From Ostrinia nubilalis (lineage: Eukaryota; Arthropoda; Insecta; Lepidoptera; Crambidae): DNA of 64,000 nucleotides. The DNA lies in NCBI RefSeq assembly GCF_963855985.1, contig NC_087106.1, positions 7,919,001 to 7,983,000 of the forward strand. Direction: 5' to 3'. Below the pieces are notes generated by a model that made no database searches, was not told the origin of the DNA, and was given only the letters and a program-made list of their open reading frames with translations. Positions 1 to 64,000 of the stretch are shown one piece after another (the first letter of the stretch is position 1; each line of letters opens with the position of its first letter). A program made the translations under genes and the position numbers.

Positions 1-111
1 AATGCCAACAAATAATAAAGAATGATACTTTTTGAAAAAAATCTGCTTTTAAATTCGTGTTGAAACACCACCCACTGTGGGTTAAGCACTGTATGGGTTA
101 ATCGATCATAG
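1..111. repeat. Partial copy of the palindromic element arm found at 54.6 and 55.2 kb
   Basis: The first ~60 bases (from aatgccaacaaataataaa) recur at about 54611-54665 in the same orientation and at about 55142-55203 inverted, where they are part of the arms of a TA-flanked palindromic element. The window therefore opens inside, or just past, a relative of that element. No coding content is seen. Confidence 0.7.
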
Positions 112-119
112 GCCACATG

Positions 120-1974
120 TAGGGAATGCAGAATCGGTTCTGGTTTGAGGAACCGGGTTTTTCGGGTCTGGTGGTCATAAGAACCGGGAGCCCCGGTTTT
201 TTCGGTTCTTTCGGTTCCAAAAAAACAATATTTTGATTGTTTTTTTTTATTGACATAACACTTCTTTGAATAGACTAGGAATAATCATGGAATAATCAAC
301 AAACATGATTTACAATATTTTTCTATTTTTACTAAATTCTACTCCCAAAAATAAAAAAAGTAAAATAATTAGTTTTCAATTGAGGTACCACAATCAGTCT
401 TTTTCCTCCAAGTTATCGATATATTTGACTATTTATATATTGACTGTCAGATGCAAAGCAAATAAAGGAGAAGGAGTGTTGCCAACTCTCACACAAAAAT
501 ATCATCATCATCATCATCATTTAATTTTAAACCATAGGATAGGACATCCACTGCTGAACATAAACCTCCCCCAATGCTTTCCATGTTGATCGATTGGTAG
601 CGGCCTGCGTCCAGCGCTTCCCTGCTACCTTTATGATGTCGTCGGTCCACCTTGTGGGTGGACGTTCCACGCTGCGTTTTCCGGTACGCGGCCTCCATTC
701 CAGGACCTTCCTGCCCCATCGGCCGTCAGTTCTGCGTCCGCGTCGGGCTATGTCCGCTGAATCCGCTGACATAGAAATGAGGAGATCCGTAAATGAACTA
801 AAGTCGCTACTTTAGTTCATTTCTGATTCGATCTCATAAAGAAACACCGAGCATAGCCCTCTCCATAGCACGCTGTGCAACTTTGAGCTTCTGTATAAGG
901 CCTATAGTGAGAGGCCACGTTTCCGAGCCATAAGTCATCACTGGTAACACACATTGGTTGTAGACTTTCGTCCTCAGGCACTGAGGTATTTTGGATGAAA
1001 AGATGTTGCGTAGTTTGCCGAACGCTGCCTAGCCGAGTTGGATTCGACGATTGACTCCCTTTTCGAAATTGGACCTACCTAGCTGGATCGTCAACAATCT
1101 CGAGGATTGAGCTCCCAACCGAAACTGGGTAGGGCGCAACATGGACATTGGACATAAGCTTTGTTTTGTCCATATTCATCCTCAGGCCTACCTGTTAGGA
1201 AACTCGATTAAGGTCTTTGAGCATTGTGCCAAGATCTTACAACGATTCTGCCATGACCACAATCAGTATCGTGGGCAAACCGAAGGTGAGTGATGTACTC
1301 GCCATTAATGTTTATGCCGAATCCTTTCCATTCAAGGAGTTTGAAAGCGTCTTCCAATGCAGTGGTGAACAGTTTAGGAGATATAACATCTCCCTGCCTA
1401 ACGCCTCACTGCAGAGGAATCGTCCTCGTGCTCTGCTCCTGTACTCGGACCGACATGGTGGCGTTTTTGTACAAGCACTTCAGCACCTCGATATACCGAT
1501 AGTCAATACGGCACCGCTGAAGAGACTGTAAGCACTGCCCAAGACCCGAACGAATCGAAGACCTTCTCATAGTCTACGAACGCCAAGCATAGTGGCAAGT
1601 TATACTCGTCAATCTTCTGTATAACCTGTCGCAGCGTAAGCGCAAACAAAAATATGCCAGTGATTTAAAAAAAATGTAAGAAAAATGCTTAAAATATTTA
1701 CATATCTCATAAAAAAAAAAACAAAATACAAAACCAATAAGTAGGTAATCTTTATTAGTAGCTAATCTGATATCTTTAGGTTCTCTATACGTTCGCAATG
1801 TTCTTGTTACGACTCATGCCTAATACCTATAACAGATTTTTAGATAAATATGCAAAACCCGAAAGTACCGAAAGAACCGGGTTTTGAATTTTTAAAACCC
1901 GGTTCTTAAGCTGTCGAAAAAACCCGGGTTTTCCCGGTTCTTTCGGTTCCGGGATTACCCGGGTACAAACCCTA
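120..1974. mobile_element. Non-autonomous hAT-type DNA transposon, TSD GCCACATG
   Basis: An exact 8-bp direct repeat GCCACATG lies at 112-119 and 1975-1982. The ends start TAGGG and finish CCCTA. Both sub-terminal regions (about 130-235 and 1855-1970) are packed with inverted aaccggg/cccggtt motifs. An 8-bp duplication with short imperfect terminal repeats fits the hAT superfamily. Without the LINE piece at 503-1645 the element is only about 0.7 kb, so it is a MITE-like non-autonomous copy. No transposase is seen. Confidence 0.8.
503..1645 (-). mobile_element. 5'-truncated RTE-type LINE fragment inserted in the hAT element
   Basis: The minus strand encodes, in broken frames, the second half of a LINE reverse transcriptase and the C-terminal tail typical of lepidopteran RTE-like elements, ending in a GRPPTRWTDD-like segment (here RPPTRWTDDI). 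It finishes in a (GAT)n tail at 503-520. The insertion has a 10-bp target duplication ACAAAAATAT at 493-502 and 1646-1655. The catalytic FADD box reads FAHD near 1275 and several frameshifts follow, so it is dead. 5' truncation plus a target duplication is what target-primed reverse transcription leaves. Confidence 0.85.
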
Positions 1975-2021
1975 GCCACATGAATTCACATGATGGAGTA
2001 TAATACTTTTTACTTACTTAC

Positions 2022-3218
2022 TTTTTCAGTTTCCACCTTCTCATTTTTAATTTTCTCCGATAACTCACTACATTTTGAACAAATGTCAACTCTGGGTGTT
2101 TTAAACCCAATATTATAATGTACTACAAAAATCCTTCTAAAAAAGCAATGTCGCACCTTAAGATTTTCATCGGTCTGATTTTCTTGATAAAGTCTCCACA
2201 TTTTTTTTATGTTGAGGTCTGAAGATACATATTTTCTTGTTGACGTGGCTGATCTGCAATAATGAGAATACATTGAAATGTCTCGATGAATCTCATCACA
2301 TTTTCTTTTTTAGCTAAAGTTTTCCTAGATACTCTATCTCCACCTCGACGCTCTTGGGGCATTTGGCCAGATACTAAAAATTTCTTAGCTATGTTTCGGA
2401 GTCTATGGGTACCGACGCCTAATATTTTTTTTAAAGCGTTTTGACAAATTCTCACTAATTTGTACGGTTTTCTATATGTACGAATATAATATTTCGTAAA
2501 AAATTCAGCTTCAGCACGGTTTTCTACTTTACGTCTTCGTCTCTGTGGTGTACTGACTTTTATGAATTTTAATATAAAATTGTCTTGATACACTTTATCC
2601 GCCTTGGAAAAAAATGCTTGGTGAAATTTTCTTATGTCTTGAGGATTTAAATCGTTGCATTTTAGTTTACCCAATTTTTTATGTACACAATTTTTTATAT
2701 CATTTATATTCGGTGGTCTTTTAGCAGAATACCTGTAATATAAAAAAACGGTTAATTTAATGTATTTGAAATAAAAGTAAAATTTATTATTCACAATTAC
2801 ATGTCAGCACAATTAAAATAACATAAAGATATACAATAAAATATTTTTTAATTCTTTTGGCAGTGACATTTTGTTAAATCTATATAAATAATAAAATAAA
2901 TTTAAAAGAGTTTATATTATTTTTATGCATTCACAGTGCAATTTTTGTAAGTATAGGAAAAATGTGATAGTGTTAAAAGAGTAAAATTTTCTGTTAAGTT
3001 AAACAATCATCATAATAAATCTTAAAGCAAGAGTGACGTTCGGCGCGATATTGTTGCTTGGTCATTACGGTATTGACCCGTCCATTACATCTTCTCATAC
3101 AAAACATGGTCAGGGAAACTTACCTTGCACGCTTTTGCACGTTACGTTTCCATTGTTTTTCATTGCGGATCCGTTTTCTTCCTTTATTATCCTGCACTGA
3201 AGCAATATTAATTTCCAT
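2022..3218 (-). pseudogene. Two exons of a multi-exon arthropod transposon-associated gene (transposase-like, family unassigned)
   Basis: Exon 1 (about 3124-3218) starts MEINIASVQDNKGRKRIR and ends at a GTAAGT donor. Exon 2 (about 2022-2733) follows a TATTACAG acceptor and ends at another GTAAGT donor. Exon 2 has a very basic segment (TPQRRRRK), an RGGDR motif, then SHYCRS and a CSKCSEL zinc-binding-like pair. This layout matches a large protein family that I associate with arthropod DNA transposons, possibly Sola-like, but the superfamily is not certain. One single-base frameshift near 2270 separates the two halves of exon 2. The 3' exons are absent; the hAT element at 120-1974 lies immediately downstream. 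Confidence 0.55.
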
Positions 3219-3224
3219 TTTGCG

Positions 3225-3828
3225 TTCTTTTACTATTAAAAATCAACAAAATAACGGGACGAAATGTTCAACAAACAACACGCGGACGCCATTACAGTTA
3301 CTAACACAGCTCGGCTCTGTGATTGGTCGAGGCGGGATACAAGCGCTTTTGTTACTAGATTAAATAATAGAGACGTTTTTGCACCTCACCGCGAATTTCA
3401 AATTGAATTTAGTATGGAATATAGACGGTTTTGCACATATGTAACTATGTGAGGTCATAGACTAACATGCAATGTGTTGCCAATAATCTAAAAATGTGTT
3501 GGATAAAAAACTGGACAGAGGCGCTTTTGAATCTATAGCCCTCATATCTAGAAATTTCATTTTACTATCACATAAATAACTACACATGAAGTTTTGCAAC
3601 ACAATTATTTAGCTATAAATAGAGAATAACATTCTATTAACCTTTTTTAATTAAAATTAAAGGCAAATTTCCCGCGTGTTCTCAAAAAAGGAATTGACAG
3701 TTCTTCAGTGTTGCTAATCTAAAAAAAAAAACTACCAAATTGCGTTTCGTTTTAAGCAATTCGTGATTTTATACAAAATGGAAGTTTCAATCAAAGTCAT
3801 CCCGTGAAACAAAGTAACCCCATTCTAC
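3225..3828. other. AT-rich stretch with no gene recognised
   Basis: This lies upstream (minus-strand sense) of the transposon-associated exon at 3124-3218 and may include its leader. Small open frames on the plus strand look like chance. No repeat family was recognised apart from its neighbours. Confidence 0.5.
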
Positions 3829-4065
3829 GGTAATTTCCCTTGTGTTATATTTTTATTCTTTAGAATAAATAGTGTTTGACGTTGATGCTAGTGGTGTTAA
3901 TTGTAACGCCATTTCGCCAGGATTTAATATCTGTATGATGATATATGTCTGATGTCTTTTTATAAGTTGGTGTACCGTCGCTATTAAAAGCATTGCTGTC
4001 AACCACAAACTCGTTTGGTGTTCTATTTGGCAAACGTTTTTAAATTATCCCTCTGAGTGACAAGT

Positions 4066-4103
<38 letters not shown>

Positions 4104-5131
4104 CCCTAAATTGTCGCCCGCAACAACAACATCCCTTTTTTGTCTCCCATAATTTTATTTTTTGTTCTGTTTATATTTTATTTTCATGTATTGTGTTGTC
4201 TTATTTGTGATGTCTGTTTGTTTTAGGTATTTAAATTTGCTTAAATTGCAGCTACAAAATTATTTATTTTTATAAACACACTGTGTAAAAGCTGCGCACG
4301 TGACATTGGCGGAATAGTGTGCCCTCAGTGGCGAAAAAACGCAAGTTCATCGCCATAAACCAAAGAAGAAGAAGAAAGTTTGTATTATTCCTAAATCTTT
4401 TGCGACGGACTTGTTGGCGGAGGTCCTCCTCCTGTCATCAGCCTGCCATGTCTATACTCAGACGCTCTGCTTTTTACTTTTCCTTTTGTATTTCGTCATT
4501 GGGTAATAATTTGCGTCATGTCCCTTTGTTTTTTGTTGTATGGCCATGAGATATCGAAATCTCCGTTAGCAGCTGTATATTAGCACGCGTTTTACGGTAC
4601 CGGTTTGCTATTTGCCGTCTTCTGTCTCGGGCATTTGCCAAAGTAAAAATACGCCACCGTAAACATGCCACTGATGAACTCATAATTTGTTTTCTTAATC
4701 AAAACACCAACAACAACAAATGGGTAACACGTCGATTGAGCAACAATAGTAGTGCAACAAAGTAATGTAATTTCCCTTGTGTTATATTTTTATTCTTTAG
4801 AATAAATAGTGTTTGACGTTGATGCTAGTGGTGTTAATTGTAACGCCATTTCTTCCACATCTGCAGGAGGATTTAATATCTGTATGATGATATATGTCTG
4901 ATGTCTTTTTATAAGTTGGTGTACCGTCGCTATCAAAAGCATTGCTGTCAACCACAAACTCGTTTGGTAAAGTTTGTATTATTCCTAAATCTTTTGCGAC
5001 GGACTTGTTGGCTGAGGTCCTCCTCCTGTCATCAGCCTGCCATGTCTATACTCAGACGCTCTGCTTTTTACTTGGCCTTTTGTATTTCGTCATTGGGTAA
5101 TAATTTGCGTCATGTCCCTTTGTTTTTTGTT
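3829..5131. repeat. Rearranged direct duplications of two non-coding blocks
   Basis: Block 1 (about 3829-4021) recurs at about 4767-4969. Block 2 (about 4379-4532) recurs at about 4973-5131, so blocks separated by ~360 bp in the first copy abut in the second. A third block with gagatatcgaaatctccgt (about 4545-4590) recurs at about 5845-5893. No reading frame is conserved between the copies. The neighbouring Myb/SANT-like exons suggest these are pieces of one PIF/Harbinger-type element that was duplicated and deleted internally (inference). Confidence 0.75.
4070..4103. repeat. 34-base poly(T) tract
   Basis: This is an uninterrupted run of about 34 T residues. It may be the poly(A) of a minus-strand retroposed copy or simple slippage; I find no retroposed gene body next to it. 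Its length is unreliable in most sequencing data. Confidence 0.9.
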
Positions 5132-5348
5132 AAGGCTATTAAAACATCACTCGAGTCTTTTGTAGAATCAAGGCAAACATTACAGAACTTAAATCTTCAA
5201 AATACTTCCAAACAGTACAGTACTGTCCTTGTTTTTGCATGATAAATAACACTTATTGATAAGTCGTTTCACTTTTATTTTGTCTATGTCCGATCGAGAT
5301 TCATGCCATCGCGATGTTCGTGATCTTAGTTACCTTTATGCAAGCGAA

Positions 5349-5585
5349 CTAACCGCTTGAAACGGGTAGAACTTTCTTAGTCCTTGCCTGATAAGGCTTT
5401 CTCTTGGTGCGTTTTATATTGTCCCAACAAGTTTTTAGTTGCTCAGTGTTTCGGACACTGAAAGAGCTCAAAGAGTTCAACTCTTCCGTTAGTTTTCGCC
5501 ATCCTTCGTTTTTGTTAGCCGTTCTTACGGCATCGGTTTTTTTGTTCTCAACCAAATCTTTAAATTTGGTAAATAAATAGTAGAA
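5349..5585 (-). pseudogene. Myb/SANT-like DNA-binding domain fragment of a transposon ORF
   Basis: The minus strand reads KFKDLVENKKTDAV, then a helix pair around EGWRKLTEELNSL, then QLKTCWDNIKRTKRK. This is the pattern of the Myb/SANT-like domain (zeste-regulatory type, Myb_DNA-bind_5) carried by many PIF/Harbinger-type elements and related insect genes. The frame is lost just upstream of LFTKFKD and no transposase follows. DNA binding is inferred from the family. Confidence 0.6.
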
Positions 5586-5941
5586 TTAGGATTTCCTTCT
5601 CGTTTAAAGAAAAATTCGGCCTGCGTGTTTAATACACAAATATAACACTTGAGATATTGATAACACAACAAAACTACAATGCGAAACACAAGTTAACCTA
5701 AAACACTTAATATGTAACGGATAGTTAGAATTTCCTCGCCGCTCAATTTTTTCTTAAAAAATTCGTAAGACGGGGTGACTTCAGGAAATGATGGACAAGT
5801 TCCTCCATGGCCGCAGTTCTCCCATCATTTCTCTGCTTTTATGGCCACGAGATATCGAAATCTCCGTTAGCAGCTGTATTAGCACGCGTTTTACTTATAA
5901 ATCAACAATTATTAGTGACATCGTTTTATGTAGTTACTCAC

Positions 5942-6132
5942 CATTCGCCATTGCTCAGCTGTCTTTTGGACGCAGTCTGACGATATACTGTTCAGAATAT
6001 CAGCACACTCTTGCCAAAGCCTTTTCGCCAGACTGCGCCCCTCTTTCGAGCGTGAGAAGCGCCCAAAGGCTAGCTCCGGCTGCCCTTCCAAATAAGCGAT
6101 TAGCGCGTCTAGTTGCTGAACACTTATCCTCT
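5942..6132 (-). pseudogene. Second SANT-like exon of a Harbinger-type accessory protein
   Basis: The minus strand reads SVQQLDALIAYLEGQPELA and, about 40 residues on, KTAEQWRM, followed exactly by a GTGAGT splice donor. The pattern (opening helix, SLAKRLWQECADIL-like second helix, AEQW third helix) fits the trihelix/SANT-like domain of insect transposon proteins. It lies upstream of the Myb-like fragment at 5349-5585 on the same strand, but they are not obviously one gene. Confidence 0.5.
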
Positions 6133-6234
6133 TACTGTTCGCCTAAATATTCTTATAAGAAATCAGTAAGTAAATATTTTGTAATATTACAGCGGAGCAT
6201 TACACATTAAATTCAACGTTTGTAGTAGACTGAA

Positions 6235-6490
6235 TCACAGAAAATAAAAAAACGTATATCGTGCGTGTCGTGGTTCCAATATTGGCTCTCAATTTTTTGT
6301 ACGTGGTCGTCGCACTTTTGACAGTTTTCCGGAGTTAATTCTGAAAATAGACTTGTGAGAATTTTAATTAATTTATTGTGACATGGTAGTTTCTTCTTTT
6401 AAGCCGTGTTCGCAGCATTTCTATCCAACCACGCCTTTGATTGAACATGTTCGGTAGTTCCCACGTTTCGTCCAGGAAGTATATTATGTT
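6235..6490 (-). pseudogene. C-terminal piece of an IS630/Tc1-like (DDE_3) transposase
   Basis: The minus strand carries YFLDETW, the first catalytic aspartate box of DDE_3-type transposases, then after a frameshift a short VQSKAWLD segment. After a large internal deletion comes the family's C-terminus, with LTPENCQKCDDHV and QKIESQYW. The middle of the catalytic core is missing. The same family is represented at 58715-61339, where this C-terminus is the part that is absent. Assignment rests on pattern memory of the family. Confidence 0.55.
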
Positions 6491-6499
6491 TTTTTTAAC

Positions 6500-8355
6500 C
6501 AACATGCTGCGCGCTCACCACGTCTCCGTCGTCGAGCTGCACACCCATCTTTTTGACAACCGTGAATATAATGTGTGTCGGGTTCTCGCTGCTGGTCTCC
6601 GGGTAGCCCGCTATCTCAATGTCGTTTCCGAACATTTCCTGGCCTCTCTCACTAATTTCAAGTTCTAAGTGCACTATCTTTTCCTCTAAATCAGACACCA
6701 CGCAACTATGAGAATTACCCGTGTCACACTCCTAGTAGAGGAGAGGGAACAAAATAAAGAAAAGATAGACAATAGGTTCTTAGGTTTAATAGGTGGGTTC
6801 ACAATTATAAACGACCGAATGTGTGTAACTCAGTTCCGTCACTATCACTGTCCTGCAATTCCGTCGCGTAGCTCCAGGCGTAGATGTCTTGATGTAGTAT
6901 GTGGATAGCAGTAGGCCAGGCCAGGCAGAATAAGGGGCTTGACAGACGTCCGGTACCGGGTAGATGGGCCCTGTAATAGTGTAAACAAAATATTTTACAA
7001 CTATTCCGATTTCCTATTTTTACTGCAACATCCAAAGATCGGCAAGCGAAGCGGTAGGTGGGAGCAGATGATAATGATTTGCAAAAAATAGTGATCAATG
7101 ATGAGGCACAATAATCAACTAATACATAGGGCAGAAAACAATTAAAAGCTAACGATATTAGTTTGTGACATTTCGCAACAGACAGAATATGTCAGTCCGC
7201 CAGTTGAAGGAAATAGAATTAAATTAGTACGAAATGTCACAAACGAAGAGAAGTTATTAAGTGTAAAATATAGGTGTGCGACTAAGATTAATTAATAACT
7301 ATTTACGCTATGTTATGTACATAGTTGTGACATAAAATATTATGTGGGTACATATTTTTACTATTTACATTACCCACTCAAGTAACTACTTAGATATTTC
7401 AATTAACACTTTTTCTCGTTTAATTAAATTATAAGATCAAAGTATTGTAATTTACATGTAAGGATATAAAATACTAAGTACGTTAAGATCATGACACAGC
7501 GTGTTTTGATGATGAAATTACGAACTACAGCTAGAAGCTTACAACTACAAGAAATACATTGCAACACTTACCCGATAATTAACGGGGGATTCACAAAGTA
7601 AATAATTATTATGTACAACACGTTTTAGGTAGCACGATAGTACGACAGCAGATAGGTAGGCTCACGTAGCAATAATTAGAGGTACGCGTCTTACTCAGAA
7701 CGCATCCAGCGGGCCAGTGGGCGCAGGCCGAGGAGCCGTGACCTTCGAGACCTTTCACTTTACGGCTGCGTGCGAGCGTATGTCGTAGTCAATAACAATC
7801 TTTAGGCCATTTAGTTAAGTGTTTCAACTTTGTATTATTTTACTTGTTATTAGTAGTAACTTAGAATTAAGACTTTTAGTTTAATTATTTTTCTATGTAA
7901 ATAATAAATTGTACATACTTAGAATTAAGAATTTTATTATTTTAAGTTTCCGTACTATATTTAATAGTGAAACATTTTATTTTATGTAAAATAAAATAAA
8001 AGGTTACACCCGCTGCGGTTTCAAGGCACTCAATGCGGTTTTCTAAAGAGTCCAGACGCATGCCCTGCGTTTTGATGGCAGTTGTTAGCACTGACATAGT
8101 GGAACGAAACAAATTCATTTCTATGCGCATAGCGCGTATCTCCTCAAGGAATTGCTTGCAATCAGGCGCCGAACCCGCCGGGCTAGCATCCCCAGAATCA
8201 CCCAGTTGAGAGATGTCACTGCTGGATTCAGCAACTTCAGGTGTTGATTTGACTCTGTGAGTGATATTGCAGCTCCTCTCTGGCGACAGAATAGACCGGA
8301 TAGGGGGTATCTCGATTTCCACTCTTCGGTTTTTTTGTTTAAACATTCTGGGCAC
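6500..8355 (-). pseudogene. ORF1-like protein (coiled coil + FP25K-like domain), split by a solo LTR
   Basis: Residues from MPRMFKQKNRR through a heptad-rich stretch (FLEEIRAMRIEMNLFRSTM) to RIECLE lie at 8005-8355. The FP-like part, with LELEISERGQEMFGNDIEI and ETSSENPTHIIFTVVKK, lies at 6500-6705. Between them sits the 6721-8004 insertion. Such coiled-coil plus FP (PF03258-like) proteins are ORF1 products of insect non-LTR elements, and lepidopteran genomes carry many. Its C-terminal part is cut off at 6500 where the unit starts. Confidence 0.7.
6721..8004. mobile_element. Probable solo LTR, TG...CA with CCCG duplication
   Basis: Unit copies 2 and 4 read uninterrupted gaattacccgctgcgg at this point. 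Copy 1 carries 1284 bp starting TGTCACACTCC and ending GGTTACA, flanked on both sides by (A)CCCG. TGT/ACA ends with a 4-5 bp target duplication point to an LTR retrotransposon family, and the absence of any internal coding region points to a solo LTR. AATAAA signals occur at about 7904 and 7990. Family is unknown. Confidence 0.65.
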
Positions 8356-8652
8356 TTTCAGGAATCGCTACGTTTTTAATCCTGTCTATAAAATGAGTAA
8401 AATCGTGAACTACTCAAATTTTATACATTCGAGATCATAGGCAGCCTTGCACGTGCTTGCACGTAGAGCAGCGCCGAAATTCGGATTTTACACCCGGCAC
8501 AACCATCAGTAGCGGTCAGCTGATTAGACATGGTTACAACAAGTCCCAATGTAAAAATGTAAAAACAAATAAATAACACTTGTAGTCACTTGCCCCCCTA
8601 TCGCATTCCAGCCGAACCTGACACCAAAAAGTACCAGTCGATAGCATTTTAC

Positions 8653-9408
8653 CAGGCCTCCGTCACTCGCCTATGCCGGCCGAGATAATTACCTACAGCG
8701 CGCGACAACTTCAAGTTGCAAATCAGTCAGGACCGCCACGCGCCGTGACGCGCCTGTGAGCACACGCGTATTTCTATACACGCTCGGTCCACAACGGTCG
8801 ATCATCGTCACAATCAAGGTTTATTGTTCCAACAGCACTGTTATCCTTCTTTAATGTAAAATCGTAATATTTAGGAATAATAATTAACTGTACCTACTAA
8901 TTTAAATAATTAAAAAAAACTACACTTTTTAAATAATTTTGAAATACTTATGACAAAAAACTGTAGCAAAAAAATTATTTTAGCTAATATAAACATTAAC
9001 TTACTTCACCGTGTCTATTTTCCGACACTACACCTTTTAAAACTATTTGTCCAATTTCGAATTATTGCAACACTGAAGTTTATTAATAGGTACTTTAGAG
9101 ATGGTACGATTATACAAACACCACTAGATTAAAGATTACCAATCGTAAATACAATAAATGCTTCTTAAAATTAAGTTATTATTTATTTTACTTTGCTTAT
9201 ACAACCCTGACGCTTGAGCTGCGAGGTAGATCAATTCTGAACACAAAAAATTTGCGCTCTTGTGAGCGTAGTAGTAAGGTGCGATTTCGAATGCACCATG
9301 TGCGTTGGATATTTTGCATTATTATTATTACCGTTAAAATGGCGGCATCTGATCCTACACAAAGGAGTGCAATTTCTGTTGCTACTATTATGTATTCTGT
9401 GATTTTAC
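8653..9408. mobile_element. Unclassified ~750-bp block flanked by ATTTTAC repeats
   Basis: Copies 2-4 of the unit pass from gcattttac directly to the gagaaa segment. Copy 1 instead carries an extra block bounded by ATTTTAC at 8646-8652 and 9402-9408. It begins CAGGCCTCCGTCACTCGCC and is GC-richer at its left end. I see no terminal inverted repeats and no reading frame of interest. It is either an insertion with a 7-bp duplication or ancestral sequence deleted from the other copies through the 7-bp repeats. Confidence 0.6.
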
Positions 9409-9870
9409 TGAGAAATAAGCACGATAGATAGTTTAATGTACAAAATTAACAGATGGCGTCACGTGCATAAAAATGTGAAAAAGGACTTGACCAATATGAG
9501 GTTTTGAATTAAAGTTTGTAGGTTATAAAGTTGCAGCACACAAAATCACTTAGCTGGGAGCACACAAATATTATATCAGATAAAGTCAATTGAGAAATAG
9601 TATTCAATTAGAAGCACACATTATTGTCATTGCTTCAAACAACTTCACTAGCGGCAGGTTATTATGCCAAGTCATTATACGTGATAATTTTGCTATTACC
9701 CTGATATTCACGGTACATTCACTTGTAGAACACCACACAGTAATACACTCTTATATTCACTATTAGTTATGAACTTTTAAACAGTATTTGTAGTGATAAA
9801 ACAAAATAACGAGAAGAGAGAGAGATTTGCAGCGATTTTCAGTTTATTGACAACGTTAAGCAATGCTTTT

Positions 9871-10062
9871 TCTATACTAATATTATAAAGAGGTAAAGTT
9901 GATGTATTTGTATATTTGTTAAATTGTAAGGGGTAATCTCGGGATCTACAGAACCGATTTTAAAAATTATTTCACCAATAGAAAGCCACATTATTGCTGA
10001 GTGTCATAGGTTATATAAAAAACCGAAAAACCGAAAGGGCGAAGCCGCGAGCGGAAAGCTAG
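9871..10062 (+). mobile_element. Short Helitron-like element in unit 1
   Basis: The element begins TCTATACTAATATTATAAAG and ends GCGGAAAGCTAG, next to a T. TC start, CTAG end and the atactaatattataaa opening are typical of the abundant lepidopteran non-autonomous Helitron-like family. The same element sits at the same place in the other units (13711-14616 including a nested hAT, and 30580-30763), so it predates the tandem duplication. Confidence 0.6.
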
Positions 10063-10344
10063 TATTGTATAAAGGAGACAGTTATATTAAACAATTTGTA
10101 ACAAGATACCTACATAATATAAGTTTCATAATTAAAGCCAGCTATGTTAATAAAAAGTTGAAAAATAATAATTCTGTAACAAATTGGTGAATTATTGGAA
10201 TAAATTACATAAATTGTAGGATCCTAGATCAGTGTTCCGCAAAGTGTTGTAAATTAGAAAATTGCCGGGGCAAAATAAAAGGAAGTTTTATAACAATAAC
10301 AATAAAATGTTTATCAACTAAACACAAAAAATAATTTATTTAAA

Positions 10345-10990
10345 GGGATGGGTCGTTGGGCCGTTTGGCTGGTACCTGTTACTTAAATTTAAAATTAACG
10401 CGCGATTTATTCACCACACACCGCTCGGCTTAACCCCCTTTACACCCGTTGGGTGCAGCAAGCGTCCGGCACAGCAAAACAGCCGGTTCCAAACACCTCC
10501 TATGAAGTAGGGTAGCCCATGACCGTGGTGGACGGCCTCGGTAATGCACGTATCCGCCAGTCATGGTTGGGGAACGACTCCCAGGCCCCATCGTCACCTT
10601 TAACGGAGGCAAAATCCGGCGACAGCAGCTAATGCAGCAGGACACAGCGCAGAGGCTCGCCACCGAGCACTGCCCAACCAAAATCTTCAGTAAGTGTGGG
10701 CCCAAGTGTAGCACGTGGCAGTGAGTCCGCAAAATTACGGTGTTTTCGGTTTTTATTCCGAAATTTTCTTTACTCTGATGAGAATTATGCGTGCCCTGCC
10801 CGTTTGCTTGGAAATGGCACAGTCAAGACACGATTCAGGATCAGGACACCACGCACACCAGACCAGAACTTCCGATCTCCAGCACGGCCAGCAGAGAAAA
10901 AGGGCCCCTCAAAAAGCGTCGGTCATCACCTGTGACTCAGACCTTCGTTCAAAAACTTCTCAACCTACCAAGTCACCATAAGAAATTTTT
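10345..10990. other. Conserved block of the tandem unit without recognised product
   Basis: This block recurs with only a few substitutions at about 26366-27005 and 31052-31680. Overlapping frames of 76-100 codons are open on both strands in all three copies, but they share no motif I recognise, and the third copy has a deletion that shifts the plus-strand frame. A minus-strand frame opening MRTHCHVLHLG is Cys-rich and open throughout. I regard it as non-coding or relic sequence. Confidence 0.5.
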
Positions 10991-11280
10991 ATTTTCAATA
11001 AATGCTATTTATGACAACTAGCCTCTTATTGCATAATTTCAATAGAAAACCACAAAACACTGCTTCACTCATTTAAATTTAATTAATTAATTAAACTTTA
11101 AATAAAAATAAAAAATTGTCAAGACAAACTAGTAGGAAAACGCATTCTTTATTCATATGAAAAAAGCTAATACTACATGGTATAAATAATATTACGACAA
11201 TAAATTACCTGCTAAAAACCCATAGTGATGCAGTTTTAGGCTTAAGACTTGCGTAGCATTTAACTTTCATTGTCTTAAAA

Positions 11281-11809
11281 GACAATGCCGGAAATTGGCG
11301 TCTTTTTTTTTTTCGCGCGGCCATCGACCAAACTTTGTTTTTTGATTACAAAATAGTGTAATAAACCAAACTTACTATGACATGTATACCTCTAAACTCA
11401 GTCTGAACTGAGTTACGAGCATTAGAAGTTTGATGATTTACATACTAGATTTGCTTTTTGCGCGCAAAGTTTTGTAAGAAATTGCAACAAAATAGTGAGA
11501 TTGTATGTGTAAACAAACAATACCATCCATTAAAGGCTCCAGACATCAGTATGGAGCAGAATCAGCGCAATAAAAAAATAGCGCAATATTTTGTTGCAAT
11601 TTCTTACAATACTTGCGCACAAAAAGCAAATCTTGTATGAAAATCATCAAACTCCTAATGCTCGTAACTCAGTTCAGACTGAGTTTAGAGGTATACATGC
11701 CATAGTAAGTTTGGTTTATTACACTATTTTGTAATCAAAAAACAAAGTTTGGTCGATGGCCGCGCGAAAAAAAAAAGACGCCACTTTCCATACAAAATCT
11801 GGCATTGCC
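11281..11809. mobile_element. Palindromic MITE present only in unit 2
   Basis: Arms of about 235 bp are inverted copies of each other: gacaatgccgg at the left and ctggcattgcc at the right, with poly-T/poly-A tracts and gcgcggccatcgaccaaac in both arms. Copies 3 and 4 (about 27296 and 31980) read cattgtcttaaatttatca without it, so this is a clean presence/absence insertion. Target duplication is not clear. Confidence 0.8.
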
Positions 11810-12136
11810 ATTTATCACACATTGTTCTCTGAGTTTTTTGTACTAAGCATATTCCTTTATGTTAGGAATTAGGGATAAAATGATACCCAGGCTCAGGGAA
11901 AACGCTATATTAGGGAATCAAGGAAGATACAGGATCACAGGGATATCGAACCAAACAGAACGCTGACAAGTTGACAACTCATAGTAAAAAATAAAATTAT
12001 AAAAACATAGACTATTAAAAGGAGGCCGTTCGTAACACTTTATATGCTGGATCTTCTTGGTATAAATTAACAATAATTATGCTCCCATTTTGCTACTTTT
12101 GTAGAGCCATTTATAGAACATTTAAATTTTTGATAA

Positions 12137-12950
12137 TTAAATTATTTCTTGCTTCACATAAGGTGGGATCACTTCCTTATCATCTACTTCACAGATGACT
12201 CTTCGAAGTTCCTTATTTCCTCTCAAATACATAGATTTTGTGTCTTGTATCAACAACTTTATAGCACTAACATTGGATGCGGCGCACACGCGCGGCCCGC
12301 AGCAGCTCATCCCGCGGCGCGCGACGCGCCAGCAGCACGGCGATGGGCCGCGCAGTCCGCATCCCCGCCGCCACAGTCCGCGGCGCGCCAACACGCTGCG
12401 CGCTCACCACGTCTCCCTCGTCGAGCTGCACACCCAGCTTTTTGACAACCGTGAAGATAATGTGTCTCGGGTTCTCGCTGCTGGTCTCCGGGTAACCCGC
12501 TATCTCAATGTCGTTTCCGAACATTTCCTGGTCTCTCTCGCTAATTTCAAGTTCTAAGTGCACTATCTTTTCCTCTAAATCAGACACCACGCAACTATGA
12601 GAATTACCCGCTGCGGTTTCATTCAAGGCACTCAATGCGGTTTTCTAAAGAGTCCAGACGCATGCCCTGCGTTTTGATGGCAGTTGTTACCTCTGATATA
12701 GTGGAACGAAAACAAACTCATTTCTGTGCGCATAGCGCGTATCTCCTCAAGGAATTGCTTGCAATCAGGCGCCGAACCCGCCGGGCTAACATCCCACAAT
12801 CACCCAGTGAGAGATGTCACTGCTGGATTCAGCAACTTCAGGTGTTGATTGACTCTGTGAGTGATATTGCAGCTTCTCTCTGGCGACAGAAGAATAGACC
12901 GGATAGGGGTATCTTGATTTCCACTCTTCGGTTTTTTGTATAAACATTCT
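12137..12950 (-). pseudogene. ORF1-like FP-domain protein, chimeric C-terminus (unit 2)
   Basis: A frame open from 12635 to 12267 carries the FP25K-like domain: EISERDQEMFGNDIEIAGYP, then LGVQLDEGDVVSAQRVG and RPIAVLLARRAPRDELL. That core normally continues into a conserved ORF1 tail. Here it ends after ARVRRIQC, and another frame continues with SMYLRGNKELRR and DDKEVIPPYVKQEII before a stop at 12137. The N-terminal coiled-coil part (about 12640-12950) is out of frame. The element's second ORF is absent, so this is a chimeric relic, replicated with the tandem unit. Confidence 0.65.
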
Positions 12951-13710
12951 GGGCCCTTTCAGAAATCGCTACGTTTTTTATCCTGTCTATAAAATGAGTA
13001 AAATCGTGAACTACTCACATTTTATACATTCGAGATCATAGGCAGCCTTGCACGTGCTTGCACGTAGAGCAGCGCCGAAATTCGGATTTTACACCCGGCA
13101 CAACCATCAGTAGCGGTCAGCTGATTAGACATGGTTACAACAAGTCCCAATGTAAACAAATAAATAACACTTGTAGTCACTTGCCCCCCTATCGCATTCC
13201 AGCCGAACCTGACACCAAAAAGTACAAGTCGATAGCATTTTACTGAGAAAGCAGGTCATAAGCACGATAGATAGTTCAATGTACAAAATTAACAGATGGC
13301 GTCACGTGCATAAAAATGTGAAAAAGGACTTGAATAATGAGGTTTTGAATTAAAGTTTGTAGGTTATAAAGTTGCAGCACACAAAATCACTTAGCTGGGA
13401 GCACACAAATTATATCAGATAAAGTCAATTGAGAAATAGTATTCAATTAGAAGCACACATTATTGTCATTGCTTCAAACAACTTCACTAGCGGCAGGTTA
13501 TTATGCCAAGTCATTATACGTGATAATTTTGCTATTACCCTGATATTCACGGTACATTCACTTGTAGAACACCACACAGTAATACACTCTTATATTCACT
13601 ATTAGTTATGAACTTTTAAACAGTATTTGTAGTGATAAAAATAAAATAACGAGAAGAGAGAGAGATTTGCAGCGATTTTCAGTTTATTGACAACGTTAAG
13701 CAATGCTTTT

Positions 13711-14616
13711 TCTATACTAATATTATAAAGAGGTAAAGTTGATGTGTATCTAGAGATGAAACGGATATCCGGTAACTATCCGGTAGGCCGGATATCCGGC
13801 CTAAATTTACTATCCGGCCGGATACCGGATATTAACTCACTATCCGGCCGGATACCGGATATTAAAAAACTACGACAATTTCCTATAACAAAATGAAATA
13901 GTTACATTAATCTTTGAAATAAATATCAATTAAATGGATTATAATAATGACGGCTTTTATGTAAAGTCCAAAAAATTCCAAAATAGGGATATGAAGGCCT
14001 TTCAAAAATCAAATTTCTTTTTCTGGGCTATTCACTCTAATGACGAATACATAAAAAGTAAATATTATCTATTAATGTCGAAATATTGCCAAATAATATA
14101 AACGATCTTTTTTTTACTGATGGTCTGATGACATGATGCAGCTCAGTCAGATTACGCAGCAAGTAATCTAATTAATCACACGCGATGGCAACCGAAATCG
14201 CCCGATTGATCTGCCCCCTAGACAAGTGGCAAAATCTGACTTTCTATTCGGATGGATTCGATTTTCAAAAAGTGTGACTTGTCTAGTATACTAGACCCAA
14301 TGATCTCGTTTGAAGCACCTGTGCGGCGCTAAACTCGTCACGATATGCAACGAGACAATGGGCCAACTATCCGGCCGCCGGATATCCGGCTATCCGGCCT
14401 AGCAGCTCGCCGGATATCCGGTATCCGGTATCCGGCCAAACAACTATCCGTTTCATCTCTATTGTATATTTGTTAAATTGTAAGGGGTAATCTCGGGATC
14501 TACAGAACCGATTTTAAAAATTATTTCACCAATAGAAAGCCACATTATTGCTGAGTGTCATAGGTTATATAAAAAACCGAAAAACCGAAAGGGCGAAGCC
14601 GCGAGCGGAAAGCTAG
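13711..14616 (+). mobile_element. Short Helitron-like element in unit 2, split by a hAT MITE
   Basis: This is the same TCTATACTAATATT...AAAGCTAG element as at 9871-10062. It is interrupted between gatgtg and ttgtatatttg by the 711-bp element at 13751-14461. Confidence 0.6.
13751..14461. mobile_element. hAT-type MITE with CCGGATATCCGG sub-repeats (copy 1)
   Basis: The terminal inverted repeat is TAGAGATGAAACGGATATCC at the left, answered by ATCCGTTTCATCTCTA at the right. Sub-terminal regions contain many ccggatatccgg palindromes. A second copy at 41751-42495 has a perfect 8-bp duplication; here the left duplication is degraded (tgtgtatc versus ttgtatat). No coding region. Superfamily is inferred from the 8-bp duplication of the other copy. 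Confidence 0.8.
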
Positions 14617-15172
14617 TATTGTATAAAGGAGACAGTTATATTAAACAATTTGTAACAAGATACCTACATAATATAAGTTTCATAACACAGGCCTGCAAAA
14701 TGAGGGTCATAACTTCCTCTCTGGGATTTGATAGCTGATTCTAGGGTATTTTGGTGCGCTGATTACGAATATGTACTTAGTTTTTCTCCATCACCTCCAG
14801 ATTTTTCAAAAAAGGTACAGATTGAAAATAGGAAAAAAATCACAAGTTTTTACATAAAAAAATATATCTTTAAAGAAGTACATTACTTTTAACTTAAAAA
14901 ACTACTAAAACATAATAACAACTTATTACTAGTCTAAGTTACATGTAAATTTTATTTGTGGAACCTGGTCCTTTTTTCCTGGAAGCTTCGGTTGTGCGCA
15001 GTGCCGGATTAAGCCAGCGCGGGGCCTGTAGCAAATTTATATCAAGGGGCCCTTGGTTTGCTTTAGGTTCTCAAGTTTAGGGTATTAAATGAAACAAAAT
15101 TAACTGAACTTTTCTTGATTTAATGTGGGAAAATTTAGAGATAACACTTTCAATATCAACTTATTTAAGCAA

Positions 15173-15345
15173 ATCATGCTCTATATTCAACAAAGTAAGA
15201 TGATTAAGACGTTCTTGTCCCATCGTGTTCCTTAATTCATTTTTAATACGTTTTAATGTTGAAAAAGAACGTTCGCCACTGCAGTTAGTGATCATGAGAG
15301 ACATGTAAATGCGCAAGGCAATTTCTAAGTTTGGAAAACACGATT
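15173..15345 (-). pseudogene. hAT transposase C-terminal (hATC) dimerisation domain fragment
   Basis: One open minus-strand segment reads IALRIYMSLMITNCSGERSF, then STLKRIKNELRNTMGQERL and NHLTLLNIEHDLL. The GERSFSxLKRIKNxLRxxMGxERL pattern is diagnostic for the hATC domain of the ZMYM/hAT-5-like branch. The rest of the transposase is missing, so the element cannot be autonomous. Confidence 0.8.
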
Positions 15346-17775
15346 CTAAAGAATTATTTATTAAAAGTTTTTAAAATTTTTAAAAATGATTAGTTTTTCA
15401 AATGTAGTTTGTAAAATGATCTTTTGTCATACGTTTTTTGTTAAATAATAGTAAACCTCATTTTTTAATTATCCGCTTTTTTACTTGAGTCTCTAAAACA
15501 CCTTGCTCTTAATCTACCGTCACTAGCTTTCAATAATCTCGAAACATGATCGATATGATAATCGATTAAAAAGGTTAGCTATATTCACTCATAAAAAAAA
15601 TGAATCTATATTTTATAATAAATCAACCAACTATAGTAGATTGGATCGTGACTGAATTAATAAAATTTAAATAGTTCGCCTGTTTTCTCGAAATATTGAT
15701 AATCGATATTATATTAAAATCGATTAAAAAAGTATAATCTCGGCTACCTACGTAAACTCATAAAATAAATGTATATACCTATAGAAAAAAATACAAATCT
15801 GGCCGCTTGAAGGGTAGAAATGTGGTATCTATAGATGCTAGTCTAAATTTAAACATTATAGGCCAGTAGAATTACATTTTAAATCGGAAATGTGAATTAC
15901 ATTTTAAGGCTGACAATAGTGTCTGAGTTTCTTGCGCTGCTTCTTCTCAGCACTGGCCCATTTATTGTCCTGAAGCAGTGGTAGGGTTAATACTGGGTCG
16001 TGTAAAAGTGCTTTTTTAATAAAGCCTACTTACAGAAATAAATGAGTTTTACTGAGTTTTTACTAAATAATTCCTACAAAAGATTTTATCGCTTTAATGG
16101 CTTCATTGGTTGCCCATTAAGACTCTCCTAGGTTTTCGACTTCGACGGAGTTTACGGAGACGCTTTATAGGTTTTCCGGTTATACCGCGTAAAGGACTAT
16201 CGAAAAGTGGTCTTCCTGACGGTTGAAGGGCATTTAATCCTGCATTAAATAAGACCAAATATACAACGTGTCCCAAAATTCAAGGATAAGCCGGCGCCGC
16301 AGGGTGGACATAGTCATGACTACTTTAGGAAAAATAAGAAAAAAAATATATCTCAATTATTTTTTAAGTTACACAATAAATTATGAAATTCGTCGAAAGT
16401 TGACACCCCTTATGATATTTTACATTACCACGACCACAATTTTTCAAATACTTCTGTTTTTTTGTTTGTATCGGCAACTTAAGTAGTGCTGCTGTCCACC
16501 CTAATTCTTAAAACCCTCAGAATCCTTGCAGTTTTTACACAAAAGTTAATCAAAATATGATATTTCCTTAAAATTTTGAACGATTTTTACTTTCACTCCA
16601 CTTTGACTCGTCGTTTTGTAAAAAAAACAGTATGAACACTACTGCGGCAAGTTTATTATAAAGTTGACGCAACTATCCAAGATTCCAAAATGGTATAATA
16701 CTCTAAGAAAACTAGTCGCAAAAAAGATATGCGTACCATTTTTACAAGTACTTCGCTTGTTAGTTAGTATGGGATAAATCTTGCAATTAAATTTAAAACC
16801 AGTTCTCCTCAACCAATTGAGCTGAAATTTGGTATACTTATGTAAGTACGATGACATTGCAATATTATGGTATCATTGAGCTGGATGGAGTCTGGAGGTG
16901 GCCATAGGAACTTCTAAACGAAACGGCGGAATCGCAACTAGTTTGGGTTCGTTGGACATCTTTTCGAGCACTTTAGTGCTAGATGATGTCCATGGTCCTG
17001 ATGATGAAGTCAAGAGGTGACCAGGAGCTGGCCAAAGGAACTCCTAATCGAAATGGCGGATGATTATCGAGTTTGGGTTCGTTGAATTTGACTTCCCGAG
17101 CACTTGGACCATGAGATTGAGAAACAACTAAAAAGTGTAAAATAAAGTTATAATAAAAAAAAACTTTTTTAAGAACAAGCATTAATGCGAAATTTTACGA
17201 AAGAATTTAACTATAAAAATAATTGAATGCAAGGTTCAAATAATTTCGAAAGTTTGTAGCGCAAACAGAAAAAAAGAGGAATAAATTCCATGCGCGATTA
17301 CAACTTTATTTTAAACTTTTTAGTTGTTTCTCAATCTCATGGCCCAAGTGCCCGAGAAGACAAATCCAACGAACCCAAACTCGATAAGCTTCCACTATTT
17401 CGTTAAGGAGTTCCTATGGCCAGCTCCTGGCCACCTCTTGACTTCATCATCAGGATCCTGGACATCATCTAGCACCAAAGTGCTTGAAAAGACAAATCTA
17501 ACGAACCTAAACTAGATGCAATTCCGCCGTTTCATTTAGAAGTTCCTATGGCCACCTCCAGACTCCATCCAGCTCAATGATACCATAATATTGCATTGTC
17601 ATCGTACTTACATAAGTATACCAAATTTCAGCTCAATTGGTTGAGGAGAACTGGTTTTAAATTTAGTTGCAAGATTTATCCCATACTACTAACAAGCGAA
17701 GTGCTTGTAAAAATGGTACGCATATCTTTTTTGCGACTAGTTTTCTTACAGTATTATACCATTTTGGAATCTTGG

Positions 17776-17959
17776 TGTTAATCGAACTAACTATTCTAAT
17801 TCTGTCGTATCAATAAAAACCAGTTTCAGAAACGTATACCGTCTATTCTTCCTCAAGTGACATTAATAAAAAAAAGCGAACATCGAAAGTTAATAGACAA
17901 TAAAAAAACATAGCGTAAAAAAGTATACATATTTATAAAAAAGTGTCCATTCGTGGACA
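17776..17959 (-). repeat. 3' LTR of the BEL/Pao element
   Basis: In element orientation it begins TGTCCACGAATGGACAC, which is itself a small palindrome, and ends TTCGATTAACA. It is matched by the 5' LTR at 23671-23854 over all 184 bp. Confidence 0.92.
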
Positions 17960-17976
17960 TCCTCCCCTTTTTTAAA
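17960..17976 (-). promoter_or_regulatory. Polypurine tract of the BEL element
   Basis: Immediately before the 3' LTR the minus strand reads AAAAAAGGGGAGGA. A purine tract directly adjoining the LTR is the standard plus-strand primer site. Confidence 0.8.
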
Positions 17977-19361
17977 GGAAAACGATTTTTCGCATCTACT
18001 ACCCAGTCGGAGCACCTTCCGCCAACAGCTCCTACCCATCAAATCAGTCTTGACTCTTCGCACGAGTCGATCCCAGGTGCCGCCCATAAATGGAGCCGAA
18101 GGGAGTATGAAGCGCCAGACGATTTTATTGATCGCAGTGTAGTCCGAAACCGCAGTATCGTAGAGGACCCGAAGTTGCCGATTTGCTCCAACAAATGACG
18201 TGCCATCATCGGAGAGATTGGCGCTCGATGTGCGATAAACCTCTGGAAACACATAATAGCCGTATCCGCAGGGAGGCTTGCAACGATCTCAAGGTGGATG
18301 GCTCTCGACCATGCACGTGAATAATGCCACCCAACGTTTCTCCTTCCTGCGACCGATGGCAACTTCAACTGGTCCAAAATAATCAATGCCGGTAAAAGTG
18401 AAAGGGCGCTGATGGTGAGCTAATCTTTCCTCCGGAAGATCTCCCATTGGAGGACAGAGCGTTGATCTCCGAAGCAGCTTACAAGTCTGACATCTATGTA
18501 TGACCCACCGAACAGCGTTTCGTATGCCGAGAATCCAAAACTTCTGCCGCAGTTCATTAATGACACTCTCCGTGTTGCAATGAGCGAATTTCTCATGGTA
18601 ATGAAGAATAAGAAGGCGTACCAGTGGCTCTTTGCCATCCAAAAGTACCGGTAGCTGCGCCAAAGTCGACGATGTTCTCCCCGCGAGGCACAGCAATCCA
18701 TCCTTCAACACCGGGGATAGTGTGACAAGGCGGCTCTTTCTTGGCACGGGTTGGTGGCGCATCAGACAGAGCATTTCCTCTTGAAAAACGTTCAGCTGAC
18801 TCCGAGCCAGAAGATGTCGTTCCGCACGCAGAATGTCCTCAGCTTTTAGCGGCAATAGGCAAGGAGCTGTGGCGAAAGGGGTCGAAGATTGAAAACCTGA
18901 TCTTTGCGTTAAACAAATATCCCCAACCCAAAAATTTTGAAAAATGTGACCCCGATTTTTGAATATGAGCGCGAGAAATATATGGACCCTAGCAGTTGCC
19001 CTTACCAGTCTAACCCAAGAGCTGTTCGGATGGTACGATGTCATACGTTCGGGTGGTACGATGTCATATGAAATGGGTGACTTGAAGCCTTTTTCCGCAG
19101 GCCACTCACTGATTGGAGTTACTAAAAGGTCTGGACAATATCGTGACTCAATGCCGCATGTTCCAGTGAGAGTCAGTCCAGAAAAAACGCCGACGCGGTT
19201 TAATTCGATGTGCGTCTCCAATAGTCGTGGCCCGACGAGAAGCTATCAAAGCTCCCTGCAATTCCAATCGGGGAATTGAAGCGGGCTTAAGCGGAGATAC
19301 CTGTGCATTGTTAGCCACAAATTCTGAAAAAGTATCCGACCTCTCACTAGTATGGGAGCGA
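17960..19361 (-). pseudogene. BEL/Pao pol remnant: RNase H edge and broken integrase
   Basis: Near 19200-19320 the minus strand reads SIPRLELQGALIASR and RRRFFWTDSH, typical of the BEL RNase H region. Then come FQEEMLCLMRHQPVP, the integrase zinc module (HYHEKFAHC then CQTCKLL), and the start of the core, GIDYFGPV. The core continues in other frames (RAIHLEIVASLP; WRFILPSAPFMGG). At least three frameshifts and a deletion are needed to join these. Reverse transcriptase is entirely missing. Confidence 0.8.
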
Positions 19362-19419
19362 TGTCCACGAATGGACACTTTTTTATAAATATGTATACTT
19401 TTTTACGCTATGTTTTTTT
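19362..19419 (+). repeat. Inverted 58-bp LTR fragment inside the BEL element
   Basis: Reading on the plus strand, TGTCCACGAATGGACAC and the following ~40 bases equal the beginning of the LTR in the orientation opposite to the two flanking LTRs. It sits exactly between the envelope-like ORF and the pol remnant, marking a rearrangement or template-switch junction. The last four codons and the stop of the envelope-like ORF come from it. Confidence 0.85.
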
Positions 19420-20779
19420 CAGTTTTCTCATTTTTGTTTGTTCGAATAAGGGATTCTTCCACAATTCCGGAGAGATTATAATACGGCCCATTGAACTGTG
19501 GGTCAATACTCCTTCTTTTCCTCATCAACATGGGCATTGTTGAACAAATATTGTTTATTGTTAATCCAGGGATCTGCTTTAATAATGAGTCAGACTCACA
19601 CATCAAGAAGCCCTCTTGTAGGCAGGACTGAGGATCTAGAAGCATTGGGTTCTTGACCACAATACTTGAGGATTTTGATGAAGGATAAGCAAGATACAAG
19701 TATGGTATAGGAGAGGAGTAGCATTTATTCTTTATCCATATCTTCGGCTCCCACTTTACATAATGTAGCAGTTGAAACCTCGTTTCTGGTTGAGGGATCG
19801 TTACTTTAATAACCAACTGTCCATTTGTCTCATCAATGGCCTTTAAAGAGGTGACTAAGTGAGGAGATATTGATGATATGTAGAGAAGTAACCCGGAGCT
19901 TATTTTCTGCTCTAACCAATTCCTCTGAGTTTCTAGACTCATTATGAATGGAGGAATTTTCCCTTGAAGCAGGATCATCAAAGAAAATGTTAACTGGCTG
20001 AGGTAATTTGTTAACAGATGTGCACCACGAATCTTAATCTCGGATAGTGTCTCAACATCAGATATTAACTTCTTGAATTCATCTGTTGTGTCCCTTATTT
20101 GTTCATTAAGAGACATCGTTACTAGTGAGATTTTTTCCAATACTTTAAGATCCTCTTCTCTTCTATCATAAAGATTTTGGATCTGCTGGGTCAGTTCCTG
20201 GTATTTTTGATCTGGGATAGCACCAAATATATCTGCCATCTCATAGGCGAAGACGCCGGCTGATATTGCGTAACCCGTGTATTTTAAGGTTTTAATGAAT
20301 TTCCCATACTTAGTTAACTGTCCACCAACCCGAGCCACTGGTCTAATAGCCCTTAGAAAAGCCATCACTACTCTCAAGGGATTGCGCTTGGTTCTAGATA
20401 AATGAGTCATATCAAACGTTTTCCGCTCCTCTGATATTTCAGTTGGGTAGGGGGTCACAATTAGCTGTTGGAAGGTTGACAAGATGCTGGTGTACTGCTG
20501 TTGATAGATCTTTTCAAGATAACCAAATTGCCTAGAGAGACTCTTGTAAACAGCTGCAGGTGTCTTCTCTCTATCTACCGTTGCTAGTGCGTCATGAAGC
20601 ATGCGTTCGGGAGGTGTAAGTTTGATTATGAGGGCTTCATCTGCATAGTCATCTATCAGTGCACCTTTAATTATTGGTGCTCTAGTTTCTACAAGGAGCG
20701 GCTCCTCTTCTTCACCTAGAATGTCACTGAAAGCACAGTTAATACTTAAAAATAATACAAAAGCTACTAAAAATCTCAT
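19403..20779 (-). CDS. Envelope/fusion-glycoprotein-like protein (F-like), C-terminally truncated
   Basis: Intact 458-codon ORF. Residues 1-18 form a clean signal peptide ending CAFS. A furin-type site RTKR at 129-132 is followed by a long hydrophobic/amphipathic region to about 187, then a heptad-like helix (about 193-250). The distal half has four cysteines (353, 386, 394, 412) and ordering that resembles baculovirus F and errantivirus Env (PF12259-like): a small N-terminal fragment, cleavage site, helical part, then a conserved distal domain. A second basic site RKRR is at 420-423. There is no transmembrane anchor, because the frame runs into an inverted LTR scrap and stops. Such proteins mediate membrane fusion in related viruses. 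Here a secreted product is predicted, and function is unknown. The F-like assignment is by architecture only. Confidence 0.7.
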   Translation of the reverse strand: MRFLVAFVLFLSINCAFSDILGEEEEPLLVETRAPIIKGALIDDYADEALIIKLTPPERMLHDALATVDREKTPAAVYKSLSRQFGYLEKIYQQQYTSILSTFQQLIVTPYPTEISEERKTFDMTHLSRTKRNPLRVVMAFLRAIRPVARVGGQLTKYGKFIKTLKYTGYAISAGVFAYEMADIFGAIPDQKYQELTQQIQNLYDRREEDLKVLEKISLVTMSLNEQIRDTTDEFKKLISDVETLSEIKIRGAHLLTNYLSQLTFSLMILLQGKIPPFIMSLETQRNWLEQKISSGLLLYISSISPHLVTSLKAIDETNGQLVIKVTIPQPETRFQLLHYVKWEPKIWIKNKCYSSPIPYLYLAYPSSKSSSIVVKNPMLLDPQSCLQEGFLMCESDSLLKQIPGLTINNICSTMPMLMRKRRSIDPQFNGPYYNLSGIVEESLIRTNKNEKTEKNIA

Positions 20780-20980
20780 CTTTGAATTTAAATTAACGGG
20801 TTCAGAGCTTAATGTAGAGATAAGAAATATGTCCCATTTCAGTTTTTAGTTTGTTTGTTTATATTTTTAATAATCTTTATCGGTTTTTTCTAAACATAAC
20901 TATGTCATTGATTGGTTAACATTAATATATCAAAAATAATCAGGTATATATCCCTTATAACCCAATGTTATATAATTTAT

Positions 20981-23596
20981 TTACTCAATCCACTCTCCTG
21001 ATCCATCACTATCAAGATCCTTATATGAGGAAAATGATACTGCAACTGGTGCTTTGGTCTCTATCCTTTCTTGTCTATATCCAGTTCCAAGATTTGGTCC
21101 TGTTTGAGGTATTTGAGGTGGGATATTCATCTCTTGGCCTGTCCTCTTTACTGCCTCTGAGGTAAGGACTCTCAATGTCTCATTCATTCGGGACATTAGT
21201 AATGTCATCTCATCAGCACGTGATGGTCCTCTACTTGTTTCTAATCTTTCATTATTATGGTTACTCTCTTGTAAATTTTCAGTTATGGATTTTTTGATGG
21301 TTTCCGATATTTCATGCTTAAGATCTTGAATATTGAAAAAATCAATTGAGGTTTCAGCTGAGTCTATCTTAATACCTTGTTCTTCGATGAGAGCTTCCGA
21401 TTCACGCCTCGGATCGTCGCGTGATACCATAATATGAAACACTGGAATGGACGAGGTAACCGCTTGCGTTTTGTTACCCGAAAACCCAAACAAAACCCAT
21501 CCCAGTTGAGTTCGAATGGCAACCGGCTGAGATTTCGAACCACTTCTGGTCTCGGAAGGGACTGTGAGAGACCAGTTATCGACACCTATAATCAGCATGG
21601 GCCTCGCTTCATCGTAGCATAATTCGTGTACTATGTCAGCTAAATACGGAAATGATTGGAGGCTTTCTCGTGGCGCAGACTGGCTGCGCAGCCCTAAGTC
21701 CTTTATCGACCTCGCCCCTTGAATAGGGTAACTCGTATCGGAACAACGACCTTTTATTTCAAAATCCACATACTGCACGGCGCTATCTTTTGTTAAACCA
21801 CCTACACAATCTAAATGAATTTGTCCCTGAGGACCTTCAGCGCCTATTCGAGAGGCGATGTCGGAGTCGATCAGCGTGGCTGTAGACCCGTCGTCTAGTA
21901 GTGCAAACGTATCGACACTACCAGCAGGCCCAGACACGGTAACAGCCACTACCTTTAATAAGGGACGTAATGCAGGATTGTTAACTAGCGTATCGGTTGC
22001 GTTGATAGCTACCGTATCAGGTTTCGAGTTAGATGACGTTGAAGGAGATGATTGTTCGATATTATGATGTGCGGCCGAAATGTGATTAGGTTTAAAATTT
22101 GGATCGTGTAATAGCATGTGATGTTTTGCATCGCAACCGTTTGCCTGACAATTTAATTTGTTCCTATTGCACGTTTTAAAAATGTGGAAACCTCTTTTTA
22201 GACAGCGGTGACAGATTTTATTCCTTTTAATAAAATGCCATCTGTCATCGACTGTCAATGACATGAAGTCTTTGCAATTTGACAGATCGTGCGTTTGTTT
22301 ACAAAATGAACAAATTTTTGATGTTGGATGATTCGGAACATTTATTGGATGCATTGCAGGTGCCTTGAAAGTCGTACCTGAAGTTGACTCGGAGATGGTA
22401 TGTGTCCGGTGGTGAATTGGGCCCTGTGTCGTGGCATCGGCCACCGCCCCAAACTTTACCACTAAATCCACCTCACGAGATAGGAAGCGCGACAACATCT
22501 CTACCTTACCTTGGCCTAAACTCTCGTTAGCGGCAGCGAAATCCAGCCATCGTGCGCGTAGCAGTGGAGTCAACTTACTTAACAGTCCCCCGAAGAGCTC
22601 AGGGGAGCGTAAATAATCGTGGTGTTCCAATAATTTCACAATTTCGACACAGTTACGCACACGAGTGGCAAAGATTGTCAGATCCCGCACTTCCGGGCCC
22701 AGTTTAGGCAAGGCTTTGATGGAATTGACCTCCTGCAAAACGATTAACTCAGGCCTTCCGAAACGACGTTCCAATGCGTCAATTACGTCTTCCGCTCGAT
22801 GCGCCATCACCAACAATGTCCCTACGGCCTCTCGTGCGGCTCCTCTCAGAGCCTGGTTTAGCCGGGCGAGGTTCTCCGTATCTGAAAATGTATTAGATGT
22901 GTCAACAAATGCACGTTTAAACATGAGCCATTCTAATGGAGATTTCCCATCGTATGTCGGCAACGGTGTCACATTTTTGCTAAACGATGGTTGTTGCTTC
23001 TCGGCAAAGGTGTGTAGGGCTTCAACAAGCTGCGCAACGTCAATCGTGTCACCCTCTCCATCGTAGTGCTTATCGATGGCATTGACCCCATTGCCTCGTT
23101 GATGATCGCGCCGAGGCGGATTCGAAGGGCCCGATGCCGGCACTAGAGGGATGACGGCGTCAACGCAGTGCTCATTTTCAGCCTGTTGACACACTTTTGG
23201 AGAATTAACATGCCCTACCTCCGCACCGTGGTGCGGTTCGTTCTCGGAGTCCTGCAGCCATTCGGCCACTCGTGAGTTACTGGACTCCGAGACTGCCTCA
23301 CTCAATGCTTCAATGGAAGCCAGCTCCGCTTGATATTCGGCCTCCGCCACTTTACGCTCTAATTCTGCAAGGCGGCGAAGGTGGCGCGCCTCCGCTGCGA
23401 GTTTCCTCGCAACAATCGTAGCGGAGGAGCGGCGGCTACGTGCGGATAAGGAAGACGGGCGGGTGGTATCGATAATCGGATTGGTTGTTACCTGTGTTTC
23501 CGAAGGATCCGTTTGGGTGGCCGGTGTAGGAGGCATTGGAACGACCTCGCTACTTGCCTGAATTGGTTCCTTTTGCGAACGTGTATTTGCCATCAT
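20981..23596 (-). CDS. BEL/Pao Gag-protease polyprotein with an unrelated C-terminal extension
   Basis: 871 codons open without interruption. Residues about 50-110 are a basic coiled coil (LAELERKVAEAEYQAELASI). About 205-360 is the Gag region of DUF1759 type (LPTYDGKSPLEWLMFKRAF). Zinc knuckles follow at about 428-495 (CSFCKQTHDLSNC; CHRCLKRGFHIFKTC). The aspartic protease has its active site in LLDDGSTATLID at about 565-577. After about residue 742 the BEL pattern stops and 129 residues of unknown origin follow in frame (from KIDSAETSIDFF to SDGSGEWIE), where the reverse transcriptase should begin. The start is set by an MM pair just inside the 5' leader. An intact Gag in an RT-less element is typical of parasitic retroelements. 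Confidence 0.88.
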   Translation of the reverse strand: MMANTRSQKEPIQASSEVVPMPPTPATQTDPSETQVTTNPIIDTTRPSSLSARSRRSSATIVARKLAAEARHLRRLAELERKVAEAEYQAELASIEALSEAVSESSNSRVAEWLQDSENEPHHGAEVGHVNSPKVCQQAENEHCVDAVIPLVPASGPSNPPRRDHQRGNGVNAIDKHYDGEGDTIDVAQLVEALHTFAEKQQPSFSKNVTPLPTYDGKSPLEWLMFKRAFVDTSNTFSDTENLARLNQALRGAAREAVGTLLVMAHRAEDVIDALERRFGRPELIVLQEVNSIKALPKLGPEVRDLTIFATRVRNCVEIVKLLEHHDYLRSPELFGGLLSKLTPLLRARWLDFAAANESLGQGKVEMLSRFLSREVDLVVKFGAVADATTQGPIHHRTHTISESTSGTTFKAPAMHPINVPNHPTSKICSFCKQTHDLSNCKDFMSLTVDDRWHFIKRNKICHRCLKRGFHIFKTCNRNKLNCQANGCDAKHHMLLHDPNFKPNHISAAHHNIEQSSPSTSSNSKPDTVAINATDTLVNNPALRPLLKVVAVTVSGPAGSVDTFALLDDGSTATLIDSDIASRIGAEGPQGQIHLDCVGGLTKDSAVQYVDFEIKGRCSDTSYPIQGARSIKDLGLRSQSAPRESLQSFPYLADIVHELCYDEARPMLIIGVDNWSLTVPSETRSGSKSQPVAIRTQLGWVLFGFSGNKTQAVTSSIPVFHIMVSRDDPRRESEALIEEQGIKIDSAETSIDFFNIQDLKHEISETIKKSITENLQESNHNNERLETSRGPSRADEMTLLMSRMNETLRVLTSEAVKRTGQEMNIPPQIPQTGPNLGTGYRQERIETKAPVAVSFSSYKDLDSDGSGEWIE

Positions 23597-23650
23597 CTAA
23601 TTTTTACCAACCGCTTTTTACCAATATACTGAGAACTGCTGAAAAATAAG

Positions 23651-23670
23651 CTAGTGATCCGGCTCGAAGA
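23651..23670 (-). promoter_or_regulatory. Primer-binding site of the BEL element
   Basis: Directly inside the 5' LTR the minus strand reads TCTTCGAGCCGGATCAC. It is complementary to a tRNA T-arm/acceptor sequence of the form GATCCGGCTCGAAG. From memory this best fits insect tRNA-Tyr, read a few bases in from the CCA end. That tRNA match should be checked. Confidence 0.5.
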
Positions 23671-23854
23671 TGTTAATCGAACTAACTATTCTAATTCTGT
23701 CGTATCAATAAAAACCAGTTTCAGAAACGTATACCGTCTATTCTTCCTCAAGTGACATTAATAAAAAAAAGCGAACATCGAAAGTTAATAGACAATAAAA
23801 AAACATAGCGTAAAAAAGTATACATATTTATAAAAAAGTGTCCATTCGTGGACA
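23671..23854 (-). repeat. 5' LTR of the BEL/Pao element
   Basis: 184 bp, no difference from 17776-17959 seen by eye. Flanked outside by CTTGG (23855-23859) and inside by the primer-binding site. Confidence 0.92.
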
Positions 23855-24769
23855 CTTGGATAGTTGCGTCAACTTTATAATAAACTTGCCGCAGTAGTGT
23901 TCATACTGTTTTTTTACAAAACGACGAGTCAAAGTGGAGTGAAAGTAAAAATCGTTCAAAATTTTAAGGAAATATCATATTTTGATTAACTTTTGTGTAA
24001 AAACTGCAAGGATTCTGGGGGTTTTAAGAATTGGAGTGGACAGCAGCACTACTTAAGTTGCCAATACAAACAAAAAAACAGAAGTATTTGAAAAATTGTA
24101 GTCGTGGTAATGTAAAATATCATAAGGGGTGTCAATTTTCGACGAATTTCATAATTTATTGTGTAACTTAAAAAATAATTGAGATAGATTTTTTTTCTTA
24201 TTTTTCCTAAAGTAGTCATGACTATGTCCATCCTACGGCGCCGGCTTATCCTTGAATTTTGGGACACGTTGTATATGTTTTGAACAAACCGTTCTCGTGC
24301 AAATGTTCGCCGAACGCCGTAAGTCCTTTACGCGGTATAACCGGAAAACCGAAAAAGCGCCCCTTTCGGGGGCCCCCACCACTTAAGCACAACTCCGTCG
24401 AAGTCGAAAACCTAGGAGAGTCTTTATGGGCAACTAATGAAGCCATTAAAGCACTAAAATCTTTAGTAGGAATTGTTTTACATTTAATTCATTTTTGTGT
24501 TTAATTCTTCTGGCCTATTAGAAAACATTCCCGTTAAAAAGTTCGTAAAATACCTACCTACTTATTTTTATGATTTAACGTGATGAAATCGAGTTTTAGA
24601 TTTTCAAGTGAAAGTAAAGCATAGCCTAATGCAAGATATTTTACGCTCCTATCTAAATTAATCTTTTTTTATTTCGGCTTTGGAGCGCGGGGCCCCCAAA
24701 TTCGCGGGGCCCGTAGCATTTGCTACTCTTGCTACGTGGCTAATCCGGCACTGGTTGTGCGAGTTTTGC

Positions 24770-25011
24770 TTAAATTCCCGGTTTGGATCATCGAGCTTCA
24801 ATAACCAGCAATAGTCCGCCATCATGCTAGTATTCCATCTGCCTTGATACCGGACTTCAAGCTCTTTCAAATCTTGGTGAAATCTTACGCCTTGTTCTTC
24901 GCTAACGGCTCCTAGATTTCTTGGGAAGTAATCAATGCGCGAATTAAGGAAATGAAGTTTAATGCTCATATTACAACCCATTACACCAAAAGTTGTAATC
25001 ATTTTGGCCAC
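24770..25011 (-). pseudogene. C-terminal segment of an unassigned arthropod transposase family
   Basis: The minus strand reads CNMSIKLHFLNSRIDYFPRN, then LGAVSEEQGVRFHQDLK, then RYQGRWNTSMMADYCWLL. This block (HFLxSxxDxFPxNxGxVSxEQGxRFHQD, then W..MMADYCW) is the end of a protein family I know from many arthropod transposons, superfamily uncertain. It belongs to the CACAGG/TAA element that carries the nest. The hAT insertion begins just downstream. Related pieces lie at 35485-35757 (N-terminal part) and 38920-39330. Confidence 0.65.
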
Positions 25012-25960
25012 TATTTCTTTATTGTCGGAGCATAGGCATATCTATAGCATTAGGCGAAATGATTTTGAAGCAATTTTTCTGTCCTTTTGACCACTTGCGA
25101 AGTTCTAATAAGCAAGTCGTAAAAATTCAAGTCCAAGTTTTTTTTGGTTACTTAACACTAAACGGGACTATTCCCACCTCTCGTTCCCACCACTGCAACT
25201 CCTGTGTAGCCAGGATCTACAGCTTGACCGCCACAAAAACCCAACCAATGAAGGTCAAGTTTGTCCCGGGGGAAAGTTAAACTGTCATTGGACCCGCAAC
25301 GAAATTAATCAGAAGAACATAGGAGGAGTTCGAAATTAAGGTTCGACTTCCCTCCATTGCAAAGCGGATGACAGGTGACAAACAAAGGTTTAAAAACCTT
25401 TAAGAAAAAGATTATGCACCACGGACAATAAATTAAATTAAGGGGGCCTATCTTATGAGCAATTAGCAACTACCTGCCGATAATATTTTTCACAAAATCG
25501 CTTAAAAGCACGGAAATTTACTTAAAACGTATCCAAAATAACTTTCGTAAATATTTTTTACAAAATCTGTAATGCTGTTTCGTTGTTTTATCACCTCTAA
25601 ACCCGCAAATATTACAAATAACTATTCAGAGATTTTAAACAATGACATTTTAAAGTTTATGTTGCGAGATCCGCAGTTCAACTGTTAATTTTATAAATCA
25701 GTGCGGGTACTTATACAAAAACCCTTTGGTTTATCTTTATTACACCCTTTTCTAATAATATTTGTAACAATTAAGTAATATTACGTAATCATTATGTATG
25801 AATGAGCTCATTACTAAATTAAGCCAAAATACCCCTTTTTCGACATATTTAATGCGAATTACTTATACTAATTTTGTAGTAATTAACAAATTACTGATTT
25901 GCATTAACTTTTATGTCCCCTTACACTAATTAAATACAATTAAAATTAACCTGAAGTAAT
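25012..25960. other. AT-rich interior of the CACAGG/TAA element, no gene seen
   Basis: Apart from the transposase tail just upstream, I see no domain, RNA gene or repeat array. The open frames here are short and lack motifs. Confidence 0.5.
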
Positions 25961-27628
25961 TTAATGACGTTTTATAAATTTCAAAATGTAGGCGCTCAGA
26001 CATTTTTGAGCAGAATCTCAAATATTCAATATGTAAAAATCCTGACGTGGTGGATTTTTTTTATTATTTTTATCGTAATCAGCACACCAGAAACTATAGA
26101 AAACGTTACTCAGATATCAAAGAGGAAAACCATTGCAGACCTGTGTAATTAAAGCCAGCTATGTTAATAAAAAGTTGAAAAAATAATAATTCTGTAACAA
26201 ATTGGTGAATTATTGGAATAAATTACATAAATTGTAGGATCCTAGATCAGTGTTCCGCAAAGTGTTGTAAATTAGAAAATTGCCGGGGCAAAATAAAAGG
26301 AAGTTTTATAACAATAACAAAAAAATGTTTATCAACAACTAAACACAAAAAATAATTTATTTAAAGGGATGGGTCGTTGGGCCGTTTGGCTGCTACCTGT
26401 TACTTAAATTTAAAATTAACGCGCGATTTATTCACCACACACCGCTCGGCTCAACCCCCTTTACACCCGTTGGGTGCAGCAAGCGTCCGGCACAGCAAAA
26501 CAGCCGGTTCCAAACACCTCCTATGAAGTAGGGTAGCCCATGACCGTGGTGGACGGCCTCGGTAATGCACGTATCGGCCAGTCATGGTTGGGGAACGACT
26601 CCCAGGCCCCATCGTCACCTTTAACGGAGGCAAAATCCGGCGACAGCAGCTAATGCAGCAGGACACAGCGCAAAGGCTCGCCACCGAGCACTGCCCAACC
26701 AAAATCTTCAGTAAGTGTGGGCCCAAGTGTAGCACGTGGCAGTGAGTCCGCAAAATTACGGTGTTTTCGGTTTTTATTCCGAAATTTTCTTTACTCTGAT
26801 GAGAATTATGCGTGCCCTGCCCGTTTGCTTGGAAATGGCACAGTCAAGACACGATTCAGGATCAGGACACCACGCACACCAGACCAGAACTTCCGATCTC
26901 CAGCACGGCCAGCAGAGAAAAAGGGCCCCTCAAAAAGCGTCGGTCATCACCTGTGACTCAGACCTTCGTTCAAAAACTTCTCAACCTACCAAGTCACCAT
27001 AAGAAATTTTTATTTTCAATAAATGCTATTTATGACAACGAGCCTCTTATTGCATAATTTCAATAGAAAACCACAAAACACTGCTTCACTAATTTAAATT
27101 TAATTAATTAATTAAACTTTAAATAAAAATAAAAAATTGTCAAGACAAACTAGTAGGAAAACGCATTCTTTATTCATATGAAAAAAGCTAATACTACATG
27201 GTATAAATAATATTACGACAATAAATTACCTGCTAAAAACCCATAGTGATGCAGTTTTTGGCTTAAGACTTGCGTAGCATATTTAACTTTCATTGTCTTA
27301 AATTTATCACATATTGTTCTCTGAGTTTTTTGTACTAAGCATATTCCTTTATGTTAGGAATTAGGGATAAAATGATACCCAGGCTCAGGGAAAACGCTAT
27401 ATTAGGGAATCAAGGAAGATACAGGATCACAGGGATATCGAACCAAACAGAACGCTGACATGTTGACAACTCATAGTAAAAAATAAAATTATAAAAACAT
27501 AGACTATTAAAAGGAGGCCGTTCGTAACACTTTATATGCTGGATCTTCTTGGTATAAATTAACAATAATTATGCTCCCATTTTGCTACTTTTGTAGAGCC
27601 ATTTATAGAGCATTTAAATTTTTGATAA

Positions 27629-27990
27629 TTAAATTATTTCTTGCTTCACATAAGGTGGGATCACTTCTTTATCATCTACTTCACATATGTCTCTTCGAAG
27701 TTCCTTATTTCCTCTCAAATACATAGATTTTGTGTCTTGTATCAACAAATTTATAGCACTAATATTGGATGCGGCGCACACGCGTGGCTCGCAGCAGCGC
27801 ATCCCGCGGCGCGCGACGCGCCAGCAGCACGGCGATGGGCCGCGCAGTCCGCATCCCCGCCGCCATAGTCCGCGGCGCGCCAACACGCTGCGCGCTCACC
27901 ACGTCTCCGTCGTCGAGCTGCACACCCAGCTTTTTGACAACTCTGAGGATAATGTGTGTCGGGTTCTCGCTGCTGGTCTCCGGGTAGCCC
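27629..27990 (-). pseudogene. ORF1-like FP-domain remnant (unit 3)
   Basis: Only the C-terminal side of the FP-like domain and the chimeric tail (CEVDDKEVIPPYVKQEII) remain. The frame is cut at 27990 by a hAT insertion, and the upstream part of the gene is deleted in this unit. Confidence 0.65.
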
Positions 27991-28369
27991 CAGTGTTGCC
28001 AACAGCTACCAAAGGATCGTAGCTAGGAATTAAACAGAAAGTTGCTAGATTAAGTATTTTTTTCTCCCTAAAAAGTAGCTAGAAGTAGATGAATTCCGAA
28101 GTAAATAAAATATAAAAGAAATAAAACACTGCAGTTAATAAATCAGTATAAACTTTAACCAACTAAACTTTAATACTGTGACTACTTAATTAACAAATAA
28201 AAGAAGACAATATTTTGATTATCTAACGAATATTATAATATCTAATTATGTACGAGAAGAAGATGTAGAAGGTTGAGAAGATGTAGAAGGTTCAGCTGCA
28301 CATGATTAGGAATATTTTTCCATAGTACCCATTTTGTCAAGTACGACTTGCTTTAGGACAGCACTGGCC

Positions 28370-28815
28370 GCTTTCCCTGAGCGAATATTTTATGCATAAA
28401 ATAGAATTCATAGCTCACACACATAGCTCGAAGAGCTGATGGCCGCTGGGGCAGGAAAGTTCTTGAGTGGCGACCACGAGCTGGAAGACGTAGCGTGGGC
28501 AGGCCTCCCACTAGGTGGACCGACGATCTGGTGAAGGTCGCGGGAAGTACCTGGATGCAAGCGGCGCAGGACCGGTCTTTGTGGAAATCCTTGGGGGAGG
28601 CCTTTGTCCAGCAGTGGACGTCTTTCGGCTGAAACGAACGAACGAACGAAAATAGAATTCAGAGTTATTAAACTAATTCTATTCCTATGTTTATTTTTTA
28701 TTAAATTCATTTGGGAGAACAATCTTTCTACCTCAGCATTTGAATGCGGAAGTGAAAGACATGCTATAGCGAGTTCACTTATGTCTTCAAATACTTTGTA
28801 AAAATATATCATAAT
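28370..28815 (-). pseudogene. hAT hATC domain, split by a LINE insertion
   Basis: From 28800 down, the minus strand reads FEDISELAIACLSLPHSNAE, then VERLFSQMNLIKNKHRNR, then LNSIF. That is the hATC dimerisation domain with its conserved ERLFS box. The frame is interrupted after about 28662 by the LINE and resumes at 28410. The N-terminal catalytic part is absent. Confidence 0.8.
28411..28648 (+). mobile_element. RTE-type LINE 3' end with (ACGA)n tail
   Basis: Reads rightward through the same C-terminal coding tail as the LINE at 503-1645 (minus-strand copy there) and ends in gaacgaacgaacgaa. A 13-bp duplication AAAATAGAATTCA flanks it (28398-28410, 28649-28661). Only the last ~200 bp were reverse transcribed. 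Confidence 0.88.
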
Positions 28816-29334
28816 CAATAGTTGCTAGAAAAAGTAGCTTAAAAGTTTAGCTACAAGTTAAAAAAAATTGTAGCTGCCTGACATCAAAAAGTTGCTAAAT
28901 CTAGCTATAAAGTAGCTAAGTTGGCAACACTGCGAACCTGACACCAAAAAGTACCAGTCGATAGCATTTTACTTACTGAGAAAGCAGGTCATAAGCACGA
29001 TAAATAGTTCAATGTACAAAATTAACAGATGGCGTCACGTGCATAAAAATGTGAAAAAGGACTTGACCAATGAGGTTTTGAATTAAAGTTTGTAGGTTAT
29101 AAAGTTGCAGCACACAAAATCACTTAGCTGGGAGCACACACATTATTGTCATTGCTTCAAACAACTTCACTAGCGGCAGGTTATTATGCCAAGTCATTAT
29201 ACGTGATAATTTTGCTATTACCCTGATATTCACGGTACATTCACTTGTAGAACACCACACAGTAATACACTCTTATATTCACTACTAGCGGCCGCCCGCG
29301 ACTTCGTACGCGTGGATCTCGTTTTACCCCCCCT

Positions 29335-30215
29335 TCATCTATCTTACGCGGTTCAGATTTTTTCATACAATTTTTTTCCCGCTAACTCCCGTTCCCGTGG
29401 GAATTTTGCAATATCCTGTTGTAACTAAGCTTTAAGTTTACTAAGGTACCTGCATGCCAAATTTCAAGCGTCTATCTTACGCGGTTTAGATTTTTTCATA
29501 CAAATGTTTTTTCCCGCTAACTCCCCTTCCCGTGGGAATTTTGCAATATCCTGTTGTAACTAAGCTTTAAGTTTACTAAGGTACCTTCATGCCAAATTTC
29601 AAGAGTCTATCTTACGCAGTTTAGATTTTTTCATACAAATGTTTTTTCCCGCTAACACCCGTTCCCGTGGGAATTTTGCAATATCCTGTTGTAACTAAGC
29701 TTTAAGTTTACTAAGATACCTGCATGCCAAATTTCAAGAGTCTATCTTACGCGGTTTAGATTTTTACATACAAATGTTTTTTCCCGCTAACTCCCATTCC
29801 CGTGGGAATTTTGCAATATCCTGTTGTAACTAAGCTTTACGTTTACTAAGGTACCTTCATGCCAAATTTCAAGGGTCTATCTTACGCGGTTTAGATTTTT
29901 TCATACAAATGTTTTTTCCCACTAACTCCCGTTCCCGTGGGAATTTTGCAATATCCTGTTGTAACTAAGCTTTAAGTTTACTAAGGTACCTGCATGCCAA
30001 ATTTCAAGCGTCTAACTTAAGCGGTTTAGATTTTTCATACAAATGTTATTTCCCGCTAACTCCCGTTCCCGTGGGAATTTTGCAATATCCTGTTGCAACT
30101 AAGCTTTAAGTTTACTAAGGTACCTGCATGCCAAATTTCAAGCGTCTAACTTAAGCGGTTTAGATTTTTCATACAAAAGTATTTTCCCGCTAATTCCCGT
30201 TCCCGTAGGAATTCC
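29335..30215. repeat. Seven-copy ~135-bp tandem repeat inside the Helitron
   Basis: The phrase tatcttacgcggttta recurs at about 29339, 29473, 29609, 29743, 29877, 30013 and 30148 (the last two drifted to taacttaagcgg), giving a period of 134-136 bp. Each unit contains cccgttcccgtgggaattttg and aagctttaagtttac. The copies differ by few bases. Confidence 0.9.
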
Positions 30216-30308
30216 TAAGTATCCTATAACCTGCCCAGGAGTATGAAGAATAATTGTACCAAGTTTCGTTAAAATCCGTTGAGTAGTTTTTGTTTCTATA
30301 AGGAACAT

Positions 30309-30350
<42 letters not shown>
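30309..30350. repeat. (AGAC)n microsatellite
   Basis: About ten copies of the 4-bp unit agac sit in the Helitron between the 135-bp array and its terminal region, a common position in this Helitron family. Its in-frame reading (VCLSVCLSVC) is not a gene. Confidence 0.9.
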
Positions 30351-30353
<3 letters not shown>

Positions 30354-30579
30354 AATTTTACTGATTGCATTTTTGGCATCAGTATCGATCACTAATCACC
30401 CCCTGATAGTTATTTTGAAAATATATTTCATGTACAGAATTGACCTCTCTACAGATTTATTATAAGTATAGATTAGTTATGAACTTTTAAACAGTATTTG
30501 TAGTGATAAAAATAAAATAACGAGAAAAGAGAGATTTGCAGCGATTTTCAGTTTATTGACAACGTTAAGCAATGCTTTT

Positions 30580-30763
30580 TCTATACTAATATTATAAAGA
30601 GGTAAAGTTGATGTGTTTGTATATTTGTTAAATTGTAAGGGGTAATCTCGGGATCTACAGAACCGATTTTAAAAATAATTTCACCAATAGAAAGCCACAT
30701 TATTGCTGAGTGTCATAGGTTATATAAAAAACCGAAAGGGCGAAGCCGCGAGCGGAAAGCTAG
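30580..30763 (+). mobile_element. Short Helitron-like element in unit 3
   Basis: Same TCTATACTAATATT...AAAGCTAG element and same position as in units 1 and 2, without the nested hAT MITE. It serves as the empty site for 13751-14461. Confidence 0.6.
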
Positions 30764-30832
30764 TATTGTATAAAGGAGACAGTTATATTAAACAATTTGT
30801 AACAAGATACCTACATAATATAAGTTTCATAA

Positions 30833-33148
30833 TTAAAGCCAGCTATGTTAATAAAAAGTTGAAAAAATAATAATTCTGTAACAAATTGGTGAATTATTGG
30901 AATAAATTAGATAAATTGTAAGATCCTAGATCAGTGTTCCGCAAAGTGTTGTAAATTAGAAAATAGCCGGGGCAAAATAAAAGGAAGTTTTATAACAATA
31001 ACAATAAAAATAAATGTTTATCAACTAAACACAAAAAATAATTTATTTAAAGGGATGGGTCGTTGGGCCGTTTGGCTGGTATCAGTTACTTAAATTTAAA
31101 ATTAACGCGCGATTTATTCACCACACACCGCTCGGCTCAACCCCCTTTACACCCGTTGGGTGCAGCAAGCGTCCGGCACAGCAAAACAGCCGGTGCCAAA
31201 CACCTCCTATGAAGTAGGGTAGCCCATGACCGTGGTGGACGGCCTCGGTAATGCACGTATCGGCCAGTCATGGTTGGGGAACGACTCCCAGGCCCCATCG
31301 TCACCTTTAACGGAGGCAAAATCCGGCGACAGCAGCTAATGCAGCAGGACAAAGCGCAGAGGCTCGCCACCGAGCACTGCCCAACCAAAATCTTCAGTAA
31401 GTGTGGGCCCAAGTGTAGCACGTGGCAGTGAGTCCGCAAAATTACGGTGTTTTCGGTTTTTATTCCGAAATTTTCTTTACTCTGATGAGAATCATGCGTG
31501 CCCTGCCCGTTTGCTTGGGAATGGCACAGTCAAGATACGATTCAGCATCAGGACACCACGCACACCAGACCAGAACTTCCAATCTCCAGCACGGCCAGCA
31601 GAGAAAAAGGGTCGGTCATCACCTGTGACTCAGACCTTCGTTCAAAAACTTCTCAACCTACCAAGTCACCATAAGAAGTAAACTTTATAATTTTTATTTT
31701 CAATAAATGCTATTTATGACAACTAGCCTCTTATTGCATAATTACAATAGAAAACCACAAAACACTGCTTCACTGATTTAAATTTAATTAATTAATTAAA
31801 CTTTAAAATAAAATAAAAAAATTGTCAAGACAAACTAGTAGGAAAACGCATTCTTTATTCATATGAAATAAGCTAATACTACATGGTATAAATAATATTA
31901 CGACAATAAATTACCTGCTAAAAACCCATAGTGATGCGGTTTTTGGCTTAAGAATTGCGTAGCATATTTAACTTTCATTGTCTTAAATTTATCAGATATT
32001 GTTCTCTGAATTTTACTAAGCATATTCCTTTATATGCTGGATCTTCTTGGTATAAATTAACAACAATTATGCTCCCATTTTGCTACTTTTGTAGAGCCAT
32101 TTATAGAGCATTTAAATTTTTGATAATTAAATTATTTCTTGCTTCACATAAGGTGGGATCACTTCCTTATCATCTACTTCACAGATGTCTCTTCGAAGTT
32201 CCTTATTTCCTCTCAAATACATAGATTTGGTGTCTTGTATCAACAAATTTAAAGCACTAACATTGGATGCGGCGAACACGCGCGGCCCGCAGCAGCTCAT
32301 CCCGCGGCGCGCGACGCGCCAGCAGCACGGCGATGGGCCGCGCAGTCCGCATCCCCGCCGCCACAGTCCGCGTGCCAACACGCTGCGCGCTCACCACGTC
32401 TCCCTCGTCGAGCTGCACACCCAGCTTTTTGACAACTCTGAGGATAATGTGTGTCGGGTTCTCGCTGCTGGTCTCCGGGTAGCCCGCTATCTCAATGTCG
32501 TTTCCCAACATTCCTGGTCTCTCGCTAATTTCAAGTTCTAAGTGCACTATCTTTTCCTCTAAATCAGACACCAGTACACCACGCAACTATGAGAATTACC
32601 CGCTGCGGTTTCAAGGCTCTCAATGCGGTTTTCTAAAGAGTCCAGACGCATGCCCTGTGTTTTGATGGCAGTTGTTACCTCTGATATAGTGGAACGAAAA
32701 CAAACTCATTTCTATGCGCATAGCGCGTATCTCCTCAAGGAATTGCTTGAAATCAGGCGCCGAACCCGCCGGGCTAGCATCCCCAGAATCACCCAGTTGA
32801 GAGATGTCACTGCTGGATTCAGCAACTTCAGGTGTTTATTTGACTCTGAGTGATATTGCAGCTCCTCTCTGGCGACAGAATAGACCGGATAGGGGTATCT
32901 TGATTTCCACTCTTTGGTTTTTTGTTTAAACATTCTGGGCACTTTCAGGAATCGCTACGTTTTTTATCCTGTCTATAAAATGAGTAAAATCGTGAAATAC
33001 TCATATTTCATACATTCGAGATCATAGGCAGCCTTGCACACAACAAGTCCCAATGTAAACAAATAAATAACACTTGTAGTCACTTAATTCCCCCCTATCG
33101 CATTCCAGTCGAACCTGACACCAAGAGTACCAGTCGATAGCATTTTAC
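30833..33148. repeat. Tandem unit copy 4 (3'-truncated)
   Basis: Starts at the cataaTTAAAGCC junction and follows copies 2 and 3, with a ~175-bp deletion between two cttta repeats near 32030. The unit ends after gcattttac at about 33148, where unrelated AT-rich sequence begins. No Helitron, hAT or palindromic MITE insertion is present here. Confidence 0.85.
32127..32940 (-). pseudogene. ORF1-like FP-domain remnant (unit 4)
   Basis: Same organisation as in unit 2: FP-like core (LELEISERPGMLGNDIEIAG, then LGVQLDEGDVVSAQRVG) and chimeric tail ending PYVKQEII, with small in-frame deletions (for example RDQEMF reduced to RPGML). The coiled-coil part is frameshifted. Confidence 0.65.
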
Positions 33149-33389
33149 AGAGAAAGGTTATAATAATAATAAAGGTTATATAATTATTATTATTTTTCCT
33201 AAACAAGAGATATTCTTTATTTTTCTTAAGATTATTATTTATACACATTCATAAGATAGACAAGGCTTTAATGGGGAACTTTTATTCAAGTCAACATAAT
33301 AATGCTACCAAGAAGGTTAATATAAATAGAAAAAAAAGTTTAAATCAATATCCTGATTTATTCAGTGTTTATTCTTACACGAATTCCAT

Positions 33390-34680
33390 CTAACACTTGT
33401 GCAGGTGGTGATAATTGTCTAAGTGACGAGCATAGGCTAAATACCATGCGATACTCATCACATGTGAGCAACACCCTACTGTCCTCAAACCCACAATGCA
33501 GTTGCAACAATATCCTATGATGGCACGCCTACCCTCTTGAGTCCTGTCAAGTGCTATAAACACAAAATATATTTTTCTTGAAATTATGCCTAGATTTTAT
33601 TTTGCCTCTAATTAAAATTGGAGCTTCTCCATCTAGAGGAGACAGATCAACTGCATCCTCCCGGCGTACATGAGTTTCAGACACCCCGTGAAACCTTAGA
33701 TGCTCACCAGTATAAGACCTCGCTTGACAAATTTGGTAAGTGCCACATGCGAACAAAACTAATTCTTTCATAGACAATTGTGGGAAAGATATTTGTGCTG
33801 TTACAATTTCATTAAAAAATGTATTTCGTCTCTGTAAATTCTGTGTAGCCACAATAGTGGCTAATATGTTACTGAGAAATAGTCGTTCATTTATAATACC
33901 GACTTCAGCATGGACCGAGTTTGTGATGTATTTAACAGAGCTGCTGCTATTTTGAAATTTTTCATTAAATGAGATGCAGCTCTGTCAAAATACTCCTGTC
34001 TAAATATTTTATAGTCCCTTTTCACTCTACCATTTACAGCTTCCACAACCCATCTATTAATTGTAACACATCGGCTCTTATTGCCTTCCAGGGTTGTGAG
34101 TTGTTTTTGACAGAGATTCTGGCACATGAGCATCAAAACCAAATCTTGAATTTTATCGATGCAGTCTCGAAATCCTCGGTCCAAAATAAAAATGTCTCCT
34201 ACTCTGAAAAACTCCCTGACAGCAGTTTCCTTTACCCACGAAGACATTATTGTGGCATCGTTAGTGGTTGCTGGGAATGGTCCTAAATTATCTAATATGA
34301 ATCCATCGCAACAAACAATCATGAAAGGTTTCACAAGGTTTTTATATTTATGGATTGAATACGTAGATTTTTGGAATAAATAGTTTGTACTTTTTTGTGT
34401 GTATATGTATGTGCCATCACATATGACTATGGCATGTCGCTCTTCTACTGGAGACTCAGGATTGCCAAACAAACCATTGGCTATAATAGAATTTTTTGCA
34501 GCTACGTCTTCCCTAGAAATGTGCTGATTTCCTAGATGTCTAGGCACAAAGTTCATTAATAAATGTTCTCTGGCTATGTCCATTAACGTTTCCGGTGTTC
34601 TTCTGGGCACTTGGAACAAAGCTGATAACCTATCTCCATAACCTGTCTCCTGAGTCCCCAATTCTTAATATACGGAGTAA
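33390..34680 (-). pseudogene. DDE_Tnp_4-type transposase (PIF/Harbinger-related), nearly complete
   Basis: A 256-codon frame at 33891-34661 has SALFQVPRRTPETLMDIARE, then the first catalytic Asp in CDGTYIYTQ, DNLGPFPATTNDATIM, the second Asp in DRGFRD and the Glu in RWVVEAVNGRVK. After one frameshift near 33930 it continues as QLSMKELVLFACGTYQI and YTGEHLRFHG. It ends, out of frame, with a Cys/His tail (YCCNCIVG, RTVGCCSHVM) reminiscent of a SWIM finger. All three acidic residues survive. The extreme N-terminus is replaced at about 34690 by Gypsy gag sequence. Confidence 0.75.
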
Positions 34681-34689
34681 TGCTAGCCT

Positions 34690-34837
34690 TTATGCCAGCC
34701 GTCTCAAACTGCGCCTCCACCTGGGTAAACCAAAGGTCGGGATCGTCGCACCAAAATGGCGGCAAGCGTACAGCCACGCGGTTGACGGCCGCTCCTCCAT
34801 CTTCTATAGCGTCCGTGTAAACTTCTTTCTCCGCCAT
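34690..34837 (-). pseudogene. Start of a Gypsy-type gag, truncated
   Basis: From the ATG at 34837 the minus strand reads MAEKEVYTDAIEDG, then VAVRLPPFWCDDPDLWFTQV and EAQFETAGIKAS. This is a typical insect Gypsy Gag N-terminus. It breaks off where the DDE_Tnp_4 element begins. Confidence 0.75.
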
Positions 34838-34848
34838 TAATACGTTTT

Positions 34849-34868
34849 GTTCTAGTCCGGGTCACCAA
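34849..34868 (-). promoter_or_regulatory. Primer-binding site of the Gypsy-type element
   Basis: Just downstream of the LTR end (..CCCTACA) the minus strand reads TTGGTGACCCGGACTAGAAC. TGG near the LTR edge is expected for pairing with a tRNA CCA end. Confidence 0.6.
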
Positions 34869-35114
34869 TGTAGGGTATGTAGTTAGCCTAACGAATTTAT
34901 TATGTAGTGAAAAGAAAACTCCCGTTAGAATTTAACACAGGTAGGTATATTCTCGGCTACACACAACATACAATCGCTATAACATCACAATACGAAGGTG
35001 CCGGCGGAGTAAGTATACGATGTTGAGATCGCGAAGTGACACATAAGAAAATCGGCAGCGCGAGCGGCGTGCGTCCGGCGCACAGTGATTCGAGTAGAAC
35101 AAGCTAGCTGGACA
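34869..35114 (-). repeat. LTR of a Gypsy-type element (TGTCCAGCTAG...CCCTACA)
   Basis: 246 bp in minus orientation, TGT to ACA, with an AATAAA-type signal (cataataaattcg) near its end. It is followed by primer-binding site and gag start, so it is a 5' LTR. A second copy of its first ~40 bases lies at 36400 in the opposite orientation. Confidence 0.75.
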
Positions 35115-35484
35115 ATATTATTTTTTTACTTTAATGGGGTTAATACACGCATTACTTACTTTTTTGTGCAATTTAAGATTAATTAGGCTTGTAATATAAT
35201 TAAATTATTATAGGTAGGTTTGAAAAAAAAATTTTTTTTTGTAATAAAATATTTATTTCCTAAAATCAAGAGAAACAGACTAAAAAGGAAAGAAGAAACT
35301 AACTTTACAGTATAATAATAATTGATCTTATGATGTATTAGGTGTTAAAGTATGAAATTCCCGTTTTTTATGGAGAATTTAATGAAAATCAATTTTTCGA
35401 TATAAACATTTTTGCGATTTATATGGAACAAAGAATCTCAGTTTTTTTTAATTTAGTGGGTAGACTGGGACAACATTAATGACT
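35115..35484. other. AT-rich stretch, no gene recognised
   Basis: No motif, repeat or reading frame that I can support; it separates the Gypsy LTR from the next transposase fragment. Confidence 0.5.
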
Positions 35485-35757
35485 TGCCAAGTTGCTGTGG
35501 CCAGCAGACATTTGCGCTGCAGCTTCAGCAGCCAATATCAGTTCTCAAGTACTTCTTGAGGAAATGAGGTCTAAAAGTCTTCTTCTTTTCGTCTTTTTGC
35601 TGGACTCGTCGAACTCCTTGAGTGGTCGTCCAGGTGTAGAATCTTTCGACGTGGAAGACTGAACTTTATGAACAGAAACATGTAACACTATGGCTCCGGG
35701 AATCCACTCAGTTTTGTTTTTCATGAAGCGTTCCCTGTTTTGCCGTATTTCGTCCAT
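35485..35757 (-). pseudogene. N-terminal part of the same transposase family as 24770-25011
   Basis: The minus strand reads GRPLKEFDESSKKTKRRRLL followed by ELILAAEAAAQMSAG. A GRPxKxFxxSSxxTKRRR box followed by a helical segment is, as I recall, the N-terminal region of the family whose C-terminus carries HFLHSHLDFFP and FHQD. No catalytic region follows. Confidence 0.5.
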
Positions 35758-36399
35758 TGAAATGAAATTGAAATGCGACTGATGCTATTCTTCAACTCTC
35801 TCAGTCGAATTTTCGTGATCCCAATACATCACATTTTGAGAATATAAATTAAAAATCATGCTATTCTGGTCACTTTTTCAATGTTTTAATCATTAATCAA
35901 AAAACTTGATTTTTTATTAATCTGAAAAAATAAAATTGTTGTGCAAAAGTGTGCAAACTGAAACTGGTATATTTGAATACTAGAGGGTTACAGCTACAAT
36001 ATATATAAATTCCAGACTGGGGTCAAGTGGGGGCATACAACTTCTAGTCTTCCAAACATAAAATTTTGAGAAAAATATAAAGGTCAACATTTCGCCATAC
36101 TTTTTAAAACTATGTGCATTATTATGCACCTTATTGTACAGAAAATAAAAAGTACTTACCCTTATCTTCAAAATCCATCACACAAATATTTGGTCACCAT
36201 AGTAAAAAATAATGTCAGGTGTTGTCGAAAGTCGAGCAAAATTAGGAATTAAAAATTACACTATCCTCATATCCTCACTTACCCTGTTAATTACTCACGA
36301 CTAGGTAATTAACAAAGTAAAAAATTGTGGAATCCTTAATGTCTGAGATGTTGTTTATCGTTTTTTATAAACGATAATCAGAAATTCAACAATGACTTT

Positions 36400-36474
36400 T
36401 GTCCAGCTAGCTTGTTCTACACGAATCACAGTGCGGCGCGGAGATGTTTGGGCGTCTGTCGCGGCGTCTCGCAG
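36400..36474 (+). repeat. Gypsy LTR 5' end, plus orientation, cut by a hAT
   Basis: TGTCCAGCTAGCTTGTTCTAC followed by (a/t)cgaatcac matches the start of the LTR at 34869-35114 read on the minus strand. It is interrupted at 36474 by the hAT element; GC-rich sequence continuing at 40346 may be the rest of this diverged LTR. Confidence 0.65.
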
Positions 36475-36730
36475 CAGTGTTGCCAACGAAGTATCAAGCT
36501 CCCCACCAGAATTGACCTCTAAAATCACCAGAAATCCACTATCCACTAATAAAAATCGCACCATCGTAAAAATCGCTAAATTTTCCACTATTTTTTTGTC
36601 TGGCAGATTTGTGGTCATTTTGAAAGAAAACAATATTTTTAAGATATATTTATTAAGAAATAACATTAAAATTACACATTATGTAACAGAATACAAAATT
36701 ATAGCAATTTTTTAAAAGATATCCTTGAAA

Positions 36731-39700
36731 TTAAAGTATGAAGTCATCTTCAGATGATTCGTTTCCGGCCGCATCATCATCGTTAAGCTCCGATTGATAC
36801 GACTCTTTGGTACCAATTAATTTTACCACACTGTTTGGGATTTCATAGTCGTTGCAGCATTTTCCTACCAACTTCATACTGCAGCGTACTCGTAATATAG
36901 CACTTAAAAGATTAAATCCCATCCTGTTTCTCTGCTTGTTTTGTATTATATTCATACTGCTAAACAGTCTTTCCACATCGGCGTTAGAATGCGGCAATAT
37001 TAAAAGGGTGATCGCAAAAGTCGCCAATTCATGAAATCTTGAAACCCCTTGTGCATCCTTGAAATGCAGGACTTCATACCAAAATCTTTTTGTATTTTTG
37101 GTTTCCTGCCATTTCAACAAATGAATATGACGCCATTGATCGTCCACTTTCGCAATGAATTCAGAACTTTTGTGTAATTAAGCCATAATGTCGATCAGAT
37201 CTTCTTTGTTATGACTAAGTGCTTTTTCGACACTTATCCGCGAAATTTTTCTCATTAATTCCACATTTTCCGGAAGCCTATTTTTTATTTCTTCAATTAA
37301 ACTCACTATAAATTGCATGCACCGAGTCCGCATTATTTCTTCTTCTTCTGTTGGTAATCCCTTTTCTCGCATTCCGAGCATATGTTTTTCAAATCGGTAT
37401 CCCAGATAGCATTTTGGATCCAAAAAGTCGCGGATATTTTGGGCAAAAATATTAATTTTGTGTGTAGGCAACGTAACTTTGCTGACAAGCATATCTAATC
37501 AGGTGTGGTCTGTATCTTTTGACTCGAACATTTTATTAACTCTGTTTATTTCAATCAATATTGGATATAAGAAGGAAATATACGCATAATTCAAGTCGTT
37601 CGCGTACATAGAGTGCAATAACTCTGCCGTATGACATCTTTCATGCAACTTAGCTATAGAAAAATGAGTTTTCAACTCTAGCCATTGCGTGTATATTCTC
37701 GACACAGCAGACTCTATTGACAGCCATCTTGTTTGGCACGCTTGAACAATTTTATGCGGTTTTTGTCCTTCATTGATGGTTTTATATAACTCTTTATAGG
37801 CAGTTTGTCTGGAAGATGAACGAGCAAACCAGTCATACGTCTCTCTAATCAAAAAATTCAAAAACTCCAAATTCCTTGGTAAAAATTGCTTGGCAGCAGC
37901 TGAAACAGCCAGTTGCAAAGAGTGACATAAGCAACGTACCAAAACTAAGTGTGGTACTTCTTCTTTCAATTTAGTAAATACCCCATTATTTATGCCAACC
38001 ATCACAGAAGCATTGTCTGTACCAATTCCCATTAAATTTTCAAGTTGTAGATCAAATCGTTTTAGTGTCTTTTTGATAGCAGAGATAATACCTTCAGCAT
38101 TGCACTCAGTCAGTTCAGCAAGGTCTAAATAAGTAGATACTATTTTTTGGTATCTAAAACTATAATAAATTATAATGACACCAAGGTATTTCTGTATTGC
38201 AATATCTGTAGATTCATCGACCAATATACTGTAGGGTTGATCTTTAATAATCTTCTTTTAGAATTTGGGTAAAATGCAACGCCAATACATTTTTAATAAC
38301 AGAAGTGCACTTGGTTCGGTGTAGTTGCACTCTATCAATATCTTTTTCATGACTGTGAATAATGCGAGTCTGGCTTCTTCCTTTTTCTTTTTTCCTACAG
38401 GCTCTGGTTTGAACGGTAGCTTAGGTTGCGTAACGATAACCTGTAAAAATACGAATGAAAATATACAAAACCTCCTCTATAGTTTATGTTACAGAGCGTG
38501 CTAAATCATGACACACTATATGCTCAAAAATACCTATCCTTCTGGGGCAGTTAATTAAAATAAAAATATTTCCGTGACTACCAAGCGAAGCAATTACACT
38601 GCGTTACAAATTAAAAAAAAAAATAAGTACCCGCTTTGAAATGTAGTGTTTTCTTATTAATTCCTATCGTTTAGTAAGAATACATGGATATTTTCTTCCT
38701 ATCACGTCTCATTTTTTTCCGTGAGGATGTGCTAAATTATGCTAAAAACTGAAAGAATCGAACATAATTTAAAGAAATCTAATAAAATATACCAGATTTT
38801 TATACATCAATCAAGTTTATTTTTTATCATTTAGGTATAAAAAATATAAGAAAAATCAATTCATACAATTTAAACCCAAAATACCTTTAAATTTTAACAT
38901 TGTCTTTTGTGTTTTGAAAGATTTTCTCGTTTTAGACGCCAACAGTTATCGCCTAGCATAGTTGTGTCCCAACGGCCTTGAAATCGTTCTTTAAGCTTCT
39001 TTACATCTTGGTGGAACCTCTCATCACTGACAGCACCAAGATTAGATGGAAAGAAAGATAAGTGGGAATGAAGAAAGTGAATATTTAACTACATTCTACA
39101 ACCCAACTTTTCGTATGCTTTTAACATGTTGTTAACTAGCTGTTATGAATTTTCGGCTCTACGGTTCCCTAAAAACCCTTTTACAACTGCTTTCAGTGAT
39201 AACCAGGTATCGAGTTCCTTGTCAGTAAGCTTTTTGGCAAAATTTAGGTATTTCATCAATGTGCGTATTTGTGGTCCCATGAATATCCCTTCTTTGAGTT
39301 TTGCGTCACTTAACTTTGAAAAAACCGTCTTCAAATATATAAATCCATCTCCCTCTTTATTCTTAGCCTTAAAATTTTTTTCATCAGACTAAGTTTTGTG
39401 TTGAGTGGTGTTTACCACAAACAAAATTTATTTGGTGCATTTTTGCAGTTGCGACGGCCACTTAGTTCAGTAGTCATGTTGGATTTTCAAATAAATATGC
39501 TCAGAGATATCGAGGATATTGAATAGAAACGATTTTATATGAAATAAAACAATAAAGAAGTATAATAACATCGAAAACCTCAACTGTTCTTAAACGCCTA
39601 AAGTGAGGGTAGTTAAAATAATGATTGACTTGTACCTCGAGAACTAGACGTGATGGATACCACATATGTTTGGAACTTTTTATCTATGGCTAATTACCTA

Positions 39701-39963
39701 TTCATTCCAGCTATCAGTTTCACGGGTACCAAAATCGTGTAACGCAGTGTTATCAAACATCCGGTTACCTTTGTATTTTGTTGATGCTTCTTTGACATCC
39801 CATGCGTTTTTAAATCTCCATAGTGATTCCGTAAAATCGTTCCACAAAACTTGCATTTTGGTACTTGACCAGCAGTACTTTCAATTACTTGAAGCCAATC
39901 TTTTAAATGTGGATCCTGAAGCCAAGAATCCCGAAACTTTTGCGTATACTGTGGTTTTGGCAT
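36731..39963 (-). pseudogene. hAT transposase (BED finger, catalytic core, hATC), frameshifted
   Basis: Exon 1 (about 39770-39963) starts MPKPQYTQKFRDSWLQ and has a BED-like finger (CKFCG...HGMSKKH), ending at AAG|GTAACC. Exon 2 starts after TTTTTACAG at 38440 and carries LHRTKCTSVIKNVLALHF. An open 241-codon stretch (37499-38224) then has VDESTDIA, GIGTDNASVMVGI and CLCHSLQLAVSAA. Two further open stretches follow, the last with hATC (LPHSNADVERLFSSM, NKQRNRMG). At least three frameshifts, so not functional. The order matches hAT transposases of the ZMYM/SCAND3-like branch. Confidence 0.85.
38920..39330 (-). pseudogene. Unassigned transposase family fragment inside the hAT intron
   Basis: The minus strand reads DKELDTWLSLKAVVKGFLGN and RRAENS. 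After a stop come NIHFLHSHLSFFPSNLGAVS and RFHQDVKKLKERFQGRWDT, MLGDNCW. It is the C-terminal block of the family also seen at 24770-25011. It lies wholly within the intron of the hAT transposase, so it is a nested insertion; its own ends are not resolved. Confidence 0.65.
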
Positions 39964-40492
39964 AGTTCTCAATGACGAAACATGAAACAAAACCGTCAAA
40001 ACCACCAACCTTAGATTAATAACTAAGCCACCAACACAATGAGCGCGAACGAAAATTGCGACTTTAGGAAAGGGAACTCAGGGAATCCCCGATAATAATT
40101 TATTGTCATTTTTCTTAGGTCTCTTTACTCGCTAGCTCGAACAGTGTTGCCTGCACGATAAAATTAAACTCCAAAAACGATACGAGTGGACCATATAATC
40201 GTTGTTCCAATGTTTAAGAAAAAAAAGCCTTAATTCTTAAATTCCACTAGATAAATCCACTAGCCACTAAAACCCATATTTGTCCGCTAGTAGGTAAGTC
40301 AAAACCACCAGATTTAGTGGAAAATCCACTGAGTTGGCAACACTGCTCGCAGCTTGTGTCGCAGCGCTCTCGGGCTCCGCCCGAGCCATGACGTTTGCGG
40401 CGCGAGGGGGAGTGCGCGGCGCGGGCGCACAGGGCCGGCGCCAGGAAAGCAGGGCCGAACTGCAGCTGAGGTGCATAGTGGTAGACACCACA

Positions 40493-41731
40493 CAGTTAAT
40501 GCAAGACCGCCTCTTCGTATATTGTTAAATCTTGATTCATGCAATATACGATTATGTTGATCTTATTGAAACCAATCCAGTAATTCAGCAAGTGCTAATG
40601 GGAATGGTCCTAAAACATCAAAATTGTCTTAATTTGTTTAGACTAATTAAATTAGTACTTGCAAATCTCGTCAAATGCTCTTAAGGAGCCTATACATGTC
40701 TCATTCTTTTTTTGCCCTACCAGTAGTATTTTTTTTACCCCTACGTCTAATATGTATCCATCGCAACAAATAATCATGAAAGGTTTCTATATTAATGGAT
40801 GGAATACGTAGATTTTTGGAATAAATAGTTTGCACTTTTTTTGTGTGTATATGTATGTGCCATCACATATGACTATGGCATGTCGCTCTTCTACTGGAGA
40901 CTCAGGATTGCCAAACAAACCATTGGCTATAATAGAATTTTTTGCAGCTACATCTTCCCTAGAAATGTGCTGAATTCCTAGATGTCTAGGCACAAAGTTC
41001 ATTAACAAATGTTCTCTGGCTATGTCCATTAACGTTTCCGGTGTTCTTCTGGGCACTTGGAACAAAGCTGATAACCTGCCTCCTGAGTCCCCAATTCTTA
41101 ATATACAGAGTAATGCAGTTAATGCAAGACCGCCTCTTCATATATTGTTTAATCTTGATTCATGTAATATACGATTATGTTGATCTTATTGAAACCAATC
41201 CAGAAATTCAGCAAATGCTAAGGGGAAAGGGAATGGTCCTAAAACATCTAATATGTATCCATCGCAACAAACAATCATGAAAGGTTTCACAAGGTTTCTA
41301 TATTTATGGATTGAATACGTAGATTTTTGGAATAAATAGTTTGTACTTTTTTGTGTGTATATGTATGTGCCATCACATATGACTATGGCATGTCGCTCTT
41401 CTACTGGAGACTCGGGATTGCCAAACAAACCATTGGCTATAATATAATTTTTTGCAGCTACGTCTTCCCTAGAAATGTGCTGAATTCCTAGATGTCTAGG
41501 CACAAAGTTCATTAACAAATGTTCTCTGGCTATGTCCATTAACGTTTCCGGTGTTCTTCTGGGCACTTGGAACAAAGCTGATAAACTGTCTCCTGAGTCC
41601 CCAATTCTTAATATACAGAGTAATGCAGTTAGTGCAAGACCGCCTCTTCGTATATTGTTTAATCTTGATTCATGTAATATACGATTATGTTGATCTTATT
41701 GAAACCAATCCAGTAATTCAGCAAGTGGTCT
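40493..41731 (-). repeat. Tandem copies of the 5' half of the DDE_Tnp_4-type transposase
   Basis: The segment around ttaatgcaagaccgcctctt recurs at about 40496, 41120 and 41627. The middle unit is 508 bp; the first is about 620 bp because it has ~130 bp of extra sequence. Each full unit encodes, minus strand, ESRLNNIRRGGLALTALL, FQVPRRTPETLMDIAREHL, ISREDVAAKN and CDGTYIYTQ, and at DVLGPFP jumps back to the start of the next unit. Sequence is close to that of 33390-34680. The third copy stops where the Gypsy LTR begins. Confidence 0.8.
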
Positions 41732-42647
41732 TGTAGTCTCTAGTATTTATTAGAGATGAAACGGATATCCGGTAACTATCCGGTAGGCCGGATATCCGGC
41801 CTAAATTTACTATCCGGCCGGATACCGGATAGTAACTCACTATCCGGCCGGATACCGGATATTAAAAAGCTACGACAATTTCCTATTAATAAAATGAAAT
41901 ACATTAATCTTTGAGGTAAATATCAATAAAATGGCTTACAATAATGACGGCTTTTATTTAAAGTCCAAAAAGTTACAAAAAGCCGTATTTAAGGCCTTTC
42001 AAAACTAATTTCTTTTTCTGGGCTATTCACTCTAATGACGAATACATATTATAGTAAATATCTGTTAATGTCGAAATATTGCCAAATAAATGCGATTTTT
42101 TTTTTTCACTGATGGTCTGATGACATGATGCAACTAATTAAATTTTCGCTATTCAATCACACACTCACGATTGCAACCGAAATTGAATTGATCTGCCCCC
42201 TAGATAAGTGGCAAAATCGCCCGAATTGATCTGCCCCCTAGACAAGTGGCAAAATCTGACATTCTATTCGGACGGATTCGATTTTCGAAAAGTGTGACTG
42301 TGACTGACTGTGTGTGTAGTCTAGTCTACTAATAGACCCATTGATCGCGTTGGAAGCACCTGCGCGGCGCTATACTCGTCACAACATTCAACGAGACAAT
42401 GGTCCAACTATCCGGCCGCCGGATATCCGGCTATCCGGCCTAGCAGCTGGCCGGATATCCGGTATCCGGCCAAACAACTATCCGTTTCATCTCTAGTATT
42501 TATGTCTTCAAAATCGAAGTGAAGGTGGAATCGTTATTGAATATCAATAGCGTTGTTGTGGGTGGCAACACTGGGTTGCACATGTATCAATCGTACCAAC
42601 CGTAAAATAAACAGTTGACTACCAAACTCATGTCTTTAATTACAACA
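41732..42647 (+). repeat. 5' LTR of the 1308-aa Gypsy-type element, split by a MITE
   Basis: The right edge is clear: ...ttaattacaaca, directly before TGGTGACAGCGG. The left edge is inferred at TGTAGTCTCTAG (41732), a TG start next to the end of the transposase repeat. Removing the hAT MITE and one duplication leaves an LTR of about 165 bp. A similar TGTAGTC(A)TTAGTA at about 46671 may be the start of a lost 3' LTR. Confidence 0.55.
41751..42495. mobile_element. hAT-type MITE with CCGGATATCCGG sub-repeats (copy 2), TSD GTATTTAT
   Basis: TAGAGATGAAACGG at the left and CCGTTTCATCTCTA at the right, flanked by an exact 8-bp repeat GTATTTAT (41743-41750, 42496-42503). It shares its whole length with 13751-14461 but has a ~35-bp internal duplication around ctgccccctagataagtgg. 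It is inserted in the LTR of the Gypsy element, so it is younger than that element. Confidence 0.92.
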
Positions 42648-42665
42648 TGGTGACAGCGGTGTTAA
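42648..42665 (+). promoter_or_regulatory. Primer-binding site of the Gypsy element
   Basis: TGGTGACAGCGGTGTT follows the LTR end ACA immediately; TGG pairs with a tRNA CCA end. The tRNA identity was not determined. Confidence 0.6.
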
Positions 42666-42720
42666 AGAAAAAGAATTTATCAGTGTGGATCATAAAAACC
42701 TTTCAAATTGAGAATCTTTT

Positions 42721-45700
42721 GTGTCGTGCAGTCGAGTACTAATTATGGAACACGCTCGGCCACCGCCAGAATTGAGTTTGGAGGGCAGCTCCGTCGGCCG
42801 GGCCGACGCGTGGAAACGGTGGAAGACGCAGTTTTTACTGTTTCTGAAGGCATCAGGGGTGCACAAGGAAGATGATGGGGTACAGGCGAGTTTGCTCATC
42901 AACTTGGTCGGACCAGAAGGGTTCGACGTATATGAGACTTTTACGTTTGAGAAAAATTCGGACAAGGACGACGTCGCCATCTTGATAAAAAAGTTTGATG
43001 ATTATTTCGGTGTGAAGCCAAACATAACGTTATCGAGATACAATTTCTTTACAAGAAGTCAAGAAACCGGCGAGTCCATCAATCAATACGTCACTGCATT
43101 GAAGTTATTGGCAAAAACTTGTGGATTTCAATCTTTGGAAACTGAACTGATACGTGACCGTATAGTGTGTGGTATAAAAAATACGGTTGTTCGTGATCGC
43201 TTGTTGCGAACAGAGGATTTGACATTAGACAAGGCAATAAAAATATGCCAAGTCGACGAGATATCGGTGGATAGCGGCCGTTTGTTGGAGACGCATGGCG
43301 CTGGCGCCGGGCCCTCGCGCGTGGACGCGGTGCGGGCGCGCAGCTCGGGCCGGGGGCGCGGGCGCGGCTGGCGCGGGCGCGGGCGCGGCGGCGGCGCTCC
43401 GGGCCGCCAGCTGCCGGTCGACACGGGCGCGAGTTGCCCCAGGTGTGGCGGTCAGTGCGGTGAATCGAAGCAGTGTCCAGCTATTTTTGTGCAGTGTTAT
43501 GTGTGTGAAAACCATGGTCATTTTGCTAGGATGTGTAAGTTAAAGAAAAATGTGAAGAAGTTATACGACATTGGAATGAGTCAAGAGTTAGATGAAGAAA
43601 ATGACTGTGAGTCGTTTTATGTATCTATGCTTTTTAATGTCTCTGAGGTTAGGTCCTTGTCAGAAGACTGGTGTGAAATACTTAATTGTGACAATGGATC
43701 AGAAACATTTAAATTAGACACTGGCGCAGATATCAATGTACTGTCTTATAAACGGTTCTTACAGTTAGGTTTTAAGCCAAAAAATATTGATGTGAGTAAT
43801 AATGTCAAACTTCAATCTTACAGCGGAGACACTATTCCTATAAAAGGAATTTGTCATTTAAAATGGTATTACAAGAATGTTTCTTATAATCTTAAATTTG
43901 CTATTGCTTCTATAGATTGTCAAAGTGTGCTGGGACTTAATGCTTGTACAACATTAGGACTAGTTCAGAGAATACATAATATTAATTTGGCAGAATATGA
44001 TGATTTGTTTACTGGGTTAGGTTGTTTGCCCGGGGAATATCACATAGTAGTTGATAAAGAAATACCACCGGTGGTTTGTGCTCCGAGGAAAGTACCATTA
44101 GGGTTGCGTGATCAGTTACTAGAGGAGTTAAATAGAATGACACAATTAGGAGTTATAAGAAAGGTGAGTCATCCTACACCATGGGTAAATTCTCTTGTAA
44201 TTGCTGCCAAGAAAAATGGTCAATTACGTTTATGTTTGGATCCGAGGCCTCTTAACATGGCAATACAGCGCGCTCATTTTCAGTTGCCAACAATAAATGA
44301 ATTAGCTACTAAACTTCATGGGGCTAAATATTTTTCAGTCCTAGATGCAAATTCTGGGTTTTGGTCTGTAAAGTTAGACAGTGATAGTTCTGACTTGTGC
44401 ACATTTAATACACCTTTTGGGCGTTACCAATACTTAAGATTACCGTTCGGTTTGAATTGTGCACCTGAAGTATTTCATGCAAAAGTCAAACAATTATTTG
44501 AAGGCCTGGAGGGTGTAGATTCTTTCATAGACGACCTAATTTGTTGGGGGAGTACCAAAGAGGAACATGATAAAAGATTAAAAGCATTGTTAGACAGAGC
44601 GCGGGAAATAAATTTTAAATTTAATAAAGAAAAATGTCGTATATGTGTGCAAGAGGTTACATATTTAGGCCACATCTTTAATAAGCACGGAATGAAAGTA
44701 GACCCAGAAAAGGTCAAAGCTATAAAAAATATGCCTGAACCTAATGATCGAAAGAGCTTAGAGAGATTTTTGGGGGCAGTTAATTACCTTTCTAAGTTCA
44801 TACCTAATTATTCAGATCACACTTTCACGCTAACCCGGCTTTTAAAAAAAGATATTACATGGTGTTGGGAATCAGAGCATAAAAAAGCGTTTGAGAAATT
44901 GAAAGATCTTATTAGTGATGCGCCGGTGTTGGCGTTGTACGACGTCGACAGCCCTGCGCTGCTGTCGGTGGACGCCAGCGGCGTGGCGCTGGGCGCCGTG
45001 CTGCTGCAGCGCGGGCGGCCCGTGGAGTACGCGTCGCGCACGCTGACGCCCGCGCAGACACGCTACGCGCAAATCGAGAAGGAGCTGCTGGCTATTGTGT
45101 TTGCATGCGAAAAATTTCACCAGTATATTTACGGAAAAAAACAAATCATTGTGGAATCTGACCATAAACCGCTTGAGTGTATATTTAAAAAGCCTTTGGA
45201 TGCAGTCCCAGCACGCTTGCAGCGTATGATGTTAAAGCTTCAGGGCTATGATTTGAAACTTATATATAAACCAGGGAAGTTCATGTATATACCTGATACA
45301 CTCTCGCGTGCGCCGTTACCAGATTTGTATGATAGTGATATTAGTATGGCCATATTAAATCACCTCAGAATGATTGTATGTAATGTGCCAATGTCTGAGA
45401 GTAAATTGTCTTTGGTAAAGCGGGAAACTTCTAAAGATAAAATGTTAAATCAGTTGCTTAGTTATATCAATGAAGGCTGGCCTAGTCATAGATATAATGT
45501 AAAAGACAATTTAAATTATTTTTGGTCAATGAGAGACGAACTGTATTGTGTTGATGGGGTTATTTTCAAAAATAAACAAGTATTGATTCCGAGTTCGTTA
45601 AGGAGTTTAATGCTGGATATTATCCATGATGGGCACTTAGGAATTGACCGCTGTAAAAGACGCGCACGCGAGGTTTTGTTTTGGCCTGGTATAGTTAAAG

Positions 45701-46647
45701 ACATAGAAGATTATGTTAAAAGATGTAAAGACTGTCGGGAGAATTCAAACAAACCAAGTAAAGAACCAATGCTTCCTGTATCAATCCCTGCTTTGCCTTG
45801 GAATAAAATAGGCACAGATATATTTGAGTTTGGAAAGAAAAGCTATTTAATTATAGTAGACTATTTTTCTGGTTTTATTGAATTGTCAAGTATGAGAGAC
45901 ACTACTTCAAGTACAGTGATAAATATTTTAAAAGAAAATTTTGCTAGGTATGGGATTCCAGAAACTGTTATAAGTGATAATGGCCCTCAGTTTTCATGCT
46001 ATAGTTTTAAAAGTTTTTCACTTGAGTGGGGATTTAATCACATTACTTCTTCTCCATATTACGCACAGTCCAATGGAAAAAGTGAAAGGGCTGTGCAAAC
46101 CATAAAAAATATGTTAAAAAAGTCTATTGACAGTAAAACTGATTTTTATTTAAATTTGTTAAGTTATAGAAACACTCCTAGAGAAAACTTGAATTCTCCT
46201 GCACAACTAATGATGGGGCGCCGATTAAAATGTAGGCTCCCAGTACATCCAGACTTATTGAAACCGCAAACATGCGATATGGCACTACAACACAAAAACA
46301 TTTTAAATAAGCAAAAACACAGTAAATTGTATTATGACAATCATAGTAAAAACATGTCAGAATTAAATGTCGGTGATGATGTAATTATGTTAGAACATAA
46401 TAATGAACGAATCCACGGTAAAGTTGTTGGTAAGGCGTCAACTCCGCGTTCTTACATAATTAAAAATAAGATGGGTATTTATCGTCGCAATCGCCGACAT
46501 TTGATTAAAAGTGTGCCATCATTGCCGGAGACGGTGACACATAATAACAATAAGGGGGGTGATAGGTATGGTAAGGTCATAAGCAGGCCGTATTCTCCTC
46601 CTATAACCCGCAGTAAGACTGGTAAAACTAAACCAAAAGTATGGTAA
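42721..46647 (+). CDS. Gypsy-type Gag-Pol polyprotein, single intact ORF
   Basis: 1308 codons; the true start may be the second ATG (42745, MEHARPPPEL). Order: Gag (to about residue 190), an Arg/Gly-rich linker, zinc knuckles (CPRCGGQCGESKQCP about 237; CYVCENHGHFARMC about 259-272), protease with LDTGADINVLS (about 331), reverse transcriptase with the catalytic FIDDL (about 602), RNase H (SVDASGVALGAVLL, about 747), integrase zinc module (IHDGHLGIDR...CKDC, about 968) and core with D in TDIFEFG, D in SDNGPQF, E in NGKSERAVQ. All catalytic motifs are intact, typical of K02A2.6-like Gypsy elements of insects. No env. Two GC-rich patches contrast with the AT-rich remainder. The 3' LTR is not found, so remobilisation of this copy is unlikely. 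Confidence 0.93.
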   Translation: MSCSRVLIMEHARPPPELSLEGSSVGRADAWKRWKTQFLLFLKASGVHKEDDGVQASLLINLVGPEGFDVYETFTFEKNSDKDDVAILIKKFDDYFGVKPNITLSRYNFFTRSQETGESINQYVTALKLLAKTCGFQSLETELIRDRIVCGIKNTVVRDRLLRTEDLTLDKAIKICQVDEISVDSGRLLETHGAGAGPSRVDAVRARSSGRGRGRGWRGRGRGGGAPGRQLPVDTGASCPRCGGQCGESKQCPAIFVQCYVCENHGHFARMCKLKKNVKKLYDIGMSQELDEENDCESFYVSMLFNVSEVRSLSEDWCEILNCDNGSETFKLDTGADINVLSYKRFLQLGFKPKNIDVSNNVKLQSYSGDTIPIKGICHLKWYYKNVSYNLKFAIASIDCQSVLGLNACTTLGLVQRIHNINLAEYDDLFTGLGCLPGEYHIVVDKEIPPVVCAPRKVPLGLRDQLLEELNRMTQLGVIRKVSHPTPWVNSLVIAAKKNGQLRLCLDPRPLNMAIQRAHFQLPTINELATKLHGAKYFSVLDANSGFWSVKLDSDSSDLCTFNTPFGRYQYLRLPFGLNCAPEVFHAKVKQLFEGLEGVDSFIDDLICWGSTKEEHDKRLKALLDRAREINFKFNKEKCRICVQEVTYLGHIFNKHGMKVDPEKVKAIKNMPEPNDRKSLERFLGAVNYLSKFIPNYSDHTFTLTRLLKKDITWCWESEHKKAFEKLKDLISDAPVLALYDVDSPALLSVDASGVALGAVLLQRGRPVEYASRTLTPAQTRYAQIEKELLAIVFACEKFHQYIYGKKQIIVESDHKPLECIFKKPLDAVPARLQRMMLKLQGYDLKLIYKPGKFMYIPDTLSRAPLPDLYDSDISMAILNHLRMIVCNVPMSESKLSLVKRETSKDKMLNQLLSYINEGWPSHRYNVKDNLNYFWSMRDELYCVDGVIFKNKQVLIPSSLRSLMLDIIHDGHLGIDRCKRRAREVLFWPGIVKDIEDYVKRCKDCRENSNKPSKEPMLPVSIPALPWNKIGTDIFEFGKKSYLIIVDYFSGFIELSSMRDTTSSTVINILKENFARYGIPETVISDNGPQFSCYSFKSFSLEWGFNHITSSPYYAQSNGKSERAVQTIKNMLKKSIDSKTDFYLNLLSYRNTPRENLNSPAQLMMGRRLKCRLPVHPDLLKPQTCDMALQHKNILNKQKHSKLYYDNHSKNMSELNVGDDVIMLEHNNERIHGKVVGKASTPRSYIIKNKMGIYRRNRRHLIKSVPSLPETVTHNNNKGGDRYGKVISRPYSPPITRSKTGKTKPKVW

Positions 46648-46684
46648 GGTCTTAAGCACCTTTTGTATTTGTAGTCATTAGTAC

Positions 46685-47295
46685 AAACAAGATTCTCGGG
46701 CAAGCATAAGTCTTCAGGTAACAGGTCTTGACAACGGGCTGAGTCCATTTTCCTTTCTCCATTTTCTAGTGTCAAATCAATTAGGCACGCATTTAATATG
46801 GTGCACATCGAGTGTTGGAACATGCTGAAGGGCATTCGCCTGTCAAGTCGAGGGTCTACTCCCCTTAGTACCTCGTAAGTACGCTCCACCTGGTCGATGA
46901 ATCCACCAAACTCAAAGTTCTGTGAGTAGGTTTCTTGAACAGGGATCGAGCTCGTATGAGGTCCTAGGTCGTAAAGAGGTTCATCGATTGGGGCTGTTTC
47001 TTCCTTCGCTCTAAAATCGTATGAAGCTGCGGCATCAGTCTTTGACTCCTTCGCTGCTTTCTTTTCTTCTCTTTGTTTCTTCCAGTTCATTGATCTCTGG
47101 GTCTGTCCTCGAGGCTTTGATTCACGGACCTCGAATTCACGGACTTGGTTCCAATCGTTGCGAAGAGCTTGCTGTTGTTGGAACTCATAAGCACGGCGGT
47201 CGTTCCGACTGCCTTGTGTCGAACCACCAGCGGGATTACCACGCGGTTGCGGTTGACGTCTTCCAAAGCCTTGACCTTGGGTATCATTATTTGCC
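46685..47295 (-). pseudogene. Unrecognised ORF, Gly/Gln/Arg-rich start, truncated by the Gypsy element
   Basis: From the ATG at 47295 (MANNDTQGQGFGRRQPQPRG), just after a TTTGCCAG acceptor-like site, the frame is open for about 200 codons. The first ~45 residues are low-complexity (G, Q, N, R), then a charged stretch (SMNWKKQREEKKAAKESK). A seemingly folded part follows (QNFEFGGFIDQVERTYEVLR; RMPFSMFQHSMCTILNACLI; CQDLLPEDLCLPENL). It then enters antisense Gypsy sequence, so its C-terminus is gone. A disordered basic N-terminus followed by a helical domain is what nucleic-acid-binding capsid-like proteins look like, but I recognise no family and assign no function. Confidence 0.5.
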
Positions 47296-47414
47296 ATCCT
47301 GGCAAACAACAACAACAAGCGTGTCATTTAATCAAAATTAGTAGACTTGAGGACCAGGTCTGTGAGGAGGTGTGCATAATGCTTCCTTTCGTTAAACTGA
47401 GTTTTAAGAAAGTC

Positions 47415-47540
47415 TCATACCTTTATCGGTATCATTTTGTTGAAATTCTCGCTTGGAAAAAACGTTCCTCTATCAAAAATTATTCGACGCGGTACCACAA
47501 AGGTGCTAGAGTACTTACTTACGCCCTTAAAACTTTTCTG
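47415..47540 (-). pseudogene. Retroelement integrase core scrap
   Basis: The minus strand reads VVPRRIIFDRGTFFPSENF, close to the second catalytic box of Gypsy-type integrases (GxPxRIIxDRGTxFxSxxF). Only about 40 codons are recognisable and the surrounding sequence is not retroelement-like. Confidence 0.4.
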
Positions 47541-47764
47541 ATTGGTTTTACATAAATGTAAAAACCGATTTTTATTAATACCATGTGTGTGTTGCACGTA
47601 TTGCTATGTACAAAAGGGTAGGCCCTTTTTAAAGATTATATTATCAAAAGTTATGCTTACTTTCTCCATCGGGTTTTTAACAACGGTTGTTTATCTCCAG
47701 TCGACTTGGCATACATATAAGCACATTTAAGGCAGGGCGAAACGCAGGGAGTAAAGCTACAGAT

Positions 47765-47912
47765 ACACATGCTCGAAAGTAGCACGCTACTAAGCATGCT
47801 TAACAGCATGCTAATATTGAGTATGCTATCGTACTGGGTACACATGCTAGGTATTGGCATGCTAGTTTTGAGTATGCCGTTGTATTATGTATATTGTTGC
47901 CGTAGCATGCTC
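47765..47912. repeat. Cluster of degenerate AGCATGCT palindromes
   Basis: In about 150 bp there are roughly nine copies of (a)gcatgct or one-mismatch forms (acatgct, gtatgct, gtatgcc), on no fixed period, for example aagcatgcttaacagcatgct. They translate to a run of SML/SMP residues in one minus frame, which is a by-product. Confidence 0.8.
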
Positions 47913-48019
47913 AAAGCAAACATCCCAGTCACACTTGCTACAGAACTCTTGTTGGTAATACAAGCGCTGCCTTGAAATGAATAAATCAATTAGCTATTCG
48001 TACTGAACTCAATAAAATT

Positions 48020-48442
48020 GTGTTTTTGCTCGCGGTGAAATGTACTAAAAAATTGTTGCTGAAAAACACCAAAAAAACAAGAAATAGAACTATTTGGGTT
48101 CGTGATTGGATAGCAAGAAGAGCCAATCTTGGAGCGAGCACTCGTTTGTTGGCAGAAATGCGAGACGAAGATACCGAGGGCTATATAAACCATTTACGCA
48201 TGTTGCCTCATCAATTTGATACGTTACTTTCAAAAGTTGAAGCCTCTATACAAAAGCGGGACACACATCTGCGAGATGCTATTCCTGCTAGAGTTAAATT
48301 AGAAATCACTTTGAGATTTCTAGCTGTTGGAGATTCTTTGCACACATTAGAGGCACTTCACCGAGTGGCAAGATCTACTATATCTCAATTTATACCCGAA
48401 GTTTGTGCTGCGATAACCATGTCTTTAAAGGAATATAATAAG
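48020..48442 (+). pseudogene. 5' exon of a PIF/Harbinger (HARBI1-like) transposase
   Basis: The frame reads TIWVRDWIARRANLGAST, YINHLRMLPHQFDTLLSKVE, KLEITLRFLAVGDSLHTLEA and ISQFIPEVCAAI, then a splice donor AAG|GTAAGA at 48442. This is the N-terminal helical region preceding the DDE_Tnp_4 domain of Harbinger transposases. The catalytic exons are missing; the next recognisable sequence is the element's other gene on the opposite strand. Confidence 0.75.
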
Positions 48443-48558
48443 GTAAGAAAAACAAACATTATTTTTTTAAATGTTTATTAATTAAAAAATCAACATTTAT
48501 AGCATCAATCAAAATCAAATTGAGAAATATTTCACTCAAGACATATCCCAAGCTTTGC

Positions 48559-49132
48559 TTAGGACATCAGCTGTTCCTTCTGAAGTGCCTTGCATAGATG
48601 TCCGTCTAAGTAACGAAAAATGTCTTGATTTTGTATGTTAGATGAATACTGTGTGCATTCTGAAGTACCTTGAATAGATGCCTGTCCAAATGATGGCAAC
48701 GGTTGCACATTTTGTGAGTTAGGTGGATTCTCTTGAATCACAATTGGTTGATTTGGGGTGTACATAGTAGGAATGGATACGCTTCCAATATTTGGATACA
48801 ACTGTCGACGTCTAGCTGATAGTAAACTTGCTTGAATTTCAGCTTGCACATCCAATGCTAAATTTAATGGCAGTGCGCGTAGTTGCGAAGCTACATTAAG
48901 ACCAAAATAATGAAATTCATCAAAATGTGGTGGATTATTTATATTAGAGGATATTTGTTCTAGGCGCTCTAAAGCAGCAGTTACTGAATCATTTGTTGTC
49001 GTAGACACTGCGTTTCTTTCTCTGCGAGTGAATCTCTGATATGTTAAATTTCGGCTAGAATGACTCTTAGTAGATTCTTCATCAGTAGGTCCAATTTCTA
49101 CTTGTGACCGAGGTTGGGCGCAGACATATTTT
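48559..49132 (-). pseudogene. MADF/BESS-type accessory protein C-terminus of the same Harbinger element
   Basis: The minus strand contains YFGLNVASQLRALPLNLALD and VQAEIQASLLSARR, a BESS-like C-terminal motif (ASQLRxLPxxxALxxQxEI) found in Harbinger MADF proteins. It follows a Ser/Thr/Asn-rich linker and is probably preceded by an intron (TTTCTTGCAG at about 49132). The convergent arrangement with the transposase exon is normal for PIF/Harbinger elements. Confidence 0.6.
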
Positions 49133-49134
49133 GT

Positions 49135-49670
49135 TTAATTACTGCAAGAAAGGACTTTTACCTGGCGGCTCGATGACCGGAGTTGTACCGCCACACCGGT
49201 GTAGACGGAGAAGATGATAAATTGTCTGCACGTGAAAAGAGGTTGTCCGGCTTGCAGAAATTTATAGAATTACCGTTCCTTGATTGAAATAAAATAAGAA
49301 AATAAATAAAACAGTTCCCTCTCAATTGACACAATTTATTTAAGTTTCGGGTTGTACGTAAGATGGTAAATATTATTAGCTATGTATACAACTTACAATT
49401 ACGATATAACTACACTTCTGGACACATCTATTGGTCCACCTTAGAGTTTAGGTTTCGATGGCCCCTACCGAAATATGATTGCTAGATTGAACAAAAACTG
49501 TTGATGCAGTTTTAAACCTGATACAGTTTACCATCTTTTTCGATCGTATTGTTTTAAATTTGAATTCAGAATACCATACGACATGGAGCTACGCCTAACA
49601 AGTCGGATATGCGCCTTGTTAAAGGCAATTGATTTTTGAATAAAAAACATGTTTTATCAAATAAAGGTTT
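49135..49670. other. Non-coding flank between Harbinger and Tc1-type remnants
   Basis: No gene seen. The right end (aataaaggtttaatttaaaaa) is probably the 3' untranslated part of the Tc1-type element. A short AATAAA-rich piece near 49290 could be a Harbinger or LTR relic. Confidence 0.4.
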
Positions 49671-50639
49671 AATTTAAAAACGCGTGTTGCCTCCATGGGC
49701 ATCTACCACAGCTCTCATACGATTACGCATAGAGTTTATCAACCGCTCTATGAAATTTTGAGGGATCATCTCCCATTCCTCTTCTATGGCAGTTTTCAAC
49801 TCCTGCATCGTCTGGGCAACTGGCTGACGAGCCCTAACACGTCTTTTTAGCTCGTCCCACATGTGCTCAATGGGGTTCATGTCTGGGCTTCTGGCTGGCC
49901 AGTCCATAACTGTGATGTTCACATCATCACATCCCGAAGATATTCCCTGACGATGCCGGCCGCATGGGCTCTTGCATTATCATGCATAAAAAGGAAATTT
50001 GGGCCCACATAGTCCGCGTATGGTATCACGTGAGGTTCTAAGCACTCACGAATGTACCTTTCAGCATTTAATGTTGGCAGCCGTGGTCCTGTAACAACCT
50101 CAAGTTGAGTTTTGCCGCTCGCGGATATACCGCCCCAGACAGTCCATGAGCCACCGCCATAAGCAACCCTCTCTTCAAAGCAACATTTTGCGAAACGCTC
50201 TCCCTTACGTCGGTAGACCTTCTTCCTTCCATCATTGCCATGTAACACAATTTTAGACTCATCAGAAAAGAGTACACGGCTCCAATCTTGCTGTGTCCAA
50301 TTTAAATGACTGCGTGCGAAATGAAGGCGCGCTGTTCGGTGGGCTCGCGTTAGTTTGGGCCCATTAGCTGGCTTGTGTGGTACCATATCGCGTTCTTTTA
50401 ACCTTCTCCGAATAGTTTGAGCGCTCACAGATACTCCGTAGAAGTCGCGAAGTTGGTTTTGTATCTCAATGGAGGTAAGGTGACGATTTCTCAAGCTGGT
50501 AGTCACGATGAATCGATCCTGCCTTTCAGTTGTAACCCGAGATCGTGGCCTTCCATGGCGACGAACAAAGCCGCCAGTCTCTACCCAAGTAACACAAAAC
50601 ACAATTATAAGAAGCGTACAACAGCATGAACCTACGTGC

Positions 50640-51920
50640 AGAGCAGTATATGAGCAGCATATGTAGCACTATATCAGCCGTATAAAAGTCTATAAGTGTC
50701 TTGTAAGCGCAATTTGGGCCCCAAATAATACGGCTTTGAGCATTATTAAATATTATTAGTGCTGCTAACCAGCGCTTATAATGTTATTGAAGACAGACAT
50801 TAGTAAAGTTGTTAGACAGCATATTCTAATGTAAAAAGCATTTTATTAGATGTTAGTACAGCTTTGAAACAGCTTTCAGAATTACAATGCCAAAGTTACG
50901 TTTTATTCTAAGGCTGAACGTTTTATTTTGTTTGTTTGAAAGTATTCGAAAAAACTTATCGCATTTTATTGTCCGATTTGATTATTTTTCGTTTAGAGTA
51001 TTGCAGTGCAATGGTGTTGTGAGGAGATGTTTTAATGTCTTTGTTTAAAATAATTTATCATAAGGTAAGTATCATTTTTTTTTGTTTCAAGAATGAAAAT
51101 GAGCTGGGAGTATTAGTCTTATGTGAAAATATATATATGTTTGTGGTTTATAATTCACGCGCCCTCACAGAAATCCTTTTTTTAATAAAATAGGGACAAA
51201 TTTAGAATCGACATATGACACTTTTTGTGATTTTTTTAACGATTTGATTAATTTTAACTTATAAAATTGGTTCTATCGATACTCCGCTTGTAAGAAAAGG
51301 ATAATAAGTAGTATTTCATGCATATGTGTATTATAATTTTATTTTCTATGTTAGAGAAAACAGAAAGCAAATGGCGTCAGATAATATTAATGTTTTAAAC
51401 TTTCAACTAGTGTCTTTTAATGTTGTCAGTCTTATTATAGTAAAAAGAAAATGGTTAAGTCATTCAACCTACATATAAAATATCTAAGTGATATCTTTAG
51501 CATTACTGTAACACTTTTTAGGTATGTTATAATGTTCATTAGGTTTAAACGTCATAAAAATGGATTGCTTTAGTGTTAATCAGGGTACCGAAACAATAAT
51601 TTAGAATCCTTTAATCACGTCATGATCCCCTACTCCACGTCTTTCAATTTTATCTGTCTCCAATTAGGTAGGTACCTAGTTTGACAAGTGTTAAGTATAA
51701 AATCATTATCACTACAAATGTAATTTGTAATGAAACACGATATAGCTACCTATCTTATTTTTCGCTCATTGTAATAGTAATAATTTAAACGAACTTTTTG
51801 TAACTAGTTAGTAGTGTTGCTGTAGTCGTTTTTTAAGGGTATGCGTTATACGGGTAATTATTTAGTTTTCAGGTAACTACTTCTCTATTAAGTCATAAAT
51901 AAGCTTATTTGTTTTTTTTT
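50640..51920. other. AT-rich interior of the TA/CCCAAGTAACAC element, no gene seen
   Basis: No domain, RNA gene or repeat array recognised. A T-rich stretch ending TTTTTTTTCAG at 51923 looks like a splice acceptor. Confidence 0.5.
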
Positions 51921-51923
51921 CAG

Positions 51924-51986
51924 ATGCCTTTTAAAATAGTGCAAACGACCGAAAGGGATGAAGGAATGTTCTACGGAACTTCTTGA
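51924..51986 (+). pseudogene. Short exon resembling the start of a DUF4806-type transposon protein
   Basis: After TTTTTTTTCAG the sequence reads ATG and 20 codons (MPFKIVQTTERDEGMFYGTS) to a stop. MFKIVQT/E-type openings are common in insect transposon-associated DUF4806 proteins. Too short for a firm call; it might also be chance. Confidence 0.3.
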
Positions 51987-52123
51987 CTCACACAACAACC
52001 GATTGTACTGTATTTTGTGTATGAGGTGTATCATTTTTTGGAACACGTTTTGCATTTCTTAAACCAAATATAAAGTTTGAATATTCCGTCTTTATCTTTC
52101 TCTTTACTCCACCTTTTCTCTTA

Positions 52124-52235
52124 GGCTGAGTTGCACCACCTAACTTTGACCGTAACTATGACGATAACCGATGTTTTTTGTATGGGGTTTGACAGATTTT
52201 TGACGTTTGTTAAAGTAAGTTGGTGCAACCCGGCC
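52124..52235. mobile_element. 112-bp MITE, GGCTGAGTTGCACCA ends, TTA duplication
   Basis: GGCTGAGTTGCACCACC at the left and GGTGCAACCCGGCC at the right are imperfect inverted repeats, flanked by TTA on both sides (52121-52123, 52236-52238). A 3-bp TTA duplication suggests a PIF/Harbinger-mobilised MITE. Confidence 0.7.
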
Positions 52236-53060
52236 TTAAGTCTTTTTCCACTGTTTATTCATGTCAATAACGTGACACGTTCGACATAAATTTTCTAATG
52301 AATATACATACAGGACCTACTAACGCACAAATGAATATAATCATACGGCTCGTCAGGGTCGGACTGGGCCGGAAGGGCCCGGGTGGCTGATCGCAATCCC
52401 GAGGCCCGAGAAAATACTAAAATAAAGTAAAATAATACGTAGGTATTTACTAATAACAAATAATAATAAAAAGCTAGCCAATCAACATTTTTTTTAAAAG
52501 AGGAGAACTTTCAGCTAAGCAATTAATGACTCGATCGTAAAAGCTTCTGTTTTCGTCATCCTTGATTAGATCCGATTATGTATTTAATACAGTGTGAGTC
52601 ACGATAAAGTGCACATATGAAATTAGGTGAAACTACACTCGCGAGCAAAACTATGGAATCACTTACATGAAGTTGTTTCCACGCGATCTTCTGTGCTAAC
52701 GATTTTGTTAGTAACAAAAAAAGTGGCACCATTTTAAAGATTGGACTTTTAACTTTAAATTGATACCAAATTCATTTAAATCACATCAGTATTTAAAAAG
52801 ATATCCCGGCTGATGTGAAGAAGTAAGGATAAAGACATGTATGAACTGTTTGATACGTCGCGAGTTGCGGCCTATTTACTCCCTGTAAAAGCACGTGTTT
52901 TCGGATTTTTGCTTTCACATATTAATCCAAATACATCTCCGCTTCTTTTGACACTTTACCTGGGATTCTACACCTTCAGAAGCAGCACAAATCGTTGCAC
53001 TATTGCAAGAAGGGCTCAGCCAGCGGGCTGTCACACGTCAGCTCCACATAAACCAGTCCT

Positions 53061-53229
53061 GAGCCCCGATTACGGTAAATTTTAACGTCAACAATCCAGA
53101 CACGCTTCTCGATTCTGCGATACGATTGGTCGTTCAACAGCGTACGTCAGCTGTTTTGACCAATCGTATCGCAGAATCGATGAAGCGTGTCTGGATTGTA
53201 GACGTTAAAAGTTACCGTAATCGGGGCTC
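53061..53229. mobile_element. 169-bp perfect-hairpin MITE, GAGCCCCGATTACGG ends
   Basis: GAGCCCCGATTACGG...CCGTAATCGGGGCTC with nearly complete self-complementarity through gacacgcttc and ctgcgatacgattggtc. The opposite arm of the host element reads cagtcctaggtttcg without it, so it inserted after the arm duplication. Confidence 0.8.
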
Positions 53230-53479
53230 TGGGTTTGGAAAGTTTTAAGACGCTTTCGGGAGACTGGTGGCTTTATCCCGAGGCCATGTTCTGAACAGCG
53301 CCGGTGCACATCGCAGAGGGATGACCGTTTTTTTATGTCAACCTCTCTATGAAATCGTCATCTGACTGGTATCGACGTCCAGCAAGAGCTCAGAAATGCA
53401 GGCTTTTTTGGAGTCAAATTCTATTGCTACGACAAGCAATAGAATTTGACTCAAAAAAAGCCTGCCACAGGCTCGAAAC

Positions 53480-54115
53480 TGACGGCAGGTCACCGATAAG
53501 CACGCTTTTAATTTGCTCGTACATATCTCGATGGGAAGTCGAGCAAGCCACCCCCATAAGCCACAGTTTCAGTGAACCAGCACTGCACAAATCGCTCCCC
53601 AGGCCGCCTATAGACCCGACCTCTTCGACTGCTGCACTGCAAACACAGTCTGCATTCATCGGAGAACAAAACTCGCCTCCATTACTCGCCTTCCCATCGA
53701 AATAAGTGCGAGCTAATTGAAAGCGGGCTTGTCGGTGACCTGCCGTCAGTTTTGAGCCTGAGGCAGGCCTTTTTGGTGTCAAATTCTATTGCTTATATCT
53801 TAGACGAACTGTCCACTCTCTAACAGCTTTCCTACGAACATTTCTGAGCTCTTGCTGGACGTCGATACCAGTCAAACGACGATTTCATAGAGAGGTTGAC
53901 ATGAAAATACGGTCATCCCTCTGCGATGTGCACCGGCGCTGTTAAGAACTTGGTCTCGGGATAAAGCCACCAGCCTCCCGAAAGCGTCTTAAAACTTTCG
54001 AAACCTAGGACTGGCTTATGTGGAGCTGACGTGCGACAGCCCGCTGGCTGAGCCCTTCTTGCAATAGTGCAACGATTTGTGCTGCTTCGAAAGGTGTAAA
54101 TTCCCAGGTAAAGTG
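53480..54115 (-). pseudogene. Tc3-like transposase remnant
   Basis: Reading down from 54115: EAAQIVALLQEGLSQRAVAR and LRRFREAGGFIPRP (helix-turn-helix), GIDVQQELRNVRRKAVRE, then PASGSKLTAGHRQARFQLAR. After a shift comes a catalytic-core segment with RVYRRPGERF-like coding. The same N-terminal segment occurs inverted on the plus strand at about 52970-53060 (LLQEGLSQRAVTRQLHINQS) because of the snap-back duplication. Stops and shifts throughout; the C-terminal third is missing. Confidence 0.75.
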
Positions 54116-55984
54116 TCAAAAGAAGCGGAGATGTGTATGGATTACCGTGTGAAAGCAAAAATCCGAAAACACGTGCTTTTACAGGGAGTAAATAGGCCGC
54201 AACTCGCGACGTATCAAACAGTTCATAGATGTCTTTATCCTTACTTCTTCACATCAGCCGGGATATCTTTTTAAATACTGATGTGATTTAAATGAATTTG
54301 GTATTAATTTAAAGTTAAAAGTCCAATCTTTAAAATGGTGCCACTTTGTTACTAACAAATTCGTTAGTACAGAAGATCGCGTGGAAACAACTTCATGTAA
54401 GTAATTCCATACTTTTGCTTGCGAGTGTAGATCTATTTTTGTTTTGTCGACAAAAAAGAGGTCAAATTTTTTTTGAGAATTTTTTTAAATGTTTTATAGA
54501 CTTTTTTTCTTCCAATTACTTTTTGTAAAGAAAACGTAATAACTTTATAACATCCTGTAAAAACAGTAATAATGCTAAATAACAGACGATACTAAAAAAA
54601 ATACTCAGAAAATGCCAACAAATAATAAAAAATGATATTTTTGGAAAAAATCTGCTTTTAAATCCTTTTTTTTTTTTTGTTATTTGATTCTCCAAAAAAA
54701 GCCCCTATAACAGGTGGTTTTTATTACTTTGTATTATTCTCTATCGTATTACCTTTGTAAAACCAAAAATCGCTTGTCTCTATCCCTATCACAACATTTG
54801 CTATGATCGTTTGAACTAAGCCTCTCCGGGCCCGCCATTCAACGCTTCGTTAACAACTAAACTGAAAATGGCTCTAGATTTGTAATTTTGATAAAGACAA
54901 TTTAGATTTCAAATAAAAACAAAAGATTTCGAAGTAAAATAAGCATTTTAAAATTGTCCCTACCTGTAGCGGAGAATAATGTTGTGGTAGGCCTTTGTTC
55001 AAACTATCATAGAAAATGTTGTGCTGGGATAGAGACATGCGATTTTTGGTTTGACAAAGGTAATACGTTAGAGAATAATACAAAGCAATAAAAACCACCT
55101 GTTATAGGGGCATTTTTTGGAAAAAATTATGAAATAACCATTAAACACGAATTTATAAGCAGATTTTTTTCAAAAAGTACAATTTTTATTATTTGTTGGC
55201 ATTTTCTGAGTATTTTTTTTTGTATCGTCTGTTATTTAGCATTATTCATGTTTTTATTTTATCACGATATACCTCTTAGTTTAAAAGTTATTACGTTTTC
55301 TTTACAATAAGTAATTGGAAGAAAAAAATTATATATATATTTTTTTTAAATCTCAAATAAATTTTGACCTCTTTTTTGTCGATAAAAATAGGTCTAGTTT
55401 CACCTAATTTCATATGTACACTTTATCGTGACTCACACTGTATAATTAACGAATCTAACAGTTTTTGCCCCAGTAGAGAACGAAGTCTCGTTTTAATGCG
55501 CTTTAATGCTGAAAATCGTCTCTCACAAGTCACTTGCGTGAATGAAACTGTGAGAATTAACACTGTAATACATAAAAAAAGCAAAATAAAACTCCCGTCA
55601 TTTCCCGGCAATTTTCCGAGTATTGCATTTATTAGAGGACGCAATTTTATTTTTGGGACATGTGTGGGTCAATGTGATCAATAGAAGCTTAATCTCAAGT
55701 TTTTGGGGTCGCCACCCTTGTCCCCCAACCGCCATCTTGAAAAAAGGGCTGAAAACACTTTTTAAGCGTCTTACAAAAATTCACTATGTCATAATTTGTA
55801 GCAATGTGTTTTGCCTACAAATAATATTATGTTTACATAACTTTTTGTCCTAAATTAAAAATTAGAGAAGTAATACATAAGAAAAAAGGATTTTTTATTT
55901 TTTTATTATTTGTAGGCAAAGCAATTTTCTACAAATTATGACTGTACAATTTTTTTGTACGACGCATAGTTTCCGAGACATGCA

Positions 55985-56110
55985 CGCGGGCAACCGTAGC
56001 ACAGGGGCCACGCTGCGCGGGCCCCCTGTGCTACGGTTGCCGCATGCCCCGCAACCCAGGCCGTGGGGGGCCCGCGCAGGCTGGGGCCCGGCTGGCAAAT
56101 GCCACCCCGA
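55985..56110. other. GC-rich hairpin near the right end of the CAGGGTCGG hAT
   Basis: GGCAACCGTAGCACAGGGGC pairs with GCCCCCTGTGCTACGGTTGCC across a ~14-base loop, followed by a CpG-rich stretch with two further ccgcgcagg/ctggggccc repeats. A likely secondary-structure signal of the transposon end; no miRNA claim is made. Confidence 0.65.
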
Positions 56111-56169
56111 CTGTATGGCCAGTCCGACGCTGCGGCTCGTGGTTTTATGGCCAAATTATGACCTAAAGT

Positions 56170-56640
56170 AATAAAATATTTTTTTTATTAATCTAAATAG
56201 TGCTAAAAGCTTTAAAGTAACAATAAAATAAGAAGATAACAGAGCTAAAACTTTAGTAAATGTTTGGCTAATGCTGAGCAGTAAATAAGCATAAGAAAAG
56301 ATCATAAAAATGCGTTCAATCTGTAAAATGTGTTAATATATCTGAATGCACTATAGAATATTTCGACAACGTTTATTTAATGCATTAGGTTTTCTTATTT
56401 ACTAATATACGGTTTTAACCTTTGTGTTAGTGTAAATGCTGTTAAAGGTGCTGTATATTAAAAGTAATTAATGTTTTAGTATGATTATAAGCCAATTAAC
56501 TTAATTTTTTTAGACCATATAATAGCTTCATGCATTGTAAATTTTACCGCATTCTACTCAAAAGCATTTAAACTAAGTCAAAACTGATTTAAAGTGATAG
56601 TCTGACTTTAAAACGTAAATCAATCTTAACTTCAGTGAAT
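56170..56640. other. AT-rich right flank of the TA/CCCAAGTAACAC element
   Basis: No gene, repeat array or motif recognised between the hAT and the element's right TIR. Confidence 0.5.
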
Positions 56641-56879
56641 ATACAGATTGCGTGTTACTTGGGTAGGTACCTCCGATAAACATTTCGGACCGCAGATCGA
56701 CTTAAATTAAGGTAAGCACGTGTGGTGCTCAGCTCCCTCAGAGTCCAGATATTGCAGCATAGAGGAATATGAGAAACACTAGTACATCAGTGTGGTGCTC
56801 AAGTCCCCTAGATGATTTTTTGGAGAATATACCAATGAAGTTATTCTAGGTTTCGTTAGTATGTTCTTTTAAAATATCG

Positions 56880-58700
56880 TCTAGAAATTGGGCCGGTGCA
56901 TTTATGTCATTATGTCGACCCCAACTTAAAAACCACACAACAGTCATTACATGGGCACAGCAGCCCACAGTGCGATTCCCAACCAAACAGCTGCAATAAT
57001 ATCCTGATATTGCTCCGAGGGAATTATAATAAAAAAATTAATAAATAAATAAATAAATAATAAAATTCTTTATTGAATATCTTATTTGACAGTTTAAACT
57101 CTAGGCTAATCTTATGCTACAAAAGGTAAAGTTATACATGTGCCTGAACCCTTCAGGTTCAGAATGTCCAATTCCCAAAATGTCCAACGGTTTCAAAACG
57201 TCCAATTCCCGGAATGTCCAATTCCCAAAATGTCCAATTCCCGAAATGTCCAATTCCTGAAATGTCCAGTTCCCGAAACGTCCAATTCCCAAAATGTCCA
57301 ATCTACTATAATGATGGGTTTGTTAAATAAGTCCTCATAGGCTTTCTTAAAAATATTTAATAAATAACCATACTTAAATTTAAATAATCATTTATTTATT
57401 TACAAATTATTCTTTCCTTTTTAAGTCAATAGAAAAAAATATAAATAACTATACATACTTGTATGAGTATAAAGTACAGTAGCTTCAAATTTTTTCTACG
57501 TACTTTTTGCAAATAATACAATTTATTTTTCTATGTTTATATGCCGATTTTGCAAAAACTAAACGCATTCGTACAGAAATATATTAATTACTAATTTTTA
57601 AGAAAGGCTATGAGGACTTATTTAATAAACCCATCATAATAGTACATTGGACATTTTGAGAATTGGACGTTTCGGGAACTGGACATTTCAGGAATTGGAC
57701 ATTTCGGGAATTGGACATTTCGGGAAATGGACATTTTGGGAATTGGACATTCTGGGAATTGGACATTTTGAAACCGTTGGACATTTTGGGAATTGGACAT
57801 TCTGAACCTGAAGGGCCTGAACTAGGATTTTTTTTCCCTGTATCTCAGGCGAAAAATTCGCGAAAATTCGCCGTGTCTTCATTCCTGTTAATTAACATGT
57901 ACGTATAATACGTCCGGCTGCCTACATGCCGCGACTTTATTCTACCACGAAGTAGGTAGTTATTGACTCCTAAAATAAGTGGGACGTCGTCTTCAATGGA
58001 GTCATTGATTTGGACCATAATGATCCATTTTCTCGGATATGCTCACCATAATAGGACCGAGCTTGCTTGAGTTGGTATGTCCCAACTGCAAATCTTTTTA
58101 AATCCTCTATGCTGAGGCTTGGAAACTCATTCAAGTGAGGATGGTTGTCGTCAATATTAATAAAGAGAGATCTCCGTCTATTTAAATGCTCCCGCTCGAC
58201 CATTTCGCCTAAAAGGTTTGGCATATTCAGTCTTGCCCTGGCTATATTTAAATATTCGATATACTCTGGCTTATCTTCAATTACAGGGTGAAACTTGTTG
58301 GTCCGAGCACAGCCGATTCTATAATCTTCCATTAGATGTGCTGCTGCTCTGTTAAAGAACTCCTGCCTAAACAGTTTAAAATCACGTTTAAGACGGCCAT
58401 TTATCACTTCTACCACCCATCTACACATAGTGACACAGCGAGATCTATTTGCTTGATCCGTAGTCAGCTGGTGGTGGCCTTCTAATAAAGATTCCGGCAT
58501 ATGTGTCTCATATCCAATGTCTTGCAGCTGCGCTACCACATCTCTGAACCCTCTATCTAGTATGAAGATATCACCTTCTCGAAAATATGATTGCATGGGC
58601 CCATCAGATCTGCTGAACTCATTACTCATTATTGTGGCATCATTTGTAGTTGCTTTGTATGGGCCTAGGCTAGGCAGTCTAAAATGTGACCATCACAGCA
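56880..58700 (-). pseudogene. DDE_Tnp_4-type transposase, second copy, split by a foldback element
   Basis: From 58700 down: CDGHILDCLGPYKATTNDAT, second catalytic Asp in DRGFRD, Glu in CRWVVEVINGRLKRD, then SLSIEDLKRFAVGTYQLK and YYGEHI. After one frameshift near 58025 the frame reads DSIEDDVPLILGVNNYLL and GRIKSRH. The Cys/His tail (YYCSCLVGNRTVGCCAHVM, then FLSWGRHND) lies at 56880-57010 beyond the foldback element. The first third, including the first catalytic Asp, is absent. About the same family as 33390-34680. Confidence 0.75.
57143..57822. mobile_element. Foldback-type element with arms of 16-bp tandem repeats
   Basis: Both arms open with a CCTGAACC(C)TTCAGGTTCAG-like sequence and then consist of repeated ATGTCCAATTCCCRAA (16 bp; about nine copies at 57162-57303 and an inverted block at 57644-57806). 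An AT-rich ~300-bp centre (cctcatagg...cctatgagg) lies between. It interrupts the transposase gene at 56880-58700. Open frames across it are repeat artefacts. Confidence 0.85.
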
Positions 58701-59867
58701 ATAATTTTACTCTCGTAAACTAAGTAAATGTAAACTAAGTAAAAAAGTAAAATTTCTCACGTCTGTCAATTTGAAGGTTTTATTATTTTGAGCTACATGC
58801 CCCTTTACCTGCGCCTATATCAATTCGATAGGGTTTAGCTCGCAATGGTAAGGGGGCAGTCTTAAAACCGTGATCCCATGTTGTGCTGCCATTTCGTCTA
58901 CAGCGTACTTATTAAAAGACTCGTTATGTGGAATCAGTTCTAAAACCATATCTGGTTCGTAATGAATATTTTTATTTAAAAGCCAATCTTGAATGGCAGC
59001 CTTTTTCCAGCTCATTTTTGGTGCCGTTTCCAATTTTCGGGAGTGGTAAGGTGCATTATCCATCACCACAATTGAGTTTGGTCTTAATTTTGGTAAGACT
59101 CCAGTGAACCACTCCTCAAAACAAACTGCATTCATCTCATCATGGAAATCTTCACAATTTTTTTTTGCTTCAAAAATCATGAGCCCCTCTTCCAGGAAGC
59201 CTTCTTCACTACCTATGTGGCTAATTATGAGACGTTTGCTTTTTCCAGATGGATTTCTTAATCCAGTGGTCAGTCCCTCCAAAAACGCTTGTCGAAATGA
59301 TGTGACTTTCTTGTCCACCCAAGTTTTTTTTTTACAGTATGACCTTAAAATAAATATGGTACATGAACATTCAATATTACTATTAAATTTAATGTAAAAT
59401 GTATATAAATTCATTTTGTGTATAAATGTTAGCTTTACCTGCGTTAACCCAAGTTTCATCTTGATAATATATATGTCTCCCATCTCGTCGAAACTGACAT
59501 ATAGATCGCAAGTAACGCTGGCGCCATGTTATTATATCATTTCGATCAATAAGTGTACTCTTGCGTGACCGTGCAACAAAGGATGATGGGCACAAATGTA
59601 TGGAAAGTGGTACCCGCTCCAATAGCCATAACCAATATATATTTTAAAAGGCCTTTAGATGTAGGAAAATGTCTGCTATGGGGCCAGTTCTAATTCACGT
59701 TTTAAAAGCAGTAATTCCACTAAGTATTATAATGAAAGTATAACACAATCATCCATGTATACGAGTATGTATTATGACTACAATCTATTAATATAACTAA
59801 AATAAGCATTGAAAAGGAAAGGATTATACCTACGATGAACTACCCAAGCTATTAGCCCTTTATTCGC

Positions 59868-60022
59868 TTTCATCATCATCATCATGATCATTTTAGCCAT
59901 ATGACGTCCAGTTGAACATAGGCCTCCCCCAATGATTTCCACAATGGCCGGTTGGTGGCGGCCTGCATCCAGCGCCTTCCCGCTACCTTTATGAGGTCGT
60001 CGGTCCATCTTGTGGGTGGACT
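59868..60022 (-). mobile_element. RTE-type LINE 3' end with (ATG)n tail
   Basis: The last ~130 bp of the same LINE family as 503-1645 (vgrplike tail, ccgcctccaatcag-type coding) followed by a catcatcatcatcatgatca microsatellite on the plus strand. 5'-truncated at the gtgggtgga point. It lies within the repeat-rich insertion of the IS630-like gene. Confidence 0.8.
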
Positions 60023-60055
60023 TATTGGGTCTTGTAGGTTTATAATAAATCTTTA

Positions 60056-60175
60056 ACCCCTTTATTAATAAAAGTTACACCCTAGTTGAACTCTGGCTTA
60101 AATTGTCATTTGGTATGGAAATGACATTTTAATCCAAGGTTCTTCCTAGGTGTAACTTTTTATTAATAAGGGGGT
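60056..60175. mobile_element. 120-bp hairpin MITE
   Basis: ACCCCTTTATTAATAAAAGT and its complement ACTTTTTATTAATAAGGGGGT are inverted ends extending through acaccctag/ctaggtgt. No clear target duplication. Confidence 0.7.
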
Positions 60176-60302
60176 AGTAGTGCTTCAAATAAAAATAATT
60201 ATTTCACAATTATCCCTATCAATAATTATAGAGTTAAGGAAGGATGCTGAAGCAGTAAACCCTTCCTGCCTCGCATAACCTAAGTACCATACGATGGACA
60301 CG

Positions 60303-60475
60303 TATGATACTTCTTCTTCTTCTTCCTCGGTCCCTCACTGATGAGGATCGCGACCACAGATAGTGTTCCTCCACAGACTGCGGTCATAAGCTGTGTGGAC
60401 CGCACGATGCAAACTCCCGCCCACCGTCTTCCTCACCGCGTCCGACCCTGCCCCGAGCGCGTCCCCCTTCATACT
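60303..60475 (-). repeat. Probable retroposon 3' end with (GAA)n tail
   Basis: A cttcttcttcttcttcc microsatellite is followed by a GC-richer block (ccctcactgatgaggatcgc ... ccgtcttcctcaccgcgtcc). The layout, microsatellite tail plus unique block in the middle of AT-rich DNA, is that of a truncated LINE or SINE end. Family not identified. Confidence 0.4.
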
Positions 60476-60514
60476 GTATGATACTTAGGTATACAAAAAG
60501 TATCTTTATCTTCG

Positions 60515-60750
60515 AACGCAACCAGATCTGAGGCTGGTGGCCATAGTAATTGTTGTTCGTCTTGGTAAGACCTTTCAAATGACACTACAAACATAACTAT
60601 TGGAGCTGGGTACCATTCTGCAAAAAAGTATGTATATCTTAATACACAACCAGATCTGAGGCTAGTGGTCATAGTAAAAGTTGTTCATCTTGGTAAGACC
60701 TTTCAAACGATACTAGACACATATCTATTGGAGCCGGGTACCATTTTGCC
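60515..60750. repeat. Two tandem copies of a ~120-bp segment
   Basis: gcaaccagatctgaggctggtggccatag... at 60518 recurs as acaaccagatctgaggctagtggtcatag... at about 60648, both ending with ggagc(t/c)gggtaccatt(c/t)tgc. The copies differ at about one base in ten. No coding role seen. Confidence 0.85.
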
Positions 60751-61344
60751 CATTGTCCTTTAAAATTAAGATACTTCAAATTTTTTCTGAGGGTATTATC
60801 TTTGGAATTCTTGGGCATTTCTGGATCATCGTTCATCACTTGTAAAATCTAAAATAGTACATTTTATAATAGCTTGGAATCATTACTTATTATAAAAGAT
60901 GTAGGTATAAAATAATACTGTCTGACTGATTGACTAACCTTTGCAATGGTTGGAGGTTCATTTCGGTAAAAGAACTGATGAAGAATTCTTCGTATTGCAG
61001 AGAATGTAAATTCATCAATTTTATCTTTGAAACTTCGCTTTGGTCCAGTTTTTTTAGGAGGAGTTGGCGGAGCACCTTTATTTACTTACTTCAAAACGTT
61101 ACAAACAGAGCGTGAGGTTATTCCCAATATGTCAGCAACTTTGCTCATATATTCATTTTCTTCCACAACTTCAAAGGCCTCCAATTGCGCAGAAATTTCA
61201 TTTTTCACGTATTTGTAGGCGTTGCGGATTATTACTTTATCAGTAACAGTGAAAGCTTATCGTGGACGTTTTTTTCTTGGGGACAAGAAAACATCCACGT
61301 CTTTTTGTGATGTACTTGGCTGAGGAAGTGAGGATCCATTTTGA

Positions 61345-62090
61345 TGGAAAACCAAAACAAATAGATTCACTCAAAGTTCACAAAAAACTATAAACGTATC
61401 AACAAACACAACGTAACAATACTTTAACAAAAACCCAACAAAATAACAAAATATCGATTCGCAATGAAATAAGATATTCGTACAGTCAGGCTGGGAGAAT
61501 GAAGCCGAATGACAAGATAAACAAAATGGCGATAGCTGCACGAGCGCGCACGGGTTGCCAATACAGAAAACTATCTAGGCTCTTTTATTATAAGTTTTGT
61601 TTTTAATATAAAAACAAAAATATTAACTTTTTATAAAATAGAGCAGCGATTACTAATTAATAAATAATTATTATGTATTTATTAAAATAAAAATCAATAA
61701 TTTAGTCTTTAATTGGCACACTGATGGCACACACACTGATTGTTTATCGATTTTTGTGTACTGATAGTGTACACACTATTATAATATTGTGGTATAATTA
61801 TTTCACAAAATGATAGTAGCTAATGTCAAATGTGGAATCGAATTATAATTCCGACTTTAGACCGGGACCTCATTGCCAACATCATCAAAACTAGACCGGA
61901 AACTATCAAGAAATGTTTTGTAAATAGGAATGGACGACTTGGAGTTATTTTTAAATGTAGTACAACATTATAAAAAACATGTTAAATAATAATTCAATGT
62001 CCTTAAATTTGCGAGATCAATCAAAATATTTTAAGTACCTACTTTTATAATTAAAAATTACGGTCTTGAGTAAACGGAAACGCCTCTAAG
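61345..62090. other. AT-rich intergenic stretch
   Basis: It begins with the likely leader of the IS630-like gene and continues without recognisable genes or repeats up to the candidate transcript. Confidence 0.45.
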
Positions 62091-62159
62091 GCGACTCGCG
62101 TCGTCACATTGCGTTAATATTCCGATAGATGGCGTCAGAGTAGAGTTAGAGTGTAGTGA

Positions 62160-63665
62160 GAATGAAAACGAAGGAATTGTTATATTTCAAACTTGGCGTG
62201 TAAGTGGTGTAAGTACCTATTGTTTGATTTATTTCAACTTGTGAATAAAACAAAATATAACTATGTGTGTTATTATTATGTTTATTAGAGACAATTTTAT
62301 TATGGCGCACTCGGTGCATTCAGTGTAAATGCCTACTTTGATTTCATTGCAGCAATAGTTTTTTTTCGCAATGTTGTTGATGATATTATTAACTGGCCAG
62401 TGACTTTTTTGATTTTGTAACTTAATCAGCCTTAGCTACTGGAATTAACTGGGATGTAAACTAATACATAACCTATCATCATTGCTGTTTTTCTACCTAC
62501 TTACTAACAGCATGAATGTATTTTTGTAGCTCTCCGGCTGCAGTAGCCAGCGTTGGCTTGTGCTGTGGGTGGTACCGGCGCGCTGGTACTGTGCAACGGT
62601 ACGATATCAATAATCTACAGTGGTATCGGTGTGCTTTCATCATCAACATCAATAATCGATGTCTAAAACAACTATATTTGAACTGTAGATTCTACAGTTC
62701 AAATATTAATTATGAATTATGTTCCCTTTTAGATCTTGAGGTATAATGGTTTTTAACGTTATTACAGGAGTGAGAACCATAGTCGCTGGCGCGCTTGGCG
62801 CTGGATATTGCGGCGGCTGCGGCGGCGTGATATGACGTCGGCAGAGTAAGTACATATTTTATACTTTCTTTTTTAACATAATGAACTGTAGCCTATACAG
62901 TTTGTTGTACTATTTTTATTTTTTAAGTTCACATGTATCAACGCATGCTGTTTGTTTGCTTAATAAAGAAAAATAATAAATAACTAAATTTAAATTATTA
63001 TACTTGATTATTTATCTTTGTCTTAATTTATCAAAATAGTAATTTTTATCAGACAAAATTTATTGAATCTAACTATATTGTTTCAGAAATCAGGAAGACT
63101 TGCAATGTCCGACGGAGGAGCTCCATGTTGGAGTTGGAGCGTAAGAAGGAAAAGACCACGAAGATTACCACGGATTTATTTTAGAACATACAGCACACAG
63201 AGACTACATGAGATCGAGTGATTGATCCAGAAGCCTGGAAGCCTTACATTGACAGCGGAGTGCCAAATTCAAATATGCTTGCGTTTAACCAAAAAGTTTC
63301 TAACTTTCCAACACTCCAGGCCGACGTGGCAGAGACAGAGGAGTGGCTTGAGCCATCAGAGTTCCTGGCAGCACTACGGGCCTGGCCTGGAGTGCCGTGG
63401 CGGCGACCTCCGAGGAGACCACGGCGCAGTTGTCCATACGTGGACGTATCCTCGGAGCAGACGCTTATTCAACATATACGAGGATTAAGAGCCCTATTAA
63501 CTTTTTGCACCTTAGTTAAATTGTTAATAGGGCTCCATCTATTTTAATGAACTTTGTAAATATTGTAAATAGTAGAATAGGTTATGTAGATTTAGTATTT
63601 CATTTGTAATTATTTGATAATTAGCTAGATTAAGTTGACTGTAAATAAATTTGTACAGAAACATT
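62160..63665 (+). ncRNA. Candidate spliced, polyadenylated transcript with little coding capacity
   Basis: A possible first exon ends at gcgtGTAAGT (about 62201). A second exon is bounded by TATTACAG at 62767 and GTAAGT at 62846. A third starts after TTGTTTCAG at 63087 and ends after AATAAA at 63644. Splicing exons 2 and 3 gives an ATG frame of only 23 codons (MTSAENQEDLQCPTEELHVG, then a stop). A separate 109-codon frame (63218-63547) has no recognisable domain. This is the only stretch where splice sites, GC-richer exons and a polyadenylation signal line up without transposon similarity. It may be a lncRNA or a decayed host gene. Exon 1 is speculative. Confidence 0.35.
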
Positions 63666-63671
63666 TTTTTT

Positions 63672-64000
63672 TCTATGTGGTAAGTCCTCCCTATATTGCT
63701 ATTTATGTATAATTACATATATGTGTTACAGGAAATGTATGAAATCCGTCATTGTATACAATTCCTAGGAATTGTGTATAAGTCCTAAAATCACCCGGAA
63801 ATGTGTGATGTAAATTAATACGTTGCGACCCTGAATTTATTAGATGATAATTAACAAAGAATTTACCCGAAACCGTAACATTGAAGTTGAAAGACTGAAA
63901 TAAATCGCACAAAAGGAAACTGGGATGAAGTTGAAAAAAAAAAACGGTTTATTCAAAGTTACAAAATATTCTCGTTTATTCAAAGGTTTATTGAAAGTTA
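63672..64000. other. AT-rich tail with short repeats at the window edge
   Basis: A poly(A) run at about 63936 is followed by repeated gtttattcaaagttac-like phrases (about 63948, 63975, 63989). A 69-codon minus frame here has no recognisable motif. Possibly the end of another retroposed element. Confidence 0.4.

What the first reader, a model, noticed from the sequence alone, without database searches (positions are those of the whole stretch)
17776..23854. Recently mobile BEL/Pao element that lost reverse transcriptase and carries an intact envelope-like ORF
The two 184-bp LTRs look identical and the element has a clean CTTGG duplication, so this exact rearranged structure inserted recently. 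Yet it has no reverse transcriptase and a broken integrase, while its Gag-protease (871 codons) and a secreted, furin-site-bearing 458-codon ORF are both open. A parasitic retroelement that keeps Gag plus an envelope-like protein, rather than a polymerase, is unusual. BEL/Pao elements with acquired glycoprotein genes are known in insects (for example chuvirus glycoproteins in mosquitoes), but this protein is not obviously of that type.
Basis: partly seen in the sequence, partly recalled or inferred. Interest (0 to 1): 0.92.

Follow-up and report, generated by a model that had tools for sequence, protein, structure and literature searches.

The report
RNA-virus genes inside nested jumping genes
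In the European corn borer genome a crippled retrotransposon holds a stretch of two neighbouring genes from an RNA virus, and the whole package was copied to three chromosomal sites as a passenger of an ordinary cut-and-paste DNA transposon.

Summary
In detail: the 184-base LTRs are identical, CTTGG is duplicated, no reverse transcriptase was found, and both long ORFs are open. The interpretation changes. The 'envelope' is a xinmovirus (Mononegavirales) glycoprotein relative: 44% identical to gp3 of Hangzhou zicrona caerulea xinmovirus 1, and 93% to an unnamed public protein. About 1.95 kb of apparently contiguous virus-like sequence sits where pol was: 133 final codons of the preceding gene, fused in frame to gag-protease; a 201-base gap; and the glycoprotein gene, cut off before its membrane anchor. 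A 58-base inverted LTR piece marks the 3' junction, as expected if reverse transcription switched templates. A virus-free sibling shares pol deletions, so the element was probably already defective. The host is Ostrinia nubilalis. The chimera lies at three places with 2 variable sites in 6,079 bases, but all three share the same CTTGG site and flanks. The repeated unit is a 9.76-kb hAT transposon with a different 8-base duplication at each place. So one BEL insertion is seen, then spread by hAT. Glycoprotein capture by BEL/Pao is known (Anakin, chuvirus); this virus, the two-gene segment and hAT carriage were not found in my searches. Function is not shown.

The parts
14999..24753 (.). hAT-type DNA transposon unit carrying everything below; inverted ends CAGTGCCGGATTA; 8-base duplication GTTGTGCG at this site (14991-14998 and 24754-24761)
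   Evidence: same unit at C24 (TCCCGACG) and C19:1.38 Mb (ATCTTACG); four family copies without the insert, three with full 8-base duplications, the fourth (L026) cut after 5 matching bases; Dimer_Tnp_hAT remnant in L028
16260..24275 (.). about 1.93-kb inverted-repeat element (ends TATACAACGTGTCCC) nested in the hAT, itself interrupted by the BEL element
   Evidence: high-copy family, uninterrupted copies at C4 and C23
17776..23854 (-). BEL/Pao element with virus-like block, 6,079 bases
23671..23854 (-). 5' LTR
17776..17959 (-). 3' LTR
23855..23859 (.). target-site duplication CTTGG (other copy 17771-17775)
21376..23596 (-). BEL gag-protease part of the 871-codon ORF
   Evidence: DUF1759; 95% identical to Ostrinia furnacalis P0009 over 44% of the query; collinear with L011 to 21377
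20981..21382 (-). virus-like tail of the same ORF: C-terminal 133 residues of the gene before the glycoprotein (position of P, inferred), in frame, with stop
   Evidence: 88% identical to P0008 residues 247-379
20780..20980 (-). 201-base gap between the two virus-like genes
   Evidence: virus origin inferred from its position
19403..20779 (-). xinmovirus glycoprotein-like ORF, 458 codons; hydrophobic start, RTKR and RKRR sites, no C-terminal anchor; last codons from the inverted LTR piece
19360..19419 (+). inverted copy of the first 58 LTR bases plus two bases beyond, at the 3' junction
17960..19359 (-). remnant of RNase H and integrase with deletions shared with L011

Best explanation
A defective, probably already RT-less BEL/Pao element of Ostrinia was reverse-transcribed with help in trans. 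During minus-strand synthesis the enzyme (1) reached the pol remnant, folded back on its own PPT/U3 cDNA and copied 58 bases of U3, (2) jumped at a run of seven T/A to a positive-sense RNA of a xinmovirus and copied back from the glycoprotein gene through the gene junction into the preceding gene, and (3) jumped at GAACAA back to BEL RNA in the protease region. The cDNA inserted once, with a CTTGG duplication, into a high-copy inverted-repeat element lying in a non-autonomous hAT transposon. hAT transposase moved the 9.76-kb composite, giving three copies. Shown: relationship to a xinmovirus glycoprotein, two collinear foreign frames, inverted LTR piece, a single BEL insertion site, three hAT insertions, shared pol deletions. 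Inferred: that the join preceded insertion, the order of switches, help in trans, the RNA sense, the identity of the preceding gene. No function is shown; the default is a recent passenger.
For: Glycoprotein: 7 hits at E<=10 among 6481 candidates, among them gp3 of Hangzhou zicrona caerulea xinmovirus 1 (44% over 93%, 9e-110) and unnamed P0001 (93% over 78%). Two furin-type sites at matching places in P0002-P0004. Foldseek with a low-confidence model ranks a named xinmovirus protein second, and 8 of 8 PDB matches with E<=0.001 are paramyxovirus or pneumovirus F. Preceding gene: 133 codons 88% identical to P0008; in this genome P0008 matches only over residues 243-379, so its first part is not BEL sequence. 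GC 0.375 in the virus-like part against 0.492 and 0.494 in the BEL parts. Junctions. Older defect: the window element and L011 share gaps against P0009 at residues 701/778 and 1286/1352 and join at 828/878 (base alignment; translation). Single insertion: same flanks and duplication in 3 of 3 copies; empty target. hAT. Virus-like sequence was matched only at these three places: 3 matches each by DNA (3 candidates scored), P0008 (16) and P0002 (5).
Against: LTRs and target duplication would look the same if the virus block had entered after insertion. No virus nucleotide sequence was available, so homology on the virus side is known from proteins alone. P0008 has no named relative. P0001 and P0008 come from short contigs and could themselves be endogenous; P0001's end differs from its relatives. 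The fold-back leaves one extra C. L011's own RT deletion starts at the same GAAGAACAA: shared breakpoint or hot spot. L011 and the window element also have gaps they do not share (77 bases one way, 80 and 23 the other). No close RT-bearing parent was seen (best 47-56%; 32 of 3171 candidates scored). Structure models are poor (pLDDT 53.5 and 50.6), and Foldseek's 11 virus matches at E<=0.001 also include filovirus-like and rhabdo-like glycoproteins.
Confidence: 0.76

Rival explanations
1. DNA-level origin: virus cDNA, or a virus segment already in the genome, was joined to the BEL element by break repair, perhaps after the element had inserted, and not by template switching during its reverse transcription.
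For: Only one insertion is seen; clean LTRs and duplication do not date the join; repair can also leave inverted pieces and short homologies.
Against: No other copy of the virus-like sequence was matched in the genome; the inverted piece runs from the PPT/U3 border with complementarity at the break, which fits reverse transcription better.
Confidence: 0.17
2. A gag-env parasite: a BEL lineage that replaced polymerase by an envelope and spreads with help in trans.
For: Both ORFs open; LTRs identical; three copies.
Against: All three copies share one insertion site; the glycoprotein lacks the C-terminal anchor of P0002-P0004 and ends in LTR-derived codons; it sits in the pol position, behind a stop.
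Confidence: 0.04
3. Host-retained antiviral locus: Gag-protease fused to the tail of the virus gene, or the secreted glycoprotein fragment, interferes with the virus and is kept by selection. This concerns use and could hold beside either origin.
For: Both reading frames are open in all three copies.
Against: Copies are too young for a test of selection (2 variable sites, one of them Pro to Ser in the C24 copy); no expression data.
Confidence: 0.08

Closest known systems
Anakin: Pao elements with chuvirus glycoprotein in mosquitoes (PMC7642597; abstract and one results section read)
   Same: BEL/Pao element with an RNA-virus glycoprotein inside its LTRs; highly similar LTRs in the likely autonomous copies
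   Different: Anakin spread by retrotransposition and 13 copies were classed as complete and likely autonomous. Here: xinmovirus, two-gene block, no RT, glycoprotein truncated and in the pol position, one insertion, spread by hAT
Insect LINEs with virus helicase domains (PMC4686597, PMC5563155; start of abstract seen in listing)
   Same: RNA-virus gene inside a retroelement
   Different: non-LTR elements with a helicase domain of positive-strand virus type; the TRAS case is described as preserved in many lepidopteran families
Oncogene-transducing retroviruses (recalled, no call)
   Same: foreign RNA replaces pol, gag fused in frame to foreign protein, defective, needs help in trans
   Different: foreign RNA here resembles a negative-strand virus, and the visible copying was by a DNA transposon
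Jingchuvirales glycoprotein insertions with Gypsy fragments (PMC10084718; abstract read)
   Same: virus glycoproteins next to LTR retrotransposons in insects
   Different: ancient, other virus order
Xinmovirus-like sequences in insect genome data (Colorado potato beetle, PMC9963324; passages seen)
   Same: Xinmoviridae homologues in host sequence data
   Different: the passages seen report no join to a BEL element

Membership tests
BEL/Pao LTR retrotransposon | LTR pair with target duplication | tested here: met
BEL/Pao LTR retrotransposon | Gag DUF1759 and BEL-type pol relatives | tested here: met
   DUF1759 above cut-off; P0009 carries PF05380 and PF00078
BEL/Pao LTR retrotransposon | reverse transcriptase present (autonomy) | tested here: not met
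   not found in the window element; so a non-autonomous member
BEL/Pao LTR retrotransposon | tRNA primer-binding site | not tested
   sequence after the 5' LTR was printed but not matched to a tRNA
Xinmoviridae-type glycoprotein | sequence relationship over most of the protein | tested here: met
   44% to named xinmovirus gp3 over 93% of the query; the record calls gp3 hypothetical
Xinmoviridae-type glycoprotein | two furin-type sites and C-terminal anchor | tested here: not met
   sites present, anchor missing; a truncated copy
Xinmoviridae-type glycoprotein | neighbouring gene order as in the virus | tested here: inconclusive
   two collinear frames with a 201-base gap; no virus genome at hand
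Class I (paramyxovirus F-like) fusion protein | fold | tested here: inconclusive
   Foldseek favours F proteins but model pLDDT is 53.5 and PDB TM-scores about 0.2
Retroelement env gene (Anakin-like) | env downstream of pol, intact and anchored | tested here: not met
   pol position, no anchor
hAT DNA transposon | 8-base target duplication and CAG-type inverted ends | tested here: met
hAT DNA transposon | hAT transposase in the family | tested here: met
   PF05699 remnant in sibling L028, E 1.3e-10; the carrier unit itself shows no frame of 200 codons or more outside the BEL, so it is non-autonomous

The most novel reading that the evidence does not exclude
A Gag-protease joined in frame to the C-terminal part of a negative-strand virus P-like protein, plus a soluble glycoprotein ectodomain, form a ready-made interference cassette against the same virus: retroelement particles that bind virus nucleocapsids, and a decoy. 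It is copied through the genome by a DNA transposon and so not subject to control of retrotransposition.
Probability: 0.07. Interest if true: 0.93.

Novelty: new variant of a known kind. Interest (0 to 1): 0.73.

Why it matters
How RNA viruses without reverse transcriptase enter animal genomes is mostly inferred from old, decayed copies. Here both junctions, what looks like the virus gene boundary, and the insertion site are preserved, and an uninterrupted target and a virus-free sibling are in the same assembly. Capture by an LTR retroelement can therefore be examined base by base. It also shows a second route of spread, virus-like sequence multiplied as cargo of a cut-and-paste transposon. 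Copy number is then a poor guide to retrotransposition.

Tried and rejected
Chuvirus or retroelement env: none of 7 protein hits is named so, though only 3 of the 7 carry a name. Independent retrotransposition of three copies: rejected by identical flanks. Segmental duplication without a transposon: rejected by inverted ends and 8-base duplications. Search of IMG/VR with the glycoprotein alignment: 225 stretches matched a pattern, none confirmed. PDB sequence searches: nothing significant. Pfam on P0002, P0003, P0004 and P0008: nothing above cut-off. A model of the full-length relative P0002 was as poor and was not searched. Not obtained: whether the hAT plus inner element occurs without the BEL, and whether virus polymerase sequence (PF00946) lies elsewhere in the genome; those searches did not complete.

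Full report
What is there. The window is C19:7,919,001-7,983,000 of a 495,445,069-base, 52-contig assembly. Contig number and lengths agree with the published Ostrinia nubilalis assembly ilOstNubi1.1 (52 scaffolds, 495.50 Mb; passages of PMC11851004): the lengths of contigs 4, 5, 7, 14, 18, 19, 23, 24, 27 and 30 round to the printed chromosome lengths. Contig 26 is 11.233 Mb here against 11.24 printed, and the total is about 0.05 Mb smaller. The BEL protein has its nearest named relative in Ostrinia furnacalis (95% over 44% of the query).

The element. LTRs are identical and CTTGG is duplicated. The element reads on the minus strand: LTR, gag-protease, a foreign block, an inverted LTR piece, RNase H/integrase remnant, LTR. 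The LTR has 27 matches in the genome, 27 of 27 scored, counting LTR pairs, single LTRs and the inverted pieces.

The foreign block. The 458-codon ORF is related to gp3 of Hangzhou zicrona caerulea xinmovirus 1 (44%, E 9e-110; called hypothetical in the record), to an unnamed protein at 93%, to proteins on chromosome-sized contigs of Danaus chrysippus and Mythimna loreyi, and to three more unnamed proteins; 7 hits in all at E<=10. P0002-P0004 have two furin-type sites, which the window ORF keeps, and a hydrophobic stretch near the C-terminus, which it lacks. Foldseek on a poor model (pLDDT 53.5) has an unnamed virus protein first, a xinmovirus protein second, and lispivirus-type, paramyxovirus F and also filovirus-like and rhabdo-like glycoproteins among 11 matches at E<=0.001. 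In the PDB, 8 of 8 matches at E<=0.001 are paramyxovirus or pneumovirus F. With TM-scores near 0.2 this is support and not proof of a class I fold. The ICTV profile says that xinmovirids encode a glycoprotein, are known from metagenomics only, and that structural proteins are unstudied (PMC12643095, whole text).

Upstream, the last 133 codons of the 871-codon ORF match residues 247-379 of P0008, an unnamed 379-residue protein, at 88%; its other residues show only chance-level similarity to that ORF, and in the genome P0008 matches over residues 243-379 only. The two foreign frames are separated by 201 bases. The block thus seems to span a gene boundary, which fits an antigenome or read-through RNA as template better than a single-gene mRNA (inference). 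That P0008 is the protein in the P position is inferred from place; the search that found it gave this one hit and no named relative, and Pfam and PDB searches gave nothing. P0001 and P0008 come from contigs of at most 1,238 and 1,718 bases, so they may be virus or endogenous.

Junctions. BEL homology to the virus-free sibling L011 stops at 21377, in GAAGAACAA, where P0008 also has Glu-Gln (GAR CAR). At the other end, on the minus strand, the sequence runs GTATGGGAGC, then GATGTCCACG and on through 58 bases of U3 to a run of seven T, then the virus-like block. GGGAG is complementary to CTCCC next to U3 in the element's own minus strand, so a fold-back with one extra C explains it. The T run fits a jump to an A-rich site in virus RNA. 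Repair of broken DNA is the main rival, since only one insertion is known.

Older damage. Against the RT-bearing P0009, the window element and L011 share gaps at residues 701/778 and 1286/1352 and the same join at 828/878. They also have gaps that they do not share. L011 has its own RT deletion starting at the same GAAGAACAA, identical LTRs (0 of 185) and duplication ATCTG. So RT-less copies of this family have moved, presumably with help in trans. Searching the genome with P0009 gave no copy close to it; long matches were 47-56% identical, with 32 of 3171 candidates scored, which makes a near-identical full copy unlikely but does not exclude one. A DNA search with the L011 junction region gave L011 itself, six matches in the three chimeras and one 104-base match (8 of 8 scored).

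Spread. The chimera lies at C19:7.94 Mb, C24:10.34 Mb and C19:1.38 Mb with variable sites at 18997 and 21412 only. Flanks and CTTGG are the same in all three. The repeated unit is 14999-24753, without substitutions in the aligned flanks and with one 9-base length difference. It ends in CAGTGCCGGATTA and has duplications GTTGTGCG, TCCCGACG and ATCTTACG. Four family members without the insert have the same ends; three show full 8-base duplications and one is cut after 5; L028 keeps a hAT dimerisation domain. Inside lies a 1.93-kb inverted-repeat element with uninterrupted copies at C4 and C23, the latter showing the empty BEL target. The order is therefore hAT, inverted-repeat element, BEL, virus-like block.

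Age. With recalled insect mutation rates of 2-8e-9, zero LTR differences bound the BEL insertion at about 1-4 million generations (95%). Two substitutions in three copies taken as 9,757 bases point to roughly 9-34 thousand generations for the hAT copies. These are rough.

What is known. BEL/Pao capture of chuvirus glycoproteins is described (Anakin, PMC7642597). My paper searches for xinmovirus or anphevirus with LTR or Pao elements, for the virus by name, for template switching, for Ostrinia and for hAT-borne virus insertions listed nothing that, from titles and abstract starts, describes this case. Seven papers were opened, one of them in full; subscription journals are mostly missing and the bioRxiv library is not held. 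Novelty is stated within that limit.

Verdict. A real, recent and unusually legible join of an RNA-virus segment to a defective retrotransposon, multiplied as cargo of a hAT transposon. Function is not shown.

Noticed in passing
window 42712-46647 (+): Open 1311-codon Gypsy-type polyprotein with RT, RNase H and integrase domains; its LTRs were not examined.
   Followed up: partly
P0004 (Danaus chrysippus), P0007 (Mythimna loreyi): Relatives of the same virus glycoprotein on chromosome-sized contigs of two other Lepidoptera; P0004 keeps both furin-type sites and the hydrophobic C-terminal stretch. Context unknown.
   Followed up: no
L012 (C30:527794-530108): 2.3-kb internally deleted copy of the BEL family with identical LTRs (0 of 186), duplication CAGCC, and an open stretch 99.6% identical to the O. 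furnacalis protein P0009 over 490 residues, pointing to a very young family though no full RT-bearing copy was seen here.
   Followed up: partly
window 29338-30213: Tandem array, 135-base unit, 6.5 copies, 95% matches.
   Followed up: no
window 33891-34664, 49919-50668, 57970-58692, 58815-59528 (-): Transposase fragments: DDE_Tnp_4 (two, one just under its cut-off), Tc3-type helix-turn-helix with a weak DDE_3, and DDE_3.
   Followed up: no
window 21375-21387: The RT deletion of L011 and the virus junction start at the same GAAGAACAA; shared breakpoint or hot spot is unresolved.
   Followed up: partly
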